Shown: piece after piece, positions 1 to 41,101 of the stretch | Layout: the number at the start of each line of letters is the position of its first letter | Numbering within the stretch: position 1 is the stretch's first letter | Virus record (IMG/VR): IMGVR_UViG_3300028031_000006 | Location: 1-41,101 of that record | Length of the DNA: 41,101 bases | Direction: 5' to 3' (one strand) | Origin: a virus | Notes under the pieces: model-generated | What the model saw: the letters and a program-made list of their open reading frames with translations, nothing else | Told to the model about the DNA's origin: nothing | Database searches by the model: none | Translations under genes and position numbers: made by a program

Positions 1-145
1 CCCTTTTTTATGCGCTTCCATGAACCGTAAGACGATTTCACGCTTTTCTTTTGCTGTTAAATTGCTCATATCAGTATTACTCCGGTTGAACTTCAGTTGT
101 TATCACGACAATCAACTTCTGCAATCGGGTGAGTTGGTCGATAAG
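1..145. repeat. Terminal overlap, left copy
   Basis: Bases 1-145 recur at 40957-41101 with mismatches only at 127, 129 and 130 (g/a, g/t, t/g). The overlap carries the start of one leftward gene and the tail of the next, so the leftward operon reads straight through the join. This is what a circular or circularly permuted genome gives when the assembly is written past its own start. A true short direct terminal repeat is the alternative. Confidence 0.9.
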
Positions 146-565
146 TTCATCGGACAAATACCGACTTTGCTTCAACTCACCTTCTAGTTTTTCTATCTTA
201 GAGTAAGCATCATCAAGCTCCTCTTCCACGCTTTCGCAATCAGCTCGAACTCCATCGGGCTCTTCTTCCACTTGGATTATAGATGGTATGCCGTTATCTT
301 CATTCATAACTTCCCACCGGAAATACTCTTCTTTTCCTGAAACAGAGTCTTCTCGCTTTATCACAGCAGTGTGTTCGATGCTGTCCGGCCCCGTCGTAAT
401 TAAGCGTTGTCCGTAATCGCCACTGTAAAGCTCCTGATAAGCCTCTAACCATTGGTGTTTTGACCAATGTCCGCAGCCCCGTTTTTCATTAACTAGCTCC
501 AGTACGGTTGATGCGACGATAATCGCCGCGATTAGTTTAAGTAGTTCTTTGTGTTGTGGTTTCAT
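77..565 (-). CDS. Small membrane-anchored protein with coiled coil, unknown function
   Basis: 162 aa, no recognised family. Residues 8-22 are hydrophobic, followed by a charged segment, so an N-terminal membrane anchor is likely. Residues 43-52 (YQELYSGDYG) and the later YFRWE (81-85) match a module present twice in the next gene of the operon (40237-41025, reached across the circular join). Residues about 112-150 are heptad-rich and should form a coiled coil. The start overlaps the stop of the 562-828 gene by 4 bp, indicating translational coupling. Function cannot be inferred. Confidence 0.8.
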   Translation of the reverse strand: MKPQHKELLKLIAAIIVASTVLELVNEKRGCGHWSKHQWLEAYQELYSGDYGQRLITTGPDSIEHTAVIKREDSVSGKEEYFRWEVMNEDNGIPSIIQVEEEPDGVRADCESVEEELDDAYSKIEKLEGELKQSRYLSDELIDQLTRLQKLIVVITTEVQPE

Positions 566-828
566 TTCGCATTACCTGTTTCGGCTTGTTCTACTAAAGT
601 GGATTCGAGGCCGCCGTTCACTACCATTAGGTCAAACTTTCGCTTCGCTGCGTCATAACTCCCGAACATCCCGTTACTGCAAAAAATACTTTTGGTCGTT
701 TCGTGTACGGCATAGCACCGGCCATTAGCGTAGGGTTTAATCAGCTTTATCAAGTTGACGTGACTCCCGTCCTCAAAATTCGCGTACTCTATTAAAGGAC
801 TCGCGAACACTCTTTTTGGTAATGTCAT
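562..828 (-). CDS. Hypothetical early protein, 88 aa
   Basis: No family recognised. The protein is small, soluble-looking and basic at the N terminus. The ATG follows an AAGAGG Shine-Dalgarno sequence 8 nt upstream, and the stop overlaps the next ATG by 4 bp. It is the first gene after the hairpin at 856-895, which lies in its 5' untranslated leader. Confidence 0.75.
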   Translation of the reverse strand: MTLPKRVFASPLIEYANFEDGSHVNLIKLIKPYANGRCYAVHETTKSIFCSNGMFGSYDAAKRKFDLMVVNGGLESTLVEQAETGNAK

Positions 829-855
829 TCTATTTACCTCTTAAAGGTTTAGTTA

Positions 856-895
856 ATACAGTCAGTGGCACTCTTGCGAATGCCACTTGCTGTAT
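856..895 (-). other. Conserved RNA hairpin, copy 1
   Basis: Outer stem 856-861/890-895, inner stem 864-870/881-887 and a 10-nt loop at 871-880, read CTCTTGCGAA on the plus strand. Copy 2 at 2955-2992 has the identical loop and the same TC/TG internal mismatch, while stem bases change in pairs. It starts flush with the TGA of the 23-codon gene. There is no U-tract after it, so it does not look like an intrinsic terminator; a processing site or protein-bound RNA element is possible. Confidence 0.7.
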
Positions 896-966
896 CAGCT
901 TATGGCCAGGTCGCGGCTCTGCGATATAGCCACCGGTTGTTGGTCGTCTGTTATTAATGCATACAT
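895..966 (-). CDS. 23-aa microprotein
   Basis: An ATG at 966 opens a 23-codon frame (begins MYALITDD, ends SRDLAIS) with stop TGA at 895-897. The ATG sits directly behind the same ACAGGAGAATA leader that precedes three neighbouring genes, which is the main reason to call it. The hairpin at 856-895 begins at its stop codon. No homology can be judged at this length. It could be a leader peptide for the gene downstream. Confidence 0.6.
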   Translation of the reverse strand: MYALITDDQQPVAISQSRDLAIS

Positions 967-968
967 AT

Positions 969-983
969 TATTCTCCTGTTTTA
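969..983 (-). repeat. Recurrent leader core, copy a
   Basis: The 15-bp core TATTCTCCTGTTTTA (plus strand) contains the Shine-Dalgarno sequence ACAGGAG of the 895-966 gene. Exact copies lie at 1275-1289, 1613-1627 and 1829-1843. Here similarity to copy d continues leftward into the gap, through TTTTGGTTCAGTTGTT, to about 1002. Confidence 0.9.
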
Positions 984-1009
984 AAGTTTTGGTTCAGTTG
1001 TTGTGAGCG

Positions 1010-1270
1010 TTATGCCGGTGACGCGATGTGCTTCTTTAAAAACTCCTTACATACAGAGCCGACGTCGACATTAAAAGAGGTGCTTTTTTCGCCCTCGGTT
1101 ATCGTCATTGACATTATTGGGTTCCCGCAACCAGCGCCGCTAGTTAGGTTTAACTCAATCAGCTCGCCCTCGGCGTTTTCGGTCTCTATCGATAACCATT
1201 CTTGGTGAAAGCCGCCGACCGATAATTTATCTCGTCCTACGGGCTTTAGCTCAAAAATCGGGTTCTTCAT
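1010..1270 (-). CDS. Hypothetical early protein, 86 aa
   Basis: No family recognised. It looks like a small beta-rich soluble protein. The ATG at 1270 follows the recurrent ACAGGAGAATA leader (copy b). It lies in the leftward early unit, separated from neighbours by short leader gaps rather than by overlaps, so each gene here has its own ribosome binding site. Confidence 0.75.
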   Translation of the reverse strand: MKNPIFELKPVGRDKLSVGGFHQEWLSIETENAEGELIELNLTSGAGCGNPIMSMTITEGEKSTSFNVDVGSVCKEFLKKHIASPA

Positions 1271-1274
1271 TAGA

Positions 1275-1289
1275 TATTCTCCTGTTTTA
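1275..1289 (-). repeat. Recurrent leader core, copy b
   Basis: Exact copy of the 15-bp leader core, supplying the ribosome binding site of the 1010-1270 gene. Confidence 0.9.
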
Positions 1290-1307
1290 GGTTTACGTGT
1301 TTACGTT

Positions 1308-1610
1308 CTACTTGGTTACTGAGCCTATCTCACCTTTAAGGCGTTTCAAGCTTTTGTACTCGTCCACACTAACCCACCTTGTGGACTGTAGCGCCTTGAT
1401 TTTGCGCTTAGCTCGAAACGTCAAGGTCAGATAAGCTCGATAAGATAAAGCGGGTTTATCAATCTTGATGTCCTCCAATATGCTTTCTAGCTCGTCCGCG
1501 TCGTTGGTTTTCGTTATGAGGTCGGAATAGTACGTCGCGTCCTCCCGTTTTTGTTTCTTCGCTTCTTTAAAAAGCTGCTTTTCAGACTTAAGTAGTGGGT
1601 TCATCCACAT
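1308..1610 (-). CDS. Hypothetical basic protein, 100 aa
   Basis: Lys/Arg-rich and mostly helical, with no recognised family. The first ATG at 1610 is 6 nt after the GGAG of leader copy c. A second ATG two codons later could also be used. The basic character would allow nucleic-acid binding, but no motif supports this. Confidence 0.7.
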   Translation of the reverse strand: MWMNPLLKSEKQLFKEAKKQKREDATYYSDLITKTNDADELESILEDIKIDKPALSYRAYLTLTFRAKRKIKALQSTRWVSVDEYKSLKRLKGEIGSVTK

Positions 1611-1612
1611 GT

Positions 1613-1627
1613 TATTCTCCTGTTTTA
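1613..1627 (-). repeat. Recurrent leader core, copy c
   Basis: Exact copy of the 15-bp leader core in front of the 1308-1610 gene. The match with copy d extends to 26 bp through GGGTTTTGGTT. Confidence 0.9.
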
Positions 1628-1637
1628 GGGTTTTGGT

Positions 1638-1826
1638 TTACGTGTTTACAATCTCTTTTGCGGCGTCCAGTGCTTTCGAGTAGCCGTGGAAAGCTCCCGT
1701 AAACTGACCGCCGATGAACAGTTCGGTATCGGTTTCGCCTTTTTGCATGTGGCCCAATCCGATAATGGTTATGTTCACGGTGCTTTCGTTCAGTAGTTTT
1801 ACTACGTCGGGTTTTAGCTTTTGCAT
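1638..1826 (-). CDS. Hypothetical protein, 62 aa
   Basis: Small protein with no recognised family; it contains a GGQFTGAFHGYSKALDAA segment. The ATG at 1826 follows leader copy d. Its size, orientation and spacing match the other genes of this leftward early cluster. Confidence 0.7.
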   Translation of the reverse strand: MQKLKPDVVKLLNESTVNITIIGLGHMQKGETDTELFIGGQFTGAFHGYSKALDAAKEIVNT

Positions 1827-1828
1827 TT

Positions 1829-1843
1829 TATTCTCCTGTTTTA
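1829..1843 (-). repeat. Recurrent leader core, copy d
   Basis: Exact copy of the 15-bp leader core in front of the 1638-1826 gene. Similarity to copy a continues through GGTTCAGTTGTT, which here covers the stop codon of the 1854-2444 gene. Confidence 0.9.
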
Positions 1844-1853
1844 GGGTTTTGGT

Positions 1854-2444
1854 TCAGTTGTTCGGGAACTTGTAAAGATGCCGTAGCCAGGGGGCGGTAA
1901 GCGGCGAGTGCCGGTCAAAGTACCCTACCTCCTGATGCACTTGAAAAGGACTCGGGACGATAATCTTGAGTGCGCTTGGTTTGAAAAACCCTTGTTGTTG
2001 ACGCCGATTCGCCGCTAGTATCGCTTGTTGCCCATGCCGGTGCAGTTTGCCGTAATACGCTATCTGACTGGAGTGGATCGTGTCACGCTCAACGAAGCAA
2101 GGTGTATCAAAGCGCGTGCGTAGGATCTTAGCGACGCGGTGGGCGTTGGTTACTCGTGCCTTGTTGTGGGTTCTTAACGTGTCACGAAGTTGATGGTACC
2201 GTTTTTGCTTTAGTGTGAATACTACTTCGCGCTGTTTGGCTATATCGTCGAACTCATCGGCAGCCCAGTGAGGGGCGACGGTTTGCATGTACCAGTGGTA
2301 TTGAGCACTGTGAGAGTAAAAGTCGGTCTCGTGTTTGGGCGTTGTTTTTATATCATACCAGATATGCTCCAGATCCCGGTTTTTAGCTTCTAACAGCGCC
2401 GCTATGTGGTGTTCATCTTTAATTATTTGTTGGATTGTTTTCAT
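1854..2444 (-). CDS. Hypothetical protein, 196 aa
   Basis: No family recognised. It is His-, Arg- and Gln-rich and largely helical through about residue 120, with a C-terminal half containing a QQQGFF stretch. Its ATG overlaps the stop of the coiled-coil gene 2441-2731 by 4 bp, so the two are probably translated together. Function unknown. Confidence 0.75.
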   Translation of the reverse strand: MKTIQQIIKDEHHIAALLEAKNRDLEHIWYDIKTTPKHETDFYSHSAQYHWYMQTVAPHWAADEFDDIAKQREVVFTLKQKRYHQLRDTLRTHNKARVTNAHRVAKILRTRFDTPCFVERDTIHSSQIAYYGKLHRHGQQAILAANRRQQQGFFKPSALKIIVPSPFQVHQEVGYFDRHSPLTAPWLRHLYKFPNN

Positions 2445-2731
2445 TCTTGGCCACCTTCCAGTTCTTTAATACGTTGCTCAAGATCGTCTATCGTATCGTT
2501 GAGCCGATCCACAGTCTCATAAAGTTCTCGCTCTGATTTCTCAACCTCACCTTCGAGTTCAACTATCTCGTCTTGCGCTAACTCAAGTTCAGTCATCAAT
2601 TCCTCGTCGCTTTTAGCTTCTTCCAGTGCAGCGGCTAACTCCTTAGCCAGTTGTGCGCGTACCGGATCGGCATCGTACTCGTAAGCCTTAGCCAGTTCGT
2701 TGGCGTTTAGCATTGATAGTGGGTTACTCAT
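2441..2731 (-). CDS. Acidic coiled-coil protein, 96 aa
   Basis: Residues about 28-93 form a long, highly charged heptad pattern (repeated ELE/EVE and LxxxIxxLEQRI), which predicts a continuous coiled coil. There is no recognised family and no catalytic motif. It overlaps the upstream gene (2724-2924) by 8 bp and the downstream gene by 4 bp. Many phages carry such small dimerising early proteins; the partner is unknown. Confidence 0.75.
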   Translation of the reverse strand: MSNPLSMLNANELAKAYEYDADPVRAQLAKELAAALEEAKSDEELMTELELAQDEIVELEGEVEKSERELYETVDRLNDTIDDLEQRIKELEGGQE

Positions 2732-2924
2732 CTCGTTCGCCTTTTAGGTTTGTTGGTCGGGGCGCTCGTGCCATGTATTTATTCCAAGCGAGGTTTTCAA
2801 TGCGACTGTAGATACTCAAACAGTCGCCGGTTTTGATGTCGACCCACCGATCATTGTCGGCGTATCGCTTTATAGCCCACTTGACCACTTTTAGGTACTT
2901 ATCCGATTTCTGCTTGACGTTCAC
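2724..2924 (-). CDS. Hypothetical basic protein, 66 aa
   Basis: Starts with GTG at 2924, placed behind the Shine-Dalgarno sequence AAAAGGTG. Lys/Arg/Trp-rich with no recognised family. Its leader holds hairpin copy 2 (2955-2992), so its expression may depend on that structure. Confidence 0.7.
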   Translation of the reverse strand: MNVKQKSDKYLKVVKWAIKRYADNDRWVDIKTGDCLSIYSRIENLAWNKYMARAPRPTNLKGERDE

Positions 2925-2954
2925 TGTTGTTCACCTTTTAGGTTGTAAAGTTGT

Positions 2955-2992
2955 CACAATCGGCGGCACTCTTGCGAATGCTGCCTGTTGTG
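2955..2992 (-). other. Conserved RNA hairpin, copy 2
   Basis: Outer stem 2955-2959/2988-2992, inner stem 2962-2968/2979-2985, loop CTCTTGCGAA at 2969-2978 (plus strand), identical to the loop of copy 1. Compared with copy 1, an outer G-C becomes A-T, inner A-T becomes G-C and inner T-A becomes C-G. It begins at the base next to the TAG stop of the upstream gene. A TTGTCACAA motif (2951-2959) like those in the 3.9-4.5 kb control region overlaps its outer stem. Confidence 0.7.
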
Positions 2993-3496
2993 CTAACTCC
3001 AGTCGTTGGCTTGCCCTTCTAGTATCTCCATGCCTTCAGCGATTTGGCTGATCTGATCGTCCAGCATGATAGCCTGTCCTGAACAGCCGCGACCCCATAC
3101 AGTAAAACCAAGCATTTCCTGGACAGGCTCGCCCAGTGCTCCCAGTTTCTCGCCGAGATACGCCGATATCGCCCAGTATTCTAGGATCTCGTGGTACTCC
3201 AGATCAAGTCCTAGCTCTTCACAGGCTTCCTGGTCTGTGTCAGCTGTAAACGCTGTTTGGTAATCAGTCGAGTAAAGAGTACCGTTTTCATCTCTTGGCG
3301 TAACAGTTACGTCATTGTACTCCAGCGTTTTCGCATAGTCAGGAGTAGAGTGCAGATCGTCATACTCTTCTTGCCAACTGCTCGCGCCGTTTTCGCTTAG
3401 GAAGGTGAACACTGGTCCAAGGTTCGATATAACTTCCCGTGCTACTAGCTCGCTTTTGATGGCTTGGTTGGCGGGTGAATTGTAATCGTGTTTCAT
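2993..3496 (-). CDS. Conserved phage/plasmid hypothetical protein, 167 aa
   Basis: The C-terminal half (EYWAISAYLGEKLGALGE followed by GFTVWGRGCSGQAI) matches, from memory, a widespread family of unknown function in phages and plasmids with the pattern HWIVSxWLAxKL...LTVWxRTTTGQAI. The N-terminal half is variable and acidic. The ATG follows GAGGCAACCAAA, an SD leader shared exactly (15 bp) with the 3546-3815 gene. No biochemical role is established that I know of. Confidence 0.8.
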   Translation of the reverse strand: MKHDYNSPANQAIKSELVAREVISNLGPVFTFLSENGASSWQEEYDDLHSTPDYAKTLEYNDVTVTPRDENGTLYSTDYQTAFTADTDQEACEELGLDLEYHEILEYWAISAYLGEKLGALGEPVQEMLGFTVWGRGCSGQAIMLDDQISQIAEGMEILEGQANDWS

Positions 3497-3545
3497 TTTG
3501 GTTGCCTCTTTAAGGTTTTAGAATGTATAGGGTTAGGTGTTTAGT

Positions 3546-3815
3546 CTATAAATCTAGGATGTTGAATTCTCTGGGTAGTTCCAGCGCGCTTTCGGTCTCG
3601 CCTTCCCAAACCACGTTTAAAAGCCTTGTCAGATCTTTATGGTTTTTAGTTATTAAATCAAAAACGGCTAAGGCTTCTCTGGTATTCAGTCTAGGCTGTA
3701 AACTGTCGATCAGCGCCCCTATGTCGTTTTCAACTTTGGTTTTTACTTGCCCTAACGTTTTATAATCTAATCCGTTTAAGGTGTAGACGGTTCTCTGTGA
3801 TATTTCAGTACACAT
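3546..3815 (-). CDS. First gene of leftward early unit, 89 aa, unknown
   Basis: No recognised family; helical, with a short acidic C terminus. It is the promoter-proximal gene of the leftward unit: a strong sigma70-like promoter lies at 3861-3888, and the ATG follows GAGG about 9 nt upstream. Promoter-proximal early phage genes often act on the host, but nothing in this sequence indicates a target. Confidence 0.75.
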   Translation of the reverse strand: MCTEISQRTVYTLNGLDYKTLGQVKTKVENDIGALIDSLQPRLNTREALAVFDLITKNHKDLTRLLNVVWEGETESALELPREFNILDL

Positions 3816-3842
3816 TTTGGTTGCCTCGTTTTCGTGTAATAA

Positions 3843-3867
3843 GTTAAATTAACAAAGTTAAGTATAC
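3843..3867. repeat. 25-bp promoter-associated repeat, copy 1 (putative operator)
   Basis: A 25-bp A/T-rich element matching 40204-40228 at 21 of 25 positions in the same orientation. It covers the -10 box and start region of the leftward promoter. The recurrence at two leftward promoters suggests a shared regulator, phage or host. Confidence 0.6.
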
Positions 3868-3888
3868 CGCTTTCTATGAGCGTGTCAA
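3861..3888 (-). promoter_or_regulatory. Leftward early promoter, sigma70-like
   Basis: Read on the minus strand: -35 TTGACA (3883-3888, 6/6), 16-bp spacer, -10 TATACT (3861-3866, 5/6). It drives the 3815-to-77 gene string and probably onwards across the join. The -10 lies inside the 25-bp repeat, so binding there would compete with polymerase. Confidence 0.8.
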
Positions 3889-3923
3889 ACTTTTATTTTT
3901 ACATGGTTTTGTGCGTAAAGGTG

Positions 3924-4481
3924 TTCTGCCTCAAAAATATCGATTCTGCCTCAAAAATAAAAACGGCCTTGTGACAAAATATTTGTTTATAATCAACCAC
4001 TTAGCGCACGTTGTCACCTGTGCTTTTATTTTTGAGGCAGACTTAAGTCCTTGATTTTAAAGGATAAAAGGCCTTTTTGCCTCAAATACTTATTGAATAT
4101 ATAAACTTGATTAAGTATAGAAATATAAAAGGTACTATTACAGGTTTTACACGGTTTTGTGTAACTACACGGCTGCTACCGGCTGGCAGGTCTTTGGTTT
4201 TACTTGGTGTTTTTGAGGCAAAACGGCGTTTTCCTGTTTAAAACCAACAGGTTACGTTGTCACAGCTTAAAAAGGTCTTGTGACAAGGTCTTGTAAGTGG
4301 TTGATATTAAAAGGTTATTTTGTCACTTGTTGATTTTCGCGTAGGTTTTTAAAGAGCTGTTTAAAATCAATGACTTACAATAGTCTAAATTTATTTTGTC
4401 ACAGCTTTTTAGGGTAGAATAGTGAGGCTTTATGCGGGTTTGCGGCGATTCTGCCTCAGCTTTGAAATGGTCTTGTGACAA
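3924..4481. repeat. Control region with two interspersed short repeats (candidate origin or operator array)
   Basis: Motif A (TGCCTCA with flanking A-tract) occurs at 3924-3939, 3944-3959, 4027-4041 (inverted), 4077-4088, 4209-4220 (inverted) and 4449-4458. The first two are exact 16-mers 20 bp apart. Motif B (TTGTCACA or its complement) occurs at 3969-3977, 4011-4017, 4257-4264, 4278-4286, 4319-4325, 4396-4403 and 4473-4481. An A/T-rich stretch lies at 4081-4140. No credible gene fits in 3816-4524. The layout resembles an iteron-type origin or a repressor array between divergent units; the sequence does not decide which. Confidence 0.7.
4093..4121 (+). promoter_or_regulatory. Possible rightward promoter inside the control region
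   Basis: -35 TTGAAT (4093-4098), 17-bp spacer, -10 TATAGA (4116-4121). It lies in the A/T-rich part of the repeat array, where such matches arise easily. It could provide a transcript through the array for origin activation. Confidence 0.3.
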
Positions 4482-4488
4482 ACTGATT

Positions 4489-4518
4489 TTGCTATGTTTG
4501 GTATAAATGCGGTATTAT
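4489..4518 (+). promoter_or_regulatory. Rightward promoter for leaderless small-terminase mRNA
   Basis: -35 TTGCTA (4489-4494), 18-bp spacer, -10 TATTAT (4513-4518). The ATG at 4525 lies 6 nt after the -10, so the expected +1 is the A of the start codon. A motif B copy (4473-4481) adjoins the -35 and could be an operator. Confidence 0.55.
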
Positions 4519-4524
4519 TCGCGA

Positions 4525-5121
4525 ATGAGTGTAAGAACATTAGTAAGTAGCAGCTTTAAGATTGCTCCCCAGCACGCCGGGTGGAGTCTAGACGACATTG
4601 AAATGATGATGTCGCAAGATGAACTTGTGTTTTGTAATGCTTATATAAAGCATAACGGGAATGGAAGTAAAGCCGGTCACGAAGTAAGGATGCTCAATTC
4701 AGAGACCGCACAAAAGTACGCGGATGGAAAGTTTACGGTTAAACGCAACCAGCAATTGTGCAGTGGCAAGACCATGGACATGCTTAAACATTCTCTGGTG
4801 TCTAGCTATTTGTACCTACAAGTACAGAAAATACGTGAGAATGCACGGAGATCCATCGATAGAAACCTTGAGAGTTACACCAAGAAATTTGAGGAGATAC
4901 GGGACGCCGCACTCAAGGATGGGGACTACAGCGCGACTATCAAAGCACAAAAAGAGCTAGGCCTTTTATATGGACATACAGATAACAAAGACCCCACCCG
5001 ATCTATTAATAACGTCACGTTGATCAAGGTTATCGCCGGGGGCGACATGCATGTCCGGCGCAAGCTAGGAAAGGATATGGGGTTGCCGGATGATGTGATC
5101 GAGGGTGAATTGCTTGAATAG
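4525..5121 (+). CDS. terS: Terminase small subunit (putative)
   Basis: 198 aa from this start. MSQDELVFCNAYIKHNGNGS followed by a helical segment resembles the DNA-binding N terminus of small terminases (pattern: F..AYI..NGS.A), and the C-terminal part (KAQKELGLLYGHTD) is typical of the phage terminase small subunit. It would recognise packaging DNA and regulate the large subunit at 8299. An earlier in-frame ATG at 4507 overlaps the -10 region, and a later one at 4603 would trim the N terminus; 4525 is preferred because it fits a leaderless mRNA. It is unusual in being separated from the large subunit by fibre genes. Confidence 0.65.
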   Translation: MSVRTLVSSSFKIAPQHAGWSLDDIEMMMSQDELVFCNAYIKHNGNGSKAGHEVRMLNSETAQKYADGKFTVKRNQQLCSGKTMDMLKHSLVSSYLYLQVQKIRENARRSIDRNLESYTKKFEEIRDAALKDGDYSATIKAQKELGLLYGHTDNKDPTRSINNVTLIKVIAGGDMHVRRKLGKDMGLPDDVIEGELLE

Positions 5122-5148
5122 TGTTTCTGTTATGCGTTGACCGATGAT

Positions 5149-5165
5149 GGGGGTAGGCAACCCCC
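5149..5165 (+). other. Small intergenic hairpin
   Basis: GGGGGT (5149-5154) pairs with ACCCCC (5160-5165) around a 5-nt loop, just after the small terminase gene. No T-run follows, so it is a weak candidate for termination; it may stabilise the 3' end of the upstream mRNA. Confidence 0.4.
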
Positions 5166-5215
5166 TACGGGTGCGTGACGTAGTAATAGTGCTCAAATGT
5201 ATTCCGGCCTACTTT

Positions 5216-5244
5216 TCGACTTTCCTCGTAATATCAGATACCCT
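5216..5244 (+). promoter_or_regulatory. Promoter-like block with 12-bp box, copy 1
   Basis: TCGACT (5216-5221), 17-bp spacer, TACCCT (5239-5244). It contains TTTCCTCGTAAT (5221-5232), found again at 5489-5500, each starting exactly 31 nt before the ATG of the following gene. The -10 match is poor, so an activator may be needed. Confidence 0.45.
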
Positions 5245-5251
5245 ATAACCC

Positions 5252-5452
5252 ATGACGCAGAACACCGTAATAAGCCTAAATAGAAAGCGTTTAGAGTTAA
5301 ACCCGGTAACCTACACCGTACAATTTACGCATGACGCCAAAGGCATGACGTTTGTAGTTTACGACATAAAAGACTCAAGGAGAGACAGGCTAACGGTTGC
5401 AGATAACTTAGAAGCAGCTGCTAAGAAGTTGAGAGAAATCTATAGTCGGTAG
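5252..5452 (+). CDS. Hypothetical protein, 66 aa
   Basis: No family recognised; a small alpha/beta-looking protein with a basic middle and a C-terminal helix. There is no Shine-Dalgarno sequence before the ATG. The start fits the promoter block at 5216-5244 and the leaderless pattern seen at four other rightward starts. Confidence 0.65.
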   Translation: MTQNTVISLNRKRLELNPVTYTVQFTHDAKGMTFVVYDIKDSRRDRLTVADNLEAAAKKLREIYSR

Positions 5453-5488
5453 CACCAGACGCTGTTTTAAAGATTAAGGCGTCTACCA

Positions 5489-5512
5489 TTTCCTCGTAAT
5501 CTGAGCTACACT
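5489..5512 (+). promoter_or_regulatory. Promoter-like block with 12-bp box, copy 2
   Basis: TTTCCTCGTAAT at 5489-5500 and -10 TACACT at 5507-5512, with no convincing -35. The ATG at 5520 lies 7 nt after the -10. The box-to-ATG distance is identical to copy 1. Confidence 0.45.
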
Positions 5513-5519
5513 GCCCTTC

Positions 5520-6122
5520 ATGAACCTATCACGCGAAGAAATACTGCAAATCGTGCACTTCACGGTACAACAGTTATTTGATAAAAACGGAGAAAAGAAC
5601 GACAAAAAATTCGCCGACATAGAACAAAGACTCGCTGATTTAAACTTAAAACGAGTTCGAGAAGCACGCCAAAGTATGAGCGTACAGCCGCTGCTTACCC
5701 AACGATCCAAAAGCTATACCGATTCAACAGACCCTGCTAAAAATCTCGGGGAAACCGGTGACTTCTATGAGAAGAACGACGGAGCTGGAGTCATCACTGA
5801 AAAGTTCACTAAGGAAGACGGACGATGGGTATCCCTTGGAACCTACGCCACGGCAGCTTCCGGCACATCACTGGTCATAGCTATGACAGGTGGCCCACAC
5901 ACAGATTACGTGTCAATGGGTGGCGTATTAGACGATTCCAACCAACTTTACAACATACCGGGTGGCTATGTAGCAGGCACTCTAGTAGCATATTTCCAAG
6001 GACAAGCCTCATTCAAAGGTGAGGGCATCACCGAAACAAACCCCGCTACCGGCGACTTCACCTTCACTTTATTTACACCTAACCCCGGCCAATACGTGGC
6101 TGCAAGATACGAGGCTGCATAA
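5520..6122 (+). CDS. Fibre-like or appendage protein with N-terminal coiled coil
   Basis: 200 aa. Residues about 10-50 are helical and charged (probable trimerising coiled coil). Residues about 75-110 (GDFYEKNDGAGVI through DGRWVSLGTY) resemble the short repeat common in phage tail fibres, where a turn ending in W-x-x-x-G follows a GDxY strand. The last 80 residues are Gly/Thr/aromatic-rich beta structure and may be a receptor-binding or capping domain. No SD is present; the leaderless start is at 5520. The stop overlaps the next ATG by one base, so both fibre-like genes are probably co-translated. Confidence 0.6.
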   Translation: MNLSREEILQIVHFTVQQLFDKNGEKNDKKFADIEQRLADLNLKRVREARQSMSVQPLLTQRSKSYTDSTDPAKNLGETGDFYEKNDGAGVITEKFTKEDGRWVSLGTYATAASGTSLVIAMTGGPHTDYVSMGGVLDDSNQLYNIPGGYVAGTLVAYFQGQASFKGEGITETNPATGDFTFTLFTPNPGQYVAARYEAA

Positions 6123-7894
6123 TGTACTCACATGCTATACAAACCGCTTTTCAAACCACAGTAACCGCAATACTGGCTTTAGCAGGCTTAGTTGTATCCT
6201 TGCTTATTGGGCTGTCTATCGGCATCGCTTTAATGCTGTTCTTACCTACAGACTCTCAAGCTCAAGTCTTCGATGAAGACCAGATACCCGTTATTACCAA
6301 TACAAAACTGGCTGATATGACGGGAAATACCATCAAACTGAGGAATAACGCGGCTTCTGGAGACCCTGAAGATAAGAAGATCAGCGAGCTAACGGATGAT
6401 CCGACGCCCACAACCGACGATTTATTGTTGGTTGAGGATGGTTCTACCGGCGCAATTGGCAAAACGACCCTTGCGAACTTACCGGCAGTAACCCACGCCA
6501 GTACAACGGGTCAAACGTCCTCCGATCACCACGTTAAAACAACGGATACCAACACCAGTCTGTACGATAACGATGGCACGATAGGCACTATTAGCAGCAC
6601 GCGAACAGCGACTTTAAATTCTCTGGCCACCTTTGATATCGATCTCAGTTCAGGCGCTAACGTGTTCTCAGTTAACGATAACGCACAGCTTGTGCAACTT
6701 GGAAACGATGGCAGTTTAATACGATTCGATGCCAGCGGAGCCGAGCTGACAATCGCAGCGGGAGACGATTTAACGATCAACGGAGATACTGGCACGCTTG
6801 CGGATATGATAACGTCAGGTGGTAGTAATAACCCTCCAGAATACACAACGCTCACCGGTGGAACGGATATCAGTGTCACCCACGACGGTGCTTTGGATAC
6901 GCTTACAGTGGCTTACACGGGATCACCGGGCGACGTATCAAAGGTAGGCACTCCAGTTGATAACCAAGTGGCTATCTGGACGGGGGATGGGACAGCACAA
7001 GGTTCTGATAAGTTTAAATTTGACCCTGCCACCGAGATATTCTACATTGAGGATACCGCAGGATCGACAGCTTCTTTCACTATTAACGTTGCGGCAGCTA
7101 ACGCAGGAATGCGGTTTTTCAATGGCACGACGACTCCTCCGGCAGACACAGAGATCGCCCGGATAAACTTCAAAGGTTTAAACGATGCGGCGTCAGAAAC
7201 GGCTTATTCGCAAATACGTGGTTGCATAGAAGACGATACAGCAGCAGCGGAGCTGGGATGCGTAGATTTTTACACTAAACAGTCAGGCACTTTAACTAAA
7301 ACCATGCGGATTGACGGATCAGGTAACGTTGGAATCGGAGATACAACGCCAGATGGTACGCTAACCTTAGACATTGGGGGCGATGTCGGCGCTATTAATT
7401 ATTGTGATGACGCTGGGAATAATTGCTCACCAGCGACAAGCATAGGGCGCCCTGTAATGGCTGAGTTCGGCATAAACAACGCACAGGGCGTAAACGCTAC
7501 TTCGAGAACCGTGCTTGATTTTAACGTGAACACTCTGACGGATACCGGGATCACCCACAGCACTACGGTTAACCCAAGCAGGATTACAGTTGACGCAGCG
7601 AGTCGGTGTGAACTATCAGGAACAATCGGCGTTGAGGGAACAACGACAAATTATAGGTATACGGGTCAAGTAGACATCAACATAAACGGCGGAGCTGTAC
7701 AGAATGGCACTATATCAGGATACATTAGGGTGAATAGCGGGGCCAATTTTGCTGCGTTAGACGCCATAGCTCTGTTTGACATGGCGGCAAATGACTATGT
7801 TGAAATAGGTGTTACTAGGATAAGCACATTAACGGGCAACGCAACAACGGATGCAGACAAGACCAGAGTTATTTTAAAGTGCTGGAAAGATTAG
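6122..7894 (+). CDS. Tail-fibre-like protein with N-terminal hydrophobic or signal segment
   Basis: 590 aa. After a hydrophobic segment at residues 14-41 and a possible signal-peptidase site (SQA before Q48), the body is low-complexity beta-rich sequence with motifs familiar from phage fibres: VGTPVDNQVAIWTGDGT and MRIDGSGNVGIGDTTP. These point to a trimeric fibre shaft and tip that binds a surface receptor. A strongly hydrophobic N terminus is unusual for a fibre, which normally starts with a virion-binding domain. Either the segment docks into the virion, or the protein is exported. It lies between the two terminase genes, not after the tail genes as is usual. Confidence 0.7.
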   Translation: MYSHAIQTAFQTTVTAILALAGLVVSLLIGLSIGIALMLFLPTDSQAQVFDEDQIPVITNTKLADMTGNTIKLRNNAASGDPEDKKISELTDDPTPTTDDLLLVEDGSTGAIGKTTLANLPAVTHASTTGQTSSDHHVKTTDTNTSLYDNDGTIGTISSTRTATLNSLATFDIDLSSGANVFSVNDNAQLVQLGNDGSLIRFDASGAELTIAAGDDLTINGDTGTLADMITSGGSNNPPEYTTLTGGTDISVTHDGALDTLTVAYTGSPGDVSKVGTPVDNQVAIWTGDGTAQGSDKFKFDPATEIFYIEDTAGSTASFTINVAAANAGMRFFNGTTTPPADTEIARINFKGLNDAASETAYSQIRGCIEDDTAAAELGCVDFYTKQSGTLTKTMRIDGSGNVGIGDTTPDGTLTLDIGGDVGAINYCDDAGNNCSPATSIGRPVMAEFGINNAQGVNATSRTVLDFNVNTLTDTGITHSTTVNPSRITVDAASRCELSGTIGVEGTTTNYRYTGQVDININGGAVQNGTISGYIRVNSGANFAALDAIALFDMAANDYVEIGVTRISTLTGNATTDADKTRVILKCWKD

Positions 7895-7959
7895 CGACCT
7901 GGCTCAGTAGATAATTTGGATGATGAAGTTAACACTCCTTTGGGTGGGAGATAGATACG

Positions 7960-8298
7960 ATGATAAGTTTTAAAGTTATGAAAGAAGCACTCGACAGCAA
8001 GTTCATCGTCGCGATAGTGGCGTTTGTTTTCTCATCTTTTGGCATATACTACGGACTGGAGGCAGCAGTGGCTAAGGCTCAAACAACCGCTAATACTGCA
8101 ACTTCTATCGCCAAAAATAATGATAGTAAGCTGGACACAGTAACACTCAGATTATCTGAGATAGACAGTGACCAGAAGCTTATAAAGTACCAGTTATCCC
8201 AATCCTACCGAACAGATTTAGAGCAGACTCAAGCTATCCGCGACCTAGCTAAGGTAACTCAGCAGATAGCGGCTAAGTTAAACGTGAGGACGGATTAG
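7960..8298 (+). CDS. Single-pass membrane protein with coiled coil (possible i-spanin)
   Basis: 112 aa. Residues 15-33 form one transmembrane helix; residues about 38-108 are a helical, probably coiled-coil domain. This is the topology of Rz-like inner-membrane spanins, but also of many small phage membrane proteins. It sits immediately before the large terminase gene, a place where Rz- or holin-like genes occur in T7-type phages (general knowledge). The ATG has a good SD (GGGAG). No o-spanin partner overlaps it; the lipoprotein at 35127 is a possible partner. Confidence 0.6.
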   Translation: MISFKVMKEALDSKFIVAIVAFVFSSFGIYYGLEAAVAKAQTTANTATSIAKNNDSKLDTVTLRLSEIDSDQKLIKYQLSQSYRTDLEQTQAIRDLAKVTQQIAAKLNVRTD

Positions 8299-9717
8299 GT
8301 GGATCAAGCAGAAGCCCTAGCACTATTCAATAACCGCCGTAAAGGACGTAAGTTCTATACGATCGAGCCCCACCCGTTCCAGAAGGAAGTGTTAGCAGGA
8401 GGTTCAATGTACTTGAAACGGATGCTGATGGCTGGTAATCGGGTAGGCAAGACGTTTATAGCGGCTTACGAAGTCGCAGTACACGCGACCGGCCTTTACC
8501 CTGACTGGTGGGAAGGCAAACGGTACAACCACGCACCCCTCATATGGGTTAGTTCGTTGTCAAACGAGACTTTACGAGACATCATTCAACTCGAATTACT
8601 GGGTAAAATAGGAGAATTCGGAACTGGTATGGTGCCAGAGAAACTACTAATCGATTGGGATTTCAGGCAAGCTGGCATTAAGGGAGTTGTGGACTCTTTC
8701 AGGGTGAGACATGTAACGGGAGAGAAGTCGGTAATCAAGACCAAAGTAGCTGAACAAGGCTGGGAAAAGTATCAAGGTACTGCGCCAGACTTCTTCTGGC
8801 AGGACGAAGAACCCGATGACTTCAGGATAATATCGGAAAGCTTTATCCGTCTGATGACGACTAATGGGAGTTTCCTACTAACTTTCACACCGTTAAAAGG
8901 TGAAAGTCTCATAGTCCAGCATTTCATGGAAGAAAATAAAGCTAATCGCCATATCTACACTGCAACCTGGGATGACGCTAAACATCTGGACGAGAAAACC
9001 AAAAAAGCCTTTCTGGATGAAGTACCCCAGCACGAGAAACTAACTCGGACAAAAGGAATTCCCATGATGGGCGAAGGCGCGGTATTCCCTATATCCGACG
9101 AAGCTATACTTTGCAAACCGTTTCCAATACCTGATCACTTTGCCCTGATATGCGGGGTAGACTTCGGGGTAAACCATCCAGCGGCCGCTGTTTGGTTAGC
9201 GATTGACAGAGATACACAAACGACATACCTGGTTAACGCGTACAAGAAGGCTCACGAGCTACCAAGCTTTCACGCCAGCGTAATCAAGAAGCAAGATCCT
9301 GACAGCCATATACCGGTAGTCTGGCCTCATGATGGCATAAACGAAGAGAAGTCAAGCGGTGAAAACGTTGCCAAGAGCTACCAAGCCGAAGGAGTGAGGA
9401 TGTTCCCGTTCTCTGCACGGTATGATGATAAGGTAGGTAGTACACAGAAGATCGAGCCTATCGTCCAAGAGTTATACGACGAAATGGTGAAAGGTCGATT
9501 CAAGGTGTTCGATAATGCGGGAGGCCAACTATTTCTACAGGAGAAGCGCGGTTTGCACCGTAAAGACGGCAAGATCAAAGCGATTCATGACGACATATTC
9601 GCAGCCACCCGGTACGCTAAGATGATGTCACGATACGCGATACCTAAGTATCTTGCCCGTTCTGCGCCTAGCTACAACAATATGCAACCGCTGGTATCTT
9701 CCAGCCAGTCGAGGTAG
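8299..9717 (+). CDS. terL: Terminase large subunit
   Basis: 472 aa packaging motor and nuclease. Walker A is MAGNRVGKT (residues 44-52) and Walker B is FFWQDEEP (165-172), followed by the coupling motif LLTFTP (193-198). The C-terminal RNase H-like nuclease begins ICGVDFGVNHPA (D288 as first metal ligand), and a late acidic pair lies in IHDDIFAATRYA. The start is GTG at 8299, one base after the previous stop, with GAGGA about 9 nt upstream. It acts with the portal at the procapsid vertex to drive ATP-dependent DNA packaging. Confidence 0.95.
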   Translation: MDQAEALALFNNRRKGRKFYTIEPHPFQKEVLAGGSMYLKRMLMAGNRVGKTFIAAYEVAVHATGLYPDWWEGKRYNHAPLIWVSSLSNETLRDIIQLELLGKIGEFGTGMVPEKLLIDWDFRQAGIKGVVDSFRVRHVTGEKSVIKTKVAEQGWEKYQGTAPDFFWQDEEPDDFRIISESFIRLMTTNGSFLLTFTPLKGESLIVQHFMEENKANRHIYTATWDDAKHLDEKTKKAFLDEVPQHEKLTRTKGIPMMGEGAVFPISDEAILCKPFPIPDHFALICGVDFGVNHPAAAVWLAIDRDTQTTYLVNAYKKAHELPSFHASVIKKQDPDSHIPVVWPHDGINEEKSSGENVAKSYQAEGVRMFPFSARYDDKVGSTQKIEPIVQELYDEMVKGRFKVFDNAGGQLFLQEKRGLHRKDGKIKAIHDDIFAATRYAKMMSRYAIPKYLARSAPSYNNMQPLVSSSQSR

Positions 9718-9719
9718 GT

Positions 9720-10052
9720 ATGACAGTTAGTAAAGCGGAGTTCAGTCGAGCTAACGAAGTAAAAGGTCTAGGCCTAATCAAACGTAAAAAGATGTCGCAG
9801 GGTATCGAGTTGTACATATCAGAAGGACTGCGTAAGGCGGAGGCCGGTATGAACGAAAAACACTGGCTGGTGACGTGGGCTTTAACCCGCGATGAAGACG
9901 TTAAAGAAGCACAGACTATCCGTTTCCCGTTTTATGCTAGAATGCCAGGATCAGGTATCGAAGTACAAACGAATCAAGAAGGTCGCATATTAGCGGCTGA
10001 GGGTGCCGCAAACAAGTGGTTCAAGAACGCAAAACAAACAGGATGGCTATAA
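9720..10052 (+). CDS. Hypothetical protein between terminase and portal, 110 aa
   Basis: No family recognised; a mixed alpha/beta, basic protein. The ATG follows GAGGTAGG, and the TAA overlaps the start chosen for the portal gene (TAATG). The position suggests a role in head assembly, but nothing in the sequence defines it. Confidence 0.7.
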   Translation: MTVSKAEFSRANEVKGLGLIKRKKMSQGIELYISEGLRKAEAGMNEKHWLVTWALTRDEDVKEAQTIRFPFYARMPGSGIEVQTNQEGRILAAEGAANKWFKNAKQTGWL

Positions 10053-11848
10053 TGCCTGATTTAAAAGAAATAAAGAAACTGACTAAAAAACATTTCGACA
10101 ATCTTGCGATTATGGCAGTTTCGGAACTGTCCAGACGCAAGAACGACAAGAACAGAGTTAATCTGGAGAAGTCCTGGAAAGAAGTTGACCGGCAGGTAGC
10201 TCTAATACCGGCACACAATAAAGACCGAAAAGCATGGGAACCAAACTTCGAGTTACCTTTTCAGGCAAACGCCCTGGAGATACTAACTGCGGATGCTGAC
10301 GAACTCAGGTTTTCAGGAACCGGTGATTTTTTCACGTGCCACTGCGAACTAAACAACGACTTTCTAAACAGATTTCAGCAAGACGTACGGTTCTTAGCAG
10401 GCGACAACCCTGATCTCGATGTGTTTCAAGCTACCCAGGAAGCGGTGGATTCCGTTACCCAAGGCGCATTGATGCACGTGCACAAGCAATACCGGTTCAA
10501 AGACGCTTTTAATCAACTGGACGCGGAAGCTTTTAAATACGGTACTTACGCGGCTAAATTAAACGCGGTAAAGCGTCACACTTTTCAAAACCAATTTGGC
10601 GGTATATCCCGTCAAGACAGCGTATTGCCAGTTATGGTGCCGATCAGTATTAAGAACTTTTACCCTGATGATCTTGATGCAAAAGCTTTAGCTCAAGGGC
10701 TACACTTGACACCTATGCAAATAACAGTATACCAACAGCGAGCGGGTGACATTAAAATTGCCGCTAAAAAAGGTTCGTCCAACCCCCAAGAAGTAAACGG
10801 CGGATGGATCAAAGGTAATATCGATGATATTAATGCTGACAGGTTATCGGATCTAATTGAGCTTATAGAGGTAGAAGGCGATTTTCTTATTGAAGCAGAC
10901 GGGGACTCTGTATTTATACCCAATATGATCGCGACTATCGCACACGGTAAAGGCACTAATAATCCAAGTGTTATCCGGGTTCGTGAGAACCCTTACCCGT
11001 TTCAATCAGTATTCTTTGACACCTACTTCAAGAACGGTATAAGCGTTTACGGTACTTCGCCGCTGATGAAGGGCGAGTCTATGCAGAAAGCAGCACAAGT
11101 GGCTATTGAGTCCGTGATCAAGGTGTCTGCATTGCAAGCAAAGCCACCGTTACACGTTAACGGGCAAGACCCGAACTTTTTATCCAAGGGGGCTGAGATA
11201 TTTCCGGGGGCTATATTTCAGCACATCACGGCCCCTCAAGTTTTAGGCATTGGTGATCTACAAGGTTCAGCCGCGGTATTTGCGGCTTTAACCGCGCAAT
11301 ACGAGGATATTACGGGAGTGAATCGTACCCGTGCGGGCGCACAAACTAAGTCTCACCAGACCGCTTTTGCCGTAGGAACCGAGAAAACGCAAGGCAGAAG
11401 CCGTACTGTTAAATTCGTCAAGGGGTCTGAAACAGGTTTCATGACGAACTTGATGCAGGCAGAACTCGCTATAATGCGGGGTTCTATGACCGATCAGAGC
11501 ATTTACGTCAAGAAGTATGAAGGCTACGTCACGATGTCGAAAGATGCGATCCCGGAAAACACAACGCTTGAAGTGAAAGGTGCATCTACGCCTGCATTGG
11601 AAAAACAGGAACTGGGTCAACAGACTCAGGCGATACAGGCTGTTATCCAATCGGAGGGGGACCGCGTAAATATGGGAGGCAAGCCTTTAGACTTAGATAA
11701 ACTTATGGTCTTATTCCTAGGCAGTGTGTTCCCCGAAACAGATGTTGCCAGCATGTTTAGTGATAAACCACCTCCAAAGCAGCCTCCGGAAGGTCAAGGG
11801 CAGCCTCAACAAGGCGGACAGATACCTTCGCAAGGTGTAGTGAGTTAG
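10052..11848 (+). CDS. Portal protein
   Basis: 598 aa; size and place (after the large terminase, before scaffold and capsid) fit a podovirus portal. The N terminus is helical and charged, the middle is mixed (FYPDDLDAKALAQG, RENPYPFQSVFFDTYFKNGI), then comes a long helical region (MQKAAQVAIESVIKVSALQA) and a Pro/Gln-rich tail. The dodecameric portal forms the DNA channel and binds terminase. Upstream in-frame starts at 10016 (GTG) and 10043 exist; 10052 is chosen for the AGGA SD 9 nt upstream and the TAATG coupling. Confidence 0.85.
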   Translation: MPDLKEIKKLTKKHFDNLAIMAVSELSRRKNDKNRVNLEKSWKEVDRQVALIPAHNKDRKAWEPNFELPFQANALEILTADADELRFSGTGDFFTCHCELNNDFLNRFQQDVRFLAGDNPDLDVFQATQEAVDSVTQGALMHVHKQYRFKDAFNQLDAEAFKYGTYAAKLNAVKRHTFQNQFGGISRQDSVLPVMVPISIKNFYPDDLDAKALAQGLHLTPMQITVYQQRAGDIKIAAKKGSSNPQEVNGGWIKGNIDDINADRLSDLIELIEVEGDFLIEADGDSVFIPNMIATIAHGKGTNNPSVIRVRENPYPFQSVFFDTYFKNGISVYGTSPLMKGESMQKAAQVAIESVIKVSALQAKPPLHVNGQDPNFLSKGAEIFPGAIFQHITAPQVLGIGDLQGSAAVFAALTAQYEDITGVNRTRAGAQTKSHQTAFAVGTEKTQGRSRTVKFVKGSETGFMTNLMQAELAIMRGSMTDQSIYVKKYEGYVTMSKDAIPENTTLEVKGASTPALEKQELGQQTQAIQAVIQSEGDRVNMGGKPLDLDKLMVLFLGSVFPETDVASMFSDKPPPKQPPEGQGQPQQGGQIPSQGVVS

Positions 11849-11851
11849 GTT

Positions 11852-12070
11852 ATGGCGACGAATCTAACACCAGAATCGATCGAGTACTTGGCGAATTTAC
11901 GCACGAATCCAGCTTTTATGCGTCTGCTTGACGAGCTAGATGACCGATGGGCGCCCAAAGGATCACCGAAATGGACGCCTGAGAACAGAATTAAAACTAA
12001 AGACCGGATATTCTACGAAGCTAGACAAGACGGTTTCAATACGTTAACATCCTACCTAAGAGGTAATTAA
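11852..12070 (+). CDS. Hypothetical protein, 72 aa, head region
   Basis: Small helical protein without a recognised family, placed between portal and scaffold with 3-nt gaps on both sides. Its position suggests a minor head-assembly factor; there is no direct evidence. Confidence 0.75.
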   Translation: MATNLTPESIEYLANLRTNPAFMRLLDELDDRWAPKGSPKWTPENRIKTKDRIFYEARQDGFNTLTSYLRGN

Positions 12071-12073
12071 GAT

Positions 12074-12784
12074 ATGCCCGAAGAATTACAGCAAGAAACA
12101 CAGCAGGCTGACTCTGCGGATTCTGCACAGGGCGTCACCGAACAAGACGCTACTGACCAGAACCAAGCCGAGCAAGCACCTGATAACAGTGCTGACACAT
12201 CAACTGACGATTACGACCGACAGGCCGATAATTACGACCGTGCTATAGACGCAGCTAACGGGGCAACCCCGCAAAACGATGCGGATTCCCAACAGCAGTC
12301 GCAATCGCCTGAACAATCGCAGCAACAAAGCCCCGCCCAAACGCAGCAACAGTATAACGACCCTCGGGTAGACGTACTGGAACAGCAGTTTAGGCAGAAC
12401 CTTGTCCAACAGAACAACAAGGATTTTGATGCAGCGGTGCAATCCGTGAAGGACACTTCTCCAGCGTTTAAGGCGCTTACCGATGGCATGGTCAGAGGTA
12501 TAATGGAGCGGGAAGTCCGAACCGACCCTAAGTTTTTAAAGGCTTTCGAGAACCGTCATTTAGACGTGAAAGGCTGGAACGATTTAGTGATCGCTCGCGG
12601 AAAGCGAATGGCGAAAAATATAGCCGCTTTACCGGACGAGAACGCCACAAATGGCGTGAACCGGATGCGTGCGTCAGTTAACAGTCAAACAGGTTCACCC
12701 GATACGTCTGCGCAGTATGCGGATGTACCAGGTATGGGTGACTCCGAGTTCTTACGAAAGGTAGAAGCCGGAGATTACGCATAA
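12074..12784 (+). CDS. Scaffolding protein (putative)
   Basis: 236 aa. The first ~95 residues are disordered and Gln/Asp/Ala/Ser-rich; residues ~100-200 are helical and charged. This composition, together with its position directly before the major capsid gene, is the standard signature of phage scaffolds, which fill the procapsid and leave before or during packaging. Sequence similarity among scaffolds is poor, so the call rests on context and composition. Confidence 0.8.
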   Translation: MPEELQQETQQADSADSAQGVTEQDATDQNQAEQAPDNSADTSTDDYDRQADNYDRAIDAANGATPQNDADSQQQSQSPEQSQQQSPAQTQQQYNDPRVDVLEQQFRQNLVQQNNKDFDAAVQSVKDTSPAFKALTDGMVRGIMEREVRTDPKFLKAFENRHLDVKGWNDLVIARGKRMAKNIAALPDENATNGVNRMRASVNSQTGSPDTSAQYADVPGMGDSEFLRKVEAGDYA

Positions 12785-12809
12785 GCCTATCAGTTAAAAG
12801 GTAACTATT

Positions 12810-13874
12810 ATGCCCGCAACGCTATCAACAACCACCCAAGCACCGGGTCCAGTCAACGTGGTTTTCCAGAAGAGTCTTCTGGTTAACGCAAAAGCTCGAT
12901 GCCCGTACTTTATCGGTTCACAACCCGCGTCAATCGCGGAACACTCAGGCACGTTCACTGCAAAGTGGCGTCGTTATGAGAATTTAACCCCTGTCACCAC
13001 TCCTTTAGCGGAGTTGACGGGCACTTTAACCAGTCCTACTGCACGTGATTCAACGAGCATCAGTGTCACTGACCTAACTCAGAATGTTGCCAAGTACGGC
13101 AACCTTTTGCTACTGAACGAAGAAGTTGACCTGATCAACATGAACGGTCAGGCGCTTAAGCTTTCTGAGATTATGGGCATTAACGCCGGTGAATCGCTTA
13201 ACCAATTGCAGCGTAATGAACTGGAAGACAATGCTACCCAATCGTACACCAACGGTGCGTCAGATGCGGCGGTCAATACTAATATGACCTCTACCATTGT
13301 TCGTAAAGTAGTTAACGAATTGCAGGTAGCCAAGGCGATGCACTGGACTCCTATGAGTAAAGGTGAAACGTCTATTGGTACCGCGCCTATTCGTAACGCG
13401 TTTTGGGGTATCTGCCACTACGACGTAGAAGAGGATATTCGACAGTTGTCGAACTTTCGAGCGGTGGAGACATACGCTAACCAAACGGCTACGGAAAATG
13501 GCGAGTTCGGTATACTCAACGGAGTTCGATTTATTTCGACTTCGGAAGGTTCTATTGATATAAACGCGGGTACTACTGGAGGCGACGCAGGTCGCGCTGA
13601 TGGTGCAGGCGTGGGGGCTGACCTTTACTCTACCGTGATATTCGGTAAAGAAGCGGTTGGTAGTCTTGGGTTAAGCTCCAAGCACATCAAAGAAACTTAC
13701 ATGTCGGGCGATAAGTTGCCTGCGGTAGAAATGATCGCTCACGGCAAAGGCCAATCGGGTGTGGCGGACGCGTACAATGAGATTTCTTCATTGGCGTGGA
13801 AGTCATTTCATGGGGCCAAAATTCTGAATTCAGCTTGGATTCGGACTATTCGATCTAGCGCGTCAGTATTATAG
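12810..13874 (+). CDS. Major capsid protein, N4-gp56 family
   Basis: 354 aa. The N-terminal pattern (a segment that reads AKWRRYENLTPVTTPLAELTG, preceded by an F-x-K-SLL stretch) and the central YDVEEDIRQLSNF plus ENGEFGILNGVRFI are hallmarks, from memory, of the N4-gp56 capsid family with HK97 fold. No protease gene or N-terminal delta domain is evident; the upstream scaffold is separate. SD AAAAGG precedes the ATG. A strong terminator follows 16 nt after the stop, suggesting that capsid mRNA is made in excess over the downstream tail genes. Confidence 0.92.
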   Translation: MPATLSTTTQAPGPVNVVFQKSLLVNAKARCPYFIGSQPASIAEHSGTFTAKWRRYENLTPVTTPLAELTGTLTSPTARDSTSISVTDLTQNVAKYGNLLLLNEEVDLINMNGQALKLSEIMGINAGESLNQLQRNELEDNATQSYTNGASDAAVNTNMTSTIVRKVVNELQVAKAMHWTPMSKGETSIGTAPIRNAFWGICHYDVEEDIRQLSNFRAVETYANQTATENGEFGILNGVRFISTSEGSIDINAGTTGGDAGRADGAGVGADLYSTVIFGKEAVGSLGLSSKHIKETYMSGDKLPAVEMIAHGKGQSGVADAYNEISSLAWKSFHGAKILNSAWIRTIRSSASVL

Positions 13875-13890
13875 CGTTAGGCTAACAGTG

Positions 13891-13926
13891 CTCCGATATC
13901 GGTATTCCGATGTCGGAGTACCTTTT
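13891..13926 (+). terminator. Intrinsic terminator after capsid gene
   Basis: A 12-bp stem with one G-T wobble (13891-13902 with 13907-13918) around a TATT loop, followed shortly by TTTT (13923-13926). It is the most stable hairpin I found in the rightward unit. The T-run is short, so partial read-through to the tail genes is expected, as after capsid genes of other podophages. Confidence 0.8.
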
Positions 13927-13938
13927 ACAGGTATTGAC

Positions 13939-14142
13939 ATGACCAAGAAAAAAGCAAGCAAGCGTAAGTTGAAAGACTTACTAAAGGGTAAAGCCACCAG
14001 AGGCATGCGGCGAAATGAGTTGGAGCAGATGGCGATCAAAGCAAAACGCTATCCGAAAGCAACCAAGAACCCTGACGGTTCATCTACAACCGACGGCCCT
14101 AGTAAGGACGAGTTGATTGCTCTATTGCGCGGGGACTCCTAA
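13939..14142 (+). CDS. Basic HeH/SAP-like small virion-region protein, 67 aa
   Basis: The N terminus is strongly basic (MTKKKASKRKLKDLLKGKAT). The remainder, MRRNELEQMAIKA and later PSKDELIALL, has the helix-extension-helix look of HeH/SAP-like domains and resembles the N-terminal part of the next gene. The frame stays open upstream to a GTG at 13888, but that codon abuts the terminator hairpin, which would then be translated. The ATG at 13939 has an AGG SD 7 nt upstream and is preferred. Role unknown; DNA or head-completion binding is possible. Confidence 0.65.
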   Translation: MTKKKASKRKLKDLLKGKATRGMRRNELEQMAIKAKRYPKATKNPDGSSTTDGPSKDELIALLRGDS

Positions 14143-14145
14143 GCT

Positions 14146-14640
14146 ATGGATACTACCGAGACACGTATAGGTCAATTCAAGCATCCAGTGCCTCATCAGC
14201 AGCTATTCAAGCAGCCGTTAGATGCTATGCGTCGGCGAGATTTGTTCATACACGCGTGTAATGAAAACTTCATTCGTGCGGATCAAGCGACCCCCACTAA
14301 AGGGCAACTTATTCGTATCATCCAGGAAGGCGTGGTTATCGCAGATACCGCAAAGTTACTGCCAGAAGACCAGTCGGTACCGTTGGTCGACGCCCATAAA
14401 CCCGCCTCACCTACCCCTTTAGTAGCGGAAACAGACGAAGACGATCTGTTTGGTGACATGCCTACGACTCAGGACGACATAGCTATCCTGAACAAGTTTC
14501 TGGCGGTACACCAAGTGCCGTTATTGCGCAAGATGTTTCTTGAGCAGTTCCCAGACGCCGAGCCCATTCCTAACATGAAAGCAGGGTACACGAAAGCTCA
14601 AGCTATCGATCGCGTTAAAAAAGAACTCGGGCTAGACTAA
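14146..14640 (+). CDS. HeH/SAP-like protein, 164 aa, head-tail region
   Basis: Residues about 27-64 (MRRRDLFIHAC, then PTKGQLIRIIQEG) resemble the preceding small protein and HeH/SAP-like domains. An acidic, proline-rich linker (about 80-103) leads to a second helical part ending KAQAIDRVKKELGLD. Located between capsid and adaptor genes with 2-3 nt gaps. It may be a head-completion or decoration protein; the function is inferred from place only. Confidence 0.6.
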   Translation: MDTTETRIGQFKHPVPHQQLFKQPLDAMRRRDLFIHACNENFIRADQATPTKGQLIRIIQEGVVIADTAKLLPEDQSVPLVDAHKPASPTPLVAETDEDDLFGDMPTTQDDIAILNKFLAVHQVPLLRKMFLEQFPDAEPIPNMKAGYTKAQAIDRVKKELGLD

Positions 14641-14642
14641 GC

Positions 14643-15314
14643 ATGGCTGCTTACGATCTACTTGATGTAGTTAATCAGACAATGCGTCGAGCGCGTCTGA
14701 TTAACTCGACTGACGATGTATTGACGACTTTGACGGACGCCGCTTTACAGGTAGACGTGGACGACACCGTAGATGCCATAAACGACACCCTCCGGGTTTT
14801 ATATTCTATATGTGACTTGATGCCGTATGAGACTTCTCAAGGCAGTATAACCTTGGTTGACGGTACCAGAGAATACGCGTTACCCGCAGGCTTGGTAACT
14901 ATAACTTCCCAGAGTTTTATGAACCAGACAGATGGGATTTCGCTAGTGCCTTATAAGGGCGGTTATGGCCAAATGTTCGAGGATCAGGTTCAGCCTGCTA
15001 ACTACACAGGGCAGCCTTCAAGGTGGGTCATTAATCCACAGAACAACATGATACGCTTGGACACGGTACCTCAAGCCGCTGAAGCGGGTGATCAGTACGA
15101 TTTTCTGTATAGTAAAGCAATTCGTAAAACGTTAGCCGCAGATACTTTTCCGTTTTCTAGTGATGTACTAGACGCTCTTATTCCGGCTTTTAAAGAGGCT
15201 TACCATAAGGGCAGTAATGGGGAGCTTAAGTACAACGCTGACACCTTCACTCTTGCTATGGGGCAAGCGGTGTCCGCTTTAACGCACAACCGCAAGTTCA
15301 CTAGTTATGCCTAG
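14643..15314 (+). CDS. Head-tail adaptor / tail tubular protein A-like
   Basis: 223 aa. N-terminal helices (DDTVDAINDTLRVLYSICDL) are followed by a beta segment (YETSQGSITLVDGTREYALPAG) and a later PSRWVINPQNNMIRLDTVPQ strand-turn pattern, all typical of podovirus adaptors such as T7 gp11-like proteins. These form the ring between portal and nozzle. The stop overlaps the start of the next gene by 8 bp. Confidence is limited because the assignment is from pattern and gene order. Confidence 0.65.
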   Translation: MAAYDLLDVVNQTMRRARLINSTDDVLTTLTDAALQVDVDDTVDAINDTLRVLYSICDLMPYETSQGSITLVDGTREYALPAGLVTITSQSFMNQTDGISLVPYKGGYGQMFEDQVQPANYTGQPSRWVINPQNNMIRLDTVPQAAEAGDQYDFLYSKAIRKTLAADTFPFSSDVLDALIPAFKEAYHKGSNGELKYNADTFTLAMGQAVSALTHNRKFTSYA

Positions 15315-17283
15315 GCATTTTAAGAAGGAACCCGACGACCAGAATTTTTCACTGAAGTTTGGCGGCGGGATAAATACCGCTAAAAGCGCGTTTGACATAG
15401 CTCCTAATGAGTGCGTAGATGGACTGAATTTTCGTCTACAACTGGATTCCGAGTCTTTCGTTCCCAGGCATCCGTCCTTACAAGTGGATATAGCGAATGC
15501 GGTGGACACAGAAAGCGTTAGCGAAGAGATTAACGGGTTTGCCCAACACGTGACTAGACTAGACAACGACGCTGGCATGGGTAGAGTACGTACCTTACTA
15601 CAGTCCGGTACGGGCTTTATGGAGTTTGATGTTTTACCTCAGACAAACGGCGCTCCCCAGGTATCGTTATCCAGTTACGTGTTTGCAGACGGGTTTACGA
15701 TAAATGCTAATTCTCGACTCAGAGGATACGCAGATTGGCACGCGTGGGACATAGGTAAAGAATTACTGATAACCGACTTAGAGCTTCTCACTCCGGTTTT
15801 TTTATGGAACCCCGTATCCAGTACAGCGACGGTATTAACCGCCGGAGGTAGCGACTTTTTCGCTAAATACTGTCTAGTGGATAACGACCGCGCATGGTTC
15901 TCGTACATTAAGAGTGGGGCCTCTGGAGTAGTCACGCCTCACATGGTTGTAGCGTCGAAGGTGGAAGATGTGCTTAGCTTATCCGTGGCGAACAAACCGT
16001 CATCCGCGATAGGCGCTGACGACCCGTTTTTCTTTTTGACCCCAGATTTTTCTTCAGTAGGGCAGCCTATCGCAGCGTTAGGCCTTAAGGTTTTTCCTAC
16101 TTCGGGATCTTCTATGTTCATATTATCGGGGTCGAGTTCTAACGACTTTTTCTTGTCCCCTTTGTTCGGAGGTAGTGCGGGTGCTACTTCCGATCAGCAC
16201 GCGGTACTGGCTGAGAATGATGTACTGTACGCGAGTGAAGAAGGCATACAGACCTTAGCGGGTACGGAAGCGTTTGGTGACGTAGAGAACGACGATGTAT
16301 CTCGTAAAGTCAAGAATTACTTCAGTTCGGCCCGTGGAGAGTTTAGGCCATCAACCCCTCTAACTTTCTCTGATTCTAGTTTAGACCCCTACTCCGTGAC
16401 GTATAACACGGTAGATGACTACCGCATTCTAAGGACGTTGTATCTAGCGTACCTGGATACGATTAGTACCTTATTCGTATTGCTGAAAATAAGTAACAGG
16501 ACTTCTACTACTCCTTTAAATAAAGACGGGTTTTTGTGGTCTTTTTACAAGTCTTTCCATAATCAAAAAGCGAAAGACGTTAGCTTATTGAAGTCCGGGG
16601 AAGATGTATCCGGCTGGGCTAAACTCGATTTCTCGGGGGTTGTCAGTAGGGCGGCTAGCGACGGTGCCAATTTCGGGGCTACGGATGTCGTACCTTTTTA
16701 CGTGGTAACGGACTCGCCTTCTAGCGGCACTCCCAACGTGGGGGCGTTAACTAAGACCATGCTACTGTTAGCCGGAACCAGGGGGGTAGATCCGCCCCAG
16801 AGTAAAGCCATTGTATACCCTTGGCCCTACTACGCTAACTCCAGTACTGGCGGGGCGTTCGACAGACGGGGAGACTTTACGCTGCAAAAGACGTCTGGCA
16901 GCTTAAGTACTCAAGTACTTATGAACACGGTGTCTTCCACCTCTGACATACGGAGCAGTAGGCTGTCTAAAGTCATAAGCCCTCCGTCAGGCATGTCGTT
17001 TAGTGATTTTACTGGAGTGGTTAACTACATACCCAGATCAGAGAATGAAGTTACTTTAACGATTGCTTTTGTTTTGGTCGGTAAGCGAGCAAAAATACAT
17101 AAAGCGAGTGTATCCCTCAGAGGTTACTCGTCAGGGCAGGGTGACGCCCCGTCCAGGACACTGCCTATATCCAAGATTTTCGGGATTCCGAATCTCCCTC
17201 AGGGTGCAGTGCAGGTAGGCGTGGAAGTCAACAGCAAGTACGATTTCGAAGTACTGAGTATAGAGTTCAATGCCAAAGGGTAA
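15307..17283 (+). CDS. Tail nozzle-like beta-propeller virion protein
   Basis: 658 aa, almost entirely predicted beta strand with few helices. The N-terminal FGGGINTAKSAFDIAPNECV plus a nearby NFR is the kind of opening seen in T7 gp12-like and P22 gp10-like nozzle or stabilisation proteins. It follows the adaptor as in other podophages. It would form the distal tail tube through which DNA leaves. It overlaps the next gene by 14 bp. Other beta-rich tail proteins cannot be excluded. Confidence 0.65.
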   Translation: MPRHFKKEPDDQNFSLKFGGGINTAKSAFDIAPNECVDGLNFRLQLDSESFVPRHPSLQVDIANAVDTESVSEEINGFAQHVTRLDNDAGMGRVRTLLQSGTGFMEFDVLPQTNGAPQVSLSSYVFADGFTINANSRLRGYADWHAWDIGKELLITDLELLTPVFLWNPVSSTATVLTAGGSDFFAKYCLVDNDRAWFSYIKSGASGVVTPHMVVASKVEDVLSLSVANKPSSAIGADDPFFFLTPDFSSVGQPIAALGLKVFPTSGSSMFILSGSSSNDFFLSPLFGGSAGATSDQHAVLAENDVLYASEEGIQTLAGTEAFGDVENDDVSRKVKNYFSSARGEFRPSTPLTFSDSSLDPYSVTYNTVDDYRILRTLYLAYLDTISTLFVLLKISNRTSTTPLNKDGFLWSFYKSFHNQKAKDVSLLKSGEDVSGWAKLDFSGVVSRAASDGANFGATDVVPFYVVTDSPSSGTPNVGALTKTMLLLAGTRGVDPPQSKAIVYPWPYYANSSTGGAFDRRGDFTLQKTSGSLSTQVLMNTVSSTSDIRSSRLSKVISPPSGMSFSDFTGVVNYIPRSENEVTLTIAFVLVGKRAKIHKASVSLRGYSSGQGDAPSRTLPISKIFGIPNLPQGAVQVGVEVNSKYDFEVLSIEFNAKG

Positions 17284-17818
17284 TCGTAAAAGGGTGTCAG
17301 TGAAACGCGCCATAAGGGCGTTCGGACGTAAAAGTTTTTCGTATGGGGAGCTACGGGACTCGGATTATCGCTGGCTGTACGTCGCGTACCAAGAAGGCGT
17401 GTTCGATGGGATTAGCATTCCTGAAGACCTAGAGCCGGTAGGATTTCTGGAGTTCTTCAAGCCTTTACAGCGAGACTACGGGCTAGTGGTATACAGAGGT
17501 AGAGGCGGAAAGCCTTTGATCATGTTCGTGTTCACTTCGTTCCAGACAGCGGTAAAAGAAATTAAAACGTTCCCTATGCCTTGGGCAACGTGCGTCAGTA
17601 ACGTACTCTGTGCCGTACATTTCTATGGTCGAGGCTCCCAAAGTTTCAACTTGGCAAGTATTGTTAAAGAAGATGAAGCTAAGTTCTTCAGGCACTTGAT
17701 CAAGTACGGAGTGGTGCGTAAAGTAGGTATTATCGAAAACGCTTTTGACGGACTAGACGGGTACTACTTTCAGGGTAAAAAGATGGAGACCCCGTGGCTA
17801 AAGCCCTTAAACATGTAG
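17270..17818 (+). CDS. Hypothetical virion-region protein, 182 aa
   Basis: Basic N terminus (KRVSVKRAIRAFGRK) and a mixed alpha/beta middle with FPMPWATCVSNVLCAVHFYG and later EDEAKFFRHLIKYG. The layout is reminiscent of the GNAT-like small internal proteins seen at this place in T7-like phages, but I cannot see a clear acetyl-CoA motif. It overlaps both neighbours (14 and 25 bp), so all three are co-translated. Confidence 0.65.
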   Translation: MPKGNRKRVSVKRAIRAFGRKSFSYGELRDSDYRWLYVAYQEGVFDGISIPEDLEPVGFLEFFKPLQRDYGLVVYRGRGGKPLIMFVFTSFQTAVKEIKTFPMPWATCVSNVLCAVHFYGRGSQSFNLASIVKEDEAKFFRHLIKYGVVRKVGIIENAFDGLDGYYFQGKKMETPWLKPLNM

Positions 17819-18282
17819 ACTCGTACCCTGAGTTGGCCGACGCATCAGCACTTCAACGCATATTATTGACAGAAGGCAGGAGCCCTGACGAGCTTCCTTT
17901 GCAACACCATTTCAGTGAAAGCAAGTATACCCGCGTAGTAAAGATACCGAAAGGCTACTGGGTAGTAGGTAAAGTCCACAGGGAGAAAACACTTAACATC
18001 TTGATGCAAGGAGAGTTACTGTACTACTCAGGTTTTAAAAAGCAACCTCAACGTCTTAAAGCACCTGCGGTGTTCGAATCCGAAGCTGGACAACGTAAAA
18101 TAGTGGTTGCTTTGTCCAACGTTGTTTTCGCTAATGTACACGTTACAGATGAGACTGACTTGGTTAAATTGGAAAAACGGTTTATAATACCGGAGCATGA
18201 GCTATTGGAAAGTGACCATGACCCTGAAAAGTATATGTTTGTCTTGCACAAAGACAGTACTGAACTACTGCCTAGGTATTAA
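17794..18282 (+). CDS. Cupin-like virion-region protein
   Basis: 162 aa. Residues about 45-125 (VVKIPKGYWVVGKVHREKTL, NILMQGELL, KAPAVFESEAGQRK, VVFANVHVTDETDL) give the double-stranded beta-helix pattern of a family of cupin-fold proteins that recur beside podovirus tail genes. The metal-binding His set is incomplete (GKVHRE, then NVHVTD), so enzymatic activity is doubtful. The family's role in the phage is unknown to me; a structural part in the virion is plausible. Confidence 0.7.
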   Translation: MAKALKHVDSYPELADASALQRILLTEGRSPDELPLQHHFSESKYTRVVKIPKGYWVVGKVHREKTLNILMQGELLYYSGFKKQPQRLKAPAVFESEAGQRKIVVALSNVVFANVHVTDETDLVKLEKRFIIPEHELLESDHDPEKYMFVLHKDSTELLPRY

Positions 18283-18285
18283 CTA

Positions 18286-19434
18286 ATGTCATGGGCTAAT
18301 GTCGTAGGCGTTGGCATATCCTTAGCGGGGGCTAGTTCTAGCAGAAGAAGAGCACGTGAGGCTTCAGGCGTTTCGCGAGAAAATGCTGCGAGGGTTAACG
18401 CGACAATACCTTCACAAGGTAGCTTCGTGGGCGCGGGTATAGGTGGCCCGAGTTTTACGTTTGGAGGCCCTACAGGGAGTAACGGACAGTTAGTAGGCAG
18501 TTCCGCTAACCCGTTATCCGCAACACTCGGCATAGCCGAACAAGGTTCGACTTCCAGTGCGGGGGTTTTCCGTGATCCGACAACGGGTGTTATATTTAAC
18601 GGGCTAACGGGGGAACCTATTAATAGCGGAGCCTTCGTAGGAGAAAATCAGTCGTTTTTAGATATCAATATACCTAACTTTGCCCCTAATTTCGGAGCAC
18701 TGGGCGCGATAAACTCTGAGTTGACTTCATTAGGAAATAGGTTTAATGAAGCAGGACAAGCAACTAGCTCCGATCTGTTAGAGATAGCAGACCAAGCAGG
18801 CGAGTTACTTCCTCGTGTTGCAACAGGCGCTTCAGAGATAAGAGAAGCACGCAGAAACCAGCTAAATAACGCTGAGTCTGCATCGATTGGTGACCTACGA
18901 GAGTCCATCAACCGACGCAGGTTATCCGGTTCTTCCTTTGCGAACGACAGTATCTCCCGATCACAAGCAGAATTTGGCGAACGACGGGCGGAAGCAGATG
19001 CGTTATCATCTTTAGAAGAGATAACAGCGACTGCCCAAATACTAGGGTTCCAGTCCCAAGTTATAAATCAAGCAGGCAATCAGTTGTTGGCAGCATTGGG
19101 TGGCGAGTTAAGCACCTTACAACAACGGAGCTCGAATGAGCAGTTTCGCATAGGCGCGACGCTACAAGCTAATCAGTTGCAGTTTGCAGCCGAAGCACAG
19201 GCACTGTCATTAGCTTTCCAAGGGCAGCAAATAGCTCAAGACTACATAACCAGCTTACTTCAGATAGCTAATGGTGCGACGGACATACAGGCGTCAGCTT
19301 TGACTAATCAATCGAGCCTAGATGCCGGGTTCGCGAACGCAGGGTTAGCGGCTATAGGTGGTTTATCTGGTGGTGGCGCAGGCGGTGGGAGCCGAGATGA
19401 CCTCCTTGATGCTCAAGTAGGAGGGTCGATATAA
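18286..19434 (+). CDS. Putative internal virion / DNA ejection protein 1
   Basis: 382 aa. The Gly/Ser-rich N terminus starts MSWANVVGVGISLAGASSSR; residues ~125-345 are long Ala/Gln/Glu helices; the C terminus is Gly-rich. Composition and position (first of three Ala/Gln-rich genes ending the rightward unit) fit podovirus ejection proteins that leave the head to form a trans-envelope channel. The stop overlaps the next ATG. No sequence family is recognised with certainty. Confidence 0.6.
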   Translation: MSWANVVGVGISLAGASSSRRRAREASGVSRENAARVNATIPSQGSFVGAGIGGPSFTFGGPTGSNGQLVGSSANPLSATLGIAEQGSTSSAGVFRDPTTGVIFNGLTGEPINSGAFVGENQSFLDINIPNFAPNFGALGAINSELTSLGNRFNEAGQATSSDLLEIADQAGELLPRVATGASEIREARRNQLNNAESASIGDLRESINRRRLSGSSFANDSISRSQAEFGERRAEADALSSLEEITATAQILGFQSQVINQAGNQLLAALGGELSTLQQRSSNEQFRIGATLQANQLQFAAEAQALSLAFQGQQIAQDYITSLLQIANGATDIQASALTNQSSLDAGFANAGLAAIGGLSGGGAGGGSRDDLLDAQVGGSI

Positions 19435-20396
19435 TGGTTAACCAGATACAAGTACCGAATTTCGCAGGCACTATTCAAAATGGTATTCAATTGCGTCAGC
19501 AAGGCAAGCGGGACGAGCTAGCGCGTCGACAACAGGGCAATAAAGTCAGCCAACAAGAACAAGCTAAAGCGTTCAAGATATACAACGATGGTGCGGCTAA
19601 GATACGTGAAGGTATCGAGACCATGACTGCGTTCGCAGCTTCCAGTCCCGAGCAGGATCTAAGGCAGCTGTCTGAGTTTAATAAGCTCTTAGCGGGTTCA
19701 GCGCAACAGATAGACAACGTGGGTGCCCAACTGGGCATACTGGGTCCAAGTCTCGTTCAAGAAATACAGCAAGCGTTTCAAACTGTGCAGTCTGGTACTG
19801 AGATTGCTACTAATGCAGGCACTCTATCCGGTATTCAAACTAACGCACAAACAGCCGCTACTGATCAGGTAGCCCAAGGCAGCGCAGCAGGTGTTCAAGC
19901 GGCAACCTCCGCTAATACCCAAGCAGTAACGGCGCAGCAGCTTGGCACTCCTGCGGTAGTAGGCGCTAACGCGGCTGCTCAGGCTAACACGCAGTTAGCC
20001 GGAACGGATCAAGCGGCTATAGGCGTAGCCGATGCCCAACAAACCGTGGCTAAGCAGCAAGAGCTGTTTGATTTCGTGCAGCGCGAGTTCGGTTTAACCG
20101 GTGAAGATGCGATCAATGCCAAGAAACAGATATTCGGTTTAGATGAAAAAGGGCTGGATGTAGCTAAACTGGAAATAGCCGTTAACCAGATGGGCCCCGA
20201 AGTCCGGGCTAAGATGGAGAACGATCAGCCGTTGACTCCACAAGAGTTCCAATTGTTCATAGCGACAATGAAGCAACTAAACTCGTCTGATTCTTTAGTG
20301 CAACAGTTGCAACAGGCTTTCGGAAACCAGCCGCAACGCGGTGGTCTGACCGAGGCACAAAAGGCAGAGCAACAACAGTTACGGAATAACCAATAG
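19434..20396 (+). CDS. Putative internal virion / DNA ejection protein 2
   Basis: 320 aa, exceptionally rich in Gln and Ala (for example GTPAVVGANAAAQANTQLAG), mostly helical. A central region of about 150 residues has loose repeats of N/T-A-Q-T-A type. It shares the start/stop overlap with ejection protein 1. The Gln-rich C terminus ends EQQQLRNNQ. The role is by analogy with internal virion proteins. Confidence 0.6.
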   Translation: MVNQIQVPNFAGTIQNGIQLRQQGKRDELARRQQGNKVSQQEQAKAFKIYNDGAAKIREGIETMTAFAASSPEQDLRQLSEFNKLLAGSAQQIDNVGAQLGILGPSLVQEIQQAFQTVQSGTEIATNAGTLSGIQTNAQTAATDQVAQGSAAGVQAATSANTQAVTAQQLGTPAVVGANAAAQANTQLAGTDQAAIGVADAQQTVAKQQELFDFVQREFGLTGEDAINAKKQIFGLDEKGLDVAKLEIAVNQMGPEVRAKMENDQPLTPQEFQLFIATMKQLNSSDSLVQQLQQAFGNQPQRGGLTEAQKAEQQQLRNNQ

Positions 20397-20405
20397 GGTG
20401 GGTTT

Positions 20406-23400
20406 ATGCTTACCCCAGAACAGCAAAAGAGACTGGACGAACTGGATCGGCTTGAAGCCGCCGCAGCTACATCGTTCATACCTGAAACCGTATCGCCTAC
20501 CCCGTCCACGACGCAAGCGGGAGACCGGAACCGACTCTTAAAAGACCAGCAGCTTGTTAAACGGGCGCAAGCTAACGGCGTTACGGCTCAACAACAGTTC
20601 GATAATGAACAAAACGCACCTCTCCCTCAAAAAGCCGCACAACCTTTAGTACCGGACAGCACTATATTCTCTCGTTTCAGTAAGCGGTTTAACGAGAGTT
20701 CAGACCAGATTGCCAAGATACCCACTGAGATTGAAGGCGACTCTTCTGCTTTAATGGGCATCCTTAAAAGTGCGATACACCCTGAAACCACCCGAGCGTT
20801 GTTCGGGCAAGAAGGCGTAGATAAGCAAGCACGCGACTTTAAGGACTTAGGTAACACTCTTAAGAAGGGTGTACTGACCCCACTTAGCGGCCTTGACGCG
20901 GTAGTGTTTTCACTGACCGGTGGGCCGCTAGGAGAAGCTATCCGCAAGGTGCCGCCAGGTGAACGCCAGATAAGTATGACGGAGTTCGAAGAACCCTTAA
21001 CAGTTAACACTACTCCCGAGTCAATCGAGCAGGAAGCGTCCACATTCGAAGAAGCGGTCACGATGCTCGGTATCCCTGGAACAGGCCCCGCAGTAATGGC
21101 GATTGCCAAAGGCTTATCCAAGACTGCCGGTAAAACGGAGGCAGTTCAAGGAGTGCTTAAGACCCTGCAAAAGGACGACCCTCGTTTGCGTAAAGCAGGT
21201 GCAGAGCCATTCGGCAATGAAGAATTTGATATCGTGTTAAGTGATAAAGTGATGAAGCAGTTGAACGAGGATGCGGTTAAAGCCTTACGGGGAGCACCGC
21301 CTTCTGATCAACGTGTTTTCTTGGACATAGCAGATGGGTTAGAGGATGGCACTATAGACCCTTCTCGCATATCAGGTATATTGAACAAGCATGATATGGA
21401 CGCGAACACCTTTGTAGAGATATTCTTAGCCACTGGTTCAGGTGCCGGTCGCACGCTTAACCGTTTCTCAGCTACTTCAAAGGCACTGTCAAAGGCGTTC
21501 AAAGCCGATAATCCTGAACTGGCTGTTAAGCTGGCGAAGGAAGCAAAGGATGCTGATTTTGGAGGTAAACTGTTCCGAGGCATCCAGAAGACGGACGAGT
21601 TTCGGCGATTAGCAGGAACGTCACAACTGGTAACGGCGATCCGTAACGCGACTGTCACTCCGGTAGTAGCCGCAGTGGGTGCGATCGATAAGTCGTTTGA
21701 GATACTGCTCCGTGGAAGCTTTACCAAGGACGCGTGGTCGGACGCTCTTGGAGTGATAGGTCAAGCGCCCAATGCTGCCAAGCAGGGTTTACCGTTTACG
21801 GGTAATGCACAGAAGATATTCAACAAACTGGATGAAGTACCTAGTTCTGCGTTGAACGTGTCTAAGAAAGAAGAATTCTTGAGTAACGTCGGCATCGCGG
21901 ATGCGAACATCCCAACAGGTGGTGCAGCCGACAAACTCGGTCAGTCTCGTAAAGCTTTCAAAGAGGGTAACGTACTTGAAGGAACCGGTGAGGCACTAGA
22001 CGCCTTAGGCAATGTCACAAAACGTGGCCTCACAGTGTTCAATCGAGCACAAGAAAAGATCATGCGCGTGGGTGCGCTGTCTCTTCGTCTTGCACAGATT
22101 AAAGGCGTTAAGTCAGTCGATGACGTGGACTTCGCTAAACTCACTCAGGCTGAGATTGAAGAAGCGGTAGACTTCGCACTGGAAGTTACTTTTGCTAAGA
22201 ACCCTACGTCCCAAGTTATGAAGGATGTTCTGGGAGGTCTTAAGAGCATCGCGCCCTTGTCCACGGCAGAAGCTCCTTACATTCGTTTTATGTTCTACAA
22301 CGCCCCGCGCTGGATAGTTAACCACTCACCCATTGGCGCTGCTAAGGTGTTCGGCCCTAAGAACCTTAAAGCACTGGCTAATGGGGACACACAGAGAACC
22401 GCTAAGATATTATCCGAAGCGGCTACGGGTAGTATGCTTATCTCCGTTGCTGCTCAGATAAACCGGAGTGAAGCGTCGGGGGATAGAACCGGCGAGATAG
22501 TACGGGAGGATGGTAGCGTCGTACCCGTAAGGTCTTATGCCCCGTTAGCACCCTACTTACTAATTGCCAAGATAATTGAAGACCCGAGCAGCGTACAACC
22601 ACGTGACTACGTGGAACTTTTAACCAGTATGCGCACGGATAAAGACACGCCTTCTGGAGTATTGGGTGACGTTCTGCAAGCCGAGAACGCAGAAGAGGTA
22701 GAGAAAGCGGTCAACGGTTTAGCGGCGAATTACCTTGGCATGTTTACCGTACCCTTTAGAATGGCTAAGGACGTGGTATCGATCTTTGACCCCGAAGAAG
22801 CCATTCAACGTGACACTCGAAACGGCGGTATATTGGATAAAGCTAAAGACAACATCCCGTTTCTCAGTCAGGAGCTTGACCCCGTTCAGAGTTTGTTTGA
22901 GCCTGGCCCTAAGATACAAGACAGCCCGAAATTCTTAGATAGTATTGCCGATAAAGTGCCGGGTAACATCGCACCGATCGCAAGACAACTGACCGGTGTA
23001 ACGATAAACTATCGACCGGAAGTGGAGCAAGCGGTTGTCGCTGCGGGGCTTAACCCTAGTAGGTTGTATCCTAAAACAGGCGTTAAGGAAGCGGACGAAT
23101 TTATCACACGCGTTGTAGGAGAACTGGCAGAACGTAACGCACAACTGGAACTAGCTGGCGACGAATACAAGAGTCAGACCACTAAAGCTGGTCAAGCTAT
23201 CTACCTTAAAGCGATGTTCGCGAAGTATAAAGCACTGGCTAAGATGCAGATGAAGCAGGAAGATCCGCAGTTGTACCTACGTTCCCAGATAGAGGCTAAC
23301 TTAACTGAACTTGAGAAGCAGTTTCTTGACGAGTCTGGGTTCTTGCAGAACTCTAAACTGCAAAGTCCTACAGGACTTGAGAACTTCATCCAGACAGGTA

Positions 23401-23474
23401 ACGTGGAACCACAGCCCCTTCGTGTCAACATCCATGAGCCTAAGCCCCCCGTAACCATCACTCCGACTCGATAA
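20406..23474 (+). CDS. Large internal virion / DNA ejection protein 3
   Basis: 1022 aa, the largest gene and the last of the rightward unit. It is largely helical, with an N-terminal MLTPEQQKRLDELDRLEAAA coiled segment, a long charged middle, hydrophobic helices near residues 670-690 and 710-730, and a Pro-rich end. T7 gp16-like and related ejection proteins have this size and place. I see no transglycosylase motif (no clear ES plus downstream pattern). Its 3' end overlaps the convergent gene 23458-23754 by 17 bp. Confidence 0.65.
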   Translation: MLTPEQQKRLDELDRLEAAAATSFIPETVSPTPSTTQAGDRNRLLKDQQLVKRAQANGVTAQQQFDNEQNAPLPQKAAQPLVPDSTIFSRFSKRFNESSDQIAKIPTEIEGDSSALMGILKSAIHPETTRALFGQEGVDKQARDFKDLGNTLKKGVLTPLSGLDAVVFSLTGGPLGEAIRKVPPGERQISMTEFEEPLTVNTTPESIEQEASTFEEAVTMLGIPGTGPAVMAIAKGLSKTAGKTEAVQGVLKTLQKDDPRLRKAGAEPFGNEEFDIVLSDKVMKQLNEDAVKALRGAPPSDQRVFLDIADGLEDGTIDPSRISGILNKHDMDANTFVEIFLATGSGAGRTLNRFSATSKALSKAFKADNPELAVKLAKEAKDADFGGKLFRGIQKTDEFRRLAGTSQLVTAIRNATVTPVVAAVGAIDKSFEILLRGSFTKDAWSDALGVIGQAPNAAKQGLPFTGNAQKIFNKLDEVPSSALNVSKKEEFLSNVGIADANIPTGGAADKLGQSRKAFKEGNVLEGTGEALDALGNVTKRGLTVFNRAQEKIMRVGALSLRLAQIKGVKSVDDVDFAKLTQAEIEEAVDFALEVTFAKNPTSQVMKDVLGGLKSIAPLSTAEAPYIRFMFYNAPRWIVNHSPIGAAKVFGPKNLKALANGDTQRTAKILSEAATGSMLISVAAQINRSEASGDRTGEIVREDGSVVPVRSYAPLAPYLLIAKIIEDPSSVQPRDYVELLTSMRTDKDTPSGVLGDVLQAENAEEVEKAVNGLAANYLGMFTVPFRMAKDVVSIFDPEEAIQRDTRNGGILDKAKDNIPFLSQELDPVQSLFEPGPKIQDSPKFLDSIADKVPGNIAPIARQLTGVTINYRPEVEQAVVAAGLNPSRLYPKTGVKEADEFITRVVGELAERNAQLELAGDEYKSQTTKAGQAIYLKAMFAKYKALAKMQMKQEDPQLYLRSQIEANLTELEKQFLDESGFLQNSKLQSPTGLENFIQTGNVEPQPLRVNIHEPKPPVTITPTR

Positions 23475-23754
23475 CTTTATTATACTTTTCGATAAACTCA
23501 GGGTGCTCGATCAAGTAAAGCTGTAACGCCTTTAAAGCTCTCGCCGCCACACTGGTTAAGTGCAGACATAGGTCTTCTTCATTGTCCTGATCCAGATACT
23601 TATGCGAGTGTAAGTGCCCTTTCAGTTTTAAAAGCTCGTGGTTAACGCCTTTATCGTAGAAGCCTGCGCCATTCTTATGCTCGTTATTGCTGAAGGAGTA
23701 AAGTACAGCGTTATTTGCTGATCGCAGTAGCACTTGGTACTCGTCGTTGGTCAC
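23458..23754 (-). CDS. Hypothetical protein, 98 aa
   Basis: Last gene of the leftward replication unit. It is His-, Asn- and Leu-rich, helical, with no recognised family. The start is GTG at 23754, overlapping the previous TGA (GTGA). Its end runs 17 bp into the 3' end of the large ejection protein gene on the other strand; I see no bidirectional terminator between them. Confidence 0.7.
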   Translation of the reverse strand: MTNDEYQVLLRSANNAVLYSFSNNEHKNGAGFYDKGVNHELLKLKGHLHSHKYLDQDNEEDLCLHLTSVAARALKALQLYLIEHPEFIEKYNKVIESE

Positions 23755-24344
23755 CTATAACTCCACTGCCACGCCATAGCTTCTGCAATTCCGGTATACG
23801 TTCGAGAACGCTCTTTCCATCGATCTTTTCCAGACGGTAAATAATGCAGCCGTTGGCGTTCGTTATCGGGTAAGGTTAGCATGTGCGCTTTAACGTCATT
23901 GCTAGGCTCTAAAGGAGACAGGCCTTCTAGCCATAAGCACGTAGCTTTCTGTTCAGGGTGTCCGAACATCCAGGGTTGGACAACTTGCGTTTGACTTTTC
24001 CCTATGAGCCTTTTAGCGTACTTATGCATGATAGGGTTTTCTACCGCCTTTTTAGGAATGGGGGCGTCGAGTAGCAGTTTGAAGAACTCCGCTCCCTCGA
24101 ATAGCTTGAGCCACCTTTTAGCGTCTTTATGTAAATGGCATACGCCGGAGTTACAAAGGTACGTGCAATCAGGGTGGGCCACCATCAGGTCCCATCCGTC
24201 ATTCAAAACTTCACGCACGTCACCCTGGTAATGGTTCCCTTCTGTTTCACTAGGGAGTAAGTCGCAGCTCATTGCATCGTGACCTAAAGCCGAGAAAGCG
24301 TCACGTACTCTGCCTGAGTACTCACAGGCGACTAGGACCTTCAC
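23751..24344 (-). CDS. DNA cytosine methyltransferase-like protein
   Basis: 197 aa. VLVACEYSGRVRDAF (residues 3-17), SCDLLPSE (26-33) and GDVREVLNDGWDLMVAHPDC (41-60) match the short phage proteins commonly labelled DNA methyltransferase, with the AdoMet-site and 'P-P-C' regions. Here the usual PPC reads PDC (58-60), leaving a single candidate catalytic Cys60. The length is well short of full C5 methyltransferases and no target-recognition domain is obvious. It may modify phage DNA or bases, but activity is unproven. GTG start overlaps the helicase stop by 4 bp. Confidence 0.65.
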   Translation of the reverse strand: MKVLVACEYSGRVRDAFSALGHDAMSCDLLPSETEGNHYQGDVREVLNDGWDLMVAHPDCTYLCNSGVCHLHKDAKRWLKLFEGAEFFKLLLDAPIPKKAVENPIMHKYAKRLIGKSQTQVVQPWMFGHPEQKATCLWLEGLSPLEPSNDVKAHMLTLPDNERQRLHYLPSGKDRWKERSRTYTGIAEAMAWQWSYR

Positions 24345-25735
24345 TCTGGAACCTCCAGTTTCACTTTACCGGTTAAATCGCTTTGCATCTTATCCTTCTT
24401 GCGAAGTGCCTCGGCAATGCGTTGTTCTACTGAGTTCGCTACAGCGAGCCGGATATACACAGGCTGTTTAAACAAGCCTGATTGCGCCTGGCGTATCGCA
24501 CCCACGCGCTCGTCCATCTGTTGGTTCAGCTCTAGGCTCCACTCTGCCCCGAACCAAAGAATAGTCCGGCCACCCTTTTGCAGGTTCAACCCATGGCCGG
24601 CAGACGCGGGATGGCAGCATAGTAGTCTGATCTTGCCCTTGTTCCAACGCTTAACGGCTTTAGGCTCGTTGATGTGGACAGCGTGGTTAAAGCGTTTCTT
24701 GATACGCAGCCAGTCTGACTTGAACTGAAACGCGATAATCAGGTTCTCTCCCTGGGTTTCGTTGATCACGTCTTCCAGTGCGTCGAGCTTCAAGTCGTGA
24801 ACGACATGAAACGGGCTGGTGTCGTCCATTGGGTCGGTATACACCGCGCCATTGCAGAACTGCGCTAATTTGTTTTGCAGGTTAGCGACCGATAAGGCTT
24901 CAACCGAAGTATCTTCGTCCAAGGCTAAGTAGAACTCGTCTTCCAGTTCTTTATACTGCGAACGTAACTTGTTTGATAAGTGAACAAGTACCGGAGGCGG
25001 GTTCAGGATCTCCGGCACATCGATATGGTCTTCTACTCGTACCGAGAATGCGACGTCCCTAAGCTTATCATCGATCTCTTCACCTTCGAACACGCTTCGC
25101 AGGTGCCACTTAAAGCCATTATAATCCTGCTCAAAGAACCGCTCTTTATACCACTTCTGAGTGCGTCCAAGGCGCACGCCTTGGTCGATCACGAACAACT
25201 GCGGCCATAACTGTAAATAACCGTTAGGCATAGGTGTACCACTTAGGTAATAAAGTCGGTGTATCTTAGGCAACACGTAGCGCGTGGCTCTGAAAGTGGT
25301 GGCTCCTGGAGTCTTGTACCCTTTGCAATCATCAATGATCACCATGTCATACGGCCAATCTTGCCCGAAACCTTTAACCAACCATGGCAAGTTTTCTTGG
25401 TTGATGATCTGTATTTTGCCTTTACCAAGCTTAGCTTCTCGTTGGTCGGGAGTACCGAACAGCAGTTTCACTTTACGCTGTAGACCATGCAAGTGTGTCC
25501 ACTCCGTGCATTCTTCAGCCCACGTGTGCTCAGCGGCTTTTTTGGTGGATACGACTAGCACTTTCTTGACTTCTTTAGCTTCCAAGAACTCTTGGGCTAC
25601 TGTCAGATTAACCACTGTCTTACCCGAACCCATACCCGCCCAACAACACTGGTTGTCGGTATCATCGGCAATCGGGTTAAGCAGGCGCTCCACCATTGCG
25701 TTCTGGTAGGCGTGGAAGTCGGAGCGTTTAAGCAC
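24341..25735 (-). CDS. SNF2-type superfamily 2 helicase
   Basis: 464 aa. From the chosen GTG the order is HAYQ (8-11), Walker A AGMGSGKT (33-40), motif II IIDDCK (133-138, replacing the usual DEAH), LSGTP (164-168), and in the second lobe CCHPASAGHGLNL and QQMDERVGAIRQAQ. This is a DNA-translocating ATPase typical of phage replication blocks next to VRR-NUC. The frame extends to a TTG at 25789, inside the VRR-NUC gene; GTG 25735, overlapping the VRR-NUC end by 8 bp, is more likely. Confidence 0.85.
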   Translation of the reverse strand: MLKRSDFHAYQNAMVERLLNPIADDTDNQCCWAGMGSGKTVVNLTVAQEFLEAKEVKKVLVVSTKKAAEHTWAEECTEWTHLHGLQRKVKLLFGTPDQREAKLGKGKIQIINQENLPWLVKGFGQDWPYDMVIIDDCKGYKTPGATTFRATRYVLPKIHRLYYLSGTPMPNGYLQLWPQLFVIDQGVRLGRTQKWYKERFFEQDYNGFKWHLRSVFEGEEIDDKLRDVAFSVRVEDHIDVPEILNPPPVLVHLSNKLRSQYKELEDEFYLALDEDTSVEALSVANLQNKLAQFCNGAVYTDPMDDTSPFHVVHDLKLDALEDVINETQGENLIIAFQFKSDWLRIKKRFNHAVHINEPKAVKRWNKGKIRLLCCHPASAGHGLNLQKGGRTILWFGAEWSLELNQQMDERVGAIRQAQSGLFKQPVYIRLAVANSVEQRIAEALRKKDKMQSDLTGKVKLEVPE

Positions 25736-26039
25736 GGCCAAACAAGATTGACTTAGCGTCCAGCAGGTCGTCACACACGTAGGTGTCAACCTTAACCCCC
25801 CTCATTTTTTTACTGAACCGGATTTGGGCGGAACTGGCAGGTTCCCCTAGTTTTTTGAACTCTATAAAGAACACTCTGCGGTTCTTTATAAAAATCCTGT
25901 CGTGCGCACCCCGATGGCCGGTGAATGCGACCTTGGCAGTAAAGAACCCGAGGCGTTTAGCGTACCGAACTGCCGCTTGCTCGATGCTTTTCTCCGTAAC
26001 AACGCGTTCACTGGCTTTCTTTGAGTCAAATGTTTTCAA
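25728..26039 (-). CDS. VRR-NUC nuclease
   Basis: 103 aa. EKSIEQAAVRYAKRLGF gives the N-terminal Glu (E20), GAHDRIF the Asp (D47), FFIEFKK the ExK pair (E60, K62), and a downstream Gln (Q72) completes the PD-(D/E)XK VRR-NUC site. Such stand-alone proteins cleave DNA structures and are routinely paired with SNF2 helicases in phages. The start is TTG at 26039, overlapping the upstream TGA (TTGA). Confidence 0.88.
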   Translation of the reverse strand: MKTFDSKKASERVVTEKSIEQAAVRYAKRLGFFTAKVAFTGHRGAHDRIFIKNRRVFFIEFKKLGEPASSAQIRFSKKMRGVKVDTYVCDDLLDAKSILFGRA

Positions 26040-26230
26040 TGGATTTTACCTCGGTAGGTGTCTTGCAACGCTTGCACTTGTTCAGCTAAAGCGATCACTG
26101 CTTCTTCCAAAGCATCACCGTAGGTGGACGCACCGGTGATGACTCGCTCCATTATATTGAATAGCTTCGGGTTCTTGTGGGCAAGAACGACGATCTGTGC
26201 TTGATTATTTAGTTCTTTGGTTTCGTTCAT
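26036..26230 (-). CDS. Hypothetical protein, 64 aa
   Basis: Small helical protein without a recognised family, between VRR-NUC and a short unknown gene. Its start lies in a 17-bp junction sequence (26225-26241) that recurs at 26413-26429; both junctions combine an AGAGGAAAAC leader with an overlapping ATGA. Confidence 0.7.
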   Translation of the reverse strand: MNETKELNNQAQIVVLAHKNPKLFNIMERVITGASTYGDALEEAVIALAEQVQALQDTYRGKIH

Positions 26231-26241
26231 GTTTTCCTCTT
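26225..26241 (-). repeat. 17-bp gene-junction repeat, copy 1
   Basis: GTTCATGTTTTCCTCTT (plus strand), identical at 26413-26429. Each copy encodes the last codons (KRKT) of one gene, the SD and the ATGA stop/start overlap with the next. Confidence 0.85.
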
Positions 26242-26418
26242 AGGCTGTCGCCATTCGCACATCCGTTCTACGACTTCGTCGCTCGGGCATTCGTCTACCC
26301 ATACGTGAGTTATTTTCGGAGCTCCTTTGTGCTTGTGTACCTGAGCCACTACAGCACGGTCGGAGCAACCGAAGTCTATCCCGATGGTCTGACTTTTACC
26401 TCTACCTCTTAAGTTCAT
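26227..26418 (-). CDS. Short protein with RNase H-like strand motif, 63 aa
   Basis: SQTIGIDFGCSDRAVVAQVH (residues 9-28) looks like the first beta-hairpin of an RNase H-like or resolvase fold, where Asp15 would be a metal ligand. At 63 residues the fold cannot be complete, so this may be a remnant or a small binding protein. It overlaps HNH and the 64-aa gene by 4 bp each. Function unknown. Confidence 0.65.
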   Translation of the reverse strand: MNLRGRGKSQTIGIDFGCSDRAVVAQVHKHKGAPKITHVWVDECPSDEVVERMCEWRQPKRKT

Positions 26419-26429
26419 GTTTTCCTCTT
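26413..26429 (-). repeat. 17-bp gene-junction repeat, copy 2
   Basis: Identical to 26225-26241; here it joins the HNH gene to the 63-aa gene. Confidence 0.85.
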
Positions 26430-26765
26430 GGTTTTTAACCGCTGGTTCTTCAGGTTGCTAACCTCTTGCAGGTGAGCAGGATTACAGCACAACCTATTCT
26501 CACAGGTGTGGTCTATCTGCTTTTTGTTGCTGACGAATCCGTGAACCAAGGAGTACATTAAACGATGCACGTACACGTATTGCCCTTTAACGTTTATCTT
26601 GCCGTAGCCTCCACCTCGTCCGTTACCGCTGGTCGCCCCCATCCACTCCCAACACTTAGTATCTTTGTGGACTTTTATCTTCCCCCGCAGTCTGTTAACT
26701 AAAGCGTCCCGTAGGGTAGAGTTAATAGCCATGTACGTAATTCCTAGGACGTGTTCTCGACTCAT
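26415..26765 (-). CDS. HNH endonuclease
   Basis: 116 aa. VHRLMYSLVHG (66-76, His67), QIDHTCENRLCCNPAHLQ (83-100) and a trailing N in SNLKNQ form an HNH site with a Cys set (C88, C93, C94) like the HNH_3 homing endonucleases. The start at 26765 makes an ATGA overlap with the polymerase stop; an open frame extends 24 codons further upstream within the polymerase gene. It may be a free-standing homing endonuclease inserted after the polymerase gene, or a domesticated nuclease. Confidence 0.88.
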   Translation of the reverse strand: MSREHVLGITYMAINSTLRDALVNRLRGKIKVHKDTKCWEWMGATSGNGRGGGYGKINVKGQYVYVHRLMYSLVHGFVSNKKQIDHTCENRLCCNPAHLQEVSNLKNQRLKTKRKT

Positions 26766-28876
26766 TTCCAAAACCTCCCTAATTCGCTGGCGGATGCGAT
26801 TAAAGGGATACCCTTCATCCACTTCTCTTTGACGCAAAGCAGTTTAGACATTTCTTCTGCACTGCCTTTACCCTTCTTAACGTCGGATACGATCTCGTCG
26901 TACACGGTTAACACGGTCTTCTTGTACACGGTTCCTCGGAGTCTCAGTTGCGCGGCTACCATGATATCACGCGCTACCGCTTGGACTATGTTCTCCACCC
27001 ACTTGCCGCCGTAGCTCTTAAGCACGCCCCATTGGCGGGTCTTGCTGTCCATGCCGAAGTAGCGTACCTCTTTACCGAAGTTACCCGGGCGAATGTGTGG
27101 GTTAACATAGTGCAGCATTCGACCACTCGGTAGTTTGATCCACAGGTAGTTAACGCCTTTGTATTTACCCGCTTTAAACACGACGTACTTGCCTGCTTGA
27201 ATGGCACGCCCTGGGTTCTCGATCGCACGTATAGCAGCTCGATCGCAGACTTCCCAGAGTCCTAAGGGGCCGTGGTCTCCACGCTTGTTGGCAAGATGTG
27301 GATTACTTTGACGGTACTGGTCAACCACGTACATCTGGTACTGTTCTGTGGTGTCCAGCTTTCGCTTTTTAGCTTTCTTGCGCTGCTCGTTATGCCAATC
27401 CAGTGTGCTGTGCAAACGGGCAGGTAGTACGAAACCATCTGGCACTTGGATGTCTATCTTTAGGTTGGTTGACATGGTGTTGAGCGCCATGAAGCCACCA
27501 GCGTACCCACAAGCCAGCGTCACAGCCTTGCCGCCTTGGTACTCGTTGGTGCCTTTCTCGATGTGTTTAACCGGCTTCTGGAATACACCGGATGCTGCGA
27601 TCTTGTAGATGCGAGAACTGTCGCCTTCTTCATCCCCCTTGCGGATCTCCCGTAACACGTCTTTACCACCTGCCAGCCAGTGCAAAACACGTGGCTCAAT
27701 GGACGAATAGTCAGGAGCAATTAACCGGTGCCCTTTTGAAGCGGTTAAAGCTGTTCGTATCAAGCTGCATAGTACGTCAATCGGGTTACCGTAGACCATG
27801 TCAATCAGTTCTACGTCACCCTGCTTAACGAGCTTCAATGGCTCGCCGTAGGTCTGGAACGTAGGCCGTGGCAGGTTAGCTGTGTTAATCCCGCGACTGG
27901 CTGTACGACCTGTACCGGCTGCTTGGTATATCTCCATGCCTCGCAATCGGTGGTCTTTACGATCCGCCCATGCCAACATGTTCAGGTACTTCTTAGGCAT
28001 GGTACTGGCGCAGGCTATCTTGAGTTCCATTACCTGTTTAACCATCGGGAACTTACACTCCTGTGCGGCTTTTAAGAGGGTATCGCCCTGCATGTTGGGT
28101 AGCTTTTGCAGGTTAGCGTGGAACCAACTGAGCAATTGAGTATTGCTGTTCGGGTTGGCCAGCTGCGTTAAGAACCGCATCTTAGTAAGCTGTTGCTCCT
28201 TAACGCCGGTGTACATCTGGTATGCAGTCTTGCACAACTTCACGTCCACCTTCATACCGCGCCAGTTTTGTTGTTGGTTCAGTATCCAGACTTGACGTTC
28301 TGTCTTGCTCAGGGGGCGCAAGTGGTTAGACTTGTGGCGTTCCGCGATTACGTCTTGTACGCAGTAGGCGCCTAACTCTTCCATCAACGGCCAATACTCG
28401 TCGCCCCAGTAGGTTACAGGGTCTTCCAGTTCACCTTTGCGAGGGCCTTTAGTATGCTTCTGCGGGACACACAGTTTACGGATTAACGCGTAACCGGACT
28501 TGTCTTTACTTTGCTCGACTCCTGGAAGCTTCATCTGTGCACTGATCATGCCTAGCGATTGTGGCCAGTTCGAAGCGCAAGCTAAGGCCATGGTGTCATG
28601 CCATTGGTTGAAGTCGATCTTTAGCCCGAGCACGTTTTTTATAATGCAGCACTCGAAGAAGGAGTAGAACGCGTGCAGTTCGTCACCTGATTTCAGTAGC
28701 TTCTTAACGACTTCGCGTATTCCAGGGGTATGTCGGCTTCGCATTACTTCACCGTTGTTCTTAGCCCACCCTAGCCACAGTACCCGAGTAGAGGGATGTC
28801 TTGAGTAAACCCACGCTCCGTGTGTCAGTAAGTCGCACTCGCTGTAGGTCTCGAAGTCTAAGTGATATTTATTCAT
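26762..28876 (-). CDS. Family A DNA polymerase with 3'-5' exonuclease
   Basis: 704 aa replicative polymerase. Exonuclease: LDFET (Exo I, D7/E9), WHDT (Exo II, D94), YCVQD (Exo III, Y171/D175). Polymerase: motif A APDYSSIEPR (387-396), motif B region KAVTLACGYAGG (450-461), motif C TVYDE (657-661, Tyr in place of the usual His). No 5'-nuclease domain is present. It clusters with SSB-, DUF2800- and helicase-type genes, as in many phages that replicate independently of host Pol III. SD GAGGTGG precedes the ATG. Confidence 0.95.
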   Translation of the reverse strand: MNKYHLDFETYSECDLLTHGAWVYSRHPSTRVLWLGWAKNNGEVMRSRHTPGIREVVKKLLKSGDELHAFYSFFECCIIKNVLGLKIDFNQWHDTMALACASNWPQSLGMISAQMKLPGVEQSKDKSGYALIRKLCVPQKHTKGPRKGELEDPVTYWGDEYWPLMEELGAYCVQDVIAERHKSNHLRPLSKTERQVWILNQQQNWRGMKVDVKLCKTAYQMYTGVKEQQLTKMRFLTQLANPNSNTQLLSWFHANLQKLPNMQGDTLLKAAQECKFPMVKQVMELKIACASTMPKKYLNMLAWADRKDHRLRGMEIYQAAGTGRTASRGINTANLPRPTFQTYGEPLKLVKQGDVELIDMVYGNPIDVLCSLIRTALTASKGHRLIAPDYSSIEPRVLHWLAGGKDVLREIRKGDEEGDSSRIYKIAASGVFQKPVKHIEKGTNEYQGGKAVTLACGYAGGFMALNTMSTNLKIDIQVPDGFVLPARLHSTLDWHNEQRKKAKKRKLDTTEQYQMYVVDQYRQSNPHLANKRGDHGPLGLWEVCDRAAIRAIENPGRAIQAGKYVVFKAGKYKGVNYLWIKLPSGRMLHYVNPHIRPGNFGKEVRYFGMDSKTRQWGVLKSYGGKWVENIVQAVARDIMVAAQLRLRGTVYKKTVLTVYDEIVSDVKKGKGSAEEMSKLLCVKEKWMKGIPLIASASELGRFWK

Positions 28877-28889
28877 GGGTTGCCACCTC

Positions 28890-29139
28890 GTTTAAAGTTA
28901 ATTCCCCGTTCTCGCGTCACAGGTGGGGTTGAAGCCTGCCTCTTCGCCCAGGAATAAGGGGCTGACGCTTTTACCGTTATTCGGTTTTAAACTTAAACCC
29001 CCCGTTTCTGCGTCACAGGTGGGGAGAAAGCCTGCTATCAATCCCGAGGAGCACGGGAAGACGCGGGGTTGTTCTTTACCAGCTTTCGGGTTTAAAAATA
29101 ATTCCCCGTCTTCGCACAACGAGTGGGGTTGAATCTCGT
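28890..29139. repeat. Three imperfect tandem repeats (~96-105 bp)
   Basis: Units begin near 28890, 28984 and 29090. Each contains a TTTAAA-type start, a CCCCGT block, and GTGGGG about 20 bp on (at 28923, 29019 and 29123). Units 1 and 2 share CGTCACAGGTGGGG exactly. The spacing is 96 and then 104-105 bp, and both strands stay open across much of it. This region forms the long leader of the DNA polymerase gene. Confidence 0.85.
28898..29119 (-). CDS. Possible Cys-containing repeat protein, 73 aa
   Basis: A TTG-started frame made of the tandem repeats. The recurring peptide unit is PTCDAxTG, then LxLxPxxGK, then AGF, with periods of 35 and 32 residues. There is no good SD before the TTG. The frame continues upstream, without a stop, to the TAA of the ssDNA-binding protein gene, so it could only be translated by a weak start or by read-through. 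It may instead be non-coding repeats that happen to be open. Confidence 0.35.
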   Translation of the reverse strand: MCEDGELFLNPKAGKEQPRVFPCSSGLIAGFLPTCDAETGGLSLKPNNGKSVSPLFLGEEAGFNPTCDARTGN

Positions 29140-29182
29140 AACCTTGGCAGTGGCATTGCCATAGTGCTAGAAAACAAAAACC

Positions 29183-29818
29183 TTAGTTTTCGTCGTCATC
29201 CCAATCTTCGTCATCTTCTTCATCGAAGTCGAAACCATCGGTTGCTTCGTCAAAATCGACAGGTGGTGCGCCGAACGGTTCGTCGTCGCCAGCGTGGACT
29301 ATAGCCAATAAATCCATGCCTAACATAGGATTGGATTCGGCAGTACCGTTACCTTCCCACACCCACATGTTAACTTTAGCATCCACCCGGCAGCCTGCAT
29401 AAAACATGTTTTTAGAGTTAGCTTCATCTTCTTCAACAGGAGCGCCTCGGCTGTCCAATATAAAAGGACGGACTTTGTTCTTAACGTGCAACGTGACACA
29501 CTTCTTATACTCGTCACGGTTGTTCTCCATGCGGTCGCGTTCGACGTCAGTTTTTATCGCAAGATACGTGGCTTTGGGGGGTACCCCGTCTAGCCCTGAT
29601 GCGATCAGTTCCTTACTGTGCTTTAGCATGGCTTTAGCAATCTTTTTGTGTTTACCTTTAACGTCATCCAGCATTAGTATGCAACTGAACTTCTGTATTT
29701 TACCTTTGAAGGTGCCTTGTCGAAAGAAGTTAGGTCGTGACAGTCGTGCCCCTTTAATCATAAAGGTTTGGTTAGTCCGGCTATCGTCTTTCTGTTTTTC
29801 GTTTTTCTTTTTACTCAT
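29183..29818 (-). CDS. DUF2815-type single-stranded DNA-binding protein
   Basis: 211 aa. Basic N terminus, then IKGARLSRPNFF and the OB-like body with KGKIQKFSCILMLDD and later NMFYAGCRVDAKVNMWVWEG, as in the DUF2815 family that accompanies DUF2800 and PolA in phages. The last ~25 residues are almost all Asp/Glu, the acidic tail typical of SSBs that recruits partners. The reading frame remains open for 94 codons past its TAA, into the tandem repeats. Confidence 0.8.
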   Translation of the reverse strand: MSKKKNEKQKDDSRTNQTFMIKGARLSRPNFFRQGTFKGKIQKFSCILMLDDVKGKHKKIAKAMLKHSKELIASGLDGVPPKATYLAIKTDVERDRMENNRDEYKKCVTLHVKNKVRPFILDSRGAPVEEDEANSKNMFYAGCRVDAKVNMWVWEGNGTAESNPMLGMDLLAIVHAGDDEPFGAPPVDFDEATDGFDFDEEDDEDWDDDEN

Positions 29819-29856
29819 TTCAAGTTTCCTCGTTTTTACGTTTTAAGTTTTACAGT

Positions 29857-31062
29857 TTAAGTGTCATTCTCGAATTCGAATCCTTCGAGTGCTTCAGCTT
29901 TAGGGCTGACTGCTTCGCGGGAATCGCTTTCAGGAACAACGACTAGTTTACCATCGATGTACTCGATGAATTTCTTTTTCCACGCGTCAGGTATGCCCTT
30001 CATTTTACGGGCTACTGCGGGGGTTATAACCTTGCTAACGACTACATCGTGGTTACTGATGTTGCGATTGTTCTTAAGGCGACGCAGTATCGCTTCATCA
30101 TCTTCAGTGTACTTCTGAGACTTACGACCTTTGACCAGCTTCAAACCTTTGACCTTTTCACCAGCGTTGAGCGCCGTTTCGGCTTGTTCTTTGCCAAGCT
30201 TAAGAACCTTCTGCACCAAGGAGGTGTTGGCCACCAGTCGCTCAAGACGCTGGTGCGACGCGTCTGACATGAAGTCATCTACGTCTTGAGGCTCTTCACT
30301 TAAGAAGTCAAACCCGTCCAGTGCTTCTTCTTTAACAAACCGATCTAACTCAGCGCAACCTTCCGGTTGTTTGCCGACTTTACACCATTGGCACTGCTTG
30401 GTTCCAGCGTGTAGGGGGGCACCTTTCTTGCTCGCGGCCTTGCCTGCTTTCTTAGCTTTCTTGGCGAACTTCATAAGCTGGCGGATGTTGATCTCGTAGG
30501 AACTTACGTGGTCAAGCCGTGGCTGATGGATGGTGATCTTGATACCACGTATCATTTCGAACATGGACATTAAGTCCCACGCTCCGAGGGCATACAGCAG
30601 ACCTTGCTTGTTCTTATAAGCGTTGACCATAATGCCTTTGCCGTATTTCAGATCGACAATCTCTAGGATACCATCAGCGTTAAGGGATACGAAGTCGGCT
30701 GTACCGAAGCCTCCGCCCACCCACCGTGAGTAGTCGATGCGCTGCTCAACGTGGGTCTCGCCACCTAAAGCATTACAGTAGTCTACGTACTGAGACACGT
30801 AAAACACCATGTCTTTAGTAACCGTAAAAGTCTTCGGTAAACCTTTAGACTGATCATGCTTGGGGAGCGTTAGTTCTTCGTATTTATAGTAGTCTGGTTG
30901 TATGCCCCGCTTTAAACACCGTTCAGCAAGGTAATGGGCGCAGGTGCCTTCGTGCGCGAACTCGGAGTTCTCCTCTGGCAGGTCTTTGGATAATGTGACA
31001 CTGCCTGGGCAAGCGAACCAGCGTTCGGCGCTGCTTGCGCCTAATGATGAGTGCTGTGCCAT
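29857..31062 (-). CDS. DUF2800 Cas4/RecB-like nuclease
   Basis: 401 aa. SSAERWFACPGS (10-21), HEGTCAHYLAE (37-47), GTADFVSL (120-127, D123) and EIVDLKYGKG (134-143, D137/K139) form the PD-(D/E)XK site. A Cys group follows in KQCQWCKVG and GC near residues 220-235, a possible iron-sulfur or zinc site as in Cas4/AddB-type nucleases. It neighbours the SSB-like gene, suggesting recombination-linked replication. The ATG at 31062 follows the upstream TAG after two bases. Confidence 0.88.
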   Translation of the reverse strand: MAQHSSLGASSAERWFACPGSVTLSKDLPEENSEFAHEGTCAHYLAERCLKRGIQPDYYKYEELTLPKHDQSKGLPKTFTVTKDMVFYVSQYVDYCNALGGETHVEQRIDYSRWVGGGFGTADFVSLNADGILEIVDLKYGKGIMVNAYKNKQGLLYALGAWDLMSMFEMIRGIKITIHQPRLDHVSSYEINIRQLMKFAKKAKKAGKAASKKGAPLHAGTKQCQWCKVGKQPEGCAELDRFVKEEALDGFDFLSEEPQDVDDFMSDASHQRLERLVANTSLVQKVLKLGKEQAETALNAGEKVKGLKLVKGRKSQKYTEDDEAILRRLKNNRNISNHDVVVSKVITPAVARKMKGIPDAWKKKFIEYIDGKLVVVPESDSREAVSPKAEALEGFEFENDT

Positions 31063-31064
31063 GA

Positions 31065-31574
31065 CTACTTAGAACCCTTATTCGCTTTTTGCATTTCTTT
31101 CCAAGGCTTCTTGAAGTGTGCCCAGAACTCGTCAAACTGCTCCGGCTTTACGTCGGCTAATAGCTTGGCACCCACCATGTTCAAGGCTTCGCGCATGTCG
31201 TCCTTGGTAATCCAACCGTCAAGTAGTTGAACGATGCGACGCTGAATCCGCTTGTGACGCTTCGCGTTTGAAGCTGCGTCGGTGTCGGGTTTGGCTTTTT
31301 GCTTTTTGGGCTTTTCTTCGGTGTCTTTGTCTAAGGCTTTCTCCGCCTCAGCTTTTGCTTCCTCTACCGTGTCACCGAACCCTACTCCTATAGCTTCCGT
31401 TTTCGGTTTCGGTTTTGTTTTTTTAGTTTTAGCAGCCTTAAGACTAGCTCCATGCACTTCAACTACTGTGTTGTCTTCGTCAGGTGCGTTAGCTAACTGC
31501 TTCGCCGCTTCAGCGAATAGTGTAGCCAGGTTGTTGAGCAGTGCCAGTAAAGCTTTGCTTGTGTAATCCATCAA
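31065..31574 (-). CDS. Hypothetical protein with charged linker, 169 aa
   Basis: N-terminal helix (LLALLNNLATLFAEAAKQLA), then a Lys/Pro/Glu-rich low-complexity linker (about 50-105), then a helical C-terminal domain (IQRRIVQLLDGWITKDDMRE, FWAHFKKPWKEM). No family recognised. It could be an accessory factor of the nuclease downstream. SD AAGAGGAAAC precedes the ATG. Confidence 0.75.
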   Translation of the reverse strand: MMDYTSKALLALLNNLATLFAEAAKQLANAPDEDNTVVEVHGASLKAAKTKKTKPKPKTEAIGVGFGDTVEEAKAEAEKALDKDTEEKPKKQKAKPDTDAASNAKRHKRIQRRIVQLLDGWITKDDMREALNMVGAKLLADVKPEQFDEFWAHFKKPWKEMQKANKGSK

Positions 31575-31587
31575 TGTTTCCTCTTTA

Positions 31588-31612
31588 GGTTTAAGTAATT
31601 TGTAATTGCGTG
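31588..31612 (-). repeat. 25-bp leader repeat, copy 1
   Basis: Exact 25-bp direct repeat with 31816-31840 (plus strand begins GGTTTAAGTAATTTG, ends TTGCGTG). It lies in the leader of the 31065-31574 gene. Confidence 0.9.
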
Positions 31613-31634
31613 TCGTGCTGTTGTCGTAGCCTAT

Positions 31635-31790
31635 TTAGTCTAGAGGTGCTTCGTCTGTCTCGCCTTGCACCCACTCAAGGGCTACTTTAACCCCCTGCTC
31701 GTAAGTCATTCCGGGGTACACGGATTGTCCCGCGTCTTCCGCCTCTAGGCACTTGTTCAAAACATCATCTATTTCTGCTTGTTCTCTCAT
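31635..31790 (-). CDS. Small conserved-type phage protein, 51 aa
   Basis: ATG at 31790, stop TAA at 31635-31637. The C-terminal half, MTYEQGVKVALEWVQGE, has the form seen in many short phage proteins ('Y.G.TYE.GV..AL.WV.G') of unknown function. It is the promoter-proximal gene of the replication unit, with SD GGAGTGG and the strong promoter at 31847-31874 just upstream. Confidence 0.75.
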   Translation of the reverse strand: MREQAEIDDVLNKCLEAEDAGQSVYPGMTYEQGVKVALEWVQGETDEAPLD

Positions 31791-31815
31791 TTTCCACTCC
31801 GTTAAAGTTGTTTTT

Positions 31816-31840
31816 GGTTTAAGTAATTTGTAATTGCGTG
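31816..31840 (-). repeat. 25-bp leader repeat, copy 2
   Basis: Exact match to 31588-31612. It falls just downstream of the leftward -10 box, so it is the first transcribed sequence of the replication mRNA and also recurs one gene later. Confidence 0.9.
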
Positions 31841-31846
31841 GCGAGC

Positions 31847-31874
31847 ATCATATCAGAAAAAACTTGCATGTCAA
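31847..31874 (-). promoter_or_regulatory. Leftward replication promoter
   Basis: Minus strand: -35 TTGACA (31869-31874), 16-bp spacer, extended -10 TGATATGAT with TATGAT at 31847-31852. A near-consensus sigma70 promoter for the 31790-to-23458 unit. It overlaps the rightward promoter of the 31902 gene, so the two must compete or be jointly regulated. Confidence 0.85.
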
Positions 31875-31895
31875 ATAATCTTACATTAGTATGTT
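31864..31895 (+). promoter_or_regulatory. Weak rightward promoter for leaderless mRNA
   Basis: -10 TATGTT (31890-31895), 6 nt before the ATG at 31902. TTGCAT (31864-31869) is the only -35-like hexamer, but its 20-bp spacing is too long for a good promoter. It overlaps the -35 region of the leftward promoter. Confidence 0.35.
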
Positions 31896-31901
31896 CAACC
31901 T

Positions 31902-32129
31902 ATGACGATACAAGACCAGATTGAACAGATGGAAACTAAGGCTCAAGCCTTGGAACTCTATAAACTGATAACGCAAAACCCTGATGCACGAATAGAAGAC
32001 TTTACCAACTGGGCGGGGTTTCAACGACAAACGTACTACGATTGGGACAACCCGTTACCTGATAAAACGCGCTTCCAACTGTACGGTCGACTGACCAAGC
32101 TGCTCAAGGAAACGACTCATGCCAAATGA
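31902..32129 (+). CDS. Possible HTH regulator, 75 aa
   Basis: Residues about 30-46 (ARIEDFTNWAGFQRQTYYDW) have the spacing of a helix-turn-helix. It is small, divergent from a strong promoter, and its own start is leaderless, a layout like Cro-type or early regulators. The DNA-binding claim is inference. Its end overlaps the primase gene by 11 bp. Confidence 0.6.
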   Translation: MTIQDQIEQMETKAQALELYKLITQNPDARIEDFTNWAGFQRQTYYDWDNPLPDKTRFQLYGRLTKLLKETTHAK

Positions 32130-34410
32130 GTTTTCGCAGTACGCGCATAAGCTGCTAAAGCTAGGTTACGAGCCCGTTCCCATACCTTTAGGCGGTAAAG
32201 GTCCAAAGGGTCAAGCTTCTATAGGCTGGCAAAAGAACAAGATAACGCCTGCTCGAATCGACACATGGGCTGAAGAGTACCCGACTGCCGGAGTCGGCAT
32301 TCGATCACACCGAACTCCCGGTATTGACCTGGATGTTTATGACAAAAGCGTTTCGGAGTTACTGTATGACTGGTGCCACTATAAACTAAACGGAGCTACC
32401 ATCGGCAGGATAGGGCAAGCTCCTAAGATACTGGTGCCTTGTCGAGCTACTGCGTCTGCTTCTAAGCGATACTCTAAATCCTATACTGATTCCGAAGGAC
32501 GTGTTAACCGTATCGAGATACTACGCAAAGGCCAGCAATTCGTGACTTATCACCAGCACCCCGACACTCAAAAGCCGTACCGCTACGACACTGAAAATAC
32601 GTTCGTAAATACCCCTAGAAAAGAACTACCTGTCCTCACAGAAGAACTGATCGACGAGTTGTTCGGCTACTTTGATTCCATTGTACCGGACGATTGGATG
32701 AAGACAGGCAAACAGTCTACTAAACCGACTAACGGGCACGACGATTCGTACAGTCACCTGGTTCCAAGGCTGGATATTACAATGGTACAAGCACGTAAGG
32801 TTCTTAAGTCCTTACCGTACTACGACGTTGACGATCATAAACGGTGGTTGAACGTGGGCATGGCGGTACACCACCAGTTTGGTGGTAAGCCTTTAGCCAT
32901 GAAGCTATGGGCTATGTGGTCTAAGCAATCAGACAAGTACGACCCTAAAGCCTTACAACAACGCTGGCGTTCGTTCGGTAACGGTGATGGTCCACCCGTT
33001 ACCTTCGCCACGGTTTTGAAGTACGCCAAAGAAGCGCAAGTACAAGTTGCTAAAGCGAAAGTCGAAGGCCCAAAGCCGCCGCCTCGTGAGTCACGCAACC
33101 TGACGGGTTTCCTGAAACGTTACGCGTTTATGCCAGAAGGAAACAGCGTGGTTGACTTAAAGCGACCCGTAGATCAGGCTGTGATAAAGATCGAATCCTT
33201 CCGTAACTTAACTGCTAACTGCCGTATGGATGTAAACAGCCCTACTGCGGCCGACCCAGATCGCACTAAACTGGAGCCTATCCATAAGTTCTGGCTGACC
33301 GACAAAGACCGTATGACGATTGAAGGTACTACCTACGATCCTGGAACGGATAAACGTATCACGCGCAAGAACCGTCGCTTGTTCCTGAACCTTGCTCACT
33401 TCCCGCAGCACGCGAAGATCCTTAAAAAGATGCAGGACAAAGGCGAGACTCGCTCTCTTAAGGTGTTTGCTGACCATATGCAATACCTGTTCCCGATTAA
33501 GTCAGAGCGAGAGTGGTTCGAACAATGGCTCGCGTGGAACGTACAACGACCGGCTCAACGCTGTAAAGTAACGCCACTGCACGTATCCAAGGCGCACCGT
33601 ACCGGGCGTGGGTGGGTGGTGGAGTTACTCGAACACTTGCTCGGCAACTGGAACGTGAGTAAGGCTAAGATGGCCCACTTGTGCGGCGGTAGCGGGATGT
33701 CTCAGTTTGACGATTACCTGCATCAATCCCTCGTGTGCGCCATAGAAGAAGTGAAGGAGTCGGATAAACGCTACGCTGTGAACGACCAGATCAGAGATAT
33801 CTTAACCGAGAACCGGTTGAACGTTAACCTGAAGTATGGCGGTAAAGGGACTATCGATGTGCATACCAACATGTTCCTTATGACGAATCACAGCGATGGC
33901 TTAATCATCCCGATGGAAGACGAACGTATCTACGTACTGTCCGGCGCATCCCACCGGCAAAGTACAAAGTACTACGATAAGCTGTACAATTGGGCGCATA
34001 ATAAGAAGAACATCGCTGCCTTATGGGGTTATCTGCAAAGCGTGGACCTGTCAAACTTCAACTGGCAAGTAGCACCTGACACTCCAGCACGTGCCAAGAT
34101 GATTGACTACAACCTGACCACTACCGAAGCTGTGTTTCTGCAATGGATGGAAGAGAATAAGTATAAGGCCTTGTCCCGCCAGGCGATTGACCTGCAACTG
34201 AACCAGTTAGCTGACCGTGATGGACACTGCGAACTGATTGAATCGAAGCAGGTGAACAAGCTCTTACAACAGCACTCGGAGAAGTTGAAACAAGTGCGTT
34301 TGAAGGATGGAAGTCGTATAAGAGCCTGGGGTTTTGGGGGTTGTCGAGGCTTCGGGACCAAACAAATCCGCAAACAATTGCGTAAATCTTCACCAGATAC
34401 GCTGGACTAA
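32119..34410 (+). CDS. Primase-helicase (prim-pol, PriCT-like, DUF5906/SF3-like)
   Basis: 763 aa. The N-terminal prim-pol like region has GWQ, VGIRS and GIDLD (68-72), and RIEILRKGQQFVTYHQHP (131-148) with a conserved-type His. A PriCT-like helical region follows (about 217-306: KSLPYYDVDDHKRWLNVGMA). The C-terminal SF3/DUF5906-like ATPase has HVSKAHRTGRGWVVELLEHL where Walker A should be; the lysine of GKS/T is replaced (GRGW), and LVCAIEEV (538-545) fits Walker B. AAGGA SD supports the ATG. It would prime and unwind for the family A polymerase. Confidence 0.85.
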   Translation: MPNEFSQYAHKLLKLGYEPVPIPLGGKGPKGQASIGWQKNKITPARIDTWAEEYPTAGVGIRSHRTPGIDLDVYDKSVSELLYDWCHYKLNGATIGRIGQAPKILVPCRATASASKRYSKSYTDSEGRVNRIEILRKGQQFVTYHQHPDTQKPYRYDTENTFVNTPRKELPVLTEELIDELFGYFDSIVPDDWMKTGKQSTKPTNGHDDSYSHLVPRLDITMVQARKVLKSLPYYDVDDHKRWLNVGMAVHHQFGGKPLAMKLWAMWSKQSDKYDPKALQQRWRSFGNGDGPPVTFATVLKYAKEAQVQVAKAKVEGPKPPPRESRNLTGFLKRYAFMPEGNSVVDLKRPVDQAVIKIESFRNLTANCRMDVNSPTAADPDRTKLEPIHKFWLTDKDRMTIEGTTYDPGTDKRITRKNRRLFLNLAHFPQHAKILKKMQDKGETRSLKVFADHMQYLFPIKSEREWFEQWLAWNVQRPAQRCKVTPLHVSKAHRTGRGWVVELLEHLLGNWNVSKAKMAHLCGGSGMSQFDDYLHQSLVCAIEEVKESDKRYAVNDQIRDILTENRLNVNLKYGGKGTIDVHTNMFLMTNHSDGLIIPMEDERIYVLSGASHRQSTKYYDKLYNWAHNKKNIAALWGYLQSVDLSNFNWQVAPDTPARAKMIDYNLTTTEAVFLQWMEENKYKALSRQAIDLQLNQLADRDGHCELIESKQVNKLLQQHSEKLKQVRLKDGSRIRAWGFGGCRGFGTKQIRKQLRKSSPDTLD

Positions 34411-34431
34411 GGCGTTTTTCGACCGTAGAAT
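34403..34431 (+). promoter_or_regulatory. Rightward lysis promoter
   Basis: -35 TGGACT (34403-34408), 17-bp spacer, -10 TAGAAT (34426-34431). The ATG at 34439 is 7 nt after the -10, predicting a leaderless lysozyme mRNA. The -35 overlaps the end of the primase gene. Confidence 0.6.
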
Positions 34432-34438
34432 GGTTAAC

Positions 34439-34897
34439 ATGCTACGAAAATTAAGCAAGCAGGGCAAGGACCTACTTAAAGAGCGTGAAGGTTTAAAGCT
34501 GCATGCGTACAAAGATGGCGGCGGAGTATGGACTATCGGTTACGGCCATACCGGAAACGTTAAATCGGACGACCGCATAACTGAACGACAAGCTTCTGAC
34601 CTTCTGTCTAAAGACGTGGTTTGGGCTGAAGACGCGGTGTGGAGCAACTATGCGCCAGTTAACAGCCTATACCAACACGAATTCGACGCGCTAGTGAGCT
34701 TTGTATACAACGTAGGGGAGCCCCGATTCAAACGTTCGACCCTTCTTAGAGAACTAAACAGGGGGGCGCTGCTAGCGGTTCCTCAAGAAATGATGCGCTG
34801 GAATCGCGTCAAAGGTCAACGGAGCGAGGGGCTTGTAAACCGCAGGCTGAGTGAAGTAAACCAATGGGTCAACTTTAACAACAGGTACACAGTATGA
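34439..34897 (+). CDS. T4-type lysozyme (endolysin), GH24
   Basis: 152 aa muramidase. The catalytic triad is visible in REGLKLHAYKDGGGVWTIGY: E17, D26 and T32, matching E11/D20/T26 of T4 lysozyme. FDALVSFVYNVG and the terminal NRRLSE also fit the family. No signal peptide is present, so release needs the downstream holin-like protein. Earlier in-frame starts (34334, inside the primase gene, and 34430) exist; 34439 fits the promoter at 34403-34431. It overlaps the holin-like gene by 4 bp. Confidence 0.92.
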   Translation: MLRKLSKQGKDLLKEREGLKLHAYKDGGGVWTIGYGHTGNVKSDDRITERQASDLLSKDVVWAEDAVWSNYAPVNSLYQHEFDALVSFVYNVGEPRFKRSTLLRELNRGALLAVPQEMMRWNRVKGQRSEGLVNRRLSEVNQWVNFNNRYTV

Positions 34898-35130
34898 GCA
34901 TTCTACAAACAATCGACAAAGTATCAAAAGGCAGTAAGATATTCATGACGTCTGCATCCTTCGGGGCTATAAACGCGCTGTTACTCGCTGCATTTGGTCT
35001 TGACTTGGTGCCTTATACCGAACAGATCGGCATCGTTATGGGCGCGTTAAACACTCTCGCTCTGGCTGGAATCAACATATGCCGCATGGCTCACGACGAT
35101 ATTCGTATTAAGATGGGTAATAAATCATGA
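34894..35130 (+). CDS. Holin-like protein, two membrane segments
   Basis: 78 aa. Hydrophobic helices at about residues 18-36 and 46-63 and a short charged C terminus (RIKMGNKS) give the layout of a class II holin. It is flanked by the lysozyme gene (4-bp overlap) and the lipoprotein gene (4-bp overlap). It would form the inner-membrane hole that lets the endolysin out. Sequence family not recognised. Confidence 0.75.
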   Translation: MSILQTIDKVSKGSKIFMTSASFGAINALLLAAFGLDLVPYTEQIGIVMGALNTLALAGINICRMAHDDIRIKMGNKS

Positions 35131-36113
35131 GAACCTTAGTCATCTTAATACTAACCCTCGCACTGCCTGGTTGCGCTGGAATTACTAGCGTTTTCTCAGG
35201 AAATTCTAGCGAAACAGTGGCGATGGACGCAAGCGGAAACCCCATAGTATCTAGACTTGGTACGGTTAAGAAGCTACGAACAAAACAAACGCAAGCCGCT
35301 GCATTAGGAAACAACATGCAAGCGTCGATGGTCGCAATAGCGGCAGTTGAGGTAGAGCGTTTGAAGCTAGCTCAGGCCGAGTTGAAAAGTTCAGCACCAG
35401 TTGAAACATGCAAGACTATGACAATCATGCAGGTGAACGATCTTAAGGCAGACGCGCAAGCCGTGTACCTTAGATCGGTTGAGTCATGCCAGCAACGCCA
35501 ATTTTTTGCATCTATCATAAGACAGCAAAACAAAACGATTGCACAGCTAACACAAGGCAAGTCCGATCTTGCTTATGTTGCTGATTCATTCGGCTCAACT
35601 ATTCGATCTGTAGCGCATGAAGGAACGGCTAAAGTACAAGCTATCACGCGCTTTGCTACCGGAGGTGTCATTGCTATAAGCACAGAGCGCGCTATACGAT
35701 CAGGTAACGAATCAATCCGTGATGTAGGCGTTGCAGCGGCCACCTCCAAAGGCAACACAACAGTAGGCGACATAACCCTATCATCCAGCCAGCACAGCAC
35801 TGCTAGCGGATCAGGTGGTAGCGCAACTGGATCAGGCGAGGGTTCGGTAGCGGGAGGCTCAGGTACGGCAACATCGGCTAATGATCGGTCTGACTTATCG
35901 CCAACGTATATAACTATTGCTGGAGATGCAAATAACTCACTCGCAACAGATACCGCGGCGGCTCAAGCCGGTGGTGAACATAGCCAGAACTTGGCGCCAA
36001 GCGCGAATGGACAAGTGGTTGACGGGGGCAAGCAGCAAGGCGTCAATGTTGCTGATGACCTAAAAGGCGACTCAGTTGTTAATGATGATGATGGTGGACA
36101 GACTTTGTTTTAA
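35127..36113 (+). CDS. Lipoprotein of the lysis block, unknown function
   Basis: 328 aa. Signal peptide MRTLVILILTLALPGC with lipobox LPGC (13-16) and Ala at +2, consistent with sorting to the outer membrane in Gram-negatives. The mature part has helical stretches (about 55-150) and a Ser/Gly/Thr-rich disordered C terminus. Its place after lysozyme and holin suggests an envelope-disruption role such as an oversized o-spanin, but it is far longer than known Rz1 proteins. A tail- or superinfection-related lipoprotein is another option. Confidence 0.7.
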   Translation: MRTLVILILTLALPGCAGITSVFSGNSSETVAMDASGNPIVSRLGTVKKLRTKQTQAAALGNNMQASMVAIAAVEVERLKLAQAELKSSAPVETCKTMTIMQVNDLKADAQAVYLRSVESCQQRQFFASIIRQQNKTIAQLTQGKSDLAYVADSFGSTIRSVAHEGTAKVQAITRFATGGVIAISTERAIRSGNESIRDVGVAAATSKGNTTVGDITLSSSQHSTASGSGGSATGSGEGSVAGGSGTATSANDRSDLSPTYITIAGDANNSLATDTAAAQAGGEHSQNLAPSANGQVVDGGKQQGVNVADDLKGDSVVNDDDGGQTLF

Positions 36114-36147
36114 CGTGATCAATAACGGTTAAGATTATGCGCCGGTA

Positions 36148-36360
36148 TCAGTAGTTAAATACCTTCATAGCCACGCCGAACGCTTCTGTCGCTTGCATGT
36201 CGGTTATACCGTGCTTGTCTTTGAATTCTCGCATTTTAGGCAGCGCTTCACTGACAGACATGGATTTAAAGCTATAAATCTGCTTAAAATCAAATATTGT
36301 AAGTTTATCTAGTTCTTCTGAAATCACATTTATCTCCGATTTAGTTTGTTTATATCGCAT
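36148..36360 (-). CDS. Hypothetical protein, 70 aa
   Basis: Small acidic/helical protein without a recognised family; last gene of the right-hand leftward cluster. GAGG lies 11 nt before the ATG. It converges with the lipoprotein gene, and no terminator is visible in the 34-bp gap. Confidence 0.65.
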   Translation of the reverse strand: MRYKQTKSEINVISEELDKLTIFDFKQIYSFKSMSVSEALPKMREFKDKHGITDMQATEAFGVAMKVFNY

Positions 36361-36364
36361 TTCA

Positions 36365-36673
36365 TCATTCAGCCTCTATCTGTTTGAGCTTGTTCAGAGT
36401 TCTTACAAACCCTCTGGTAATACCTTTGGCATACAGATCATACATATCTTCCATAGCCTCCTCATGCATCATCTCGATCTCAGTGATGCCCTTGGATAGC
36501 TTAGATGGTGCGCGAGTGTTCCATCTGGTTATCAATTCCTGTTTGTTTCGACCGTCAATAGTCAAAAAACAAGCGCCGCACCTGATAACAAAAAACTCAC
36601 CAGATTTGTAAATCCCTTCATCATTATCTACGTCACCATATTTGCAAAGGGGGCATGGTTTTAAAGCAATCAT
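36365..36673 (-). CDS. Lar-like zinc-ribbon protein (restriction alleviation family)
   Basis: 102 aa. LKPCPLC (4-10), RCGAC (31-35) and ITRWNTRAP (48-56) form the compact zinc ribbon with the closing W-N-x-R of Lar-type proteins. In the prophage prototype this relieves type I restriction of incoming DNA; whether this homologue does so is unknown. A helical C terminus extends beyond the ribbon. The ATG overlaps the previous stop by 4 bp. Confidence 0.8.
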   Translation of the reverse strand: MIALKPCPLCKYGDVDNDEGIYKSGEFFVIRCGACFLTIDGRNKQELITRWNTRAPSKLSKGITEIEMMHEEAMEDMYDLYAKGITRGFVRTLNKLKQIEAE

Positions 36674-37056
36674 AATTCAACCACCTTCATACCCAGTCGT
36701 TTACCGTCATAGTCTGGGTGGACTCCGAGAACTTGTACCGCTGAGAAATCTTTGATCCCATACAGAGAATCCCCTATTTCCCTTGACTCTATGTAGTCTG
36801 ACTTTGTGTACGCGGATATTATTAATGCATCCTCCCAATCATTTTCTGATCTAAATGCCATTCTGCAAGCCAACCCCGCAGGCGATATCAATTCACCCTC
36901 TGGATTAGCGTACCAGTGCGGGGAGAGTAGGGGGCGCATTCTGAATTTTGGATGAGGTACATGCCTAGCCATACGAACTATATCCCACCTCCTGCAATCC
37001 TCGCTAGTTTCCACCAACTGCCCCACCATACAACCCATCTGAATCTGTTTTTTCAT
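36670..37056 (-). CDS. Hypothetical protein, 128 aa
   Basis: No family recognised; an alpha/beta, basic protein with WYANPEGELISPAGLACR. The ATG at 37056 has a good SD (GAGGCG, spacing about 8) and lies 53 bp inside the preceding gene, a long overlap for this cluster. Later in-frame ATGs (residues 7 and 10) would shorten it. Confidence 0.65.
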   Translation of the reverse strand: MKKQIQMGCMVGQLVETSEDCRRWDIVRMARHVPHPKFRMRPLLSPHWYANPEGELISPAGLACRMAFRSENDWEDALIISAYTKSDYIESREIGDSLYGIKDFSAVQVLGVHPDYDGKRLGMKVVEL

Positions 37057-37252
37057 TTTGCGCCTCGTTTAGCTCGTACTGTTCTATCTTTTCGACCATT
37101 CCCCTCAACTGATGGGCTACTGAACTCCCGTTAGACCCTAGCCTGAATTCCCTCGCGAACCCAAAAGTATCGCTTTCTTTCCCTTTAAAAATGAAACGCA
37201 CTTCTGGTGAGCCGTCAATAAACTCTATTAGTTGCACATGGCTCAGTCTCAC
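37004..37252 (-). CDS. Hypothetical protein, 82 aa
   Basis: GTG start at 37252 overlapping the previous TGA (GTGA). It is beta-rich, then helical (MVEKIEQYELNEAQNEK), with a Gly-rich end that overlaps the next gene. No family recognised. Confidence 0.65.
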   Translation of the reverse strand: MRLSHVQLIEFIDGSPEVRFIFKGKESDTFGFAREFRLGSNGSSVAHQLRGMVEKIEQYELNEAQNEKTDSDGLYGGAVGGN

Positions 37253-37755
37253 GCCAAACCCTCCTGCCGCGTCACCCAGAACGCTAGCTCTGACTTTGTG
37301 AATTTGTTGAATTTTAGTAGCACCCTTCCGGTGGTTTCCGATACGTAGTTACCATATTCGTGTGTTTGACCGTTTCTGTATTTGTGTAGGTAGAGGTACT
37401 TAGCTGCGTGTTCAAACGAAATTAGACATTTATCCTGAGTGTGGTCATCCCAATCACCCACCCAATCATCCTTCGCATTCTCAACTTTAATACACTGCAA
37501 CACCCTAGTGTTCAAAGCCCTCCAGCGCACCATACGCTCGGCTTCCTCTTGGGTTTCTGCTGCGTTTCCTTGTGAGTAATACGGAGAATTTGGCATACTC
37601 GAGGATGCTTCCTCTATCTCACCCCAAGGGGCGATTAAAAACCCGACACTGGTTCCGATATCAGGATAAACCAGCTCGTACCCACGCCCCGCTAATACCT
37701 GCGCCACTTGCCCGGCTGTTAGCTCTACCTCTACGCCGTTAATTTCAGTTTTCAT
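37249..37755 (-). CDS. Hypothetical protein, 168 aa
   Basis: No family recognised. It begins MKTEINGVEVELTAGQVAQV, a form seen in many small phage proteins, followed by an acidic Ser-rich region and an aromatic-rich C terminus (AAKYLYLHKYRNGQ, SELAFWVTRQ). The start lies inside the 3' end of the 56-aa gene upstream (11-bp overlap). Confidence 0.7.
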   Translation of the reverse strand: MKTEINGVEVELTAGQVAQVLAGRGYELVYPDIGTSVGFLIAPWGEIEEASSSMPNSPYYSQGNAAETQEEAERMVRWRALNTRVLQCIKVENAKDDWVGDWDDHTQDKCLISFEHAAKYLYLHKYRNGQTHEYGNYVSETTGRVLLKFNKFTKSELAFWVTRQEGLA

Positions 37756-37915
37756 ATTCTTGTATTTGCTCCGCAGCTATTCTTATAGCATGCATGTCAC
37801 CATCTAGTTTATGCCACTCTTCGATTTTTATTGATCTGCCTTGCTCGTCTTCAATCTCAACAAAAACGGGTCTTTGCGGGTCAGATGTATCTAAAATAAT
37901 ATTAATGTTTTTCAT
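37745..37915 (-). CDS. Small hypothetical protein, 56 aa
   Basis: ATG at 37915 after SD CTGGAG, stop TGA at 37745-37747 inside the start of the next gene. The sequence begins MKNINIILDTSDPQRPVFVE and ends with an amphipathic helix (AIRIAAEQIQEYEN). No family. It was found by reading the gap; the overlapping stop/start signals on both sides support it. Confidence 0.7.
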   Translation of the reverse strand: MKNINIILDTSDPQRPVFVEIEDEQGRSIKIEEWHKLDGDMHAIRIAAEQIQEYEN

Positions 37916-38049
37916 AATTCAATTCTCCAGTTAAAAAACAACACCCAACTAGGCAATACAACCCTGACCGAACAGCACTGCTCACGGTCTATGTATCTAC
38001 GTACCGTTTCCGATAGCAGCAGAGCCATTGGGTTATTCATGGGTGTCAT
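37912..38049 (-). CDS. Small hypothetical protein, 45 aa
   Basis: ATG at 38049 (GAGG about 11 nt upstream), stop TGA at 37912-37914, making an ATGA overlap with the 56-aa gene. The C-terminal half is hydrophobic with a CC pair (QCCSVRVVLPSWVLFFNW), so membrane association is possible. No family. Confidence 0.6.
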   Translation of the reverse strand: MTPMNNPMALLLSETVRRYIDREQCCSVRVVLPSWVLFFNWRIEL

Positions 38050-38057
38050 TTGTTCGT

Positions 38058-38309
38058 TTACCTCAAAGTCCGATGCACAACACCGGCACCATCCGATCCA
38101 ACCGGTCTGACGCCGGTCAACGAGCTATCGGTTAACCTGTTGTAATACTCAGCACCATGCCCCGGTCTGATCCTATCGAACTGCATGGCGTTCATGTTCT
38201 GTCTGATAGTGGTCTGGTCAGCTAGATAATCGCGTTCGCGTTGGCCCTTAAACATGGTTTCTTCAAGGGCTAAACGGCATTCATTCAAGTTGTTCAGTTT
38301 AGGTTTCAT
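38058..38309 (-). CDS. Hypothetical protein, 83 aa
   Basis: Arg/Asn-rich protein with a helical N-terminal half (LNECRLALEETMFKGQRERD) and a loose C terminus. No family recognised. The ATG overlaps the stop of the next upstream gene by 4 bp. Confidence 0.65.
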   Translation of the reverse strand: MKPKLNNLNECRLALEETMFKGQRERDYLADQTTIRQNMNAMQFDRIRPGHGAEYYNRLTDSSLTGVRPVGSDGAGVVHRTLR

Positions 38310-38596
38310 AGCGCTCTTAGGGCTATGGAGTCCACAAACTCTAACTCGCTGAAAGGCACCGATATCAGGGTGTTGTTCTCAGTTAATACGATAGCTACGG
38401 AAATGGGCGCCTTTCCTATAAACTTTCCGTCGAGAAGGTTCCTCATGGAAACTGAACCCATACCTAATTCCACGAACACACCAGGAGACTTCTTCATCGG
38501 TCTGCCATAGTGGATGCTGCATAGTTGTTCCTCAGTCGCGTCAGGGTCTTCGGTGTACTCCAGGTACGTAACTGCTTTACCTTCTAATATTTTCAC
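38306..38596 (-). CDS. Hypothetical protein, 96 aa
   Basis: GTG start at 38596, one base after the TAG of the upstream gene. Beta-rich with hydrophobic strands (GKAPISVAIVLTENNTLISV), no family recognised. Its pattern of strands loosely resembles the next upstream gene (38598-38816: VAAVVMLDDGNVITRNVDQI), hinting at a duplicated small beta fold. Confidence 0.65.
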   Translation of the reverse strand: MKILEGKAVTYLEYTEDPDATEEQLCSIHYGRPMKKSPGVFVELGMGSVSMRNLLDGKFIGKAPISVAIVLTENNTLISVPFSELEFVDSIALRAL

Positions 38597-38597
38597 G

Positions 38598-38816
38598 CTA
38601 CTCGTCCTCGACTAAGAAACTAATCTGGTCTACGTTACGGGTAATAACGTTCCCGTCGTCTAGCATTACAACAGCGGCTACGTAGGAAACCCCGGCCAGA
38701 CCGGTCAGTGTTACGAACTCTAAGAACGTAGCCGTACCTGAAGGACTGTCAATAAAGCCACCATGTTTACCGTATCTTTTAAACTCAACTACCGCGCCTT
38801 CTAAATAACTGTTCAT
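38598..38816 (-). CDS. Hypothetical small beta protein, 72 aa
   Basis: Starts MNSYLEGAVVEFKRYGKHGG at 38816, behind SD AGGAG. An open frame continues upstream to 38990, but that part is shadow sequence under another gene. Beta-rich (GAVVEFKRY, TATFLEFVTL, YVAAVVMLDDGNVI). No family recognised. Confidence 0.7.
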   Translation of the reverse strand: MNSYLEGAVVEFKRYGKHGGFIDSPSGTATFLEFVTLTGLAGVSYVAAVVMLDDGNVITRNVDQISFLVEDE

Positions 38817-38826
38817 GCTTGTTCTC

Positions 38827-39063
38827 CTATTTCTTATTAAAACAGTGCAGTTCCAGAACATCTGGAGCCTGCCTGTGGGTGAATGTGAAAAAGCTCTTGT
38901 ACGGACGCTTGGTAGACTCAGGTCGGTTAAACCTTTTCCAGTCTGATACCAAGGTACGCACCGAGCTCTTGTTGAACAGCTTAAGGTCAACTGCCATTAC
39001 TTCGCCGCCTTGTGCCGTGTTCAGGAACTCTGAGATTCCTGCCATTTTGTTTTTCTGAGTCAT
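38827..39063 (-). CDS. Hypothetical basic protein, 78 aa
   Basis: Lys/Arg/Phe-rich protein; SVRTLVSDWKRFNRPE might be a nucleic-acid-binding helix, but this is only composition. The ATG overlaps the previous stop by 4 bp. No family recognised. Confidence 0.65.
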   Translation of the reverse strand: MTQKNKMAGISEFLNTAQGGEVMAVDLKLFNKSSVRTLVSDWKRFNRPESTKRPYKSFFTFTHRQAPDVLELHCFNKK

Positions 39064-39287
39064 AGTGAGTCCAGTAGTTCTTGTTTCGTTTTGAAAATCT
39101 TGCTTTCAGGTATAGGGGACTCGCTGTGCTCTAGCCCTAAGATCCCTACTCGATACCTGATACCGATCAAGCGGTCACGATAGTCTATCTGGTCTACTTG
39201 TATCCGGACTACCCGGGTTAATAGAGGGAAGTTGTTTTTCATATACCAAACCTTGTCACCGATGCTGTATTTCGTTTCAATTTTCAT
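39060..39287 (-). CDS. Hypothetical small beta-barrel-like protein, 75 aa
   Basis: MKIETKYSIGDKVWYMKNN is the opening typical of small SH3/KOW-like phage proteins (x-F/Y-x-x-G-D-x-V-W). The remainder alternates strands (TRVVRIQVDQIDY, IGIRYRVGIL) and ends in a helix with FKTKQELLDSL. The ATG shares a base with the upstream stop (TAATG). Confidence 0.7.
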   Translation of the reverse strand: MKIETKYSIGDKVWYMKNNFPLLTRVVRIQVDQIDYRDRLIGIRYRVGILGLEHSESPIPESKIFKTKQELLDSL

Positions 39288-39427
39288 TAATAATGTTCCT
39301 CCAAAGTGTGGGACATCAACATCAAAGCGACCCCAATAGCGTCTGCAAACCCATCGAAAAGTGCTATAGTCGTGGTTCCGGCTACGAAAAGAAACCCTAC
39401 AAAAAGGAATTTGGCTTTCTTGTTCAC
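39287..39427 (-). CDS. Small two-helix membrane protein, 46 aa
   Basis: GTG at 39427, overlapping the previous TGA (GTGA), with the SD GGAGGT upstream. Two hydrophobic stretches (FLFVGFLFVAGTTTIAL and ADAIGVALMLMS) are joined by a short loop. Found by reading the gap; stop/start overlap on both sides supports it. No family; membrane location is predicted from hydrophobicity. Confidence 0.7.
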   Translation of the reverse strand: MNKKAKFLFVGFLFVAGTTTIALFDGFADAIGVALMLMSHTLEEHY

Positions 39428-39654
39428 CTTATTACCTCCACTTCGTCTTTAGTAAAGTACGCGGCTGCTGACAGCCTACGTTCGTGCAATTCTTGCGTTT
39501 TGTCGAGCACTACGCTGTAGTGCCACTTACGCGTGCCAAATAAACGGGCGACGTACTTAACCACCCGGGCCGTATCGCCTTTAACGTACCGACGAAAGTC
39601 GGGGTTCGCGTGGGTGTCGTCTACTAGGATTCTTACCTGTTTCGGGATTTTCAT
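39424..39654 (-). CDS. Hypothetical basic protein, 76 aa
   Basis: Starts MKIPKQVRILVDDTH; beta strands then a helix with ERRLSAAAYFTKDEVEVIR. No family recognised. It overlaps both neighbours by 4 bp (ATGA before it, GTGA after it). Confidence 0.65.
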   Translation of the reverse strand: MKIPKQVRILVDDTHANPDFRRYVKGDTARVVKYVARLFGTRKWHYSVVLDKTQELHERRLSAAAYFTKDEVEVIR

Positions 39655-39935
39655 TCGTCCTCTACGTTTCTGTTGTGCGCGTTAGTGAGCTGTTCTCTCA
39701 GGTCAGATCGCGTGTCTACCTCCCTGGTGCTTATGAAGGCCGGCACTCCGTCCCACTGAACTTTTAAAAAAGGAGGCGTATCCTCGAACGCGGCTTCAAA
39801 TATGATCTTCAGGTTTTCACCGTCGAGTGTTTTCATTTCAAAACGGTAGCCGTAAGGAATCTCTAAGCTAACCTGCCTAACAGAACTCTCGTCTACCTCC
39901 ACGTCTAGTATTCTAGGTAGTTCTTGGAGGATCAT
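39651..39935 (-). CDS. Hypothetical protein, 94 aa
   Basis: Acidic, beta-rich (RQVSLEIPYGYRFEMKTLDG, PPFLKVQWDGVPAFIS). No family recognised. ATGA overlaps on both sides place it in the translationally coupled cluster. Confidence 0.65.
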   Translation of the reverse strand: MILQELPRILDVEVDESSVRQVSLEIPYGYRFEMKTLDGENLKIIFEAAFEDTPPFLKVQWDGVPAFISTREVDTRSDLREQLTNAHNRNVEDE

Positions 39936-40171
39936 TCTTCACTAACCTTCTTAGGCATACAGAACATAATACTGCTTTCACCCGCGCTGTACGCACCGTG
40001 GTACAGTACACAGAAGTAGTCGGGGTTCCCTTTTGGAGTGAACTCGACTGTTAGGGGGCGTGGGTTTTTAACCGCCCGCTTGGCGTCTTCCTTACTGGCC
40101 AACGCTATAGCACCTCCGTACAGCAGGAAAACAGCCACCATGATAAGTAATCCGTATCCTAGTTCTTTCAT
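39932..40171 (-). CDS. Membrane or exported protein, first gene of the right-hand leftward unit, 79 aa
   Basis: Residues 6-24 (YGLLIMVAVFLLYGGAIAL) form a membrane anchor or uncleaved signal; the rest is a small domain with two Cys (C54, C71). SD GAGAGG precedes the ATG by about 12 nt. It is promoter-proximal, behind the promoter/palindrome at 40204-40235. Confidence 0.7.
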   Translation of the reverse strand: MKELGYGLLIMVAVFLLYGGAIALASKEDAKRAVKNPRPLTVEFTPKGNPDYFCVLYHGAYSAGESSIMFCMPKKVSEE

Positions 40172-40203
40172 TTCTTACTTTGCCTCTCGTTTAGATTATG
40201 TTT

Positions 40204-40228
40204 GTTAATTTAACACAGTTAAGTTAAC
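40204..40228. repeat. 25-bp promoter-associated repeat, copy 2 (putative operator)
   Basis: Matches 3843-3867 at 21 of 25 positions. It overlaps a 19-bp palindrome at 40214-40232 (CACAGTTAAGTTAACTGTG, symmetrical except the centre base), a shape expected of a dimeric regulator's site. Confidence 0.65.
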
Positions 40229-40235
40229 TGTGCAA
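40207..40235 (-). promoter_or_regulatory. Leftward promoter of the right-hand cluster
   Basis: Minus strand: -35 TTGCAC (40230-40235), 17-bp spacer, -10 TAAATT (40207-40212). The palindrome at 40214-40232 fills the spacer, so a bound dimer would block polymerase. It serves the 40171-to-36148 genes. Confidence 0.6.
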
Positions 40236-40236
40236 G

Positions 40237-41025
40237 CTACCCGCTGACGAAAGTGAGAACATGCGACATGAGTTCCGTTTTAGTCTTGAACGTACGCACC
40301 TTATTCTCGTTCTTTGTGCGCGTTTCAACACGGTACTGGCCTGACCACTCAGGCGCATCGATGTCGTGCCAAGCGTACAAGATGCGTGAGCCAGTTCTGT
40401 TCGTATAGTTCATATCAAGCCGACTGAAGTCGTGGGGCTCGTCCCAAGAATGGGTACCTTCCTCGTACACCGCTTCAGGCTCAGGTGAGGGTTCGATCCA
40501 GTGAAACTCGGTAACTACTTCGTAAACCGACCGTGACTTATCGATCGATACCGTACAGTGCTGGTAATCTTCCCCTTCGTATTTAGTCCGGGTTACTGCG
40601 CCGTAATCTCCCGCTGATAGTTTTTTGTAAATCTTTTCGTGGTAGCGAAAATAAGGTATTTCACGAGGACCCCAGTCCTTATGCGTTTCTATGAATCGGT
40701 TCGCTGTTTTAGCTTTTTCACTGTCCGTCGAATTTTTGTTAGCGACTTCATCGGACGACTCGGGCTTAACTTCGTAAGGCTCTTCCCAACTGAACGGGAA
40801 CTCCTGACCTGACTTAGACTCCGTTTCATCGATCATCACCGTGTACGTAATATACGCCATCTTGTCCTTACGGGTTACTTCGCCGTAACCGCCGGTTGCT
40901 AGCTTTTCGTACGTCTTGTCGAACCGTTCGTTATCCATCAGGTGTCGGTAGAACGCCCCTTTTTTATGCGCTTCCATGAACCGTAAGACGATTTCACGCT
41001 TTTCTTTTGCTGTTAAATTGCTCAT
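40237..41025 (-). CDS. Duplicated-module protein, 262 aa, unknown function
   Basis: Two homologous halves: residues 11-84 and 105-179. Each has R-F-(M/I)-E-(A/T)-H-K, then YEKLATGGYGEVTR (39-52) or YKKLSAGDYGAVTR (133-146), then strands and F-x-W-x-E-P (78-83; 174-179). A third, diverged copy lies in the neighbouring gene 77-565. The C-terminal ~80 residues are separate and basic. The gene crosses the circular join: its start codon lies in the terminal overlap. SD CGGAG. No known family, function unknown. Confidence 0.75.
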   Translation of the reverse strand: MSNLTAKEKREIVLRFMEAHKKGAFYRHLMDNERFDKTYEKLATGGYGEVTRKDKMAYITYTVMIDETESKSGQEFPFSWEEPYEVKPESSDEVANKNSTDSEKAKTANRFIETHKDWGPREIPYFRYHEKIYKKLSAGDYGAVTRTKYEGEDYQHCTVSIDKSRSVYEVVTEFHWIEPSPEPEAVYEEGTHSWDEPHDFSRLDMNYTNRTGSRILYAWHDIDAPEWSGQYRVETRTKNENKVRTFKTKTELMSHVLTFVSG

Positions 41026-41101
41026 ATCAGTATTACTCCGGTTGAACTTCAGTTGTTATCACGACAATCAACTTCTGCAATCAGTGGAGTTGGTCGATAA
41101 G
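40957..41101. repeat. Terminal overlap, right copy
   Basis: Repeats bases 1-145, differing at 41083, 41085 and 41086. The three mismatches are clustered within 4 bp near the extreme end, more like read-end error or population variation than a diverged functional repeat. Confidence 0.9.

Follow-up and report, generated by a model that had tools for sequence, protein, structure and literature searches.

The two hairpins found at leftward gene junctions of the IMG/VR virus record IMGVR_UViG_3300028031_000006 (positions 1 to 41,101, the whole analyzed stretch of 41,101 nt, hereafter the window) are probably intercistronic RNase III processing signals of the T7 R1.1 type, at which cleavage of the message is predicted. 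The best reading of their sequences is an R1.1-type variant with a symmetric internal loop. A role in message cutting is considered the most likely because the set of hairpins to which they belong includes T7 R1.1, a textbook case of a site cut by RNase III. Conservation in these hairpins resides in the upper stem (GCAUUC/GAGUGC, including a U·G wobble pair) and not in the loop.

According to the preliminary description, two hairpins at 856–895 and 2955–2992 share a 10-nt loop, CTCTTGCGAA (871–880 and 2969–2978), as well as a TC/TG mismatch and a two-stem layout. The hairpins, the common 10 nt, the mismatch and the layout are present as described, and the 10-mer has 0.15 expected occurrences per shuffled window. 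Since the genes flanking both hairpins run leftward, the RNA corresponds to the minus strand; there, the supposed loop reads UUC-GCAA-GAG, i.e., U·G, U-A and C-G pairs closed by a GCAA tetraloop. Both transcripts follow one plan with a 10-bp upper stem, a 2×2 CA/GA internal loop and a lower stem, and the minus strand of hairpin 1 reads UGAUACAG-CA-AGUGGCAUUC-GCAA-GAGUGCCACU-GA-CUGUAUUA. The features are listed below together with the scores of CM R2, a covariance model built from 24 hairpins with T7 excluded.

852–899, minus strand: hairpin 1 as sense RNA, with a lower stem, a 2×2 CA/GA loop, a 10-bp upper stem AGUGGCAUUC/GAGUGCCACU and a GCAA loop (fold −26.9 kcal/mol, z −8.5; CM R2 53.3 bits).
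2950–2997, minus strand: hairpin 2 as sense RNA, with the same plan, an upper stem GGCAGCAUUC/GAGUGCCGCC, one A·C mismatch and a GCAA loop (fold −20.6 kcal/mol, z −5.9; CM R2 51.6 bits).
871–880, minus strand: UUC-GCAA-GAG of hairpin 1, 3 bp and a GNRA tetraloop (sequence, fold).
2969–2978, minus strand: UUC-GCAA-GAG of hairpin 2, the identical 10 nt (sequence, fold).
862–863, minus strand: GA on the 3′ side of the internal loop of hairpin 1, partner CA at 888–889; predicted RNase III cleavage region (fold; chance-level pairing at positions 11–12 in 31 members; cleavage predicted from T7 R1.1).
2960–2961, minus strand: GA on the 3′ side of the internal loop of hairpin 2, partner CA at 2986–2987 (on the same basis as in hairpin 1).
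895–966, minus strand: 23-aa ORF upstream of hairpin 1, with a TGA stop overlapping the hairpin base (translation; Shine-Dalgarno AGGAG just upstream).
562–828, minus strand: gene downstream of hairpin 1, starting 45 nt past the loop (gene position).
2993–3496, minus strand: gene upstream of hairpin 2, with a TAG stop flush with the stem (gene position).
2724–2924, minus strand: gene downstream of hairpin 2, starting 47 nt past the loop (gene position).

The stop codons flush with the hairpins (TGA, 895–897, and TAG, 2993–2995, both on the minus strand) are separated from the loop by 17 nt in both cases, and inspection of the sequence confirmed that neither hairpin has a U-tract on its 3′ side. 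The folding z-scores of the plus strand are −6.0 and −4.5 for hairpins 1 and 2, respectively. At least three compensatory changes between the copies had been claimed, and four such pairs were found, two in the upper and two in the lower stem; at one more differing pair, the plus strand has G-T and the transcript a mismatched A·C. The preliminary description had also named recent duplication of the surroundings as a possible cause of the similarity. The copies align over 43 nt at 77%, and as this similarity stops at the hairpin edges, they do not stem from a recent duplication of their surroundings.

A search in Rfam detected no family at the gathering score and none at E ≤ 10 over either hairpin, and no confident family match was obtained for the genes adjoining the hairpins. 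The proteins of the window phage include a type A DNA polymerase, a helicase, a primase-polymerase and a Gp2.5-like protein; neither an RNA polymerase nor an RNase III was detected among those scanned. Other repeats and hairpins were observed in the window. The AT-rich region that separates the leftward from the rightward gene block contains, at 3925–4041, three copies of TCTGCCTCAAAAATA (two direct and one inverted) and is operator- or origin-like. The leader repeat TATTCTCCTGTTTTA occurs four times (969, 1275, 1613 and 1829) at leftward gene starts and contains the Shine-Dalgarno sequence. Just past the major capsid gene (13881–13924, plus strand), a strong 15-bp hairpin with a TATT loop followed by CTTTTA is a candidate terminator or processing site.

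Relatives of the window hairpins, the absence of which would have spoken against a selected element, were found in phage contigs by pattern and covariance-model searches. The exact 16-nt core matched 83 viral DNA stretches, many of them coding, and about 25 proved to be long hairpins at gene junctions; the many exact matches of the first pattern within ORFs were excluded as coding. In total, 126 non-redundant hairpins sharing this top were found in phage contigs, 89 of them intergenic. A same-strand stop codon lies within 60 nt of the loop in 74 of these 89, and only one is antisense; gene calls in these contigs are mechanical, and the named phages have annotated same-strand genes on either side. 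The stop-to-loop distance has a mode of 18 nt, and the next start codon often follows 40–57 nt past the loop.

The carriers include jumbo phages of Pseudomonas (Lu11), Erwinia, Dickeya and Yersinia, Dickeya JA33, and T5-like Vibrio Thalassavirus phages, in which the hairpin is located immediately ahead of the A1 gene. River4, a Vibrio phage, likewise carries it at the junction preceding A1. In fHe-Yen9-02 and a few others, the alignment is confined to about 70–90 nt around the hairpin. No close relatives of the window were found in the viral collection through the gene upstream of hairpin 2, and among the terminase relatives a comparable hairpin was found in only three records (L154, L157 and L161), where the loop reads UUUC on the gene strand. 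BLAST analysis of named phages with a 38-nt family hairpin gave chance matches only. No covariance-model match at E ≤ 1e-5 was found in 114 gammaproteobacterial genomes, where stricter filters were used and weak matches may be missed. In 84,980 species genomes, none of the six matches to the CA/GA pattern is a real hairpin; all were coding and had short stems. Two further kinds of hairpin were observed at the junctions of relatives. In jumbo phages (L344–L355), a second small hairpin with the Shine-Dalgarno sequence in its loop lies just ahead of the downstream start and takes the forms GTTC-TGAGGA-GAAC or AAGC-TGAGGA-GCTT, the stem changes being compensatory. Vibrio phage Cilsick (L361) has a GGGCTG-TAAAT-CAGCCC hairpin and a 17-bp hairpin where the junction of its relatives has the GCAUUC hairpin.

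The relatives show which part of the hairpin is conserved. With the loop unconstrained and AGGGCAUUC/GAGUGCCYU required as the stem, loops of 3–9 nt were obtained (3, 4, 5, 6 or 8 nt in 46 stop-proximal intergenic hairpins); GNRA accounted for 5 of the 15 tetraloops in the latter, and a GNRA loop as the conserved feature was therefore dropped. When the stem was freed, independent CA/GA members with other GNRA loops were found (L179, GGAA; L180, GAAA; L184, GTGA), as well as L004 (GCAA). Among 12 orthologous hairpins from jumbo phages of Erwinia, Dickeya and Yersinia, conservation is lowest in the loop (CAAC, TAAC, GAC, GCT, TGCG, TAGC, GTAT and TAAT) and the stem is nearly constant: 160/160 pair cells remain paired, chiefly via G-C to G·U changes, which pair in the sense RNA only, and the third pair below the loop is an invariant U·G in all 10 distinct rows. 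In L045, L082 and L224, for which only the outer stem served as the search pattern, the U·G is retained in 12 of 13 copies although pairs 1 and 2 vary. Conservation of the top pairs is partly imposed, because the patterns with which most sequences were found fix five or six pairs at the top; this bias does not affect the orthologous and outer-stem sets. Since loops vary freely in length and sequence on a constant stem, the conserved loop of the preliminary description is in fact conserved upper stem, and the argument from the loop was mistaken. A tetraloop-receptor dimer was dropped because the loops are free, and stop-codon read-through because in-frame stops lie inside the hairpins.

The overall architecture is a two-turn stem broken one turn below the loop. 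In 31 members, counting from the loop, pairing is near complete at positions 1–10, at chance level at 11–12, high at 13–23 and again at chance level from 24. In 24 diverse sequences, 15 of 20 pairs are altered on both sides, and the covariation score is 0.534 versus 0.181 ± 0.021 for shuffled data and no more than 0.19 with the partners slid. This covariation, together with the sense orientation behind stop codons, supports the view that the element is a selected RNA.

Comparison of CM R2 with the T7 genome gave a single strong match, at 5849–5897 (E 6e-5). This is R1.1, described in PMC6121014 as a 60-nt RNase III signal that lies between T7 genes 1 and 1.1 and has an asymmetric 4/5 internal loop; its cleavage position is nt 5887 (reviewed in PMC8708148), within the match. 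R1.1 and the window hairpins have in common 14 identical nt, CAUUCGCAAGAGUG, a 10-bp upper stem, an internal loop, a lower stem and a location between co-directional genes. R1.1 differs in its asymmetric loop, with UAUGA on the 3′ side, and in the 3′ flank UAUGAUUGACC, whereas the window copies have the symmetric 2×2 CA/GA loop and are flush with a stop codon; they thus fall outside the R1.1 sub-type, which has the asymmetric loop and UAUGA. L294 and L312 serve as bridges (AUCAAGGGCAUUC...GAGUGCCUUUUAU versus CUCAAGGUCAUUC...GAGUGGCCUUUAU of R1.1) and have the CAAGG...CCUUUUAU flank of R1.1; a UC/UA internal loop, as in R1.1, was found four times among the relatives. The other T7/T3-type stem-loops (R0.3, R0.5, R1, R1.3 and R4.7; annotated in phiSG-JL2) share with the window hairpins the position between stop codon and Shine-Dalgarno, an upper stem of about 9–12 bp, a variable loop and usually an internal loop, but conserve CUCAAGGUC...GGCCUUUAUGA instead of GCAUUC/GAGUGC. 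Most T7 and annotated phiSG-JL2 RNase III stem-loops lie 16–37 nt after the stop codon and have unrelated loops. The score of CM R2 was weak for R0.3, which is also GCAA-capped (E about 1), and poor or absent for the other RNase III stem-loops of T7 and phiSG-JL2.

Like T7-type sites, the window hairpins are thus intercistronic, lie on the sense strand, have a two-turn stem with an internal loop and resemble an established site. An RNase site was one of the roles suggested in the preliminary description; the covariance-model match to R1.1 supports it, and we infer from this likeness the binding of RNase III, the place of the cut and the effect on expression. At the end of a cistron, the leftward polycistronic mRNA would form a hairpin with a length of about 22 bp. 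Its two turns of stem would be bound by the host RNase III, with the cut falling at the internal loop or close to it, about 10 bp down from the apical loop. The cut would separate the cistrons: the upstream message would keep a hairpin at its 3′ end, and the downstream message would begin at a newly formed 5′ end shortly before its Shine-Dalgarno sequence. In R1.1 derivatives, a 12-bp stem with a tetraloop suffices for single-strand cleavage (PMC8708148), and a stem of 18 to 22 bp with an internal loop is therefore a plausible substrate. The freedom of the loop also fits an enzyme reading the stem. It counts against the RNase III reading that the internal loop of T7 sites is asymmetric and that their stem is conserved in another part, as do the low or missing CM R2 scores of the other T7 and phiSG-JL2 stem-loops. 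To our knowledge, no particular upper-stem sequence is required by bacterial RNase III, so the conserved U·G wobble and CAU/GUG are left unexplained by the simplest RNase III idea.

The same U·G pair, retained in the orthologous and outer-stem sets while its neighbors change and for which RNase III has no known need, would suit a stem-specific site for an RNA-binding protein of the host or phage that reads the CAU/GUG wobble stem as a stability, decay or translation switch. This explanation is nevertheless unlikely, as R1.1, with this very stem, is an RNase III cleavage site, the unrelated carriers have no candidate protein in common, and the neighbors of the window hairpins have no confident family match. 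A generic stable hairpin, guarding 3′ ends of upstream mRNA or insulating translation and involving no dedicated nuclease, would account for the great stability, the position directly behind stop codons and the frequent stable tetraloops. The intercistronic CUUCGG hairpins of T4 are likewise stable hairpins after a stop codon, as in the window; we know of no conserved internal loop or U·G stem signature in them. Stability by itself does not predict an internal loop at a fixed distance, a length of about 22 bp or a conserved U·G pair that is not optimal, and this explanation appears rather improbable.

A few relatives (L018, L058 and L023) have a T-run, as would be expected of a transcription terminator. 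The window copies and most members lack a U-tract, and the co-directional gene often begins so close behind the loop that little room for a promoter would remain if the hairpin terminated transcription, which makes termination very unlikely. A hairpin DNA element, also allowed for in the preliminary description, would be a single-strand replication or promoter site, and the plus strand does fold too. The U·G and G·U pairs, however, are kept in the sense direction only and function only on the transcribed strand, and intergenic copies are sense to the upstream gene in 74 cases versus 1, so there is hardly any likelihood of such an element; an N4-type promoter hairpin was dropped for the same sense-strand wobble pairs.

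Phage-message processing by RNase III is classically a story of the T7 group. The number of unrelated phages with these hairpins, and the conservation of a part of the stem rather than of the loop, are new here. No account of this spread was found in an open-access library, which does not prove that none exists. The loops of bacterial RNase III sites are reported to be little conserved, and the sites to have no strong consensus (PMC8708148). Given the weak sequence preference ascribed to this enzyme, it is surprising that an upper-stem sequence is shared and so widely spread, and the occurrence of GCAUUC/GAGUGC across unrelated phages therefore needs explaining, either by descent through exchange or by an undescribed sequence preference. 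A tentative and rather doubtful possibility is a phage-wide RNA processing code, in which the wobble GCAUUC/GAGUGC stem, read independently of the loop, would give RNase III or a partner factor a sequence-specific determinant and would have been repeatedly acquired or evolved in T7-like, T5-like, jumbo and other phages. A recognizable signal common to unrelated phages would permit annotation of processed operons from sequence, and comparison of its natural variants would make the sequence information read by RNase III a testable question.

Follow-up and report, generated by a model that had tools for sequence, protein, structure and literature searches.

The divergent gap and the genome around it

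The stretch of DNA analysed here (the window) is an IMG/VR virus record of 41,101 bases. Bases 1-145 and 40957-41101 form a 145-bp terminal direct repeat with three mismatches near one end, so the record probably amounts to a complete genome, circular or permuted, of about 40,956 bp. The joined ends fall inside the early operon, so that the leftward early operon spans position 3815 through the junction to 36148; the early region also encodes a Lar-like restriction alleviation protein (36365-36673). Late genes run rightward from about 4.5 kb, and their products include a Terminase_6-kind large terminase (Pfam domains Terminase_6N and Terminase_6C; best TerL relative 49% identical among the best 80 of 276 matches), a head-tail adaptor/portal-like protein and a major head protein.

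The replication genes lie at 23.5-34.4 kb (23458-34410). One strand carries genes for a DNA methyltransferase, an SNF2-like helicase, a phage endonuclease (phrog_93), a family-A polymerase, an Enc34-like ssDNA-binding protein and a DUF2800 exonuclease. Facing this block on the opposite strand are a small gene and a primase-helicase with Prim-Pol, PriCT_2 and DUF5906 domains (32119-34410, + strand; assigned by Pfam, by PHROG as DNA primase and by family comparison), which is the proposed initiator. The Casjensviridae records examined hold a similar block with matching gene order (helicase, nuclease, polymerase, ssDNA-binding protein, exonuclease, then the facing small gene and primase). In the window this Casjensviridae-type module (23458-34410) stands beside a Terminase_6-kind large terminase and podovirus-like structural relatives, and its presence next to such unlike structural genes points to module exchange. 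Our Pfam scan covered 38 of the 63 ORFs of the window.

The divergent intergenic region at 3816-4506 (691 bp, 35% GC) separates the ORFs at 3546-3815 (- strand) and 4507-5121 (+ strand), with leftward early genes on one side and the terS-like and late genes on the other. The gene at 4525-5121 (+ strand, within ORF 4507-5121) probably encodes the small terminase, as judged from its position and a short motif; the ORF had no Pfam match. Among the three gaps of at least 200 bp in the window, 3816-4506 is the single strongly repeat-rich one, and the top 8-mer repeat score of the record belongs to the 600-bp window at 3900.

An earlier note on this DNA described six TGCCTCA sites (T) and seven TTGTCAC sites (S) within about 560 bp of this gap and read them as a candidate origin or regulatory hub. 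Counting both motifs on both strands over the whole window, we confirmed these numbers and the occurrence of both orientations. Six of the eight exact T matches in the window lie within 3927-4481, at 3927-3933 (+), 3947-3953 (+), 4033-4039 (-), 4078-4084 (+), 4214-4220 (-) and 4452-4458 (+), and the 16-mers at 3924 and 3944, which contain the first two, are identical as described. The same interval holds seven of the nine exact S matches, at 3971-3977 (-), 4011-4017 (+), 4257-4263 (+), 4280-4286 (-), 4320-4326 (+), 4396-4402 (+) and 4475-4481 (-), five of which carry the extension TTGTCACA. All 13 array sites are exactly T or exactly S, giving two cleanly separate cores, and inward-facing S/T pairs are 22-24 bp apart. 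In 5000 dinucleotide shuffles of 3816-4506, T occurred 0.035 times on average (maximum 1) and S 0.084 times (maximum 2), and the marked excess claimed for S is thus borne out by the seven copies found.

Promoters had been expected at both edges of the array. The leftward one stands, as an early promoter candidate (TTGACA-16-TATACT, 3861-3888, - strand) with 11 of 12 consensus matches, but the rightward candidate (4489-4518) has only 9 of 12, no better than shuffles give. The array might be a promoter control hub alone, at which one or two phage regulators together with IHF switch the leftward early and rightward late operons, with no origin function. It lies exactly between the divergent operons, the 11/12 leftward promoter is just outside it, and by eye the seventh S site (4475) is just upstream of a possible rightward -10 region. 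However, promoter control needs neither a mirror symmetry round the least stable DNA of the genome nor a kinship of the S core to initiator cores, both of which are described below, and no regulator family was found among the 38 of 63 ORFs scanned with Pfam, although small phage regulators often have no Pfam match. A pure hub is therefore, in our opinion, quite improbable.

Several other assignments were set aside. The motif TGTGACAA resembles an F-plasmid iteron half-site, but a Rep_3 iteron origin seems less likely, as no gene for a Rep_3-type initiator (RepE/pi/TrfA) was seen among the 38 of 63 ORFs scanned with Pfam. A DnaA-box origin was dismissed because the array contains no DnaA box (TTWTNCACA), and a partition or integration site because no ParA/ParB or integrase was found in the ORFs scanned. 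The product of the gene at 31902 had been suggested as a binder of the array; it has no detectable relationship to the small proteins encoded upstream of the primase in relatives, which led us to discard it as a conserved binder, and its gene has no exact T or S site nearby. The GC skew that had been recommended as a check did not indicate a clear origin: at fourfold sites the detrended minimum is at 6742 and the maximum at 34777, the range was reached by 5 of 5000 shuffles, and a two-segment fit preferred another layout.

Mirror arms, an A/T-rich centre and IHF-like sites

The array is built in part from two inverted copies of one segment. Positions 3971-4089 align with the reverse complement of 4209-4326 at 70% identity (E 2.9e-8), the left arm (+) reading S-IHF-S-T-IHF-T and the right arm (-) T-IHF-S-S-IHF-S. 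Since the arms are inverted copies, the S and T sites are not all independent events. In the arm alignment, 54 of 63 site columns are identical versus 27 of 54 columns outside the sites (two mixed columns dropped), a comparison that is partly circular because the sites were defined by likeness, although the outer sites do define the same cores. S and T occur at equivalent places in the mirror arms, as with T4033 opposite S4257. The two site types had been taken to suggest two proteins, an initiator plus a repressor; this is not the best reading, as S and T hold equivalent places and both cores resemble those of one initiator family (S closely, T weakly). The second protein is likely IHF, acting at a third motif which the earlier note missed, together with the mirror symmetry.

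Between the arms lies a candidate DNA-unwinding element of low stability (4086-4140, 84% A/T). The A/T-rich stretch noticed earlier lies at the centre of the array, and no other 60 bp of the window are as unstable as 4081-4140; the least stable 50, 60, 80 and 100 bp of the whole record start at 4091, 4081, 4085 and 4050, respectively. The single strand of the region folds better than every one of 100 shuffles (z -5.8), which is expected from the mirror arms.

The third motif is what we take to be the IHF consensus, WATCAANNNNTTR. Exact matches number four in the 41-kb window and all four are in the array: AATCAACCACTTA at 3991-4003 (+), AATCAAGGACTTA at 4044-4056 (-), TATCAACCACTTA at 4294-4306 (-) and AATCAATGACTTA at 4365-4377 (+). 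A further predicted site, AACCAACAGGTTA at 4242-4254 (+), agrees at 8 of 9 constrained positions and occupies a mirror position. With at least 8 of 9 positions matched, 33 sites occur in the record, nine of them in 3801-4520 versus 0.58 expected from the record-wide average, and the motif is in excess over 5000 shuffles. Candidate IHF sites lie between outward-facing S/T sites with gaps of 13/7 bp (twice), 21/4 and 21/2, and the centre distances of the four resulting site-IHF-site units are 40, 45, 43 and 40 bp. The fifth candidate, at 4365, is off this pattern, with gaps of 38 and 18 bp.

Such an arrangement recalls the start of DNA packaging. At lambda cosB, as described in the available part of one account, the order is R3-IHF-R2, and the bend brings R3 and R2 face to face (PMC4856287). 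The four units in the window, 40-45 bp apart and beside the probable terS gene, could similarly hold small terminase dimers on site pairs joined by IHF bends, and a packaging role would agree with the exact IHF sites that Chi, Seifer, Danisaur and XAP3 have close to the record end. Yet the large terminase of the window belongs to Terminase_6, from which the lambda large terminase differs; the assembly is circular through the array region and has its ends elsewhere; the four copies surrounding an A/T-rich centre are more than a cosB has; and a non-systematic look through the window identified no cosN. We consider a packaging start of the cosB kind quite improbable.

Primases related to that of the window and their repeat arrays

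Searches at the DNA level gave no close match: blastn of the region in phages returned nothing; a paired T-S pattern retrieved 32 viral stretches, none with an array; an S-IHF-S pattern had 0 matches; and loci L001-L122, besides the window's own pieces, held no T+S cluster (best, four sites in 700 bp). Relatives were for this reason sought through proteins. Here tblastn of ORFs 6122 and 4507 in phages had no match, and a search of viral contigs with the primase as single protein yielded none. Related primases were present in 304 phage records, of which 15 named ones were sampled. This primase type occurs in Casjensviridae, in BPP-1 and in enterobacterial prophages.

In 13 of the 15 named relatives, short repeats were more abundant 3' of the primase than in any of 300 shuffles. 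The annotation-defined 3' regions of Smarc5 and Danisaur were not above all 300 shuffles, and that of R22L was only marginally above. For eight of the 15 (Nazgul, Chi, R22L, SS2019XI, BPP1-like, Smarc5, Danisaur and UF_RH7), repeats within the fetched stretch were densest somewhere other than the 3' region. When Suzuki was scanned for repeats, blind to the motifs of the window, the leading 7-mers were TGTCACA and CTGTCAC, located just past the primase. TGTCACA ranks first among the repeated 7-mers in the arrays of both Suzuki and Bhz60, and the window array has five copies of it. The family cores are CTGTCACA (Suzuki, Bhz60, AhaSv, Clav33), CGTCACC (689R2), GGTTACAA (Chi, Seifer), GGTAACA (XAP3, Smarc5), GGTCCGAA (Nazgul), a CCTAAG-type core (UF_RH7) and ACGAGGCAA (BPP-1-like). 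In Chi, Suzuki and Nazgul (3 of 3), the array region includes the least stable 60 bp found in the fetched 50 kb.

In the BPP-1-like record (PV330005, L134:11000-11110), the primase gene is followed by a small gene, and in the gap past the latter inverted TTGCCTCG pairs flank an A/T-rich centre.

Compared with the family cores, six of the seven S sites are at most one change away, as are 1.0% of random 12-mers, and the other is two away. T sites, set against six main cores, differ by two changes in four of six cases and by three in the other two (random 12-mers within two, 9.2%); the two three-change sites come within one change of a core when compared with a wider set that includes the BPP-1-like one. 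These mismatch counts tie S well to the primase family and T weakly, and by sequence comparison the S core of the window is a family core with one change. The weak relation of T to the main family cores, together with the clean separation of the two cores, might indicate a combined site, where the array serves an origin as well as packaging or promoter control, with the primase reading S and a second protein reading T. This seems to us rather unlikely, because T and S swap at mirror positions, and because the TTGCCTCG array near the BPP-1-like primase means that a T-like core exists within the initiator family. The combined site also overlaps with the origin explanation that we prefer, since S would still mark an origin.

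The best full-length match to the window primase was that of 689R2 (30.8% identity over 743 aligned columns). Searches with the C-terminal halves of these two primases gave five named-genome loci and 23 viral contigs, 28 loci that reduce to 23 distinct ones, as five repeat another. An array lies directly 3' of the primase in 21 of the 23 distinct loci, with CTGNNACC-like cores and once ACTGTGTC; the cores seen in the 21 arrays are CTGCCACC, CTGTTACC, CTGACACC, CCGTCACC, CTGTCACC or ACTGTGTC. In L157 the array follows an early primase stop. Of the two exceptions, L163 lacks an array 3' of its primase, and the repeats found there in L168 are of another kind.

Cores were assigned from the arrays by the analyst for 22 sequences, 689R2 included, and compared with a 25-column wing of the primase C-terminus. 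Where the helicase parts are at least 97% identical, wing identity is 0.94 for pairs with the same core (n=25) versus 0.61 for pairs with different cores (n=74). The values are 0.88 (n=5) versus 0.62 (n=7) for helicase parts at 0.85-0.97, and 0.54 (n=17) versus 0.48 (n=82) at 0.60-0.85; below 0.60 there were 21 different-core pairs and zero same-core pairs. None of 2000 permutations reached the observed value. This covariation of wing and core is good indirect evidence that the C-terminus of the primase reads the array. Among the enterobacterial prophages (L141-L167), primases that are nearly identical otherwise have C-terminal wings that differ in step with the iteron cores, as though the wing and the origin had been exchanged as a unit.

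The C-terminal residues at about 666-741 of the window primase (model residues 46-121) appear winged-helix-like, with moderate confidence. The AlphaFold models are weak (mean pLDDT 58.7 and 70.3), and Foldseek found nothing at E <= 0.001. A second structural look (VIA) listed mostly winged-helix domains (best Z 7.9, with 91 residues superposed at rmsd 3.0), but this does not prove the fold, and the matches listed did not include the P4 origin-binding domain. A profile search of solved structures gave only matches at E 0.3-0.9, to response-regulator DNA-binding domains.

Exact IHF sites are also present in relatives. The 3' regions of seven of 14 (R22L left out) contain 11 such sites versus 0.43 expected, with a maximum of four in 300 shuffles; Chi is closely related to Seifer, as is AhaSv to Clav33, and neither pair counts as independent here. 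In Chi, Seifer, Danisaur and XAP3, most of the exact IHF sites lie close to the end of the record (the Seifer record has its cos annotation there), so IHF may serve packaging in those phages. Those of Chi, Seifer and Danisaur (L124:60,156; L138:6846,6942; L137:6766,6868), at about 57-72 and 155-171 bp from the record end, look like a shared packaging feature. No exact IHF site was seen in the inspected stretch of the 21 arrays of the 689R2-like family, the nearby matches being inside the primase gene.

In Erythrobacter phage R22L (PQ394074), a divergent gap (L169:7536-8140) carries five CCCCTCTGTGACGAC-type repeats and, at 7817, the least stable DNA of the fetched part. This gap is possibly a second displaced origin-like site. 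A clear AATCGGTTCC-like array, with top 7-mers in eight copies, lies at the end of the R22L record.

A proposed origin and its position among known systems

The sites, their symmetry, the low stability of the centre and the family-wide link between primase type, 3' array and wing are directly seen. The region is probably a replication origin opened by the primase-helicase (32119-34410) and folded by IHF. The origin half of the earlier proposal is well supported by comparison with a primase family that has related-core repeat arrays round an A/T-rich centre, the hub half becoming a rival. The recommended comparison with relatives yielded origin-like arrays 3' of related primases, but no close relative with the same array.

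We infer the following course of binding, IHF action, opening and replication at the array. The C-terminal winged-helix domain of the primase-helicase would bind the S sites, and probably the T sites. IHF at the five interleaved sites would bend the DNA so that sites about 40-45 bp apart, flanking each bend, face each other. Two mirror-image assemblies might then strain the A/T-rich centre (4081-4140) until it opens; the helicase ring would load on the opened centre, the Prim-Pol domain would prime, and the phage's own family-A polymerase module would extend.

Against the origin model, the arrays of relatives adjoin or lie near the 3' end of the primase gene, but the window array does not: it is about 10.5 kb away across the joined ends (primase end 34410, array start 3927), and no second repeat-rich window was found near the 3' end of the window primase gene. 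Two cores in one origin were not noted among the relatives examined, and the T sites are two to three mismatches from the main family cores as aligned here, which also speaks against the model. Further points against it are the absence of a clear origin in the GC skew, of a DnaA box in the array and of a close relative with the same array among those searched, and the position of IHF sites near record ends in Chi, Seifer, Danisaur and XAP3. The distance from the primase, the mixture of two cores and the interleaved IHF sites set the window array apart from its known relatives.

Published systems are compared here from the parts of the papers available to us. The Pri-Rep origins of Gram-negative PICIs and of SaPIs use a primase/initiator and have two short-iteron sets flanking an A/T-rich region (PMC6092414). 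The window has a primase-helicase initiator candidate too (Prim-Pol, PriCT_2 and DUF5906 domains, alignment to iteron-linked primases, a modelled winged helix), and two site sets flank its A/T-rich region. However, the Pri-Rep origin lies immediately 3' of the gene (PMC6092414), about 10.5 kb closer than in the window, where a uniform core is replaced by six T and seven S sites and IHF sites are interleaved. On account of this position and these mixed cores, we do not place the array in the Pri-Rep origin family. The Casjensviridae arrays (Chi, Nazgul, Suzuki, AhaSv, Seifer and XAP3) share with the window the replication gene module and cores in both orientations, and in Chi, Suzuki and Nazgul they surround the least stable DNA; the Suzuki group has the core CTGTCACA. 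In contrast to the window array, they are close to the primase and to the record end, and interleaving of IHF and other sites was not noted there. By title, a literature search on Casjensviridae and replication origins found nothing but work on anaerobic digestion, and one on phage Chi nothing relevant.

For pRN1 and the phages BIP-1 and BPP-1, a stem-loop 3' of the Prim-Pol replication protein has been proposed as the origin; in the available text, the authors did not accept iterons for BIP-1, and the pRN1 stem-loop was functional even when displaced (PMC4234260). BIP-1 and BPP-1 resemble the window in having a Prim-Pol replication protein with PriCT_2 and an inverted array or large stem-loop, which is 3' of the gene there (PMC4234260). 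The TTGCCTCG sites of the BPP-1-like record resemble T and may refine the published stem-loop proposal, but that phage has two site pairs only and no exact IHF site. P4 alpha and ori-crr likewise combine a primase-helicase, a winged-helix origin-binding domain and repeats (PMC4234260), but the P4 primase is of the Toprim type. With lambda cosB the window shares the site-IHF-site unit beside a (here probable) terS gene, and differs in its large terminase, its four units and its A/T-rich centre. At pSC101 IHF is required and at R6K it helps, in both cases aiding initiator-driven opening as would be expected here, but according to the available part of the source these origins have one IHF site each and Rep-type initiators (PMC4980987).

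Putting these elements together, we tentatively suggest an IHF-scaffolded origin, in which a Pri-Rep-type primase-helicase works at a distance of 10 kb from its gene, at four IHF-bent, two-core site pairs, the two mirror assemblies opening the centre, and in which, throughout the family, the C-terminal wing encodes the core that is read. We regard this full scheme as possible rather than probable. If true, it would provide a testable origin and initiator for many phages (Casjensviridae, BPP-1-like phages and enterobacterial prophages) whose replication start is unannotated in the records examined. It would also mean that such an origin can leave its initiator gene and can incorporate a host bending protein at regular intervals. 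Near-identical prophages, in which wing and core vary together, would then be a natural data set on how the domain picks its DNA.
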